64,000 nt of DNA from positions 628,864 through 692,863 of the forward strand of contig NC_049986.1 of assembly GCF_000003815.2 (NCBI RefSeq), read 5' to 3'. Shown piece after piece: positions 1 through 64,000 of the stretch. Below the pieces are notes generated by a model. The model did not search any database. It was not told the origin of the DNA and was given only the letters and a program-made list of their open reading frames with translations. Both the position numbers and the translations under genes were made by a program. Within the stretch, counting starts at the first letter, position 1. Each line of letters begins with the position of its first letter. The DNA comes from Branchiostoma floridae. Taxonomy: Eukaryota > Chordata > Leptocardii > Amphioxiformes > Branchiostomatidae.

Positions 1-132
1 TTGGTTATTTTGACTACGTTATTCAGTATCGTATTGTCCTTTTGGTATCATGTATGATCAATGTACGTATACTATCCTATCCTTATTTGATATTGTACTT
101 AACAGGCATAAATGTAGTTACTTATCTAATAG

Positions 133-3915
<3,783 letters not shown>

Positions 3916-4518
3916 TTTTCCAAGATACTGCACGAGATTGAAGATACGACTGGATTGTGATATACTTGCATGTTAACGTCTTGGTAACGATAGGAACCAG
4001 ACATCATAGGAAATAGAAGTCAATCTTAATCCTGACATTTTGGGATGTCTAGGCTTGCACAATAGGAAGGGTGAAAAAGTTTCTGCAAACATTATATTTG
4101 TTATATTGGAGCAAGGACGCTTGTGCATAAATGCCAACTTTCATCAGTAACTTGAACATAAGCTTCATCAATGTTATGTAGAATGCGATGAAATGTTACA
4201 ATATCACGAGCTTTACTTCACTATACATGTTTAGGGTATATTTTAATCGAGACAAATTACCTGAGTGTCTATCGTACCTAAAAAGTATGCTATTTTAAAA
4301 TACACACAAACTTGATACAACGGTAATCATTTGCGAGAGTCCAGTGACTGATTTTGTTTTTGTTCATGATACAGCTACAGGAGTATTAGGAGTATTATAT
4401 CTATGGTTGAAAAGCAACACGGAGCAACTAGTGCCGAGGTGTTGAACTTTCACTTAAAGGGTAATGACCCTGTGTTAGGACTGTGCCAAGACAAACTGTC
4501 AAAAACATTTAGATGGTG

Positions 4519-4524
4519 ATTAAA
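4519..4524 (+). promoter_or_regulatory. Probable poly(A) signal ATTAAA of gene 1
   Basis: ATTAAA lies 604 bp after the gene 1 stop, in the context GGTGATTAAA-AGT. The same context occurs 611 bp after the stop of the paralogue (16905-16910), so it is probably a shared ancestral 3' end. Confidence 0.5.
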
Positions 4525-4539
4525 CAGTATTTTGCAAAA

Positions 4540-5511
4540 AACAATGGTTTGTACCTTGTTTTAATTAGTTGACCTATAGCACAGATCTATTTAGACCAAA
4601 TTGCATCAATAACAACTAGGGCACAGTCATTATCAGCAGTCGAGACAAAATCTTATGCCACAAAATCTGAGAAACATGTCCAATATCTCCTGATGGGTAC
4701 ATGAGATTCAGTGTGCCACACACTATCGGTAGCTATAATTGTATCTCCTCTGTACACTCGGAAGCATTAACCCCTTCACACTCTTAAGTCCCCATTGTAC
4801 GTGTACGTGTACCAAAACAAATATGGCAACAGTACACGTAGACATTCAATGATTAACTGCGCAACATACAACAGCCATCCGGTGACCACTACCAAACTTG
4901 ACTTCACTTAGTCTTGCCCTTAATTGTATATTTAAGGGAGATCTACAAGAATATGCATTTATGTCGATGTTCTTTGCATCAAGTATGTGTGAAAGATGCA
5001 GGATGTGAACCCCATTCAGTAGTGATTTTATACAGAAAGGGCACATCGTAAATACTTCCGCAGCCAAGAAACCTTCATAACAACTATTGGTCAGTCAAGA
5101 AAATCATGTCATTCATCATACGTGATAAAGTACCAAGGCTAAAAATACCCGATTGCGCGTACGGTGGGTACAATAAGGGGGGGCCCCCGGTAGTATTTCA
5201 AGCAGAATACGGGCACACTTGTACTGCTGGATAGACATCTGGACTACGTATACTTGAAGACAAGACGAGGACGGTTCGTACTCCCTCGGGCCAACCTCCT
5301 TGGTCGGGCAGAGTTCAGAGAGCAAAACTTCATCGTTTTGTATCGCCGTCATTGCAGTACTAGTGCGCCACAGGGACATATCCCATGCACAATAGATGGC
5401 GTCACCAGGGCGTACTTGGAAAATCAAGAAAACAACAACAAGAGAAAAAGTGAAGGAAACCACCAAAAAGGCTTGGACTACAAAATGTTCCCATCTCCTC
5501 CCCCGAACAAC
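4540..5511. other. Spacer between gene 1 and gene 2, nothing recognised
   Basis: No exon-like segment, repeat family or RNA gene was recognised. The open frames here, including a 154-codon minus frame at 5116-5580, show no domain-like composition. Confidence 0.4.
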
Positions 5512-5566
5512 ATGGCGGACCACTACTATCCACTCTCTGAAGAAGACTGCGTCAAAGGAAGTCAAG
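5512..5566 (+). CDS. Candidate first coding exon of gene 2
   Basis: ATG in a good start context (AACAACATGG) opens 18 codons, MADHYYPLSEEDCVKGSQ, and ends in a phase 1 donor (CAAG|GTAAAG). The Tyr/Glu-rich start fits the acidic, tyrosine-bearing cytoplasmic tail of gene 2, and the donor is compatible with a candidate exon at 7853-7914 (phase 1 in, phase 0 out) that leads into the firm exon at 8145. No transcript supports this join. Confidence 0.35.
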
Positions 5567-5661
5567 GTAAAGCAAGTCACATTAGCCGTGTAGCAGGTTT
5601 ACAGCAAATCAAATTTAGGACATTCTTAGGACGGTTGTAAATATGTCGTACAAATATTAAT

Positions 5662-6075
5662 TTACGACGTGGCGTCGTGTGTGGCGTAACTGGTAGAACC
5701 TAGAGGCCCCGGGTCCGATTCTCGCCATGCCCCCGACGTTGTAACTTTGGTTAAGCCCCGTTTACAAATCAAGAATTTAGCTCGGCCGAGTTGTCAGCGA
5801 GCTCTAATTTACCAGGAGGCATGAACCTGATGATGCCTACGAACAAATGGCAGAGTTTCTTCGTCTGCATCAGGGTCATACCTCCTCGTAATTTAGAGTT
5901 CGCTGACAACTCGGCCGAGCTAAATTCTTGATTTGTAAACGGGGCTTAAAGACGCCTCCCTCCACCCAGGTGTATAAATAGGTACTTTGGTCGGGGAGGT
6001 AAGAAAACTGCCTTTACCTTTTGTCTGAACTTTGTATGTGGCACTGACTACCTTGAGTGCAGTGACAAAGTATCT
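5662..6075 (+). mobile_element. tRNA-derived SINE, split by a nested element
   Basis: Pol III-type A box (GTGGCGTAACTGGTAGAA) and B box (GGTCCGATTCT) are followed, after the insertion at 5755-5945, by a SINE body ('CCACCCAGGTGTATAAATAG...GGTCGGGGAGGTAAG'). A real tRNA gene is excluded because the part after the B box does not close an acceptor stem. Confidence 0.6.
5755..5945. mobile_element. 191-bp palindromic element with TTAA duplication (piggyBac-like MITE)
   Basis: Begins GCCCCGTTTACAAATC and ends with the complement GATTTGTAAACGGGGC; inverted arms are about 55 bp. It is flanked on both sides by TTAA (5751-5754 and 5946-5949). No coding capacity, so non-autonomous. It sits inside the SINE listed above. 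The piggyBac link is inferred from the TTAA duplication only. Confidence 0.75.
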
Positions 6076-6099
6076 TCATCTGTCCCAAAGCAAATAGAA

Positions 6100-7852
6100 A
6101 ATATCAATTTGGTTCAGCTTCGCAGAAAATCCTACAACAAAAACACGACGTATGTCACAGCGCCTTAATTGATTAATGCATTTTAAAGTCACCCCTTTTA
6201 AACATTCTCACATAATTAATCAATAGCTAAAAGAAAAGGTAAAGATGACTGTGAAGAAAAAGCATCATTTGGCTTACATTTGAAAATTGCAAGAACAGCA
6301 AATTTTAAAGCTGGGAAGCGGTTCCCTACTACATGACGCATGAGGAAGACAAATATCTACCTGGCATGGTGCCAATACGTGGAAACATCAAACGCCGTAT
6401 AGTCAATATGTTTACTTTTGTATGTATTGTTAGTTTATCAAGCACTCACGTACTGTAATTTGTGGTTGTGGTGCCGATACTAATGCTTGTCTTCAATCAG
6501 GCCATTGGTGACAATACATGTGAGAATATGTCTTTATTCTGGTGCAAAACCGTTTTTTCCTTGTTGGACCGGTTCAGAAAAACCGGACCTGAAAAAATGG
6601 TGGATCTGTGGAAAATGAACAGATTCTATGATCACGCATTCACGCGTTTCGGGCTTACCAGTCGAGGAAAATAACAAGAGCGAAGTAGAGTAGAGTCTAT
6701 AATATTTCTACCAAGCTTTGCAGTCAATAATACAGAGGCAGTTAGTCTTGTAGGATTTTATAACGCCAGTGGTAGTCGAATACGCCACAAAACAGATTTC
6801 TTTGTCACGAAATGGGTCATTGTTTTGAGTATCGTCCATTCACAAGTTCTCACATACTGAATCAGGTCCAGGTTCAGGTCCGAACCTGGTCCTCTTGACT
6901 TGGACCGTACCTAGACCTGAATTTTCTGTACCGGTACCGACCCCTATGCTAGGGCATATTCTCAGGCGAGGGCATTAAACAAAGGAGGGGGAATTTTGAA
7001 CTAAGTACACAGACAAACTACACAATGACAAACAAACCAATTCAAAGTAACACTTGTTCCTTCAGGTACGAAAGAAATCTCCAACCCCGGCCTTGTTGCC
7101 CAGGCGTGTGGTAAGTATTGTCAACACATTTCAAAGTTGCTACGCCCACATTGCATTCGTCAAGCACCTGCAAATATATAGCATTTAATGACCCCCAACT
7201 GTAATTTGTTTCTTGTGAAATATATTGTAAGTTAATAGCGTGGTTTCCATGATATTGACTGCTCCTATTCCCGGGGATCCCCCATGTAACTTCCTCATAA
7301 AGGTACCGTACACAACAGGTTGACATTAAGTATTGCAAAATGCTAGCATATTATTCAAAGACTACACTTTAAAATTCTTATCATATGCGATAAGAGCATT
7401 GTTAGCATAATCTCTCCGTCCTCTGTATAATCGTAAAAGATGTCACCCATTCAACAAATCGGCACTGTTTATATTTAGAAATCAGTAGATATATAGATAT
7501 CAGAAGATATATATATTCAGGGCTACCTACCAACCCCCCCCCCCCCCCGACCTGGAGGCCAAGGGGCCAGGCAGGCAGGTAGATATGATTATTATTTATT
7601 ATTATCATTCAGCCGTTTTATTGCTATCGCATATGTTGTGACCATTTGTGTCCAGCAGAGATCACCAGCACAGCAGGAAAGGGCGAAAGCGTGGCATCTA
7701 CTTCTTCCCTCAGGTCATTATGACCAGGCAAATGTAAGTACAGATCTAGAGGAAAGGGGTGACCTAAAGTACGATGACAAGCTTCTGTCTCACTCTGGAC
7801 AAAGTGAAAATATGGGAGAAAAAGAGAAAGGGTATAGAGAAAAAAACTACAG
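6100..7852. other. Non-coding stretch with transposon debris
   Basis: About 6560-6960 contains 'CCGGTTC', 'GGTCCAGGTTCAGGTCC' and, reversed, 'GGTCGGTACCGGTACAG', which resemble decayed hAT-type ends; related sequence occurs near 43600-43640. At 7658-7803 there are short open segments with splice-like ends that could be cytoplasmic exons of gene 2, but neither frame nor boundaries could be fixed. Confidence 0.3.
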
Positions 7853-7914
7853 ATAATACTATCAACAAACACATGTATAGCTGCAGCATTCAAGAAAAAA
7901 CACCGGAACCAAAG
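7853..7914 (+). CDS. Candidate cytoplasmic exon of gene 2
   Basis: Acceptor CTACAG and donor AAAG|GTAATT bound 62 nt, phase 1 in and phase 0 out. It reads DNTINKHMYSCSIQEKTPEPK. The phase 0 end matches the phase 0 start of the firm exon at 8145, and the phase 1 start matches the candidate first exon at 5512-5566. Confidence 0.35.
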
Positions 7915-8144
7915 GTAATTACTATAAGAAATGATTTGCAGCAAATTTGCTTGCATATTGCAGACTGACGTCTTTAATCAAGAAATGTTCTTGTCTAAGC
8001 TTTTAAATGTATTCATGGTAGAATTCCTATTCTTTAAGCAAACAATGAAAGACGATTGCTTTTTATACAATATGGAAATAGAAGCTAAACGTACGATTGT
8101 ACAAATGTACATCTAATAATTCATATTTCCCTTCCATTTCAAAG

Positions 8145-11100
8145 GAGCCTGCTACTGATCCGATTGTGAATGATAGCGAGGAGCCCAACACAATTGGTAC
8201 AGAAAAAAGCCAGATGAATGAGCTGGTCGTTACCAAGTAAGTATTCAATTGAACGCGTAGAGTAGAGAATAGGCAAACTTGCATTTTAAGGACATCTTTC
8301 GTCATCTTCGAATTTTTCTTGCTTTCTTGAAAAAAGATGACTTATCTTATGTGATGTACTGAACCAACACAGCTCCGAAGATGAGTACGATGATGGTTAC
8401 ACTCCAACTTCTGAAATCAACAGTGACCAAATTCGATCTGAACCACAGGTATTTTGGCTTTGTTTCCTTATAGATGAAAGATTATTGCATACTCTCTAGC
8501 CAATGTACTGTTTAATGCTGTAATTTTCCAATAGGCAAGATTGAACCAAGGATTCTGAATGGTTTTGAATAATATTATAGATCACATTGAAGAGGTGTCC
8601 GAGTTCAGATTCACTCTTCAACAAGAGAAGTGGTCTGGACAATCAACCATGGAACGTCTACGGCCCAGCCACATACGGTTATGCACCATACAGTCTGGAC
8701 AAGAAGAAATGCTGGGATACGCTCAGCATACTACTGGCGATTTTCTCTACCTTGGCGCTAGTGACGCTGTGTATCACCATTGCTTTGTTTTGGACCAAAG
8801 TGCTACCAGGTACTTATATTTTTGTTACTATCATATTAAGAAGTCGATTGACATTGATTATGATTGATATGGCAGCTTTATAAGCCCCCCCCCCCCCCAT
8901 TTCCTTTGTCAAGATGTGGTTTGATGAGGGGGGTGGGGTGGGGAGGTCCATGTTCTACACCCTGACCAACATAGAAACGTCATTTTCAGCTTTAGACCGG
9001 GACCCTGTACCAGAATGGCTCAGACAGAGGTACTCCTTCCCTGACCTGGAGAACTGGTGGAGACTGGGACTACTGGACCACATAGAGCCTCCCTCGGCCA
9101 CACCGACACCAACACCAGAACCTATTGTAACAGAGAGTAAGTAATGTTTCGCCACTTTTAAGCCACAGCTTTTAAATACCCCATAGGAACGCTTAGCATA
9201 AAAAAATGTATTCTACGTTTTTCATGTTACAATCTCTCATTTGGTGCCGCATGAAATATGCTCTTATTGCTAGTCTAACTTGTGACTCATTCTAGATTGC
9301 GGCAACGCCTCCCTCAACGCCTTGAAACATGGAAAGTTTGAATGCACGGAGCTAGAGTACTACCGCATCTCCGTTCGTCTCTGCATCGCCAAATGTGAAG
9401 CCGGCTACAAGACGGACGATCCGGGACTTCTATTCTGTGACCGCGGCCGATGGGCTCCGATCGCGCCCGAAGTGGTCTCGACATTAATCGGAATCGGCCA
9501 AGCCATAGACGCCATGCCAAGAGACGACGCCCGAGTCTTCGAAGAACTTGGCATCGCCGACGACATATACGTCGACGTCATTGCCAACGTGCTTACGAAG
9601 CTTGACGTCGCCGGCACCATCTCACCCTCCACGATACGCTGGTACCTTCGTCCATTCTCCAGCGAGAATATCATTGGGGATCCCTACATTGTACGGCAGG
9701 GGCTGAATCTGATCGGCCGGGACACCATTCAACGGATTTCCACTTTGGATTTCTTGGAAGTGCTGTCAGAGCTCGGTAAGCTGAGATTTAGTGATGCATT
9801 GTGTCCTTGTCTAGTCTTGACAATAGGATCATGCCACAGCATCTTATTTGTGAACAAGAAATGAACTTTTGCAAAATTTAGAATTGATTCTGCTTACAGA
9901 TGATCAGAAACTTTTTGCTTCTACCATGAATTGAACTTTTATCCTTTGCAGTTGTATCATGCATGTGTGGATGTTATGTGTGCAATTTAGGCTGATCGAT
10001 CAAATACGTTGTATTTTCAGAAACCAATGGAGCATCTAGGAGGCCATCGTGTGAAATCGTGGATTGTTTAAGAGAATCGGGAGTGCCAGACGTAAGCGCA
10101 ATATTATGATACATTTAGAACTAGATGAATTTGTTGACATTTATAATAGTCATTGATTTTGCGACGGCTATGTGATTTCTTATTCAATGCAAAATAGCCT
10201 TGCGCGATGTCGTGGCTGTTACTTCCCTTTTCGATAGCTTGGAGGCAATGGCCATATCGACTACACGGTGACCACATACCAGGCTAAAGTTGCTGTTGTC
10301 TGTTACCGCGGGTTCATCCCTCGGTCATCCACTCTGGAGTGTCTAGCTGACGGCAGCTGGGACCAGATAGCTGCATGTGAGCCCGGTATGAGAGATATTT
10401 ACAATTCAAATCTTTTCTGCTTTTGCAATGCCATGTGGGGTTCCCATTTCCATGGGAAATAGCCAAATCCCAAGTGGACCAATGAAACAGATAACCTAAG
10501 CTACCATTACAATCTGTTGCATTCAGTACAGTGCAATGAACCTGAGACGGTACCCAATGGGCGGTACACATGTGAGGGATACAGCTTTCCCGACAAGTGT
10601 AACATCAACTGTGAGCGGGGGTTCCACCCGACTGGGGAGGTGGACACATTGGGGTGCAGCTGGACCGGGAACTGGACTGTGCTGCCGAGGTCCAACGCTT
10701 CGGCAGAGGTGGACAATGCTCTTATGGCAGGTAGCTATATCATCACGCACACTCGCAAAACTCACACACTCACTATCCGGTTTATCTTTTGTTGTTCAAG
10801 GTTCAAGAAAGTTGTAAAGTTTGGAGCAACATGGTCCAACGATTGTATTTAAGTCATACATTATTTTATAGAACTTCTGATAAAATAATATTTTCTCTCT
10901 TTACAGATTATGTAACTCCAGGAGGCCTGTTCTGTACCATTACCGACTGTGGGAATATTTCTGTAAGAAACTGTATTTTTAATACAATTTCGTTACATAT
11001 GTGGCTTTTATCCTCATAAAACCCAAACACTGATCAAGTACTATGATGATATGTTGGACTTTTCAAATGGGAATTTGGCTATTTTTCTTTGCAGGTGCCT

Positions 11101-14100
11101 AGTGATGGACGACTTAATTGTTCAGGTACAACCTACCAAGATCAGTGTCATTTGACTTGTGATGAAGGATATGAAGCCTATTATTGGGCAAATTTTCATT
11201 GCATGGCAGATGGAACATGGAATGGCGTTCCAACGTGTAGACCAGGTACGTAAATACACGCTAGAGGCTTTCCACTTCTCTATATGGCTCTGTGCATCTG
11301 TACTATTGCTTTATCACCATATGCCAAAGACCCTCTTTCCACGTTTTACTAATTGCTGACGTCATGTAAGTCACGTGTCCTTTGGTATGGTCATCAGAAC
11401 CTGACGAGGTCTAGAGTTATGATGGTCACCAACTCGGGTAGTTTTCTTTGTTGTGTTACAATATAGTTTAGCCACCGTTCATAATATATATACCAACGGC
11501 AAGGTTGATCTCTTACAGTGAATTGTGGACCCCCTTCGTGGTTTCCATATACCTCCATAAGCTGTGAGAATGGTTTCCGGTACCCAGGAACTTGCAACGT
11601 CACCTGTGACGTCGGGTACCAAAGAACCGCTGCAGAAAACCCGTTTTGCGAGAAGGACGCAAGGTGGCATTTCAAAAAAGCAGGAAACATGAGTGAAGGT
11701 ACATCGTCCAACATTTAAAATTTTGCAAAGCTACATCAGAAATTAGACAAAATGTGATTTAAAGCTGTTTTTAAAATTCCATAAAAGAAGTAACAATCTG
11801 TGAATATAACAATGATCCTAAAATCATATAACCTTGACGTGCATTGTTTTCAGACATGAACCACAACAGAGACCAACCTGACCTTTTTTGTGAGAGGAAA
11901 GAATGTGGCCTTCCACAGGTACGTTTTATGAGTTAACATGTATGGATATAGGAGACTTCTTTTTACACAACCAGTAGGTACTTACAAAGCTTACGTTTCG
12001 ATGTCCTTCAGACACCTTCGTTAGAGCTTCCAACTGGAGTTCTGCTTCTCACCGCTATATGTAGCCGATGTAGGTGGCGCTTTTGCGGTGAGAAAACAAT
12101 CCTAAACGTGGCTCAGCTTGTATACCCCCCCCCCCCGTATGTTTATATCTTGTAACCCTTTTAGTGAATCTTATCTACAGATAATATATTAAGCCTCACA
12201 CCATTAAAGTTCCTTATTCTTTCCTCATAGAATCTACAAAATGGTGACATCGACTGTACGGGGACAAAATTCCAAGACTACTGTCTGTTGGACTGTGACA
12301 CTGGGTATAAGAACGCCGACAACAGCTCTACAATTCTCCACTCTCTACACAGGTACACCTGCATGGCTGATGGCAACTGGAGCGAACAGCCAAGGTAGTG
12401 TTTAAGCATTTAATTCATGTTTCCTTTGCGTTAATCGAACGTGCAAAATAGTTTAATGAATGAAAGACCTTCATTGTACATTTATGCCCAAACAAGCTAA
12501 GTACAGGTCATAGCGATAAGGCACAATTTCATGTAAGAAAAGTGTTATCTTTCAGAGACAGAGACTACTATATGCCAATATGCACAGGTTCAACTTCTTC
12601 TCGCTTCTTAAGACAGTTGTAGACATAAGGGCAGATGTAATCAATGATACAGGATGTTATCTAACGTTAGTGGCATAAGGAATATGAACTTTCCTTACTA
12701 TTTTTATAACGGAAATTAAGGAACATATCTTGCATGTAATCGAAGAGGACGTTTCTTTCGTTGGTGTATAAAGTACTTGTTTTTGTTAACGGCTTCTTGT
12801 AATGTCTGGACGACAGGTGCACACCGTCCGACTACTGCCGCTTGGGACGTCATAACTGCCACGCAGAGCACGGTGTTTGTGACGTCACAGGCCATCAGAC
12901 GTACAGCTGCAGATGTAGAGGAGGAACCTTCGGGGACGGAATAAACTGTGAACGGCTGATGTGTCCGCCACTACCCGTAAGTATCTAAATGAATGAATGA
13001 AACTTTAAAAGTGTTTCTATAAAACGTAAATGCAAATGTGACTTAACTTTCACGGAAGGAAAACATATTGTTTTTACTGTTCTTCTTCTCGAAATAAGGC
13101 CAATGACCTGGACCAGAAGACTGTTAAAGTTCAGACACCCTGTGCTGTTCAATCACATAATGAAGCAAGTGGTAGGACAGGCCTGGAGGGACTGGTCATC
13201 TTATCAAGGAGGTTTCATAAGGGGACATGTTTGAGGGGACATATGATCATGAGTTTACAGGTATGATAGAAGTCTATGGCACCTTCAAAGTGTGGACATA
13301 ACTTGTTTCCTGCCACAACTAACCCTTTTTACATGTTCATGCTAGGTTGCTACACCGCCCAATGGATTCTTCACATGTGCCAGACAGGAGACTACTGGTA
13401 CACAACCAGGCTTTTGCTCCACTGCAAGCGAGACGTCGGTTGATGAGGAACAGGAGTACGAAGTGTCGTGCGTCCTGCACTGTTCCCAGGGGTTCAGACA
13501 GAACCTGTTTGTGGAGTACTGGTGCAGCAGCGACGGCAACTGGTCAATACCTCACGACTTGAACAACATTGATGATCGCATTTGTGAAGGTATAGACAAC
13601 ATATGCTAAATAGTAATTTTAAATCCAAAATGCCAGAGTATTATATAGTGTAAGCTCTGTGTTTTCTATTGATACATGTACGTACGACAGACTATAATAC
13701 GGCCGCATGGCACGTTGGATACACCCGATCCCTCGATCTCGGAAGTTAAGCAACGCGCAGTTTTTGGATAGGAGACCCCCAACCAAGGACGACCGGATTG
13801 CTGTAGCCGGACCAAGCATGGTCATTCCACGAAGTCGTCTTCCGGGAGGGAAGTAAAACGGGGGTCCCGTGCTCATGGAGGTGCCTCGACCACGTTAAAC
13901 AGCCTCATTACTCATTGGGTACCTACTATCTGGCAAAAATACAGATGATTATTATTATAATCTACCATGAGGTTATCATGCATGTGTTTGTCAAGGCACA
14001 AACACTGACACCTTCCTTGTGAGGACAATTAACAGCAAACGCAAATACAATACAAAACAGGCATTTAACGTTATACATGTAACTAATATTATACTTAACG

Positions 14101-16294
14101 ATTTTTTTTCCTTAGGGTTTCTAATCTATAATTCGTTAAGTGGTCAGTCTAAGCAGGAACTATCTTACATATTTACCATGTGAACTTATATTTATTACAG
14201 ACATAGATGAGTGTAGACACAACAACGGCGGCTGTGCCCATGGCTGTGTGAACACAGTAGGAAGCTACTACTGTACATGTAGGACTGGATATCAACTATC
14301 AGGAAAACACAACTGCATTGGTAGATATTATTTGATATCATATATTCTAACTATGTGTGATTGACATCTTATACCTGATTCCCTCATAAAATATCATATT
14401 TATCCAACCAGCAACGTTGTTTCATTCAGCACCATCTCATTCTAAAGTCTTTTGCGAGACCTGTGATACAATATTCCCTTTACAGATGTTAATGAATGCA
14501 CCCGGGGAAATGGCGGCTGTGCCCACAACTGTGTGAATACTGCAGGCAGCTACCACTGCACCTGCCGGTTAGGATACCAACTTTCTGGGACCAAAAGCTG
14601 CATTAGTGAGTTCCTAGCAGTATCTTTTGGTTGATATTGTGTTTGTTGATATTGTTTGACATCCTCAAATTATGGTTGTACTATGTAGCACAATAACAAC
14701 TATGTAGCATTGCTCTATAAGGATCTTACACATGTGTACCCATCTCCTACCTTCTACTTTTTCAAGGGGCCTGATAGAATACTGTTAGAATCATGATTCA
14801 AGTTAGTCAGACTAAAGCTATCATGGTAGCACCAGAGTTTACTTTGTCACCAAATGAAACAACTTGCTTCCTATTGCTTCTGCCAGTTCTGGCATACTTT
14901 GTGCAATAAGGAAGATGCTACCTACTTTGCATACTTAATGAATGCAAAGAGCCTTGTATCTTTTTATGATTACTATTAGACAATGCTCATTGGAATTACA
15001 GATTCACAAGCTTGAATGACACAATACCTTTTATTTCTTTCAGGAATAAGAAATTATTGTGCATCATTGTCTCTGCCAAATGGCAGGGTTTCGTGCAGCG
15101 ACCAGGCATTCTATGACTCTCAGTGTACGTTCAGGTGTAACACTGGTTATTACATGCCAGCACCTAACACCCTGCAATGCCTTGCTGATGGCACATGGAG
15201 CGCAAGGGTCCCCAGATGCGATGGTAAGTTGATTTCAGTGTTTGTATTGATAAACTGTGTTCCGTGTCTTCGTGCAATTATCCAGCTGGTGCAATAATGC
15301 GAAGTTACCTAGCTGAACCGCACCGGTTTGGGATTTGGGGATTCCGTGCAGTTAAAAGAAGTGTGCCTTAATCCGTTGTGCAATTAAATGGCTTCTACTG
15401 TAATATATATGTGTCTTTTACATCAATTGCAAAAAAACATCTGCAGTGTAGCATTACAGACATGCATGAATTCTAATTATGATGTATTCTTACTAATAAA
15501 TATTTTGTGACCAAAACATGGTTACACTGAGGATCATCTTATATATATTGTAAATCTGAAAAGGAGTATGTACTGTAATAAGTAAAATAAGACTATTATG
15601 ATGTTTAATGTCATGAAACAAATGACAGGTTCTGTTTGATCGGTCTTGTGTTATGTATTGTCTCTAAATCATTCTTTCAGTGTGTAACAGTGCAGTTGAC
15701 ATCATCATAGCAGTAGACATTACTTGGAGTGTTGCGCCTAACATGGAGCAAGTGCGGCAGCTTTTACAGAACATTGTCAACCGTCTGCCTATTGGATCTG
15801 GTACCAACCAAGCAAGGGTGGGCCTGATAAGGTTTGATTTTGGATGGTACAATGATATGTATTGGGGCATTGACCATGTGACAATCTCTTTAAGTCAGAG
15901 TATTAACAAAGCCACACTTCTAAACCAGATTAACACAATGACATCAGTCAGCATGGGCTTATCATGTGGCAATGGCGCTAGTCCAAGCAACGGAGGTCAG
16001 GTCTGTGCATTACACAGTCTGTATCACCAGTTCCGTAACAACCAGAGACCTGGAGTCAAACAGATTGCTGTCATTGTAACGGATGGTCGGGAAATAGATC
16101 CACCATCTGCCGCTATAGGCCCAGCTCAGACTTTGCGAAATTCAGGAGTAACAGTTATCTGTGTTGGCGTGGCTAGTGTTAACATGGATACCATGCGTTA
16201 CATGGCAAGTACCCCTTTTAACGACCATTATTTCCAATCCTCCATGAGCAATTTGAATGAACTTGTTGACATGCTGCATCCCAAAATCTGTTAA
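8145..16294 (+). CDS. Type II membrane Sushi/EGF/vWA protein (gene 2)
   Basis: Core exons: 8145-8236, 8373-8448, 8581-8809, 8990-9136, 9296-9775, 10021-10091, 10238-10385, 10527-10730, 10907-10962, 11095-11245, 11519-11698, 11854-11918, 12231-12394, 12817-12976, 13099-13260, 13346-13589, 14201-14320, 14486-14605, 15044-15223, 15681-16294 (TAA). Every junction is in phase; the total is 3663 nt, 1220 codons plus stop. The N-terminal part is acidic with DEYDDGYTP. Lys-rich KKKCWD precedes a hydrophobic helix ([20 protein letters not shown]), so N-in, C-out topology is inferred. Next come a Sushi-like exon fused to an unrecognised helical segment, repeating Sushi units (some split by a phase 0 intron), an EGF (12817-12976), a Sushi-like exon (13346-13589), two cbEGFs, a Sushi and a vWA with MIDAS DITWS and TDGR. 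The last four exons mirror gene 1. It could instead be two genes split near 13.6-14.2 kb, but the phase 1 match argues for one. Confidence 0.75.
13695..13910 (+). mobile_element. 5S rRNA-derived SINE
   Basis: 13698-13808 follows the 5S rRNA order: ACGGCCGCATGGCA near the start, ACACCCGATC, then 'CGATCTCGGAAGTTAAGCA' (box A region), 'TTGGATAGGAGACC' (intermediate element) and a degenerate box C before 'GCTGTAGCC'. A non-5S body follows ('AAGTAAAACGGGGGTCCC') and a tail ending in ATTATTATTATAA. Differences at many paired positions, plus the appended body, argue for a SINE and not a functional 5S gene. It lies in the 13589-14201 intron of gene 2. Confidence 0.7.
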
Positions 16295-16344
16295 TGATCT
16301 TGCAAACTTTAATAGGACCTAAAGAGCATGGATGTAGACTGTAG

Positions 16345-16530
16345 GTGGACTTACTTGTGCCAGAGGGGGAGTTACTCCCACAGTAAGTCCACCCCATTTT
16401 GCCATGTCTTAGTTTTGGTGGACTATTATCCACAGTAAGTCCTTCACACCAATTAAAGGAGTAAGTCCATCTTCAGTCCACCCTGAGTAAGTCCATTTTC
16501 AGGCCAATTGACTTACTGTGGGAAGAGGAC
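16345..16530. repeat. TAAGTCC repeat block in gene 2 3' UTR
   Basis: Motif AGTAAGTCCA(C/T) occurs at about 16380, 16434, 16459 and 16487, and in reverse at about 16349 and 16510, forming a potential hairpin in the transcript. Probably an inverted-repeat element. Confidence 0.5.
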
Positions 16531-16904
16531 TGTGGCCCATGGTATGTCATTCATAAGTACAATGTTTACAATCTAAGGTTAAGAAAGCAAGATTGACAAT
16601 GGAGCTAGACATGACATGTTCAGCAGAATGTGCAGAAGCATTTGTCAATTACTTTTTAAGTTAAAAGGACACATCATAAACTTTAGACTTGGTATCTATA
16701 AGAGTCATTATACCCAAGGAAGAAAACAAGCCCATATTTCAAGAACATGTGTACATAACTACCTTTTGTGTTTACTAGTTCTAAGCAATATATGGTGATT
16801 ATTTTTGGTGTTGAGGCGATACTTTTCTTTCTAGTGACTGATGACCTTGTATTAGTGTGTTTGTGTGTATAAAGACAAATAATGTAATAGGAGATTCGAA
16901 GGTG

Positions 16905-16910
16905 ATTAAA
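16905..16910 (+). promoter_or_regulatory. Probable poly(A) signal ATTAAA of gene 2
   Basis: ATTAAA in the context GGTGATTAAATAGTGCTTTG, 611 bp after the stop; the gene 1 signal at 4519 has near-identical context. Confidence 0.5.
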
Positions 16911-16930
16911 TAGTGCTTTGAAACACAACG

Positions 16931-17591
16931 ACTTGCATCATATTTTATCTGATGATATAATTTATAACAATAACCAACAAAGGCACTTTCACAGAAACCA
17001 AGTTCACTCATGTACCTTACATACTGTGAGGTAATTTGACACAAAATTGGAACAGATTCTGTATAATGTAAATTCATTTAAGTGAAATTCACGGAAAATT
17101 CACTTAAACTTTAAAGGAGGAGAAGATGGCGTTTGCTTAAAAGTTAGGAGGGAAGCAAGGGCATGCAGGAGGACCAAATGCATGTTTGTGGGTTACGACA
17201 TTATGGTGGAGAAGTTACCACAAAAACATGCCAACTAAACCAGCAAAAATATTGGTACATAATATTATATACACCACTGGTATTAGAACCAAGACACAAC
17301 TTTCACTCCTGGCATGTTTTTCCTCTGCAGGAGCATTAACCTTATGCTCTTTAACTTTCAAGTGTACCGATACACCTATGGCACGAAACAGCAAATGTTG
17401 ACTCCTTATGGTTAACTAAGCACTCTGCAAGCATGCAACTGTTACAGCAATTTGGTCATCTATGTAAAACTACTGTAAAATTTGGTATTCAAGTTGCATA
17501 ATATTCTGTAATTGCACTTTGTAAACATTTACTGTTCATCTAAGGCCTTTTCATTAAAGGTCGGTTGTTCCAAGGATCTGGAATTTCTTGT
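16931..17591. other. Convergent spacer between gene 2 and DNPEP
   Basis: No exon was recognised. A small imperfect palindrome near 17070-17110 ('TTCATTTAAGTGAAATTCAC') is the only structure seen. No AATAAA for DNPEP was found on the minus strand here. Confidence 0.35.
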
Positions 17592-20500
17592 CTATTCCAC
17601 GTTCACATTGTTGTAGATGGATGGATACTCTTGGAAGTAAGTCTGAAAGGAAACACAGGTTGTCACAACAAATACTTAATATATACTTATTATACTAGTA
17701 AGCACAACGCTGTGGCTTTATAACTTGTTGGACATTCCAATACTCCGAAGTGCAAAACCTTCTTCACACTTCATCACCCTTGAGAGGAGTTTACTCTGAG
17801 TTGCTACAGAGTACACAACAATAATTGCGTGCAAATGTACCTGCACATCCTAGCCTTTACAATGTAATGCCATGGTGCACAATAGCAGTGCAACGCAACA
17901 TGCACCTTCAGAACCTACTCTGGGGCATATACCATATTTGCCAATATGCATCCTATTATTTACTGTGTGATGTACACATGTACATGCAGAGGTGGAATGC
18001 ATTATACCGCTACTCATACTTAACACAGCACAGTGTACTCTACCTGTACAGTGTGCTACCACAGTGCACAACAGAAATGCAACAAAGCATTCTCTGCCAC
18101 ATCCTAACCATGTCGAGAGCAATACTTTGACTTGTATAACAGTTTGGCCCTTCTCATTGATTACCTACCATTTACACTGTGCAATGTCCTGGTGCACAAA
18201 AAAGGTGCAAAACAGTATGCCTTTTAAAACATACCTTATACAGAGCAATGTCATGGATCACAATACAGGGGCAAATAAGTGCACCATCTCTTTCTACCCC
18301 CTGGAGTGTAATACTCTGAGTTGCATAATACCATTTTGGCCCTTCATAGTGTGCCTTGTAAAATTAAATACCGTGGTGCACAATAGAAGTGCAATACAAC
18401 TTTTCAGAACCTTCATATGATTGTAGAGTGCACAACAGCAGTGCAACACAACTCTTTAGACCCTACCTTGTAGAGAGGAATGTCATGGTGCACATAAGCA
18501 ATGCAACACAACTCTTCATGACCTACCTTGTAGAGTGCAATACTCTGGTGCACACTGGAGGTGCAGCCCATTTCCCTGATGGAGTGCATGCTGAGTTGAG
18601 GAGCTCCGATGTCCACAGTTTTCATGCCCAGCTTGGCTGACAGAATCGGCCCTATGGTGGAGCCACAGGGACTGTCATTACGCACAACAAAGTCCTGAAA
18701 TGAGATGGAAAAGTTTCTTTTAGATATCTACCTAAAGATCCCTAAACATACTGGCCAAAACAAACCATGACATCAATCACCAAACAATTTTTGCTGTGAC
18801 AAAGAATTTCTAGGTAAGTAATCTACATGTAAGTGTTTAAGACTAGCACTGTGTTCTGAAGAAAGCTGCTACCAGTTAACCACCGTAAAATTAGAAGGAA
18901 ATTTCTGACAAAACGCATACCTTGGACACATCTATAAGTCAAAATCATCAATGATACATGTAATTAGACATTCAGATATATAGCCCATGGTATCTAAGTA
19001 ATATGTACTTACTTAATTAAGTAAGTACATTATTACCTAGCTAGTACATATTACCTGCTGTTAAAATTCACACAAGAAAGTAGGTACAGATTGGATCAGT
19101 TGAAAGGCAAAAATATTAAACTTTCTGTCACTAAAAAACACAACTTGTCAAGGTTAAGATGATCTAGGTAACTTATCCTCACCTGAAGCGGAACATTAGC
19201 CCGTGTCCCCACCTCCCTCAGGATGGACGTAGACACTGCTGTTGTGGCATACCTCTGGTTGGCATTGAACTTGATAACAATACCCTACAAGGGAATAATG
19301 GCCTCTACGTTTTGGAAGGCTGAGTATTCCTAAGAATTCATTTCTACTGCTTGTCAATTGTCATTGAAGAGCGGGTTCTAGATATTAACTGGGGATAGCA
19401 CTGGGGGTATGGAGAATTAGAATCTTTTACATTCTTTGAATGGTTAGAAAAGAAAATATCACTTAACTATGACTCATAATGGATTGTAGCATATGCATTC
19501 TAAATTCTACACACTTTCAATGAGTGCCAGGTATCCATGATCTTTTGCTACCTGGTACTTTTTTCATACGTATTCACACATGATGCTTGTGTCCTATGTG
19601 TATCTATTAGATTCATCTTACCTTGTGTAACATGGGCCTGTGGTTGTCTTCATGCTTCTCTCTGTAAAAGGCAATATTCCCATTCCATGATTGTTATTTT
19701 GAAAGCACCAAGTACACTATTTGAATAGGGAAATTTCAAGACAATGCAGTTACATGTATCAGCAGGATATCGAATTGGTGTCCTGTAGAACTTGAAACTT
19801 ACGAGTAGTTAGGATGGACCGCATGTGCCTGGTCAGCACTGAGGAGGAAAGATTTGGGGATGGCCTCCTCGAAGCAGGTGGCACGGTCCCCTACAGACAA
19901 CCTCCGCAGGATGTGTTCGGTCAGCATGGAAGCCGCTCCCTGGGCGGACTCCGAGCCTACCTAGGGTTAAACAACAAGAAGTGGTACTCAATGCCATCAC
20001 AGTAGGAGCATCCTCATAGATAGCTTTGAACAACATTTGCAGTCAGATGTGCAATGGTTACGTAAGACGGGTAGCTCAATGTGATATGACCTGAGCTGCT
20101 GATGCGCCACGTGCCTGCATAGCTGGTATGTTATGCCAAAAGGCAGTTATATCGGCTATATATTGTAGACACAGATACAGAAACATATTAAATATATTGA
20201 TATTAAACCTTCAGTGATCTAAGTCATCAATGCAGTTCTGTATAGAGTGCTACAAGTTAAAATCCATATGTCACTTCTCATATGCACATTTTGTAATCAT
20301 GTTAATCAACATGTACTATAACTTTATTGTTCTGATGATAACAAAGCAAATCTCTGTAACTTGTATGTTTTATATTACCTAATTGCCATATCTACAAATG
20401 AGAACTAAATCACAATGATTTCTACTTCTGGTACTGAGAAACCGACAATTTAGTTTGTTACCTCCTCATTGTCATAGAGTGCGATGAGCCTTATGTTAGG

Positions 20501-23500
20501 GTCAGATGTCAATGACCCATTGTCACCACTGGACTCCACCAGTCCCTGGGGAATACACACATGTTACAACACAAGTTACTATACAACCATGAAGACTGTA
20601 CTGTTACAGGAATTCAATAATGGAGAAAAGTTTTCTAAAACTGATGGAAGTCAGGGTAAGAAAACAGTTTGGACAGCAGGTGATACCATTTTCAGCACCA
20701 AGGACAGGGTAAAAATAGAAAATGAAATATTTCTTTTTACATGGTACTTACAAATGTAAAGGGTAGAGTGAATATTTCTTAAGTCTAAAAATCATCTCTA
20801 CCTTACCTGTAAGGCACAGTAGCTGCTGAGAAGGTTGTCCAGTCTTGGCGAGAACAGGAATTCTTCCAGAGCACCACCGATGGTCTGGAATCAAAAGAAA
20901 GAAAAAACACTTTCAACACAAGAAAGCATACATCGCTGATAATTTTTTTACAGCATAATACTGAATCAATAACCATCTTTTTACCAACAAATCTTAAGAG
21001 CTTGTAGGTTATATAAGATTAAGTTTAACATTTGGTTATGAAAAGTTAATATTGATATCAATAACTCACAGCAGGCTGAGTGTCGGCCAGACACAGCTCA
21101 AAGTCCAGCAGGTCCTGTGGCTGGATCCCCAGTTCCTTACACAGGAGGGTCACCAGGACTGGGGGGTGCTTGTCAGCCTGACATAAATGAGAAACATTTT
21201 ATCATACAGTCAAATAGGTGAAAAATCATTAGGTGGCAAGGTGGTTTGGCAGTAAGGCCACAGCAAGTAAATTTTATGGATGACATCCTCTGCAGACTGC
21301 AAAAATAGTGCGATAGGGCGAAAAAAAACAAGATGGGTGAAAAGAAACAAGATGGCTACATTTTCAAAAATAGGCACCATAAAGTTGTTGTGAATGTGTT
21401 AACAAGAATTAAGGAGACAAAACATGGTATCAGAGCCAACAAGGCATTCATTCCTGTATTTAAGACATGTACTGGTGTGGTAAAAGTGACACTAGTGTGG
21501 TAGACTGGCATCACCAGCAAAGTTGGTAACCTCACTCATGGCTTCCATACTGGTGTCAATTTTACAACTATCCGATAAGTTTCATTTCTACAACTACACT
21601 CCTGGGTACGTCGCAAGTGTCACTTTTACAAATACAATTATTAGGCTACAACACAACATATTTGCTCATTTTGGTACTTTATCGTCATGTTGACCACCCC
21701 TGCAGAAGAAAAAAATTCTTGTTTTTTTTCTGAAATTAGGCGAAAATTAATGCGCGCGCTGATGTCATCCATAAAATTTACTTGCTGTGGCCTAAGAGAT
21801 GTTGACCTAGAATCTAAGTAAAGGTTCTAGGTTTGAACCCCTTACAGGCCCCAGGGTTGTTCCCTTGGGAAAGCCACTTAGCACCTATTTCCTTGTAACT
21901 CAAATTAGGGATAAGTACCTAAATTTGGTTAGGGATGTCCTCTTTCATGATTGGAAGGGATCTAAAGCTGTGGCCCCATGTTTGGGAGGGGTCATACATC
22001 GAGCATGCTAAAGAACCTACCACACTTATTAAAGAGAGTTCATCCTGGTGTGAGTTGAGCAAATTATTTTATTACAGTCTGGTCTTGCACTAGCCTGGGT
22101 ACCATCCGGATAGTAGTTCGCTCCTACGTTCGCTTCTGCTATCCGTCTGGAGATGTGCGCATTCAAACCGTTTGGTGGTAATGTCAGTTAATGAGCGAAT
22201 CTATGAATAGGTTCTAGAGCGCTTGTTCGATGACAAGAGGTCTCCCACGAGCGGGCGGAGGGCTTGTCCTGTGTTGGAATGTCTGTTCGAACGAGCGCTT
22301 GAATCCATTCCATATTTTGCTCATGTGTAGGGACCAATCAGCGCCTGCTTCCAAAATTTGGACGATTCCAGACGTTAAGATGGTCCGCGTTCCCAGACGG
22401 AAGCACAGAGAAGCGACTGTATATAGTGTATAATGAATGTCAGAGCTAGAAGCGACAGTATATAGTATATAATGAACGCCAGAGCGAACTACTTTCCGGA
22501 TGGTACCCAGCTAGTCTTGCACAGCTTGTACTTACTAGACTACTGTACAAAACTAGTGTCTTATGTCGAAAGGCTGTTTCACAGTTATGGGAGAGAAACA
22601 AGCACTAGTCTTGCAAAAATCTGTCACAGTGCCTACTTCTAAAAATCTCTGGCAATGAAACGATAAATGTATTTGTTGGCACACTACTAAAGGAATCAAA
22701 AGCTTAGTTTTCTTCACAGATTTGACATTGAAGGGGATATGGGTGACATTTAGTGATTTACATGAACTCTCACCTGGCATTTTGGTTCCTCCCCCTCCTT
22801 TGCAGAAGTGTACCCTTCCAACTGGGCCTGTACTGCTGTAGACAGGACAGGTACACTAACAAACAAGGGGGTTACAAGAATATAAATGTTACTAAAAGTC
22901 TGAGACTAGCAGAATATCACATATCTATTCCAGATCAGAAGTCTGGAATACACTACTGCACACTAGAAGAGATAGTGGTCTAGAAATATCTTAAATCCAC
23001 ATTTACAGTACTGGTATATTTAAAGCTACACAATCTTTAAGCATAAACATGTTCCTCACATGTTCGTCTCTTTATTTGGGCCAAACTTGTCGTTGTGGTC
23101 CCTCATCAGGTGGATGGCGATGTTTGGCACACGTAGGATCGGGCGGTCGATACGAACCAACCGGTGCTCGATCTTGTCTGCATTCTGGGGGAAAACAGAA
23201 AAGCCTCAATAAAGATTCCACCTTTGATTCCATATGCTTTTTACAACACTCTTTGAAGAGCACAATGCTGCTGAAATAAGATCTATACCTGTATTGCATG
23301 ACAAAACATAATCTTGCAATTCTTTAAACAAAGATTACCAATCTTCAATACATTACTAGTAGGAACAGGGCTCGAAATTCATTTTTGGGATTAGGTGCAC
23401 TGGTGCACCCAGCTTAACAAATTGGGTGCACCAAAAATTTTGGGTGCACCACTTAAATTTACATGTAAGTACGTAATAACCTAATAATAAAACTTATAAT

Positions 23501-26500
23501 TAGTTACAAGCTATCACATTCTTAAACAAGTACCATGACAGACATTTTTGTTATCTTTCTAACACTCAGATATCAAGAATATGATGTATACTTGTATACT
23601 TTGGTATCTTTACATACATTTATAAACCTAAGAAAATATTTGGGTGCACCCTGTGCACCCACAGAAAATAATTGGGTGCACATCTCCAATTTTGCGTGCA
23701 CCTGGGTGCACATGCACCCAGTATTTTGAGCCCTGAGAAATAAGGTACCTACAAACATTAAAACAGTGTCTATACCTTCACTATGGGCTTTGAGTTGACT
23801 TGACTTGTAGAAAGGAAATTAACTGCAGATTACAGCTGAAAATGTTTATTTATTTATTGGTTTGGCTCTTCAACATAGCCAGGGTTGCCTAACTAGCCTG
23901 TGGCTATTACAAAGGGCGAGCCCTGCGGACAAAAACAGAGACAAATGGACAGGATAGAATCACAATATTCTAAGTACATGAAAAAGGAACTTTTATATAT
24001 ACATGGTGTAAGTAGCTGAAAATGCACAATATCAACTCACCTTGACCATGACCCTGCCAGCTACAGTGAGGTCACGGTCGAACCAGGTGTGCCAGATGCC
24101 ACCCCCGTAACATTCCACACCTACACACTGGTAACCACTCTTCAGCTTGTTGGACAGGGGTTTCACCTGCAAGTAGTCATAAACATTTGTCTGTCAAGCT
24201 TTTTCAAAGGGAACATCAGCTCAAAGCATTAAAACTCTGATGGTTAAAAAAAAAATTGATGTCTTTGACAGAATAAAAAAAAAGAAGACAAATCCAACAT
24301 ATCTACTAGATATAGCCAACACTAGTACTAACTACAGTCAAACCTGCCCGAGCGACCACCTCTTCTCAGCGACCACCTGGCCATTTCGACCGCTTTTTCT
24401 CGGTCCCGATTTATTTTCCCATCGACGTAAGCATTAAGCGACCTTTTCTCAACGACCACCTGGCCAACGCGACCACGACCGGCCCAAATTGGGACCCATA
24501 ACGACCGCATCATTTTCAAAATTGAGGTTTTCATCGATTTGCATGATAACTTACACGATTTTGTGCCGAAATCGGCCAGTTTTTGTCGGATTTTGGAGTT
24601 AAATTTACAGTTTACAGTGTGCCTGTTGTACTTTGAGATTAAAGACCTCGCTTCTTTGCGTGTGTGCAGTGTGCTTGCTTTATGCCATTAAGCACAATGG
24701 AAACCATTTATACTTTCCATCGGGCATGTTTAGAGTCGATACTCTTCTCAGCGACCACCTGTCCAAATCGACGGCTTTTTTCCGGTCCCCCTGTATTTGA
24801 CTATTCTGTTTTCACAATAATGTTCATCACTGTCCATATGTATGTCTCCTCTTGTTTCCCCCACTTACCTGAAATAAAGCTATGGCCATGGGGCTCAATG
24901 ACTGACTGACCTGTAATTAGCCTTTGGGCATAAACTTGCAAATAAAATTTCACAAAATTCCACCAATTCACCAGAAAGCACATCTTTAGAAGTTATAGTA
25001 CATTCCCCACCATGTTTAAAGTATCAGGTATCAGTTTTTTTTTTAATTATGTTGTCTGCATTGTTTTTACTTCTACTGACAAAATCATTGTAACTCAACA
25101 AATGTCTATAAAGAATGACCTGTTAGAACAGAAATTCCTCATTCCTTTTTTAATGATTTCATGTCCATCTCAATTTTTGTTCACAGATTATTGTGCTTTA
25201 ACTAAAACAATAATCTAAAAAATCATGTCAATGATGATGTACACGTACCTTGAGACATGGGCTGTCAGTGTGAGCTCCCACTATAGTGAATCCGTTCCCA
25301 GGTTTGTACTGTCCTCCCACAGCGAAGGCTACAACAGTCGACTGGTTCCTCGTCACAAAGTACTGGGATGGACAAGATATGGCAGTTACTGAGTTAGTAG
25401 ACCAGGGTTGTAGCAAGCACCTGTCCTTCAGTCCTTTGAAGGAATTTTGCAGCTGGGGACTGAAAAAAGTTTTCCCCATTCCGTCCCATGGGACAGACAA
25501 AAATTGATATGTAAAGATATAAAAAAACTGAAACCCATGTGTTCTTCTTCACCAAAACAGATGCCATTGAACAGTTTAGTCTACAAGCAAAATTTGCACA
25601 TCAAAATGCAGGAAATAGTGTTTCAGAGGGTCTTGATTTAAAAATTTTCTGGGACCCAGACCCCCAAGAAATGACGCGCAACGTCATGCCATTCCTTCGG
25701 TGCTCGATAGGATTCCCATTCAAAATGAAGGGGACTGAAAATGATTTCAGGCTGGCTACAACCCTGTAGTAGACCATTACATACTGCAGTGGATTCATTC
25801 ATTTTTCCTGGGATTTGATTTCATGGAAAAAGTGGAAATGTTCATGGCTGAAACAATACTGTGACATTAACACATACTCAATTCATGAGTCCAAGTGGAG
25901 TGAATTTACAGATTTCAAGGTGGGAAAAAACCTACCACCCACATTTCAAGATTTAAACTATTGAATAACTTCCCATATATTCATCAAAAAACAAGATCAG
26001 ATTACCACCACTCTAAATCAGTAAATGTGAAACCGTGGTGTTTTAATGGTTCCACCCCTGAGGTGTTGCCAAAATCAATATAAGAGCATTGATTACCTCC
26101 TGTGTTGACTAGTGTAAGAGTTAACTGACCTTGTTGTTGGGTTTGATGTCCCACTGATCCGCCTCACGCAGCTCACTGAAGCCTGCTGCTCTCAGGATCG
26201 TCCTGCACTCCTCAACAACTGATGAAGGAAAACACTAAAGCTCATTTTCACATATTTTGTAGGATTGTTCCCTGAACTTACACACCATTATCAATACTAG
26301 TCTGTGTAACACAAACTCCGCTGTCCAGGGCTGTAACTGGCCCCTCCCGGCGGATGTTTGGCGGGCTGCTATAACTGCGAGATTTAATCAGGCTATATCA
26401 ATATTATTCTTGTGAATTACTTTCGCACCCTGCAGATGGCAATCATGCCCGTAGCTAGGGGGGGTTCGGGGGATGCGGACGCGGGCTCGAAGGTCCGCTT

Positions 26501-28720
26501 CTTTCTCGAAGGTTCGTTTTTTCAATGCACAATACTTTTAAAAGGCGGACTAATTTGTATTTCCAACGGGTCTAGAATCCTAGAAAAATTGCTCCGAGAC
26601 ATTGTCATAGAGTAAAGATGAACCCTGCAGTTTACAGTTAGTTCTTCCTGAGTCCGGGGCGTGCTACTGTTTTGTAAAAGACCAGGCCCGTGCGAGGCGG
26701 GGCGCGGCACGCGTTAGAAAGACAACTTTCACGCCATCACCCTCGTTGAACTCCAGCTCCGGCCAGCAAGGTCCAGCTCTTGCCCGCACGGTCCAGGCCG
26801 TGCAGGCCGGAGCTGGGATGTGCGGGCCGGAGCTGGGACGTGCGGGCCGGAACTGGAATCAAAGCGGGCCGGAGCTGCACCGTGCTGGCAAGAGCTGGAC
26901 CGTGCGGGCTGGAGCTGGAGTTTAACGGGGGTGGCAATGAAAGTGGCTGGCCGCAGTCAAAAAAGTCAAGCCTGGCTGTTGCTATGGTAAAAGGCGCCCG
27001 GAAGTTTGGCGGACTGTGGATGACAGCGCCGACACAAGTTAAGATAAGCTATAGAACTGTAGTTAATTAATAAATGTAGATGCCATACTTTTTATCTTGT
27101 ACAATTGTTGTGCAACAAAGGTATACACAGTGATAGAGCCTGCTGATTGGCACGATGTAGTTTTACCCATTTCTAAGAGGAAAAACATTTCAAGTACAAG
27201 AGCATTGTAAAGCATCCAGTTTTCGAGGTTACGTGTCGGTTGTCGTATAAATTGAATGGGGTATCAGAGCCAGTTAAAAGTTCGGAGAAGTGATGACGTG
27301 CCATTTCATAACTGATGTACCCAATCTTTCGTTTTCGTCGAATAAAATAATGTCTGAAGTAGTTGTGTGAAAATCTCTCAAAAACGCAGGAAATGCCATT
27401 TCAGAGAGTTCAATTTTCAAAATTTTCCGGGGGAGCATGCCCTGGACCCCCTAGGAATCTACCACTACATGCTAAGAAGAACGTAGCTATCTAGAAATAT
27501 AAATGTACCCTTTTTCTATCAATTTAACTTACACACATTTCAGGACAAGATTATTTTTTAAGTAGCCTGGTACCCAGCCATACGACAGTTCCCGAGTCCC
27601 TTCTGTCTTTTTTTATTTGTATGATAAAAAAATGTCTGGATACCAAGCTACAAAAACAGTGACTTCCTAAATCTTAGTTGACTTGTATTTTAACATTGAA
27701 ATCAAATCATATTAAGAAATTAAACCAGCCATGTTTCTACATTTTCTTTTTCTCATAGAAGTCGTATTAAGTATACAAAAGAAACAAATATCAATATCAC
27801 AATACGATCAAAATATGAAAGTGTGTCGGACTAACTCGACATTGTGCTGCAATCTGTGTTAATGGATGAGCCCAAATGGGAGCCCAAAGCTGAGTTCGAC
27901 GGCTGGACACACTGCCTCACGTTTGGAACCTATGTTTTGACACAGCAAGATAAAATACAAAATAGAATGCCCGATAAAAACGACTAAAAAAACGTTTAAA
28001 AAAAAAACACAAAAAAACAGCCGGAGCCTAACCTCTGCTTGGAGAGTATGGAAAACCCTGCCGCGGCACGTTTGGAACTGGGCTCGGAAGTGTTGGAATC
28101 TGCCGCGGCACGTTTGGAAAACCCTGCCGGGCACGTTTGGAAATTGGGCTCGGAAGTGTTGGAATCGCCGCGGCACGTTTGGAATTAGGATCGAAAGTGT
28201 TTGAATAATTTTGTCCCAGTCGGCCACGGTACTTTGGGGTCCTTAACCACGTACCAATGTGTTAAATCCTGATAGGCAAAACAACTGTGTTCTGCTATCA
28301 TAACGGTAACGTTACATGTTAAAGTTAGTGAGCCATATTGAAACAGGTGCAGGTGTTCAAATAAATAATCCATCGACCTTACCATGGAAAGGTGACTGGC
28401 ACTTGTTCACAAAGTCAACAAACTTTCTGGCAGCACTCAGGATCGCTTCTTTAGTTCCAGCCTGGGGTAAGGAAAGCAGAGTCAGAATCTGATACAAAAC
28501 AATTGATTCAAAGTTCCCATATCCAGAAACTCAACAAAAGAGGTCCAGTGAAAGGGGGGAGGGGGGCGCACATGTCACATGTGATAAAACAGCTCTAATT
28601 TCGACATGTGCTTGAACTAAGATTATCTAGGGCAAAACAAAGGGTCTTAACTTGTCACGAGAAACTATGTTTTAGAAGGAAGCCACTTACTGCTGTCGCT
28701 TGAGCCATCGGGGCAGCCAT
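17592..28720 (-). CDS. DNPEP: Aspartyl aminopeptidase (M18), complete
   Basis: Fifteen exons in transcript order: 28691-28720, 28383-28461, 26130-26218, 25249-25362, 24041-24166, 23060-23184, 22774-22855, 21070-21177, 20807-20884, 20462-20545, 19803-19960, 19622-19661, 19183-19284, 18527-18694, 17592-17642. Phases all agree and give 477 aa, the usual family length. M18 enzymes are dodecameric, cytosolic zinc peptidases that remove N-terminal Asp/Glu. Family landmarks: His97 in GAHTDSPCL, Asp267 in PRLDNL, Glu304-Glu305 in YDNEE, Asp348 in [12 protein letters not shown] and His442 in MHSIREM, matching the catalytic and two-zinc ligands. The start was chosen because ATG at 28720 opens a short first exon with a good donor (GCA|GTAAGT). 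The 40-nt exon 19622-19661 is easily missed but restores frame. The intron after exon 14 holds an unusual repeat array. Confidence 0.95.
17829..18553 (-). repeat. 60-bp tandem repeat spanning an exon-intron boundary of DNPEP
   Basis: Read on the minus strand, a unit starts GTGCACCA, runs through ATTGC(A/C)CT(C/G)TACAAG|GTAGG and ends AGTTGTGTTGCA. Unit starts at 18553, 18493 and 18433 are exactly 60 bp apart; more diverged units continue to about 17829. The first unit contains the last 27 nt of exon 14 plus the true donor (18526-18525). The second carries a copy of both, with a donor-like GTAGGG at 18466. Confidence 0.8.
21231..22040 (+). mobile_element. tRNA-derived SINE split by a nested TIR element
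   Basis: A promoter-like 'GTGGTTTGGCAGTAAG' is interrupted at 21256-21792; it continues with a B-box-like GGTTCTAGGTTTGAACCCC and a SINE body ('CCCTTGGGAAAGCCACTTAG'). It lies in a DNPEP intron. Confidence 0.5.
21256..21792. mobile_element. 537-bp TIR element, TAA target duplication
   Basis: Ends GGCCACAGCAAGTAAATTTT and its complement AAAATTTACTTGCTGTGGCC; the flanks are TAA at 21253-21255 and 21793-21795. A 3-bp TWA duplication suits PIF/Harbinger-type non-autonomous elements. No transposase frame. Shares the GGCCAC start with 43341-43710. Confidence 0.65.
22091..22513. mobile_element. 423-bp TAGCCTGG element, 9-bp target duplication (copy 1)
   Basis: Starts TAGCCTGGGTACCATCCGGA and ends with TCCGGATGGTACCCAGCTA. 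Flanked by GTCTTGCAC on both sides (22082-22090, 22514-22522). An internal tandem pair 'AGAAGCGAC(T/A)GTATATAGT' lies near the right end. Highly similar to 49978-50414. Non-coding. Confidence 0.8.
23367..23740. mobile_element. hAT-like MITE rich in GGTGCACC
   Basis: Starts CAGGGCTCGAAATT and ends TTTTGAGCCCTG, the CAGGG-type ends common in hAT elements. Sub-terminal GGTGCACC motifs occur on both sides. No clear 8-bp duplication, so it is old or mis-bounded. Confidence 0.5.
24330..24800. mobile_element. Decayed pogo/Tc1-like fragment
   Basis: CAGTCAAACCTGCCCGAGCGACCACCT-like end followed by repeated 'CGACCACCTG(G/T)CC', as in tandem sub-terminal motifs of pogo-type elements. Related debris occurs near 51055-51115. 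No transposase frame. Confidence 0.35.
26745..26935. repeat. GC-rich minisatellite (GTGCGGGCCGGAGCTGG)
   Basis: About eight degenerate copies of a 17-20 bp unit on both strands, within the second DNPEP intron. Open frames across it are repeat artefacts. Confidence 0.6.
27563..27651. mobile_element. Short TAGCCTGG-family element
   Basis: Starts TAGCCTGGTACCCAGCCATA and ends GGATACCAAGCTA, related to the ends of 37895-38668. No matching flank duplication was seen. Confidence 0.4.
28053..28202. repeat. Minisatellite (GCCGCGGCACGTTTGGAA / GGCTCGGAAGTGTTGGAA)
   Basis: Two alternating short motifs repeat three to four times in a DNPEP intron, preceded by the 'ACCTCTGCTTGGAGA' end of a small inverted-repeat family also seen at 31309, 40988 and 52364. 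Confidence 0.5.
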
Positions 28721-29518
28721 ATTTCCAACCTAGACTGAGAGTGACCGGCGAAAGGGTTGGCACTCAAAGGACGTCACCTAGCGGTATGTGCCAGAATTTC
28801 AGACAAAACCAGAGCAATTCGATTCATGTATAGAAGAACTTTATTGCACGACAATTGTACATGGTACAAAGTATGGCAACAACTATTACATAAAGTACAA
28901 AATAGATGTATAACGTTAGGATAAAGCTTTACATCATAGGCTAATATGCATAATTCATTCATATAGTATCATAATGAAGTAGGCTAATCATTAGCTTCAG
29001 TATTCTTTCTAATAGCAAAGCAGTCCTTGATATATTTGCCTATTTTTGCATTATGGGAGTTCTGACATCTAAATAAATGTGCAAATCTGTCTGTAGCATC
29101 GAGTCTTTTGAAATATGTTGTACTTGCTTCGAGAAACGAAAAAGGCAATCATCTATCCTACCTAAAAATAATAGTATAGCAATACTGTGTCCCATTTTGG
29201 AAGATCTAGACAATCATATTTTCGCTAGTACTGATGGGAATGCCCCACATTGCATAAAACGCAGCAAACAAAGAAAATATCCTCACTCCACTCTTCTGTC
29301 CAGTTTTGTTTTGTTTCCTGCTGAGATTGTTCTGTAGCTACTCATTCATGTTCTCCAGACAGCAGCACACAATCTTTGCTATCTAAACTGTGACTTAACG
29401 TTACCTCCTGAAATAGTACTCAAAGCTTACAGGGTAGAAAATGTAGGAGTAGCACTAATAGGAGGACCGTTGACTGATGCGATCAGTTTGACACTACAAG
29501 AAACAGCAGGTGGCAGTG
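28721..29518. promoter_or_regulatory. Divergent promoter region, DNPEP / NHL gene
   Basis: About 800 bp separate the two outward-facing start codons. No TATA box or other decisive element was picked out. It should hold both 5' UTRs and promoters. Confidence 0.4.
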
Positions 29519-32500
29519 ATGGATGGAAGTAGTCAGACAGTCGATCCGGACGGATTCTACTCAACAACATCAGGTACCTATGAGGATGCGCAACCGGTAG
29601 TGGTAAGATATACCCCCTCTACTCATACAGTCAGTACAGGAACAACAGCCGCTCCAGAAGACGTCTTCTCAACGCCATCAGATGTTTATGAAGAAGCACA
29701 GGTAGTGTACTATCCAAGTAAAGTTTCCACCAGCAAAGCAATCACTCTAAGAACAGAAACAACGGCTGCTCAAGAAGACGCTTATTCGACAACATCGGGT
29801 GTTTATGAAGATGCCAATCCGGTTCAGGTAGGTGACGTTCCCGCCGGCAAAACAATCACTCTAAGAACACAAACCACAGCGACCGCTCTAGAAAACGTCT
29901 ACTCAACGTCATCAGGTATTTATGAAGAAGGTGAACCAGTGCAGCAAAGAAACCTGCTCTCTGGTCAGTCAGTTAAAGCAGAAATAGCAGCCGCGGCTTC
30001 ACAGGACGTCTACTCGACACCGTCAGGTATTTATGAAGAAGCACAATCCGTGCAGCCAAGTAACATTCCAACCAACCAAAATATCACTCTGAGAACAGAA
30101 GCAGTGACCGCTCGGGAAGATGTCTACTCAACACCATCAGATGCGTACGAAGAGCCAGAACTGGTAGTGATGCGTGATGTTGTCCCTGGCCAGGCTGTCC
30201 GAGGTGGAACTTCCGTGACTGGACAAAACCGAAATATGGGGCAAGCAGCTGATCGCAGCGGTTCCTCAGCTGGTAAGTAAAACTGTTGATCATAAATTCG
30301 AAGAATAACCATCATTCTGCAAATTGATATCTTGAATTTTTCATGGACCCAAGTTGCTTTCAATGTGGATTAGTAAAATACCCTTTGCTATTTTTATCTA
30401 ATGCTCATCAATAATCATGATGAGTTATTAGCGATATCATATCTTGACTTTCTCGCGCTCGATCATCAGGTCTAAAACATTAGAAAAAGATATAAAAAAT
30501 TGAGGTTCTGCTGCAGTACCTTAGCAAGCCGCTAGGGGGCCATTATCGAACTTGACCTTCATTTTTCCGACCCCTACCCACCTACCAAATATTAGTGGGA
30601 TCCATCTAAGGCTTCTCGAGTTATGCTGTTAACACACACACACACACACACACAGACAGACTCACAAGCCCAAAATATAACCTTAGCCATTCTGGCAAAA
30701 GTAATTAAAACATTTCTCTTCTCAGACCGTTCAGATGAGGAGCCAGCTCGTCGCGACCGAATCCGCCCTTTCCTCTCCCACCGTAAGGGTGTTTGCTTTG
30801 TCATAACGGCGTGCGTTAACTTTGCTGTGGCAGCCATGTTGTTTGGCATCTTCATCGGTAAGACCACAGAAACACGTCACTTCGACCCCCCGTACCCTGT
30901 AACACTGCAGGGAAATATTCAGGTACGTGGACTTTAAAAGATCCGATAGCATAAGTAATAGAAGATGGGTGTGGCTTGATTATGTGAAATAGGGGTTGCC
31001 CCACCCACAAGGGGGGTTCCTTTAACACCCTAGGCGAAGCAGAAAAAAGTGTCGAATTATCCAAAAAGTGTTGTACTATCCAAAAAGTGTGGTACTATTT
31101 TATGCAAATTTTACATAGTACCACACTTTTTGGATAGTACAACACTTTTTCTGTACTACGTGGATATAATCACAGTAATTGAAGGGCTCCCATTGGCTGA
31201 GGGGTAGTGGCCATGTTCTAACATTGGATATCTTTCCAAATGCTTCAATGTAGAAGACATAGCTGCATCATATCAATGCATAGATGTATAAACATTACTC
31301 TCAAAGCAGAGGTTGAGTCGCGTAGATATAGTAGTAGTCGGAAAAATTACACCGGCGCTCTACTATATCTACGCGACTCAAGCTCTGCTTGGAGATTATA
31401 AAGCATGCCATTGGTCTGTTTTGTATCAAGGGTTATGAGACAAATTAAAACAACATTGGCTTATAACGTAACATTCAGTTCAGCTAAGATAAGTTTACAC
31501 AGTAATACAAGATTTTGGTTCATGCCCGGATAATTCAAGACATAAGCCATGAGGAACAAGATATTTGCTGTATACGTTTGTAAGAAGATTCATTTATTTA
31601 TCATTCGTATCTTTGGAAAATGACAGCTAGGAGACCGATTTCGACTTTATTCGTCTTTTTCAAGAATCAAGATTAATTTAGGGACTGTACGATATTTATC
31701 AGGGGGGGAGGGCTGGTGCGTTAGGGGGGGAGGGCCATGTTAATTTTTTTTGAGGTGGGGGGAGGGCCATGTTAATTTTTTTTTAGATAGGGGGGAGGGC
31801 CATGTTAATTTTTTTGAAAGAATTGTTTATACTCTTTTTGTTTTGATATCTTGACATGGCCCTAAAACTGATAGAATAAGCCTTCTGAATAGCCTAAAAT
31901 GCAAGAGCTTCCGGGGGGCTTTGCCCCCCTAGGCCCCCCCAAAGTGGCGCTGCCCTGGACTAGTGTTCCCGCCAGGCATACGTCATTCCGTCTACAGACT
32001 TATTTTTTTCTGGAAAGACGCACTCAGCTCGGCTGAGTTTCCCCAAATTTTTAAGTTACAAAAGCGGTGCACGGTAAATATGTGAAGAATCCAAAACTAT
32101 ACACTTTATTTTTTATTTAAAACATTTCTTTTGTTTCAAAAAGACAAAATTTGCGGCAGAAAAAGGGGCCGCAATATTGTTGTCAAGTGTCGATCGAGTC
32201 GGCTGTGCACTGGCATTGGCGTCCGTAGCACATGGCGCGGCACGCCCCCCTCCCCAGACGGACTGTCGATCGCAGCGCCGGGGCCGGGCAGCACGTCTTT
32301 TCTGGCTACTCTTTCAAGACTACACCGGCACTGATCACTTCCAAAGATGCAGCAGATCGCCCTCCTTTGTATAATGTATAACGTTCTTCGTTACTCTACT
32401 CTATGTAAAAAGAAATCCATCGGTGAGCCAAAGATTTCACGCCGAAAACGGGGTTACCTGAGGTCGCACGAAACAAACGCACGCTCGTGGAAAATGACGT

Positions 32501-35500
32501 CGCGGCCTTGTAAAACCCGACCGATTCGATAAATGATAAATTTTAGTAAAATCATCGGGCAAAAAAAAACACAAGGTGTGATGGCACCGTTTATTCTATC
32601 CTCTGGAAAAACTACTAGCATTTGATGCGGGAGGGCGCAACATCGATCGCACGAGGTAGGCATTCTTTTAATATTCAATGCCGGAAAAAAATTGGCAGGC
32701 TTTTTCCATGGGCTGACGAACTCACTGGCTAGAGCCCTGTTTGGAAGCATCAAAACCCCAAAATTTTCATATAGACATGACTGGACAAATAATACCCGGG
32801 CCAGATCACGGACTGCTGATTCCCCGAGCTTATAGTTATAACGTATTTTTGGGGAGAGGGCGGACGTCGATTACTGAAAAACGGGAGTAAAAAAAGGCAA
32901 CCGGCATCCAATCTCAAGGGCATAATTTTCCTCTCAAGTTGCAGGAAATTCTGTTTTAGAGGGTTTGAAAATCCAAATTTTCCCGGGGGAGCATGCCCCC
33001 GGACCCCTGCCCCGACGCTGTGATAAAATCCTGGCGAGAACACTGGCGCCCTTGTGCCCTGACGTCTATATTAAGATTATTTTATCGGTTGTTTTTCTAC
33101 CTGTTTAATGATGCCTGTCGGGGGGAGGGTCATGTTGATTTTTTTTTAGGTGGAGGGGGAGGGTCACGTTAAATTTTTTTGAGATGGGGGGGAGGGCCAT
33201 CAAAATATTTTTTGATCCGACTTCCAATGCACCAGCCCTCCCCCCCGATAAATATCGTACGGTCCCTTATTTAATCACATTGTCTAGACGTTTGATTTGT
33301 TCGGAATGAAAGTTTAATGAATACATGAATTATTTTACATAAAGATAATCTGCTCCCCTGCTTTTCGGCCGACAACCGTGCTCACAACCCACTCTCGATC
33401 CGAATGATCGGCTCCGATGAATATACAGAGATATGGCAGCCCCAGTTTAGTCTCTACCAGACTCCGAGTCGCTGGAGAAAATCGTAGAAATGGTACAAAT
33501 AGAGGAGTATGCCGGCCAGAGGAATATAGCCGGCTAGGCAACAGTATCGCGAGCTGTTCCCTGGCCGGTTATATTCCTCTCTATTTGTTCCATTTCTACG
33601 ATTTTCCAGCGATCCGGAGTCTGGTAGAGACTAGCCCCTGTTAGTGTGACCTGGTTTACATATAATATATAGAAGCATAAAGGAACATAGGGACGACTGA
33701 TTTCCATGATATTTAGCATGCAGGTATCTTTCGCAGAGATGTACATATTGATGTGCAAATTATGCAAAATTTGGACTTGAGTTGCATACTTAATGAGGAA
33801 ATTCTATATTTACAGTGTTTTCCATTATAGGACTGAAACCCACATCTAACACGTGTAGTTTGTGGCAGGTGGAAGATTGGTAGATACCAGTTATGCAAAT
33901 AAATCCCTAATCTGCATAAATAATGTGAAAGTGTTATGAATATTCAAGTACAAGTACATTGTCACCCGTGTAAGTTAGTTCAAATTGTACATAGCTAGGT
34001 ATAAATTATGCAGATGTGTAATTCATTTGCATAATCAGAATATTTCATGGAGGTATGAAAACTACGAACTCTTGTTTCTCCAGGCATCGTTAACGTTATC
34101 CAGCCAGTTCAGTACCAGCGACAAGACCAGAGGTGTGGTCCCTACAACACGTGCATACAAGGCTACATATACATCCGGCACAGCTGATGGTAAATATACT
34201 AAAGTGTTACAGCGTGCTAATGCAAACCCTAACTTCACATCATTTCAATGCATTGTATATATATATATATATATGATAAACCAGAATAAACATTTTCAAT
34301 GTGATCATCAACAAAATGGTAACCTAGCTGAGCAAGTAAAAAAAACAAAGAAAATTGTACATTTAAACTTCATTGTGAGCATTTTTCCCATTCTCTAAAA
34401 GCTCAAATTTAAAGTTGAGTAGTTTTGCAACTTCTTAACGTGTGGCCGCGGGATGGTATTGCAGATTAGGCTCTAAAGGGATACGTAGTTCCGGGGTGCA
34501 TCAAAAAGCTTCCTAGCTCAGCATTGCACTGTGTATTAAGAACTTTCCGGCATTTCAAAGTAAGGCAATGCTGATTTGATTATATGGATTACATCATCTG
34601 GGAATCTAAAAACTGGTGCGAGCGTGCGAATAAAAAAGGTCGATTTACAGTATGGTTGAAAACTTAAAATAATAATAAATTAAAAAATAATAGACACTAC
34701 CGGAAATATTTACAGCCCCACATGTAATATGTAACACGGTAAGAAAACTACATCCACATGTTCATTGAGTGTAACCGGCTGCAAGGGTACTGGGAAAGTA
34801 TTAAGGAACGAATCTCTGTTTTAGTTATGGATATAGGCATAGAATCTATATTACTTGGTGATGTTTCAAATCTGTACATAACTCTAGCAAAGTATGCAAT
34901 ATTTCTGTCATGGTCTAGATATAAAGATAATCCTTTGTTACTTCAAAGACATGTCCTACAGTTATACAATGCACTATGTGATTCCGTAATTCCAGTCAAT
35001 ATATAGGTCATAGCAATATATATGTATTAATGATATTTGTGTATTATTAATGATGACATTATGATATTGTCTCACATGTACGGCATCTTGTACACTTGAT
35101 TACTGCTGATGGAATAAAAGTAATGGGAAAAAAATTGAAAAAAGTTGAAAACTTTTTTGGAAACCACCTCAAATTGATGTCATCCATATAATCAAATCAA
35201 CATGGTCCAAGGGTTGAATGATATCAAATCATGACAACGTTTGTTTGTTGCTGCAGATACTACTAGCGAAGAAGGTAGCCGACAAAGCGTCACTTTTGGC
35301 GGGAGAGGTTCAGGACTAGGACAATTCACTCGTCCTACTGGAGTCGTCGTTTCCTCTAAAAATGAGATATTTGTGACTGATAAAGACAACCATCGGGTAC
35401 AAGTATTCAGCATGAAAGGTGCTTACCTTCGTCATTTCCAAACCAGTGTGTCGGGAATGACAGGTAAAATGCTGTTACCAGAAGATATCGCCATAGACGG

Positions 35501-36071
35501 CAACGACAACTTGTGGGTGGTGGGGACTTCGGTTTTTGTTGGTGACATTGTTGTAAAGTATAGCAGTTACGGTCAAGGCTTGTCAACGTTTGAAATCCCG
35601 CGCGACAGATTCTTCGGTGGAATCGCCGTGGACCGTCGGAATGGCCACGTTATTGTGACAAGACGGGCCAGTGACAAGGTGCTGATATTTCAGCCGGACG
35701 GCTCGCTGATCGGAGTGTTTGGCCAGAAATGGGCAGTTTCATCGACCGTCGCCGTCAACATAGATGGGAACATTCTGATGTTAATGAACGGCTTTGTACA
35801 CGTGTATAACGAGACAGGACAGTTCCTGTTCAGTTTTGCCGGCCCAGGAGGTGGCCACATGAACGGACACATCTGTACGGACAGCTCCGGCCACGTTCTC
35901 GTAGCGGATCGCCAGCACAAGCGGGTGTCGATGTTTACAAGCAGCGGGCAGTTCGTTCGCCACGTGGTCACCGGACTGAAGATGGTCAAGTTTGTTGCCG
36001 TGGGCAGAGAAGGACAGCTAGTGGTGATTGATATCGGTGATAGAACCGTTACTGTCTACCCCAGTTACTGA
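29519..36071 (+). CDS. Type II membrane NHL-repeat protein with tyrosine-rich cytoplasmic repeats
   Basis: Exons 29519-30272, 30726-30922, 34084-34189, 35257-36071 (stop TGA) join in phase to 623 aa. ATG 29519 was chosen as the first in-frame ATG. Residues about 10-250 hold six degenerate repeats with the core (Y/F)-S-T-x-S-(G/D)-x-Y-E-(E/D). Arg/Lys-rich RRDRIRPFLSHRKG then precedes a TM helix (VCFVITACVNFAVAAMLFGI), so the N terminus is predicted cytoplasmic. After a Ser/Thr-rich linker, the last exon encodes six NHL blades ('PTGVVVSSKNEIFVTDKDNH', 'GGIAVDRRNGHVIVT', ...), a full beta-propeller placed outside the cell. Exon 2 could also end at 30857 (GTAAGA), but that frame stops early in exon 3. 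Ligand unknown. Confidence 0.8.
30631..30660. repeat. (CA)n microsatellite
   Basis: About 11 CA units followed by GACAGAC, in the first intron of the NHL gene, 65 bp before exon 2. Confidence 0.85.
31063..31150. repeat. Perfect hairpin, 35-bp arms
   Basis: Left arm 31063-31097 and right arm 31116-31150 are exact reverse complements around an 18-nt AT-rich loop. Each arm contains two AAAAAGTGT(T/G)GTACTA units. Confidence 0.85.
31309..31394. mobile_element. Short palindromic MITE
   Basis: Arms CTCTCAAAGCAGAGGTTGAG... and ...CTCAAGCTCTGCTTGGAGAT face each other with 'TCGCGTAGATATAGTAG' on both sides. Flanks TATAAACAT and TATAAAGCAT are near-duplicates. Confidence 0.6.
31681..33266. mobile_element. 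1.6-kb TIR element with TTA duplication
   Basis: Starts GGGACTGTACGATATTTATC and ends GATAAATATCGTACGGTCCC, with TTA on both flanks (31678-31680, 33267-33269). Sub-terminal G-runs ('GGGGGGAGGGCCATGTTAAT') repeat near both ends. No transposase frame was recognised. Harbinger-like on TSD size only. Confidence 0.7.
33437..33638. mobile_element. 202-bp palindromic MITE
   Basis: Two arms of about 95 bp: 'AGTCTCTACCAGACTCCG' ... 'AATCGTAGAAATGG' and the reverse complement at the other end, meeting at 'GGCAACAGTATCGCGAGC'. No protein. Confidence 0.7.
34564..35208. mobile_element. TIR element (GCTGATTTGATTATATGGAT ends)
   Basis: Left CTGATTTGATTATATGGATTACATC; right GATGTCATCCATATAATCAAATCAACATG in reverse complement. 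It is the same end family as 43341-43710. It encloses a LINE-like coding fragment. Confidence 0.55.
34748..35006 (+). pseudogene. LINE reverse-transcriptase C-terminal fragment
   Basis: Reads 'HMFIECNRLQGYWESIKE', later 'ILLGDVSN' and 'LAKYAIFLSWSRYKDNP'. This resembles the zinc-binding tail after non-LTR reverse transcriptases (H-x4-C, then W; a lone LLGD; and a final lysine/aromatic 'AKY' helix). There is no RT core in the window, so this is a dead fragment. Confidence 0.5.
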
Positions 36072-36170
36072 TAAACCCGCACTTGAATCGGTGACTTCCA
36101 TGTATCGAGCGTAAATGGCAACTTAGCTTAGCGTACAGCGAAGCCATTCTGCGTAACGTATGGTAATACA

Positions 36171-36559
36171 CCTTTCTCACGCGGCGGCCATGATAGATCG
36201 AAGAAGAGGTCAATGAGGCAAACAGACAAAACTTATTTCTAAAATCAGGTCCCATTTAGTTTTCCCCCAAACCACACAAATTTTCATGATATAAGATAGA
36301 ATAATAAATATTACAAGAAGTGTTATGCACCGAAAGATGTAGCAATTTATAGTAGTGTAGACTGACTCCATAGTCCCTTAAGAGATGCAAAATAAAAACA
36401 TAATAATGCAAATTTTTAACGAATTTGCAGCCATTCACTTATTGGTCGATTTCCTAATTGGCAGGCTACCATTGGTCGAACTGCTAATTATGATGGACAG
36501 CCTTTTGTTTGCCACATTGAACTCGTTTTAGATCTATCATGGCCGCCGCGTGAGAAAGG
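36171..36559. mobile_element. MITE in the 3' UTR of the NHL gene
   Basis: Left CCTTTCTCACGCGGCGGCCA and right TGGCCGCCGCGTGAGAAAGG are exact complements, with arms continuing for about 55 bp (ATGATAGATC..., GGCAAACA). Two AATAAA hexamers lie inside, at 36303-36308 and 36391-36396. Confidence 0.75.
36303..36308 (+). promoter_or_regulatory. Candidate poly(A) signal of the NHL gene
   Basis: AATAAA 232 bp after the stop; a second copy is at 36391-36396. Both lie inside the MITE. Confidence 0.5.
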
Positions 36560-36773
36560 TCACTGGCTCCCAAAATTAAGCGTTTAGTGCTGCATGGGAC
36601 TAATTATCTATAATTAAGTCCTTTTTGCAATTTTTGCATTAATTATGCAAATGAGTTCCTATGAGTATCTATCTATTTTTCACCAGTCACGAATTACATG
36701 TCTTATATTTATTGAAGTCCAGTTATAGAAAACAATAAAATTATATTAGTTCCTTATCAATAATACAAAATAT

Positions 36774-39700
36774 TTAAGAGCAAATGTCTGTAAGGATCAA
36801 ACAATGGTGGCAGGGGTCAAAAAATAGATTTGGCTCATATTTTGCACAGTGATAGTATTTGGTCCACAACCCCTCAAAATAGCTTTCTTTTAGATCAAAA
36901 CTCCTTGTTGCCATGGTAACGGGCAAACAAAGTTTTCTGGCCAATTTCCCCAATTTTCGCATCCCAAAAACACAGAAATCAGCATATTTTACGGCACTGT
37001 CTCGGCAACACCTTTAAACCTATCATCCAAACAAAACAAGATCTAAATAGACCAACATTTTGGCTTTATGAAAATTGTTGTGAAATTTCCAAAGACGTAC
37101 ATTTTAGTTCTTGGGCAGCCTGAAAACAATGCGATGTTTCAAGCTTCAATAGAATCTGATTTTTGGCTTAACTTTGTAACGCTATAAGTGCCGCTCTGGT
37201 ACTTTTTTCGGCTTGAAATTTGTACCATATATAGATCATTAGAATATCTATCAAATGCATTGTTGCAAAGTTTGGTAACTTGTTTGGTTGTCACGTGACT
37301 GTCCCTTAAAGTAGGCCACTTTTTGTGTTTGTTGAAAATTGTGAACTTTAGCCATGTTCAAAGTACGCTACATGACGAAGTAAAATATATTTCTACATCA
37401 ACTTCTTATCAAAGGTGGATCTATGTATTGCCTATCAAATAAATGCTTGTAGAGTTTCGGGTCATGACGTTCAGTTACGTGGTTGTCCCTGAAAGTAGGC
37501 CATTTTTTTGCATTTGACGAAAATTGTGAATTTTAGCCATGTTCAAAGTACGCTACGTGACAAAGTAAACAAGAATTCTTATTCAACTTCTAGTCAAATG
37601 TACATCTATGTATTGTTTATCAAATGAATGCTTGTAGCGTTTCGAGTCATGACGTAAAGTCACGTAGTTGTCCCTGAAAGTAGGCCATTTTTTTAGCCAT
37701 GTTCAACGTACGCTACATTACGAAGCAAAATAAAATTCTGATTTAACTTCCTGTCAAAGGTAAATCTATGTACTTCCTATCAAAGGAATACTTGTAGACA
37801 ATTAGATCATGAAGTAAAGTCACGTGGTTGTCCTTGAAAGTAGGCCACTTTTTTCATCGGACGAAAATTGTGAATTTTCAAAGTACGCTACGTGTACCCT
37901 GGTATTATAGTTCCCGAGTCTCTTTTGACCTCTTCGCAGATACATATTTCACTCGCGATCGTTCTCATTGAAATGTTAAAATGGCCTTATTGACTACATC
38001 ATTAAGGTATAAGAGGATGTCCCTAGGGACACTTAAAAAGTGGACAGCTTTTTTACACCAGGTCAAATAGAAAGCATGGAAAGCATCCAACAATTGTAAC
38101 GTTTGTTACAGTCATTTCTGTACAACATTTTGTGAGCAAGGTGGGATACAAATGGCAGTCAACAACCCTTCCTTGTTACTTTAGAAAGCCAGAAAAACTG
38201 TGCAGTGTCACAAAAACGGTCATTTCTTGTCTTATGCGTGGGTAATATAACCGTGGCAACCATCAAACTGGTGGTGGTAACGTTTGTTACCGAATTTGGC
38301 AACAGGAATAACCCAGCTCACACAGCCTCCAAGATCAGTGACAGTAGCGATCTGGCGTGTTCGGGCAAAGGGCCTGCTCAGCTGGTCTCACCTACTGAAC
38401 AATCATTCTGGGAACTGAATTGTTACATTTTTGGCTACTATTTGAATTCTTCGTGTTCTCAGGCGACAGCCATTTTTTTAGGGGGTGAAATTCCACTAAG
38501 ATAATCTTCCAAGCCATCAACCAAAATGAATCTTTTGTAAAACATTCCACCGATTGTGGAAAAATGAAGGAACCTGTGATTTTGTCTAAAAAATTTAAAT
38601 AAGAACGAGCCATTTGCGAGGAGGACAGAAGAGAATCGGGAGCCATAATATGGCTGGATACCAGGCTACGCTACGTGACGAAATTAAGAAGAATTCTGAT
38701 TGAACTTCTGGTCAAATGTACATCTTTGTATTCTTTAATTTTCTTTCTTCGAATAAATGCTTGTAGAGCTTCGGGTCATGATATTTAGTAACATGGTTAT
38801 TCCTGAAGCCAGGTCACTTTTTGTGCTCGACAAAAATTGTGAATTTTAGCCATGTTCAATGTACACTACGTGACAAAGTAAATTAGGATTCTAACTCAAC
38901 TCCTTCTTAAGGTTAGCATTGTTGCCTATCAACTAGATGCTTGTAGAGTTTTTGGGAGTGACGTTTAGTCCCAGGAAGTCTCTTAAAGCAGACCATATTT
39001 AGACATGGTGTATCAACATTGTGAATGTTGATACACAATGAACTTTTGTTCCCGTGTTAGTGTTCCTTTTGATACGCATTATAGAACATCTTAATTGCTT
39101 TATTACAAATTGATATTTACAATTATAACAGAGCCATTGCTTAAGTAATCTTTAATTTAACACTGTAAGCCCATTATCAGTCATCGTAGTACCAATATGA
39201 TATGCATTGGACATTGACAATGTTAAAGGAAAGAAACTGTTCAAGAGGCATCTTCTCCAAAGTAACAGAACCTCCTAACAGCATTTAGCTAACTATCTGC
39301 CCTACTTTAGGGAGCAGCTGCACCACAAAGAAAGACGGCCCCAAGTCTTACTAACACTCATTCAACAGACAATGTTAAGGGCTTCACATAATCAGAATCA
39401 GTGCCAGTAAAGTATTTCAGTTCCACAATTCGACGGATTTAACTACAGCCCTAAATGGCGATTTCTGGCCAAAAGCAAAATTTGACCTACATTCAGGGAC
39501 AACCACGTGACTAAACGTTATGACCCGAAACTCTGCAAGCATTCATCTGATAGACAATACCTAGATGTACATTTGACTTGAAGTTGAATAAGAATTCTTG
39601 TTCACTTTGACACCTAGCGTAGACCAAGGCTAAAATTCACAATTTTTGTCAAATGCAAAAAATGGCCTACTTTTAGGGACAACCACGTAACTAAACGTCA

Positions 39701-40575
39701 TGATCCGAAACTTTGCAAGCATTCATTTGATAGACAACACATAGATGTACACTTGACTAGAAGTTGAATAAGAATCCTTGTAGGCTTCGTCACGCAGCGT
39801 ACATTAAACATGGCTAAAATTCACAATTTTCGTCAAATGCAAAAAATGGCCTACTTTCAGGGACAACCACGTGACTGAACGTCATGACCCGAAACTCTAC
39901 AAGCATTTATTTAATAGGCAATACATAGATCCACCTTTGATAAGAAGTTGATGTAGAAATATTATTCTACTTCGTCACGTAGCGTACTTTGAACATGGCT
40001 AAAGTTCACAATTTTCACCAAACACAAAAAGTGGCCTACTTTAAGAGACAGTCACGTGATAACCAAACAAGTTACCAAACTTTGCAACAATGCATTTGAT
40101 AGATATTCTAATGATCTATATATGGTACAAATTTCAAGCCGAAAGAAGTACCAGAGCGGCACTTATAGCGTTACAAAGTTGGGCCAAAAATCAGATTTTT
40201 TTGAAGCTTGAAACATTGCATTGTTTTCAGGCTGCCCAAGAACTAAAATGTACGTCTTTGGAAATTTCACAACAATTTTTATAAAGCCAAAATGTTGGTC
40301 TATTTAGATCTTGTTTTGTTTGGATGATAGGTTTAAAGGTGTTGCCGAGACAGTGCTGTAAAATATGCTGATTTTTGTGTTTTTGAGCTGCGAAAGTTGG
40401 GGAAATTGGCCAGAAAACTTTGTTTGCCCGTTACCATGGCAACAAGGAGTTTTGATCTAAAAGAAAGCTATTTTGAGGGGTTGTGGACCGAGTACTATCA
40501 CTGTGCAAAATATGAGCCAAATCTATTTTTGACCCCTGCCACCAGTGTTTGATCCTTACAGACATTTGCTCTTAA
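36774..40575. mobile_element. 3.8-kb foldback-like inverted repeat, TTAA-bounded
   Basis: Left end TTAAGAGCAAATGTCTGTAA and right end TTACAGACATTTGCTCTTAA are exact complements. The arms extend for more than 1 kb, with several tandem units of about 180 bp inside each arm ('GTCATGACGTTCAGTTACGTGG', 'TAGCCATGTTCAAAGTACGC'), oriented oppositely in the two arms. Short open frames such as 'FDLKESYFEGLWTKYYHCAK' appear in the arms but do not form a long protein. Tandem repeats within long terminal inverted repeats are the hallmark of foldback elements. Confidence 0.75.
37895..38668. mobile_element. 774-bp TAGCCTGG-family element nested in the foldback repeat
   Basis: Starts TACCCTGGTATTATAG and ends GGCTGGATACCAGGCTA; sub-terminal 'TTCCCGAGTCTCTT' matches 'AAGAGAATCGGGAG'. 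Flanked by CGCTACGTG on both sides (37886-37894, 38669-38677). No recognised protein. Confidence 0.8.
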
Positions 40576-40679
40576 GTCATCATTTGCATAATATCTATAG
40601 CATTGTGTACACATTTGGCTAAGCTACCTGCATGCCAAAAATAATGGAAATCCCGGCCACTGTAGTACTTAAGTTCTAA

Positions 40680-40985
40680 GCATTTAAGTTCGCGGGGATT
40701 TAATTTCGCGGTAGCGGGAAAATGGACTTTTCGCGGTGGTTTAATTTTCGCGGTAGCACCATGCACTGTAATCTCTAGCCTGTGTTTACACAAGCTCTCG
40801 CTGGCTGGGGTTAATGGCGGCAATCGTAGGGCCGGCCGCTAGGGGCGCGATTTTAGTCAGGCTATGTAATCTCTAACTGTTATGGAAAAATGTTCGCGGT
40901 GGTTTTAAATTCGCGGTGAAGCGGCCGCCGCGAAAACCGCGAACATTAATCCATCGCGAACATTTATGCATTTACAGTATTCGTC
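40680..40985. repeat. Third copy of the CGCGGT-type repeat
   Basis: Blocks 'TTTCGCGGTAGC' and 'ACCGCGAACATTAA' in opposite orientation. Interrupted at 40776-40864 by a short TAGCCTG element. Confidence 0.65.
40776..40864. mobile_element. 89-bp TAGCCTG element with 9-bp duplication
   Basis: Starts TAGCCTGTG and ends GTCAGGCTA. Flanked by TGTAATCTC on both sides (40767-40775, 40865-40873). It splits the CGCGGT repeat, so it is the younger insertion. Confidence 0.7.
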
Positions 40986-41170
40986 GGACCCAACCTCTGC
41001 TTGGAGAATAAGTGCCAAGGAGGTTATATAACGTTACCGCCTTGGTCAGTGTTTGCCTGACTTCATTCTTATGGTGTACTTAGTATTGCGTCAATGGAAC
41101 AGTACGTAGATTGTGTACCACAATCAGCTAACTGTTTTATAATAAGCACCTTTATCAACATTGCTTTCAG

Positions 41171-41241
41171 GGTGTTACCGCACAATCTTCCCTTGTGATG
41201 ATTCAGATGTAGATGACGACTACGTACGTCAACCGGCGTAA
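41171..41241 (+). CDS. Candidate alternative terminal exon
   Basis: Acceptor TGCTTTCAG, phase 1 entry, then CYRTIFPCDDSDVDDDYVRQPA and TAA. The phase equals that of the NHL exon at 35257, so the exon ending at 34189 could splice to either. An AATAAA follows at 41447. It could also be the last exon of an unseen gene. Confidence 0.4.
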
Positions 41242-41446
41242 CGAACTTTGAACTGCGCTTGTATGTGACGTATATCTGTATTGTCTGTAAACTGGGCCCC
41301 GCCCTTGTATATATGGTGCATGTAGCCGTATGCCTATCGCCTGAGGGTCAAGATTCTAATGTGTTAAATGAATATTAATACTTGACTTAATACACATAGT
41401 ACTCATTCCTGCATCATAGTGTATGGAATCACCCATTTAGACATAA

Positions 41447-41452
41447 AATAAA
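41447..41452 (+). promoter_or_regulatory. Poly(A) signal AATAAA
   Basis: AATAAA about 205 bp downstream of the candidate terminal exon stop, on the plus strand. Confidence 0.55.
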
Positions 41453-42652
41453 GAAGTTTGCTAATTCACGTATCTGTAACGTTACATGTCTTTTTGAGTT
41501 TGCTCTTGTTTAGTGAACTATAGCTATAATTAACCGGTAACTCCCAGTCTTAAAGGTCACATATTTGGGTGGTCAATATCATTACTTCAGCTACCTGAAT
41601 CATTGTTAACAAAGTTAACACTTCAGTTCAATTCAAGGCCTTTTATTTCACAACAAAACAGCAAAATGACGACTAATACAGAGAAGTATGTGAGATACGA
41701 CGTAATGTACATTATTTTAGACTAATATACTGACCCTTCTCCTATTCAAACAATTTGGAATATGACCAAGTATTAACACAAAAGTACAACTTTTATATCA
41801 TCCCAATTTCATAACATCCCGATCTTTTTAACCTTTACACTTACGTCAAAGAGACGATAGTTTTCCCCACTGAACACCTTTTTAGAAAAGTCGTATCTTA
41901 CAATTACTTTTCGGGGGGGGGGTGACTAACAGATGCCTTTACAAATACAGAACGGTTTGATCATGACTAAAATGTCAAGTGAAATGAGGAGTGTACAGAT
42001 GACAGTGGGATCTAATATAGAATACTACGTAGTAAGATTCGCATCTGAATCTGAATTTGGTACTACAATGTATCTACGTGTACAGTCACAGCAAATACAG
42101 CGTATGTTAGAAGAGTAGTTATGTCAAATAATGTGAAATGCTTGAACGAATGCATTCTATAAATACACAATTAGAGTGATGATAATAAAGTTTCATATTG
42201 AAAACAGTATAATTGTATGTATATAACGTTAATACTTTACAGTGGCTGTTGTTCCTATTAATGTAGGACAGAACTTCTGTTCTCTTGTTACACATGCGCC
42301 AGCTTATATATTCACTGCAAGAGGTCTACGCACAAATCATTACACTCTTTGATTGTGTGATCTAATAAGCACAGCACTTCGTGACAACTGATGTCTATGA
42401 ATTGCACACACCAAAACAAGTAATTGATATCGTACAGTGATTGTGGGGTTTCGTAATTTGCGCAGTGAACGTTTCTGAATATAATTGCGAGACCATCACT
42501 ACGAAAATTCACGATGTATTGCATTGTTTTGAATTGTCAAATCAATTCATAGACTACATTGAAGCAAAATCAGTCGTTCGTGTTGAAGTTGAGTTGACTT
42601 GATTTCCTTGATAGTACGGCATATGGGTCTCTGTTGTCATGTCTGTTGTTGT
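41453..42652. other. Spacer with no recognised gene
   Basis: AT-rich convergent spacer; it should contain the 3' UTR of the minus-strand SEA gene. No domain-like ORF. Confidence 0.35.
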
Positions 42653-45600
42653 TTATATAATGTTGTTTTCAGCAGCAAACGTTGATTCATCTTCGTCGGA
42701 GACCTATGGTTAAAGAAAGACAGAATAAAAAGGCTATTCGCTTTGTACCATCAACAACTAACGCCTATTCACCTTCATCTGTCGGGTAACCTATATCTGT
42801 TGTTATCTAAATACACTGTATTTAGGGATATCAAGTGGGCGGACAGCAGTTTCGAACTAACAATTTGAAAAATATTTTAGTTTCAGACCGCCGTCCGCCG
42901 ACTCGATATCCCTAAATACCTTGTATTTAGATATAACAGAAATAGATTACCCGACACATGAAGGTTAACTAGCGTTACATGTATATACACATTGATGGTT
43001 ACGTTGATAGTACAGCTCTTTTTTGTCACCACCAAAAGCAAACCACACAGCCCTTGTGTGAGGACTAATCTATTGTGTTAACCGTTCATAGAGGAGTACT
43101 TGGTCCTGAGGAAGGTGGACTGTTGGACGCTGATTGGCTGTCGTAGGTGACACGTGTGGCCGGATGCACTACATACGGCTGACGATGATAATCATAGCGA
43201 TAATGTTGATAATTGAAGGGAGTTATAAAAGATATTTTTGATATACAGCCCTGATCGAAACATAGACTTGGAGGTCTCTGGACATTATGGGTGCAATTCT
43301 AGTTCACCATCATCTGGGAAGTAACAACCTATGTCAGTTAGGCCACGTTGATTTGATTATATGGATGACATCCGCGCTCGCACCAATTTTCGGTCATTTC
43401 AAAAAAAAAAAGTTTTCGACCACACAATAAATTGTGCAAAGCACCTGTAAAATGAGCACATATGTTCCGTAGATTGAAAAAAAAGTATCAGAAAACAGAT
43501 AACTATTGCCATATGTAGATTGCCAAAATGAATCTAAAATCAAAGAATAAGATGTGAAAGGACGGAAAGAAAAAAAATCTATTGTTGGTTGGGGGAGGTA
43601 CCAGTACCGAAAATTCAGGTCCAGAGGATCAAACTTTTTTTTATTCGCTCGCTCGCATCAGTTTTGGAGTTCCCGGAGGATGTCATCCATATAATCAAAT
43701 CAACATGGCCTTACTTAGAAAAACAGGATATTTAGGGATATCAAGTCGATATCACGTCGACGGACAATGGTTACAAACGGCAATACTTTGAAAATTGAAA
43801 TGCAATTTGAAAGCGATGTCTATCAACTTGACATTCCTAAATACCCTATATATCAATTAATCAACCACCGTTGTACACGTATGGATTCTTTAAGTGGCAT
43901 ACGCTAGATTTATGTATCCCCAGTTTGTGTTTTCATCTATCGCTACGTCTTACCACACGTATGCTGAATGAATTAACTGCTTTCGTACTTGGTGGAAGTA
44001 GTATACGAAGTGCTTACCGACGGAAGTCGTGAGGAGGACAGGTTCCAGTGCATGCTGCCACCAGCGTCTGTGACGGACTTCCTCCCAGCTGTGGAGCAAG
44101 CAAAATTTTTAGTCTATCACTTCGGTAGTCTATCTAAATACAATATTAGTCCCTAAACCATGTTACATTACCGACAGCATTACAAATCAAGTCATAATGG
44201 CGTTATCATCAGCACTCTATTAGGAACTGTGAAACAAATGAAGCCATCTAGCAAAATACAGTATTTACTAACTCTTCTTAGTCTTCAGTGCATCCCATAG
44301 TTAAACAAACGGCAATACTTTTAAACAATTGAGACACTATATGTAACGATACAATATTTAGCGTTTACTATAAGCTATTTACTATTTTGAACTTCGGAGT
44401 ACGCATGTGCAGTGGCAGGATTTGTGGGTAATATGTCAAAGGTGAAGACCCCGGAGGCATAAACAAAGCACGTTTGGACAATGGCCTTCACTTCGCTTGT
44501 GACATGATATTTACCCACAATTCGTGTCGCCACGCATGCATACTCAAAAGTGTAAAATAGCATATTGTACCGTACCTGTGCCACTGGCCATTTTGATCTT
44601 GCTGGCCTGTGCCGCTGCCTTGGACTGGAAGCTGTCCCTCCGCTTGATGTCGAAACCGATGATTGACACCTTCCTGACACGATGACACGGCCAGTACTCT
44701 GTGGATGCACTTTTACACATTAGAACACAGCGGACTGATAAACACATTTTGCAGACAACTTCGTCCATAGTGCACTACGTCGTCTTTTGTTATTTTTTTG
44801 GTGAAAATTTCATCCAAATAGTAGCTTACAAATATTTGCAAACAGCATAAAACAGAAAAAGACCAAACGTTACAGCTACAAAGTCTTCTAAGCAGTCCAA
44901 ATTCGTAAAACTGAACTCAATCTACAGCAACTAAAAGATTGTAATCTTTAGCACAACTTTGACACTATATACTTCACTTTCAAGATTTCTTGGAAGGCAA
45001 GTTTATACATTGTGTGATGTTAACACTGTAATACCAGGCTATGATATGGCGTGTGTGTACATGCTAATCAAAATAGCGTTTTCTATATCATTGGCATGTA
45101 TGGATGGATCCATGTTTCAGTTCATCGCATACAGAAGCACGTGACACTGTGTCCTCACCGGAGTACAACTCGTGTGAAGACCGTTTCTTCTCCATGCGTT
45201 TCTTCTTGTTCTGGCGGTACATACGGCACAGGTAGTAGATCAGAATGATGAACCCAACGATGGCGATCACAAAACCCAGCAGTACCAGCCAAAGCCGCAA
45301 GTCGCCCCAATCTGCAGACAAAACAAAACATGTGTGTTTGTAAAAAAATACACTCGCGATCCGTATGATCTGTGTACACTTTGTAATGAATGATTGAGTT
45401 ACAAAATCGGAAAGATCTTAATTTCTTCGTGCTTTTGATAGGTAATATAATGGAGAACTTTTTGTTTGCTCTGAACATAAAATTTAGAATATTTCAATAT
45501 TCAGGAAAAACAATAGAATATGCTATTATCGCGTACCGGTGAGCCATGAGGGTATAGGGCTTGTCATGTGACACATGTTTCTTCTCAATGGGTGGACGCA

Positions 45601-48600
45601 CCTGGGGGGAAAAGATGACTTGTGTTACATAATCACAACAGACATAATTGTAGCATATACCACACTGAATGTTTTTGTCACTAGCAGCATGAGCAAATTA
45701 AAAACAATGGAACGTTTTGTCATGGGCACTAGTTAGAATGTTGTGATATAACAGAGAGCTTGTATGAGAAAACAATTACGAATTATCAACTTCATGGCCT
45801 AGTCTACTAGTTAAGCAAACGAAAAGCGTCTTAAACTACAGTTTGCAGGCCAAACAAAAAGAAAAGTAGTCTTACATCGTCTCATCTCCTCTAAGTGTGC
45901 CGACTTGCATGACCTCTTCCCCTGTCTCACAACGCCACGTGGTGCACTTTCCTGGAGAACAAAGATGACAATCAACATGTCGGTATACTTCGGTTGACTT
46001 ATATTTACGTTCTTCATATTGCTACGACAAGAAAACAACATGATATGATTCATGCAACATTTTTGTGATAAACATGGGTAAACCTGATTACCATGGCACG
46101 TTCGACCAATTACTGACGTCACACATCGATAAGATCACGTATCTCGCGGGTTTACGATCTAAGATTATTGGTCATCAGTACTGGTCATTGAAAATTTGAT
46201 CAGTGTATACCTTTCTGTTGGAAGACAGTTTAGCATTGTACTATATTGGTAAACCAGGTTTTATGTCGTATGTATAAAACTTCATCAAAATCAGTTACTT
46301 GTATCATTCAGTTAACCGCTTATAAGTGACGTGAATTGTTTAATTTGTTTTGCCTTACCGTAGCAGAACCGCCCAGCCGGTGCCCCGAAGGCGTAGCTCA
46401 TGTCCACAGTCCCTTCGTTACACACGCACTCAAACGATCCCAGGGTGTTCCTACACGTGGCTTGTGGGTGGCAGTCACTGAGATGGCCTTTCTGTTTCGA
46501 GCACTCGTTTTCATCTGGAACAACAAATGAACAACAAATAAACAGTTGTATAATTAGTTGTAAAGTTTAGAAAAGTTAGTCATGAACTTGTCAAATTGTT
46601 AGACTTTGTCAATACAGCACGTCGACTAGGGCGTTTGTAGTTTTCCCCTTAATTTGTGTTGGAAAAACATATCATCACACATCATGGTGAACCATGTCAC
46701 AGTACTGGTCGTACAATCTAGGATGATTCGACGTTTTCTGTTTTGCTGAATACGTACCTGTAACCTCCATGGTGTCCCTGTTTAGGTTGGAAACCGCACG
46801 GTTGGCGGCAGAATCTTGCAAGGCCTGCTCCAAACGGTTGGGTGTAAGTTCAGAACTCTGCCTGTATTGAAACACATCAAAAAGCAACCCTCTTTATTTC
46901 GACTCATTTAGAAATATCTGAATCTCCGTCAGAAAACATAATCCAGATGTTGAGTTGTAATAAGAACGTCTAGAACCCCATATATACCTGTAGTGTACGA
47001 GTGCCTTGGCGATGGTAGCCCTGGGCATCCCTCCCGAGTAAGACACTGACGACATGGCCAGGAAATTGGCATCCAGTGCCCGCACATCTCCGTTATTGTG
47101 AAGCTGAGAGACCTGCAATATAATCGACAACAAAGACACATCAGGAACAGTCGCATCCATAAAGGGTTAGCAAACCCGCACGATTCCTTCTGCTGAAGGA
47201 ACCGTTTTGGCCCACCCTCAAGTCTTGCTGATGGTACAACTATTGTTTCTCAAGGACACATATGCGTTTGACTCCTGAGACAGACATAAGTTCAAATTCG
47301 TCTCAAGTTGGCTGTCCATGCCTTTTTTTGGCTCCGTTCATTAACTTGAGTTCTTTGTATGATTTATCATCCCTATGTTTGATTTCTGCTACTTAATATT
47401 CGCATTGTGGATGCGTGATTCGTTAACTTTATTCATCAAGTGATATTTTTGGTATCCCGATTTTTTAAATGATTTCGTTTAGGGCTTCATTCGAAATGAG
47501 TGACGAAGTTAACTGAAGAATTTATGAACGAAAATGAATAACTATCAGACGTATAGAAACACACCAAAGAGTCTTATTACCGTATTGGTGAATTCCTCTG
47601 TGGTCCTCTGGTAGTGCTCGGAGTGGGGGTCGTTCAGACTGGCCATGTGTTCACCCGGCATCAACACGTACAGGTGGAACGTGATGGCTTCTACAGGGGA
47701 CAGGAACAAAAAAACAGTAATAAAGATGAGGATTTCGCTTGAGACGTGTAACGTTAGATACAACTGCGGTGTACATGTTGATCCAGTCAATTATCGTAGT
47801 ATTGACTGGCTATGAAACGGTACTCAAAAACTAAGTGTACCGAAGGAAATGAGGCAAGCTCTGGACAAGTTGTATCAGTTATATATCAGTACCAATAAAT
47901 ACTATTGTTATGTCCTTACTTTTTACTTTAAGTTTAATTTTGACACTAAATGATTATGTGTTCAATGTTTAATGATTAACTTCAAGGGAAACTCTATCTT
48001 TTCATCTATCTATTCACTTGGTTGTCTATGTTTATGTTTATATTTACAGAGGCTTTCGGTTGTTTTGGCTATGGTTATTATATTTCAGCCATACATAGTA
48101 TGGTGAAATATATTGTGTTCGTAATGTTTCTTCTTTCTTCTTTCTCCTGTCAAATCTCCAAAGTGATTCATCTCCGCCGTTCCTGGACCGAATGACCTGA
48201 AATTTGGCACAGGGGTAGAATGGGCCAATACCTTGATGCTTTTTTCTCAGTTTTTTCATATCTGCCTCTAAAATGATTTTATTGAGATTTTTTGGTCAAT
48301 TTTAGACCAAAACTGTATATTTTGGCCCCTGTACCCTGGTATTACAACCAAATGAGCTGAAATTTGACAGAGATGTGCCTTGATAATGCCCCCATATAAA
48401 TTCGATAACACTTTTGGTGTACAGTACAACAAAATGCTTATTTTTGCGATTTTTTGACCAATTTTTGACCAAAAAAGGACACTTTTGGCCCCTGTACCTT
48501 GGGTATTACAACCAAATGAGCTGAAATTTGAGAGATGTGCCTTGATAATGCCCCCATATAAATTCAATAACACTTTTGGTGTACAGTACAACAAAATGCT

Positions 48601-51600
48601 TATTTTTGCGATTTTTTGACCAATTTTTGACCAAAAAAGGACACTTTTGGCTCCTGTACCTTGGTATTGCAACCGAATGAGCTGAAATTTGACACAGATG
48701 TGCCTTGATAATCCCTTCATATAAATTCAATAACACTTTTGGTGTACAGTGCAACAAAATGCTTATTTTTGCGATTTTTGGCCAATTTTTGACCAAAAAA
48801 GGACACTTTTGGCTCCTGTACCCTGGTATTATAATGAAATGACCTGAAATTTGGTATAGATAGGCATTAGATACTTGGTAACAAGATTCAAGTAAAATTA
48901 TTGACATAAACAACTTTAAAATGATTAATTTTGGCACTTTTCTGAGGGGAAATTTGTTTTCTTTTGGCCTCCTGACGTGACCTTCCGTGACCCCGCACAG
49001 AGCCACACCTGTGCGCGTCAGCCGGAGAGTTAATTGAATCAAAGACCTAGCCAATCAGCGAAGAGGAGGCCAAAGGCTAATCAATATTCATAAGCGGGGC
49101 CTCATGATCCCGTATATAGCAGTGTTCCCGCCAGGGGGATCGAAGCCCGCCTAAGGCTCTCGCATTTTACACTATTCAGAAGGCTTTATATTGTATCAGT
49201 TCTTAGGGGCATATCTATGATAATCGCAGCAGTCACTTAACTTCTCTTCAGGAGTTTAGCGTAACACTATTTCATGTCAAACCGTCAAAGGCAACTAAAA
49301 ACAAACTTTAACGTTACTGAGTTCAACAGTACTTATAACTTGTTATCCGAAGTTGAAACGCTAGCGATGGTATTTTCGCTGCGCTGTTAGCTCCGTGCGA
49401 CTGGTGTTGACGGTCTTATAACGGTATATTTTGCACCCCTGTACCCTGGTATGAGTAACATTTGGTATAGATAGGCATAAGATAGTTGGTAAAATGATCC
49501 AAGTAAAATTTTTGGCATAAAGTACTGTAAAAGGCTTAATTACAGCACTTTTTTTAGGGGAAATTGGTTTTCTTTCGTTCTCCATGCCATGACCTTTCGG
49601 ACGTTCACCCCACAGAGCCGACATCTGCACCTGCGTCTAGCCGGCAGGAAGAGTTAATTCAATTAATGGTTCAGCTAATCAGCGAAGAGGAAAGCGAAGG
49701 CTAATTAATATTCATAAGCGGGACCACACAATACGTTAACTTGAAGACTCAGGCCGTACAGACTTCTCGCCAGGATTTTTCAAAGCGTCGTACAGGGGTC
49801 CGGGGGCCGCCGAATGTCCCAGGCGGGGTCCAGGGGCAGGGCCACTGTGGGGGGCACCCAGGTGGGCGAAGCCCCCCCGGAAGCTCTTGCATTTTAGACT
49901 ATTGAGAAGGCTTCTTTTATCAGTTTTTTTAGGGCCATATCTACGATAATCGTAGCAGTCACTTACTTCTCTTCAGCTAGCCTGGGTACCATCCGGATAG
50001 TAGTTCGCTCCTATGTTCACTTCTGCTATCCGTCTGGAGACGTGCGCATTCAAACCGTTTGGTGGTGACGCCAGTTGATGAGCGAATCAAGGAATGGGTT
50101 CTAGAGCACTCGTTCGATGACAACAGGCCGGCGCCCACATGCGCAAGCAAGGGGACGTGGGGCTTTTCCGGTGTTGGAACACCGGTTCGAACGATCACAT
50201 GAACCCATTCCATAATTCGCTCCTATGTGGGGACCAATCAGCGTCTGCGTCCAAAATCTGGACGATTCCAGACGTTGAGATGGTCCGCGTTCCCAGACGG
50301 AAACACAGAGAAGCGACTGTATATAGTGTATAATGAATGTCAGAGCTAGAAGCGACTGTATATAGTATATAATGAACGTCGGAGCGAACTACTTTCCGGA
50401 TGGTACCCAGGCTACTCTTCAGCAGTTTGACTTTAAAATATTTCGGGTCAAAGCTTCAAAGACAACTAAAACCTCATAAACAACAAACTTTACTTAGCTC
50501 GCAACAGTATACAAAAATATTGTACGGGTTGCCATCCTTAGTTGAAGCGCTTATTTATAGCCGCCTCGCTGATATTCCCACGGACATGTTTGAAGAAAAA
50601 TACCCCGCAAAAAACGCTGGACAGCGTCAAATTCTATTCTATAAAACATGTGGGACTCAGTGTTACAGTCTAAATATTTTGTAGAAGCACCGCTGTAGGA
50701 AAGAAGGTCCAAGCAATGTAAAACATCACGTAGCCTGAAGTTCGCTGTCAACTGGCACACAGCACATGACTGTTTGAAACTCTAAGTCTAATCAACAGCC
50801 GTGTTTGATTGATAGCCGGCGGTCCTTTGATGAAGTCGGCGAAAGGTGCGTTAGTTAGAAAATCTGCGTTTAGTTTTGATACGTAATTATAAGTTAGACA
50901 GTGGCGAGAATGATTATTTTCTCATCAATATTTCTCTTCAGAATTATTTGAACTTAATTGTACATCTAAACAATTGGCTTACCTGTGCAATGTTTATATG
51001 ATTAATGATCAGTGTACTGAAATCATGTGTAACGTATGGCTCCTAGTCAATAGATCAGCATTTTCTCTATAGTGACCACCTGTCTAGAGTGGCCACATTT
51101 CCTAGTGCTGTTGTTGTTTGACATAAACTTTGAACATTTAAATTGTAAGTAACTTTAAACTGCCAGAGTTTCAGCCCAATAAAACACTCTCAGCGCCAGG
51201 GTATGAACAGACTGACCAGACAGACGAAAATAAATCCTCGAACAAGGTTCAATCGTATCTTCCGGGTCTGGCAGGAAGTTGTTAAACTAAAATAAGAATA
51301 GGCTCGATGGCTGATTGCATACAAAGTAAAACAGTTTAACAGTTTTACAGCTTGAAGAAAACAAACGCTCCTACAGTACCTGCACCTGCTTGATAATTAT
51401 TAAATCGTATGCCCTACTTGAATAAAAAAAGTTCACTGCAATAATAAATGTACCCACATCACAAGGAGCTTATACTTTTTTAAACTTACACCTAGTTATC
51501 GTACTGAAAATTGTTAATGACATTACATGAAGTCATTCAACAATTTTCAGTCATGATGAAAATTTTCTGAATGGAAGGTGTGATTATTGTCATTTTCTGA

Positions 51601-52922
51601 AAAATAGAAGCAAGCTCTGTTTTTACCTGGAATCAATTCAAAATACCAGTCCACTTTGGGGGATAATGTACTGTTAAGAGGATGTTCCATTTTTGCGCAG
51701 GGGTGATTTGGAACAGTCCAATGTTGCGTGGGAAGGGGTATGGCTGAAATATGCTGTATTTGCTCTTAAGCAAATGTCGGCCTTTCTAGTTACGTAGTTT
51801 ATTGCTTTTGACGTACCTGTTATTTCTGAATATATGTAACCTTATCTCATTTCTGAATGAAAAATCAATAAAATCTTAGTATCAAATATTAAAGATGAGT
51901 GACTGCTGTCTTACCGATACACTCTTCGCCCACAGGCGCGAACCCAGGGCGACACACACAGGTGGCGGTCTCGTTCCCAGGTTCTGTGTAGCACCACTTG
52001 TTCTGTTTCCACGAGCACGTGGCCAGGCTACAGGCCGACTTGGGCTTCGGGGTGACTGAAGAATGATGGAAATAATCATAATTTAGACACACAAATACTG
52101 CAGTTATGTGTCGGGAGTTAGAATGCAATAGCAGGAAAACATTTATATGTACGTAACATATCATAAATCACATGTAATACAAGGTGTCAACCTCCAGTAA
52201 CCTACGCTAGTTCACCATTATCCCGCTGGGTATCATATACAACATGTATCCATTGTTTTTAGAAATAGGGTATTTGGGGATATCAAGTCGACGGACGGTG
52301 GTTTCAAACTGCAATATTTTCAATATCAAACTGCAATATTTTCAATATTTGCGGGTTGAAACTAATCTCCAAGCAGATCCTACGGTAGCATAATATAGTA
52401 TCTAAAGCTGGCAGAGGAGTGAAGCTTTCTTAGGTGTGTGTTTCGCTACATGGCAAATGGACACCTCTTGGCCAGTTGGGTACTATTCTATGCCATTGGA
52501 GGATCTGCTCGGTTGAAACTACTGTCCGTCAACTTGGTATCGCTAAATGTTATATAGTACCCTGTGATTAAAAAGAGCGGATATTGGTTACCGTTATATA
52601 TTGGATATTGGCTGCGTCATTTCTTTTCTGTAAGTGTGTTTTCATATTTCCTAACACACGGTCACACCGACAAGAACTGTCAACGTCTACGTGTCGACTT
52701 CGGAGTACTACTACAGTTTATGTTGTTATACCTAATTGATCCTATTGCAGTGACTATAGCGTCAGAATCTATGGCAAAGAAACGAAGAAACGAACTTTCT
52801 GGTGCCTTTTGTGGAGGTGGGGTGATGCTGTTTTGTGCAGGTTTTGGTCGGGCAGCCCTCCCACCTGGCACGGTGGTCAGCGCGATGGCCAGCGCCAGGG
52901 CGAACGGTGTCCAGCACCTCAT
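42653..52922 (-). CDS. Signal peptide-EGF-SEA-EGF-TM protein
   Basis: Twelve exons in transcript order: 52865-52922, 51915-52055, 47581-47690, 46988-47112, 46758-46861, 46359-46514, 45876-45951, 45537-45601, 45159-45311, 44576-44698, 44018-44088, 42653-42703. All phases agree; 1233 nt, 410 aa. Exon 1 is a signal peptide (MRCWTPFALALAIALTTVPG). Exon 2 is a six-Cys EGF-like module. Exons 3-5 form a SEA-like fold (begins ITFHLYVLMPG; 'SVSYSGG' then 'IAKALVHY'). Exon 6 is a cbEGF (DENECSK...). Exons 7-8 add Cys-containing stalk. Exon 9 has the TM helix (LWLVLLGFVIAIVGFIILIY) followed by a Lys/Arg-rich stop-transfer. The tail ends STFAAENNII. The order resembles MUC13-type membrane mucins without a mucin stretch. 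The SEA cleavage motif (GSVVV-like) is not seen. Confidence 0.8.
42771..42965. mobile_element. 195-bp palindromic MITE (TTTAGGGATATCAAG family)
   Basis: Arms of about 85 bp: 'ACCTTCATCTGTCGGGTAA' outside, 'TATTTAGGGATATCAAGT' inside, mirrored on the right. Related copies at 43726-43847 and 52269-52556. Confidence 0.75.
43341..43710. mobile_element. 370-bp TIR element with TTA duplication
   Basis: Starts GGCCACGTTGATTTGATTAT and ends ATAATCAAATCAACATGGCC; flanked by TTA (43338-43340, 43711-43713). Same family as 34564-35208; shares GGCCAC with 21256-21792. Confidence 0.75.
43726..43847. mobile_element. Inverted-repeat MITE (TTTAGGGATATCAAG family)
   Basis: Left GGATATTTAGGGATATCAAG and right CTTGACATTCCTAAATACCC as degenerate complements with a 'GTCGACGGACAATGG' sub-terminal block. 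Confidence 0.6.
44397..44547. mobile_element. 151-bp inverted-repeat MITE beside exon 10 of the SEA gene
   Basis: Left 'GAGTACGCATGTGCAGTGGC' with 'TTGTGGGTAATATGTC', mirrored by 'TGACATGATATTTACCCACAA' and 'GCCACGCATGCATACTC'. It ends 28 bp from the exon 10 donor. Confidence 0.6.
48324..48830 (-). repeat. 162-bp tandem repeat (three units) in a SEA-gene intron
   Basis: Unit starts at 48324, 48487, 48649 and 48811 (163, 162, 162 bp apart). Each begins GGC(C/T)CCTGTACC(C/T)TGG. The unit length is a multiple of three, so an open minus frame runs through as a 54-residue peptide repeat. Probably an artefact of repeat structure. Confidence 0.75.
48812..49960. repeat. Direct intronic duplication (about 48812-49260 and 49433-49977)
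   Basis: Both blocks share, in order, 'CCTGTACCCTGGTAT', 'TTTGGTATAGATAGGCAT', 'CAATCAGCGAAGAGGA' or close variants, 'ATATTCATAAGCGG', and 'GATAATCG(C/T)AGCAGTCACTTA'. The second block is interrupted by the 437-bp element at 49978. Confidence 0.7.
49978..50414. mobile_element. 437-bp TAGCCTGG element, 9-bp target duplication (copy 2)
   Basis: Starts TAGCCTGGGTACCATCCGGA and ends TCCGGATGGTACCCAGGCTA. Flanks CTCTTCAGC at 49969-49977 and 50415-50423. The paralogous block at about 49241-49260 shows the uninterrupted site (CTTCTCTTCAGGAG). Confidence 0.85.
52269..52556. mobile_element. Nested palindromic elements in SEA-gene intron 1
   Basis: The outer element (TATTTGGGGATATCAAGTCG ... mirrored 'ACTTGGTATCGCTAAATG') belongs to the 42771 family. 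The inner one, 52364-52510, has ends 'TCTCCAAGCAGATCCTACGG' and 'TTGGAGGATCTGCTC' and is flanked by GGTTGAAACT on both sides (52354-52363, 52511-52520). Confidence 0.7.
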
Positions 52923-55072
52923 GGCGGAGTCCTCTCCACCGCCTAGCTAGCTACAACAACCCGGCGTCTGGAAGGGAACATATCCACTGTCACACATGTT
53001 TGGCACAATCCACAATGGTTCGTTAAAAGCAAACTAAAATACGGTTGAAGGTACAACAGAAGCATTAAAACTAAAACGAAACGGATAGAAATGGCTATCG
53101 TCTTCGTTTCGATCCTGTTCGTCATGACTTATGCTAGATATTAAAAACTTTGTCACAGGTAAATACTGTCGAATATATTTTGATAATTTTCTTGCTGCCA
53201 GAACAGTGAAATTCCCTATTGATAACGCTTCATTCCCCCATTTGTAAAAGTAGGACTAGAGACGGCCTACTGAGTACTCGATGTCTCTAATAGAGTCAAT
53301 GAGTAAAGATTTCCAGCTACGACGAAGAAAACCGAGGCAAAGTGTTGACAAGTTGAAAATCATGAAGGTCAAAATAATAGAGTTTCCTCCGTCACTTTAC
53401 TGTTAATTTGATTGACGTATTTGTCGTACGTAGTTGAACTGGTGCCTCTGACGTCACACCGTCTCCAAGTGACCCATAATTGCCTTACCCCACCGGGGGA
53501 TAATTGTTGATGCATGGTACTAGATGTTGTCCATATTTAGCAATATTTTGTATACTAGCTGCCTAGACTAACCGTAGAATGAATTTTTTTCGTGTCTGTT
53601 AAGATATAAAGCACCAAGAGTTTTTGATATGCACATAAAGGCGTAAGGGGTGATACAGCAGCATGTATGACCGGTGGTACTACCTACTTGGAAAAAGGGA
53701 CAAACATAACATCGATTGATATTCTAACATCGCTTCTTCGCTTAGTTACAAATATAACAATATATCTTTTAACTAACTTTCCACATGGCCAGTTGATTTC
53801 TCTCTCTTTATTCTAGCACAGTAGTTCACCCCTGTAGAATCATTTGTGGTACGTCCCGGTACATAAATTAGAACACAAACCGCCTTTGTCTACTTTTCAC
53901 AAAAACTACTTTCAACCCTTAAATCTAATTACAAGTCAGCAATGCCAATGTAGGAAGCAACGTGGCAAATCGTATTTGAAAACATCACGTTGATACACAC
54001 GTTCTCAGGTTGAAACTCTACGGCTTAAGAAATCCGAGAAGACTCTAATTGTTGTTTTCGGCCCTCCTTCTATTGTACTCTCAGTGACATTTGAAAGTAG
54101 AAGGACCGGTTTTGGCGACAGACCTAATTGTGCACACTGCCTTTAGAAAGGTCGCTTTAGTCATTTGGGTTCGTCCAAATCGTCTGTAACTACTAGTAAC
54201 AGTAGCTTAAATCAAATCACTTCAAAGAAAGTCCTAAGCAAAGGTTTTGGTGTGAAAGCAAAACCATAGATTATGAGATCTTTAAAGGAAGCTGTATTAT
54301 AGGCCGAAATCAGCCTATTCTATGGAAAAACTTCCAATAATAGATGAAGGTAGTTTGCATTACAAAATTACTTCTTCACAGACATCAATGTATGCAATAT
54401 TAAGATTATCAGAAAAAAATCAAGATACCTCAAATATTCGTATACATTGTAGAGCAAAGTAATGTACAGTTTTTATCACTATATACCAGTCTTGTCACTT
54501 TTAAAGCAGATTTAGCCATTACCTTTTATTTGTTTCGAGACCTTCAATAGTAACCTTCAATAAAGTAGCCTTCAAAATGTAGTCAGTCCAAGGTAACGTT
54601 TCAAATTTCCTTACTGTACGTGTTACAACTAGATTACAAATAGGATTCTCACGGACTTTCAAAAGTAGTTTTGTTCTAAATCTAATCACCAAGACAATCT
54701 GTTCTACTGCCTAAAGCTTTCCGGGGGTCAACAAACTCTATCTTATGTAGATTGTATCTTCAAAAACTTAGAAAAACATAACTGTCTCGCTATACTTGTT
54801 TGCAGTATGTTGTCACAGTTAAGCTAAGATACCAACAATCGTTCATGAAGATAAGAAAGAATGTATAGATTGACAATGGCGGACAACTAATGACCTTTAT
54901 ATAGTCACAGCCTCTACCACACAGCCTGTCACAGGACTGTCACAACGTTAACCTACAACCGTAGATGTTTAAACAAGTTTTCAAGTGTTACATAGAGTAG
55001 ATAGCACTGGTAGCAACAAATTAACGACACAGTGACTTGTGTCATGTCTTTTTTTGAGAAGAATTTGCTTAC

Positions 55073-55146
55073 CTTTTGGTGTAAAGACGCGGTCCGTGTA
55101 AACTCTAATGGCGCCAGGTGCTTTCTGACGGATACTTGCCTTGCAC
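55073..55146 (-). CDS. Orphan exon-like segment
   Basis: Minus strand: acceptor-like TTTACAAG, 74 nt open (CKASIRQKAPGAIRVYTDRV...), and donor AAAAG|GTAAGC in phase 1. Exon 2 of the SEA gene accepts phase 1, so this could be an alternative upstream exon, or belong to an unseen gene. Confidence 0.3.
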
Positions 55147-56688
55147 CTTGTAAAGTAAGAGGCTACACATGGGGTCAGTGGTGAACAGTTTTACAAGTGA
55201 TTTTGTATCGGTGTGAAACTAAATTTGAAAATATTTTCAGACGTTTGATTATGGATGCAGTGAGCAATATCTCAATGATATCATTACACATTGTTCTCAT
55301 ACAACGAAAGTCTACAAAATGCTGAGAGAGAGTAGTGAACGGTGTACCACAAAACCACAAGTGATCCTTCTGACATGTTGACGTGGTGGGTAGATTGTAC
55401 AGTATAGCTTAAGGCAAGTCTGATCCATCATGAGTGGGTAGGTCAGTGCTTTGTTACACCTTGGCCAGGTATGCTGTTGTCTACCACACTAGATAACAAA
55501 ACTACCATGCCCTTAAGGTGTGTATGTTACTTGCGGTCGTCTGCCCTTGATATAGCAGACACATGATGAAAAAGTCCCACATAAAAGGTGTTGCTGATAT
55601 CAGAAGTTATGATGTCAAGATATTGTTTGCACAATTTTGCTTTTGGATGGCATGGTACAAAATGTGTGAAAAGGCCAGGGGCGTCAACAGCTACCAGGGG
55701 GTCAATCTGCCCTAAAAATGTCAACTCTAACCATATACATGTAAGAGACTTCAGATACAATTTCTTTCAACGTAACATTTATGACGCGTCTATAGTAAAT
55801 ATTATTTAGTGTGAAGTCTGAAGATAGTACAGATTTTGTACTACAAGCCTAGTGTCGTTTGCGTATGAATATGCAACAACATAAAGAGAGCCTAAAACAC
55901 CCCCATACCACCAATAATGGACTGTGCCCGAAGACCTCTTGTGCAGCGACTCGTAGCAAGATAATGATGCCTCAATCGTCTCAACCAACGCAGGGTTATT
56001 GGATTAAACTGCCCAACCCCATGGCTTTGTCAGTGGAACTGAGGAGGGGTTAATTTGGCGGGAAAAAGTAGTTGCGTATGACGCATAAACAATCCTACAC
56101 CGTCAGTACAGCGTATCAACGATAAGTTATTCACACGCAAGTGTATGGAATTCTGAGAACAAGGGCGGCACTTTTGTAGAGAAAAAAATCTTCTGTATTC
56201 TACGTTCCTTAGAATGATTGATGGAAGGGCATCTCCTTTTGACAACCTTACAGTCTACTTACATGTCCTTCGTCAGTCTCAGGTGTTCCAAGAACAAACG
56301 GTCCCCACAATGGGGACATTTTGTATATATGTAGTAATATGTACTATATGTACTAATAGTATGTAACAATGTGGGGAATGTGTATGGTAGTACTGCAGTG
56401 GAATATCTATGGTTCTTTCTAAATCACTCCTAAAGAGTAAATAACGAGGTCATCATAAGTTTGGATTTTTATTGAAGAATACACGAATGATACAAATAAA
56501 AGGACGAAGACGAGGTGGCGGCGGACTCAAGTTGTGCTCTACTTATTCTAGCGCCACCACTTGTACAAATATTGAAAATGATATATTAGACAGGACTATC
56601 GAACACTTTAATAGCAAATGCATAAATGATCAAATATCTGGATTTTTCACGTTCACTGTCACGAGACGAGAGACAAAGACAGAGAGAC

Positions 56689-56775
56689 AGAAACAGACAG
56701 ACATACAGACAGACAGACAGAGAGACGGACAGACAAACAGGCAGACAGACAAACAGACAGACAGACAGAGACATG
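56689..56775. repeat. (GACA)n microsatellite
   Basis: Imperfect ACAGACAG array about 440 bp 3' of the NPC2-like A stop; an equivalent lies about 540 bp 3' of NPC2-like B. Confidence 0.8.
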
Positions 56776-57213
56776 AGGAAATCATCCTTAACACATACGC
56801 AGACGCAGTTAACTCAATGCAAGTATGTCGATTAAAAGAAATTGCCCCGATTGCTGTCAATACAACTTTGTTTTTGCGTCGTTTTGAAGACAGGTAGCAA
56901 GAAGATTGGCCATACACCTGCTTCCTTTCAAAGCAACACTTTATTGGAAACGGCACCATGGCTAAATCACGCTCGTACAGAGCAATGCAAAGGAAGGGAG
57001 GTTACAACTAATTTCCGTCATTGAAAATTATGCACTCTATATATAGATCTATGATAGTAAATGAGCTCTCGAGACAGAATCATTTGAAAGGTTAATTTTT
57101 ATATACTTCTATATATTCCGATATTGTGCATTCTGAGGGGAAAATAAGAGAAGGATTCTTTATCTAACAGCTGTCCTAGTTGGTCCTCTACAGATTGTGA
57201 TATGGTTTTACAT

Positions 57214-58981
57214 TTAATCTATAATTTCAGCTGAAATCCCGATACACCAGATGATTTCCTGCATCTCGTCTTTGAGTTCCAACTCTACCACCAACTTGAC
57301 CTGCGGAAAATAGCGCGAGATACGTTAGACAGAGGTCAAGTCTGAAAATACAATACGGTGTCAAATCGCTTTATGTTTATCTAAGACAAAAGGTGACATA
57401 GTCTGTTGACTTTCTCATACTCGCTTCCAAGCTCCTTTATGTATACAGACAAATTTCTCACCTTCGGGTAACTGCCATACACACCGATAGCATTTGTGTA
57501 GTTATAACTTTCGCCGCCAACTAATGGACACTCCAGTCCTGAATCCCGACATCCATCCAAGTTCTGGACAGGGAACTGTACTAGGATACCTCCTATGATG
57601 CCGTGCGCAACCAAATAAGCAGCCGATATCTGCTTCTCTGGAAAAAGATATAAGTGCGTAGGTTTTAATTCGTATTTTGGATGCTAGTATATTTATCAAG
57701 CGCTCTTGAGGAGTACTCATAAAGCTATTTGCATACGTACGCAAGTTGCACGCAATAGGAAACGACTGTTATAGATTGCGAGTTTTGCTGTAAGCTGACA
57801 TGAAAGACGATATATTACAATGGGGTAGGTGACAGGTATTCCCATACTAGTAAATTAATGATAAGATGAAGATACATACTAGATTCTTTCATGCATATGA
57901 CTTCTCATAACAGGAAGACCAACATCTCCCATGACCATAAACGGGCTGCAATCGCATTATCTATGCATGAAACACAACTCAAAACTATTGGCAGCTGGGA
58001 TAAGACGGCAAAGTAAATCTTTGAGCAGATACTGACTCAGTTTGAACCCGACAACCAAGGAGACGTCGCTTCCTTGCTTCAGTGGGCATATGGGATTATC
58101 ATCTTCACATGACGAGACGTCTACATTGAAGATAGTCGCGTAACCTCCTGCACAGAGGTAATAATGGCGTTTCGTTAGAAGTGGCGCGACAACCTTGAAA
58201 GCGTTGATAACGTATAGCAACAGTTTTATCTTTTGTTATACCACAAGGAAACTAAAACGTTTTATCAGTATATAGTTTTGCAATATTTGACAAGAACACG
58301 ACTGCAATTAAATGGTCGTTAGAAATTATAGCAGAAACATATTAGTCAATCTCAATTTTCTCTAGCTAGTGTATAGTATCGTTATCAAACCATTAAGAAT
58401 GATCCAGATAACTATAACAAAGAAACATACTACCAAAGTTGTATCAATATTTTAATGTGTCTAATTGTATTTAAATGAAAATTTCTTCCTCGATCATAAC
58501 TGAATTAGCTTTGGTAGTTGTGTGTCTAGAGATATCGCTTGTAACTTTCCCGGGTGTCTAATTGCATTTTAAGAAACGAGTACAGACTAGGCTCTGTAGA
58601 AAAATACATGTATCTGTCAGCCAATGTCTCACACTACAAGGCAAACCAGTATTGTCATTATGTTATAGTCCAGGATAGTGCAGGCCGGCGTGAAGCGGAG
58701 CTTTATAAATGTGCAACAATACTTCGATCCCTTTATATGTTGCCGCCTCTACATTTCAAACGTGTCTTTCCGCAAACTATATCAGCTAGGCCGCCACTTA
58801 CATGACTGCCAGCATTCAAAGTCAAGTAGTTATGTATATGTTAATTGGATTTAAATCGGTAGTATCGGGTAATTATATAATGGGTAATAAACTCACCACA
58901 GTGCTTATATGGTTTTGCGTTTCCAACGATGACGGAGATTCCCACACAAAATGCTAGAAAGCAAATACGTTTGAGCGCCAT
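57214..58981 (-). CDS. NPC2: NPC2-like ML-domain sterol-binding protein A
   Basis: Exons 58897-58981, 58037-58147, 57462-57637, 57214-57300 join to 152 aa (human NPC2 is 151). A signal peptide (ICFLAFCVGISVIVGNA) is followed by the ML fold with six Cys in the family pattern: HCGG, SSCEDD, PICP, LDGC, LECP and IIWC. The strand containing 'FPVQNLDGC' matches the NPC2 'FP-x-P-x-P-DGC' region near the sterol pocket; here it reads ILVQFPVQNL where most members have VPVPFP. NPC2 proteins carry cholesterol in the lysosomal lumen and are also secreted. The donor after exon 2 is GTCAGT, weaker than the GTAAGT in gene B. The tandem paralogue lies upstream in the same orientation. Confidence 0.9.
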
Positions 58982-60523
58982 GGTGTTTTTAATGCTGTCA
59001 CTGTGACAAGCTCCGAACTATGGGTATGACCACTCTATCCTGTCTTTGTCGTTGTAAAGGACAAAGCAGATACCCAGAACATTGCCTACAAATCTGGTTG
59101 ATCGTCGAAAATGGCGTCCAGCCGCTACGCCTTGTCAAGAGGGTTCAATGTCCTTCCGCGAGAGAAAATAGTCCGTACAATGGCTCCCGTTACAAAAGCC
59201 AGAATTTGGCCTCTGCCTAATATCTGCCCCGCCGTTATGGGTTTTATGGGGACACGTTATTGATACATTTTCGAGATTACACTCCCTACAAAAAGTGGAT
59301 TTAAGTCCCAGTGACCATGTGACTTTGTAATTCTACCCGCCTAACCCTAACTCCAAACACTCACACTACAAAAGTCTGGAAGACCAGAAATTTGGCGGGA
59401 CTAACATGATAATCGCGTGCATGTCTTTTTTCATTCCTTAGATTTTTGAATAGATTGTTCATCACTTCATTTCCTGAAAACAAAATGAAATCAAGCTATT
59501 TTCATGTAAAAGCCCATGGCTAGTTGGGCAACCCTGGCTGTTGAACAAATAAATAAATAAATGTCCTCGCCCATTTTAAACCTCTAAAATTAAAGTTTGG
59601 GACAAATCTGTACGTAAGAGATATATCTGAGATATAACAAAATGTAAATCTGAAGCACAGTTTTAGTATGATATCTCTAGTGTCGCTGCGGATGAATATG
59701 CTACAACATAAGGAGAGACTAAAGCACCCCCATATCACCAACAATAGACTGTGCCCGCAGACCTCGTGCGTAAGCGACTCGTTCAAAGATAATGATACCT
59801 CAACCGTGGAGCTTACGTACAAACACAGGGGTAGAGGATTAAACTGCAGCGGCGCAGCCCCATGGCTTTGTCAGTGGGACCGAGGAAAAGTTAATTTGGC
59901 TGGAAAAATTCCCAAGCAAGTTTGGACAGAATCCTGAGCAAAAGGGTGGCACTTTCGTTACCCAAATCAAATAGCTCACTACTTCTTCTACGCAGCCTAA
60001 AATGATTGATGGAAGAGCATCTCAGTTCTGATAAGCATATTTACATGTCCTTCGTCAGTCTCAGGTGTTTCAAGCACAATTTGAAACGGTCCCCACAATT
60101 ACAACATTTTGTAGTACATGTACTGATCATGATAGTATGTAACAATGTTATTGAAAGTTTATGGTAGTACTGCTGTCGAATATCTACATGTATGGTCGTT
60201 TCTAAAGCACTGCCAATGAGTTATACATCATAAAACGAGGACATTAATCATAAGTTTGGATTTTTATTGAAGAATACACAAATGATACAAATAAAAGGAC
60301 AAAGACGAAGTGCCGACGGACTAGTTGTAACTTATTTTAGCGCCACCAATTGTACAAATATTGAAAATGATATATTAGACAGGACTATCAAACATCTGAA
60401 TAGTAAATACATGAATGATTAAATATTTGGATTTTCCTAGTTCACTGTCACGAGACGAGAGACAAAGACAGAGAGACAGAGACATAGACAGACATAGACA
60501 AACAAACAGGCAGACAGTCAGTC

Positions 60524-60558
<35 letters not shown>

Positions 60559-61101
60559 GATATGAGTTAGAATCATCCCCAGCACATACTCAGAGGCAGT
60601 TCAATAAATGGAATCGTGCTGATCTAAAAGAATTCATCTGATTCCTGTCAATACAGGGTTATTTTGCATTATTGACAGGGTGTTCCTGTGATCTAGCATG
60701 AAGTCTTTCTGGTTAGCCATGTAAAACACCTAGGCCTAGCGTCGTTTTGAAGACAGGTAACAAGAAAATTGGCCATACGCCTACTATCTTTCAAAGCAAC
60801 ACTTTATTGAAAACAGCATGCTAGCACCATGTTCAAATCACGCTCGTACAGAACAATGCAAAGCGATTAAAAGTAATTTTCGTCATGGAAACTATATGTA
60901 CTCTCTATATAGATCTATGAGAGCAAGGAGGTTGAATTTTCAACCTCCTTGATGATAGTAATCGAGCTTTTGAGAGGTTTATCCTTATATACCTCTCTCT
61001 ATGTTCCAATATTGTGCATTCTGAGGGGCAAATAAGAGAAGGGTTCGTTATCTAACAGCTGTCCTGGTTGGTCCTCTACAGATTGTGGTAGGGCTCTACA
61101 T
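58982..61101. other. Spacer between the two NPC2-like genes
   Basis: Duplicated sequence: 59677-59830 matches 55851-55985 ('GAATATGC(A/T)ACAACATAA', 'AGACTGTGCCCG'). A 50-bp repeat near 59514-59563 ('GGGCAACCCTGGCTGTTGAAC' plus AAATA units) is the reverse of one at 23850-23905. No gene. Confidence 0.6.
60475..60560. repeat. (GACA)n microsatellite, duplicated partner
   Basis: CAGACAGA array in the 3' flank of NPC2-like B, positionally equivalent to 56689-56775. Confidence 0.8.
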
Positions 61102-63093
61102 TTAGTTTATAATTTTAGCTGGGACCAGGATGCACCAGATGACATCTCCGTTCTGGTCTCTAAGTTCCCACTCTACCAACAACTTGACCTGGAAAATAGC
61201 GGGAGGTACGGCAGTAACGTTAGGTAGATGAAGAGGTCAAGTCTGAAAATACTAATCGCAAACAGGTGCTTTATCTAAGAAAATTAAGGGACGTAGTCTG
61301 TTGACTTTCTGGACAGTTGTGACTGGACTGTTGTGGGATAGATTGTGGACTCTCATACACGCTAACACCTAAATATACAGAGAAATTTCTCACCGTCGGG
61401 TAGTTCTCGTGCATATAGACAGAATTTGTGTAGTTATAGCTTTCGTAGCCAACCAATGGACACTTCAGTCCTGAATCCTTACATCCATCCGGGTTCTGGA
61501 GAGGGAACGGGAGTGGGACACCTGCCATGATGCCGCGCATAGACGCAGTAGCCTTCGTTATCTGCTTGTCTGAAAAAGTGCGTGGATACTAGTATGTTGA
61601 TCAAGCATCAATGAGTAGCACCCATACAGCTATTTGCATATAGTTTGAACCGTACTGCAAGTTGCACGGAATGGGAAACGAGATTGCGAATTTTGCTGTA
61701 AGCTGACATGAAAGGCGAAATATTACAATGGGGTAGTCGACTGGTATTCCCTTACTGTAGATGATAAGAAGGATATACATTAGATGAATACCTTCATGCA
61801 TGTGAGTTCCCATAACAGGTAGACCAGGAATATTGAGAATTTAAGTTGAGATCTACTACTGCTAATTGTTATTGAGGGTTATCATGACCATAAACGGGCT
61901 GAAAACGCATTGTCTATACATAAAACACAACTCCAAACTATCAATGGCTGGGATAAGACTTTGTTGCATGTGATACAATACTTACTCGGTTCGAACCAGA
62001 CAACCAAGGAGACGTTGCTTCCTTTCTTCATCGGGCATGTTGACTGATCTTCACATGACGAGACGAAGACATTGAAGATAGTCGCTTCGGATCCTGTACA
62101 GAGGCAACGGCTCTTCATAATAAGGAGTGGAACGACACTTCTAGTATTACACTGATATATAATGCATAACAAGTTTTATCTGACATATTCGTCAACCACA
62201 AGGGACCGAAAACAGTTTATCCGTATATCCTCAAGCAACTAACAAGAACACGATACAGATTGATGGTTGGATAGGACAGTGTTGGGAAAATAACTTGTCT
62301 GGTACACTCTCGAGAATGCAATGACAATGAAGGCCATGTGGTGACATTATTATTAGCTATATATTACAGCCATGGCAGTTTGGCAACATCATAAGTAATT
62401 CCTTCATTTTTTGTGTCTAGAAATATGGTTAGTTACTGCATTGTAGTGTGTCTAGAAATACGGTTTATAACACGTACAGTGTGTGTGTTCAATAGACGAG
62501 TGCAGACTGGGGACTATAACGGGGGAGGTTCAAAGTCCAGTAACTGTTCCACAAAATGCGCATGCCTTTTGTCGTCGTACATTTTACCGAGAACCCATCA
62601 AAAACAAACTTAGATATTGTAACTGTGATGTATACGCGTAAGCTGCACAGGCAATACCCCACACTACCCTGCACAACATGGCGTACCAGTGTTGTCATTA
62701 CTCTATATTTTGGGTTAGGTGAAGGCCGTGAAGAAACTCCTTCATATGCTGCCATACAGTTCCCTTATCTGGTGCTTCTACATTTGAAGTGTCTTGAAGA
62801 GTAACTTGTTCTTGGTAAACTGTATTAGCCAGGCCCCCACCTATAACGTTATGACATGCATAACTGCCTACATGTATCATACTGAAGTCTGGTAGTTATG
62901 TTATGTAGGTATGTTATCTTAATTCAAGTCGGTGGGGTTGAGTACTGAACGAGTTATACTCTATTGTTTGCGTATCAAAAGACTCACCACAGTCCCTCCA
63001 TTGGAGTGCGTTTGCTAAGGTGGCGGAAATTCCCACACAAAATGCGAGGACGAAAATGTGTTTGAGAGTTATGATGCCCCTAAACGCTGTCAT
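61102..63093 (-). CDS. NPC2: NPC2-like ML-domain sterol-binding protein B
   Basis: Exons 62988-63093, 61986-62093, 61394-61569, 61102-61188 join to 158 aa. Intron positions and phases equal those of gene A. The signal peptide is longer (from MTAFRG, then HIFVLAFCVGISATLANA). Six Cys are kept (DCGS, SSCED, STCP, PDGC, LKCP, VIWC) with a canonical VPLPFPLQNPDGC loop, so B looks closer to the ancestral NPC2 than A. Asn in NYTN is a likely glycosylation site. An in-frame upstream ATG exists but would add a non-signal-like N terminus. Confidence 0.9.
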
Positions 63094-63863
63094 TGTGATC
63101 CGGGCTATGAGTATGGCCACTCTATCCTGTTGTCGCCTTTGACGGGCTTTGTGAGAACCAAAGTCCAAACAGACAGGTTGTGCGACCAGCCACCACTGCA
63201 CGTCGAGTTCAATGCTGTTTACCTTTCCCTCCGCGAGAGAAAGTAGTCCAATTCATGACACTGGTGTCATTTCAGAATTGCCTTGCTTCTATGTGTGTTC
63301 TAGGGCAACGTTATTGATATCTACTTCTTTATTACCCTCTAACTACCCCCACTGGGCATCACTGAGGGGTGATCTTTTCGGGTTAACACTTCCTAACAAA
63401 ATGTGGCTTTTGGTCAAGTGAAACGGAATGTTCGTGAGATTCTATAGATATAATTCTGAGTTAGCAGAGCTCTGTCAGAGCTAGGACGTTGGTATTAGAA
63501 AAAATAAACCTCTCTTCTCTGCCAATATAACCACCCATTAGATTTCACAGCATGACAACGCCCAATACATTCGTGAAAGCACCTGTAAAAATCATTCTTA
63601 GGTTTAGTTCGCGTATCCAAAAATATCCATGATGTTTTGTCTTGCTGGGATAACAAAAATGGATAGCAGCCAATTTCTGTATAAACACGCCGTTAACTTT
63701 GTCCGAAATCACGCAAAATCCTCGAATGTGAAGTTAAAAAGCAAGTCTTTGCATTCTAACAGGTGGTTTGCTCAACAGCCAATCAAATTTACGCTACCAT
63801 TTGCCATATCCCGATATGGGACAGTGAAGTGACCAATGGCAGGCCGTCTTCTATTGCTTACCC

Positions 63864-63876
63864 GTCGCCTAGCAAC
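63864..63876 (+). promoter_or_regulatory. RFX X-box upstream of AK8
   Basis: GTCGCCTAGCAAC fits GTNRCC-N-RGYAAC; on the other strand it reads GTTGCTAGGCGAC. It lies 46 bp 5' of the AK8 start codon. RFX factors drive ciliary genes in animals through such sites. Confidence 0.65.
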
Positions 63877-63921
63877 AATGCATGACGGGAAGGGACACAA
63901 ACTCGAACTCCGAAATCCAAG

Positions 63922-64000
63922 ATGGACGAAACGAAGAAACCGCTGCGAATCCCGCCTGAATTTGGCACTTACGCAGAGAAACACGGCGTTTTCGATCTAT
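63922..64000 (+). CDS. AK8: Adenylate kinase 8, first exon (cut by window end)
   Basis: ATG at 63922 (context AAGATGG) opens MDETKKPLRIPPEFGTYAEK, then HGVFDL. Vertebrate AK8 begins M-D-A-T, then H-R-I-P-P-E and Y-x-E-x-x-x-I-F-E-L; the spacing matches residue for residue over about 26 residues. AK8 has two adenylate kinase domains and interconverts adenine nucleotides in cilia. Only the N terminus before the first P-loop is inside the window. It faces away from NPC2-like B across about 830 bp. Confidence 0.8.
   Translation, partial: MDETKKPLRIPPEFGTYAEKHGVFDL

Follow-up and report, generated by a model that had tools for sequence, protein, structure and literature searches.

DNPEP and its surroundings in the window

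The stretch of Branchiostoma floridae DNA analysed here (64 kb, referred to below as the window) carries on its minus strand the gene for DNPEP, an M18 aminopeptidase, of which 12 exon segments were recovered from 28464 down to 17595. The segments were set by homology and by splice signals read by eye, without RNA. The exon at 18694–18527 matches human DNPEP (4dyo) over all of its 56 residues (E 2.3e-20) and the Pfam family Peptidase_M18 (PF02127) over residues 2–56 (E 2e-23). It was called exon 14 in the original prediction; the boundary exon was located as described, its number being provisional, as the penultimate of the 12 recovered segments. The end of the gene is made up as follows.

18527–18694, minus strand: penultimate recovered DNPEP exon, 168 nt, 56 codons; holds the MHSIRE motif; the final 28 nt form the exonic portion of repeat unit 1
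17643–18526, minus strand: intron of 884 nt, GTAGGT...TTTCAG; the repeat array extends over its first 687 nt
17595–17642, minus strand: last coding exon, 16 residues, with the stop codon next to it at 17594–17592

Several open reading frames of the plus strand lie around the gene. Two von Willebrand factor A domains (PF00092) are encoded at 3298–3915 (E 9.6e-24) and 15668–16294 (E 8e-24); the two frames are about 12 kb apart, look alike by eye and are probably duplicates. A frame with NHL repeats (PF01436, E 1.3e-17) occupies 35235–36071. The 262-residue frame at 29492–30280 contains repeated segments with motifs resembling YST(P/T)S-x-x-YE(E/D), as judged by eye, and produced no match in Pfam at E 0.01. 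At 13697–13799, also on the plus strand, a sequence resembling 5S rRNA (Rfam RF00001, 41 bits, gathering threshold 38) has about 150 nt and then an ATT-rich tail behind it, and looks like a 5S-derived SINE or a pseudogene; BflSINE1, a DeuSINE of B. floridae, is given as tRNA-derived (PMC3747384).

The window also contains other tandem repeats. A nearly identical 39-nt unit is present in two copies at each of two places 28 kb apart, 22409–22485 (in a DNPEP intron) and 50309–50385, which are perhaps parts of one transposable element. The arrays at 37290–37854 and 39470–40059 have units of about 160–185 nt whose consensus sequences, compared by eye, look reverse-complementary. A 162-nt unit is repeated 3.6 times with 91% matches at 48270–48853, and two long minus-strand open frames (48268–48726 and 48506–49054) overlap this array.

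A tandem array that starts in the exon

The original prediction placed a tandem array at 17829–18553 in the intron that follows the penultimate exon, with a unit that includes the exon end and the splice donor, and both points are borne out. A profile (nhmmer) built from the first two units finds 11 units between 18554 and 17840, namely the true boundary and ten copies of it, and the first unit consists of the exon tail, the donor and the start of the intron. The exon end is indeed copied, over 28 nt (18554–18527) rather than the 27 nt originally given. The parts of the array that matter for the argument are the following.

17840–18554, minus strand: array of 11 units with starts about 61 nt apart (limits set by hand), except for about 124 nt from unit 9 to unit 10
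18495–18554, minus strand: unit 1, 28 nt of exon end and AAG/GTAGGT, first intron base 18526; 32 nt of intron in all
18435–18494, minus strand: unit 2, copied exon end and AAG/GTAGGG, first intron base 18466
18413–18415, minus strand: in-frame TGA in the third unit, which terminates read-through past the second donor
18206–18262, minus strand: unit 6, donor-like AAG/GTATGT, first intron base 18234; not in frame, and downstream of the TGA
18157–18198, minus strand: unit 7, donor-like ATG/GTAGGT, first intron base 18168; downstream of the TGA

Most of the array is degenerate. Tandem Repeats Finder reports a 60-nt array of only 2.1 copies (18428–18554), the rest being degenerate. When the boundary is compared with the window by BLAST, a stretch of 67 nt matches with 80.6% identity one unit further on, and there are weaker matches deeper in the same intron. 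Units 9 and 10 are separated by about 100 nt without any match. The array is well beyond chance. Downstream of unit 2 (18433–17643) the profile has nine matches of at least 7 bits; 300 dinucleotide shuffles of the same segment average 0.003 and never exceed one. Cyclic alignment of 17642–18420 to a single unit scores 46, and the best of 40 shuffles scores 25. Units 1 and 2 are the most similar pair: of their 60 sites 47 are identical, made up of 22 of the 28 in the exonic part and 25 of the 32 in the intronic part. Most other units are far less alike.

The repeat is private to this boundary as far as the searches extend. All 11 units are confined to the DNPEP boundary and intron and to the minus strand, and the rest of the 64 kb window contains no unit match of at least 7 bits on either strand. 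A search of the source genome (513,431,437 bases in 431 contigs) with 301 bases of the array, which skips very common words, gave a single scored candidate and this place alone. A dispersed repeat or a satellite was rejected on the absence of window matches of at least 7 bits and on the single genomic place, within a search that skips very common words. When 11 inferred donors and nine acceptors of DNPEP (some acceptors placed by eye) were screened with blastn at E 0.05 or less, repeats were found beside the array donor alone. At two further donors and an acceptor there was one match each (14, 14 and 27 nt, E 0.042).

Tandem arrays misassemble easily, and one lancelet mirage, as the exon/intron boundary duplications of lancelet genes have been named, was seemingly misassembled in the draft genome (PMC3087553). 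If the array were misassembled, or were an unrelated dispersed repeat with a chance end at the exon, it would still be necessary to account for the single match in the genome search, the lack of matches of at least 7 bits elsewhere in the window and an exon tail that is homologous coding sequence. Furthermore, the units are not duplicated reads, because 13 of the 60 sites are different even in the best pair, formed by units 1 and 2. Such an origin is therefore highly improbable. Expansion of an array into the exon from outside is likewise disfavoured, as the exon tail aligns with human DNPEP up to the final codon of the exon. From this alignment it follows that the tail is ancestral coding sequence and that the copies would derive from the exon and its donor.

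Copied donors and the reading frame

Donor strength was estimated for every GT in the exon and intron (97 sites) with a donor matrix. The best four of these 97 sites are 18526 (5.81), 18466 (5.20), 18234 (4.97) and 18168 (3.81), all of them at the homologous donor position, in units 1, 2, 6 and 7. The predicted energies of pairing with the 5′ end of U1 are −9.8, −9.7, −6.3 and −8.3 kcal/mol, respectively; by U1 pairing alone, 18043 (−8.0), 17840 (−7.1) and 18164 (−6.5) would rank above 18234. Seven of the ten copies are without any site that scores at least 3.8, such that a good donor is kept in three: unit 2 and two of the nine later copies. A scan of 264 kb (the window and 200 kb that start 7 kb beyond it; a small sample that gives no genome-wide rate) found 25 arrays with periods of 25–250, among which the DNPEP array is the one with two in-register donors scoring at least 4.9.

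Use of the second donor had been predicted to add exactly 60 nt, or 20 codons with no stop, and translation bears this out, 18526 being the true donor. The GTATG donor-like site expected near 18235 is present as well, with its first intron base at 18234. Reading through from the exon, the frame stays open across unit 2 and ends at the TGA at 18415–18413. Splicing at 18234 would add 292 nt out of frame and with a premature stop. The proposal that growth of the array creates in-frame splice variants accordingly holds for the unit 2 donor and is otherwise overstated: only one of the ten copies can give such a variant, because the TGA terminates any longer read-through. For that one copy an in-frame consequence is possible, and a large effect is unlikely. 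The insertion would also lie near the MHSIRE zinc-ligand region rather than next to it, 19 residues after the His of MHSIRE and, as counted on the sequence, 16 residues before the C-terminus.

These predictions make 18466 a plausible competitor of 18526. The arrangement resembles competing tandem 5′ splice sites, with two donors 60 nt apart, in frame and of near-equal predicted U1 pairing, and differs from them in that the second DNPEP donor is a candidate known from sequence. Of two equal donors, the one closer to the acceptor is often favoured; given the near-equal U1 pairing and the nearer acceptor, substantial use of 18466 is possible. In its strong form this reading takes 18466 as a genuine alternative 5′ splice site that produces an isoform with 20 additional residues, which may vary with the length of the array on different alleles. 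It is favoured by a stop-free, in-frame segment, by a donor score (5.20) above those of seven of the 11 DNPEP donors inferred from homology and second among the 97 GT sites on the donor matrix, and by a U1 pairing of −9.7 kcal/mol that falls just short of the −9.8 kcal/mol at 18526.

The divergence of the copies argues against this reading. Compared with the exon, the ten copies are identical at 56/88, 60/88 and 53/88 sites of codon positions 1, 2 and 3, so that no codon-position bias is seen among them, and the exonic and intronic parts of unit 2 have diverged from unit 1 about equally. Coding constraint on the added segment is therefore not indicated, in what is a weak test on ten copies from one genome. 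By part, identity over the ten copies is 179/274 in the exonic portion, 45/60 at the donor and 131/242 in the intronic portion, with unit limits set by hand from the profile result and a forced alignment; the higher exonic and donor values may reflect alignment anchoring or some constraint. As a whole, the pattern fits copies that are untranslated and decaying.

Published accounts point in the same direction, describing arrays of this kind as neutral for splicing on limited RNA evidence (PMC3087553; PMC3902484). In the accessible text of these reports, Adh3 data and RT-PCR of globins suggest that regular splicing is undisturbed (PMC3087553), and the Adh and troponin C arrays are said to yield no aberrant mRNAs, a statement extended by analogy to PGBD5 (PMC3902484), for which cDNA support covers only the N-terminal 83–86 residues (PMC3902484). 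It was also pointed out that copied splice signals could act as cryptic sites in the globin mirages, and that such signals are absent from some of the globin repeats (PMC3087553). A genuine alternative site at 18466 is thus rather unlikely, with the reservation that this reading overlaps the preferred one, a decaying and normally spliced array, which itself permits minor use of 18466.

The spare donors could instead have a role of their own, the array serving as a splicing decoy or buffer in which they recruit U1 and help to define the upstream exon, or save splicing when the true donor is damaged. Sites that score at least 3.8 are indeed dense, with three in the 676 nt of the array that were scanned against five in ten further introns of the gene (8,517 nt, with approximate bounds), and only 1.9% of 1,234 overlapping 676-nt windows, taken on both strands, reach three. 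At a threshold of 4.9 or more there are two array sites and four in the other introns, and 2.4% of such windows reach the array count. At 6.5 or more, however, the array has none and the other introns have two in 8,517 nt. This density follows from the copying of a unit that contains a donor, and since only three of the ten copies keep a good one there is no sign of upkeep. A decoy or buffer function is accordingly very unlikely.

Relation to lancelet mirages

Mirages have been described in lancelet globin genes, with Adh3 cited as a further case (PMC3087553), and in PGBD5, in a report that also cites globins, Adh and troponin C (PMC3902484). The published units measure 150–160 and 157 bp in the globins BflGb6 and BflGb9 (PMC3087553), 60 and 108 bp in PGBD5 (PMC3902484) and 10–72 bp in Adh3 (PMC3087553; PMC3902484), and 5′ as well as 3′ boundaries can be duplicated (PMC3087553; PMC3902484). 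Repeat number can vary, the haplotypes of BflGb6 having six and three units (PMC3087553). No earlier description of the DNPEP boundary array was found within the literature library searched.

The DNPEP array shares with mirages a tandem unit that spans the exon/intron boundary (unit 1, then ten copies), copies that carry splice signals within the intron (units 2, 6 and 7) and a unit length of about 60 nt, which falls in the published size range. Imperfect units are likewise a feature of the PGBD5 mirage (PMC3902484). The differences are that DNPEP is a new gene in this context and that most of its copies, in an array that accounts for 687 of the 884 intron nt, are strongly degenerate; the units of BflGb6 are 81–100% identical (PMC3087553), in contrast to 47 of 60 sites in the best DNPEP pair. 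Tandem duplication over an intron/exon boundary, with the splice signals carried along, also features in the model proposed for the globins (PMC3087553), whereas in DNPEP no new intron is seen and a single intron has apparently grown from its donor side.

The array is thus most probably an old, decayed lancelet mirage, that is, a boundary-spanning minisatellite, which would be spliced normally and in which minor use of 18466 is possible. A segment of about 60 nt, comprising the end of the conserved exon, its donor site and the first part of the intron, would have been duplicated and then reduplicated, with growth presumably by unequal exchange or replication slippage. Such growth would have extended the intron, starting at the 5′ edge and leaving the true boundary as the outermost unit, probably held there by selection on the protein. 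The intronic copies would meanwhile decay, a good donor surviving in unit 2 and in two of the nine later ones. Splicing would then occur nearly always at 18526, with at most minor leakage to 18466 and its 20 added residues. A more far-reaching variant, in which the unit 2 donor is measurably used and the length and decay of the array tune a DNPEP isoform with 20 additional residues between alleles, is improbable.

This interpretation would add a gene for a conserved enzyme to the short list of lancelet genes known to have an exon edge copied into one of their introns, at what appears to be an old and decayed stage of the mirage process. Such arrays are also a warning to gene predictors: a JGI model took repeat copies in PGBD5 for an exon, and the authors of the PGBD5 report omitted it (PMC3902484). 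Many lancelet gene models have been reported to be wrong in a study whose accessible text does not mention boundary repeats (PMC4967905). Two similar in-frame donors 60 nt apart offer a clean natural test of how the spliceosome handles a copied donor. If 18466 is in fact used, the minisatellite would act at the exon edge as a source of in-frame protein variants that changes with array length.
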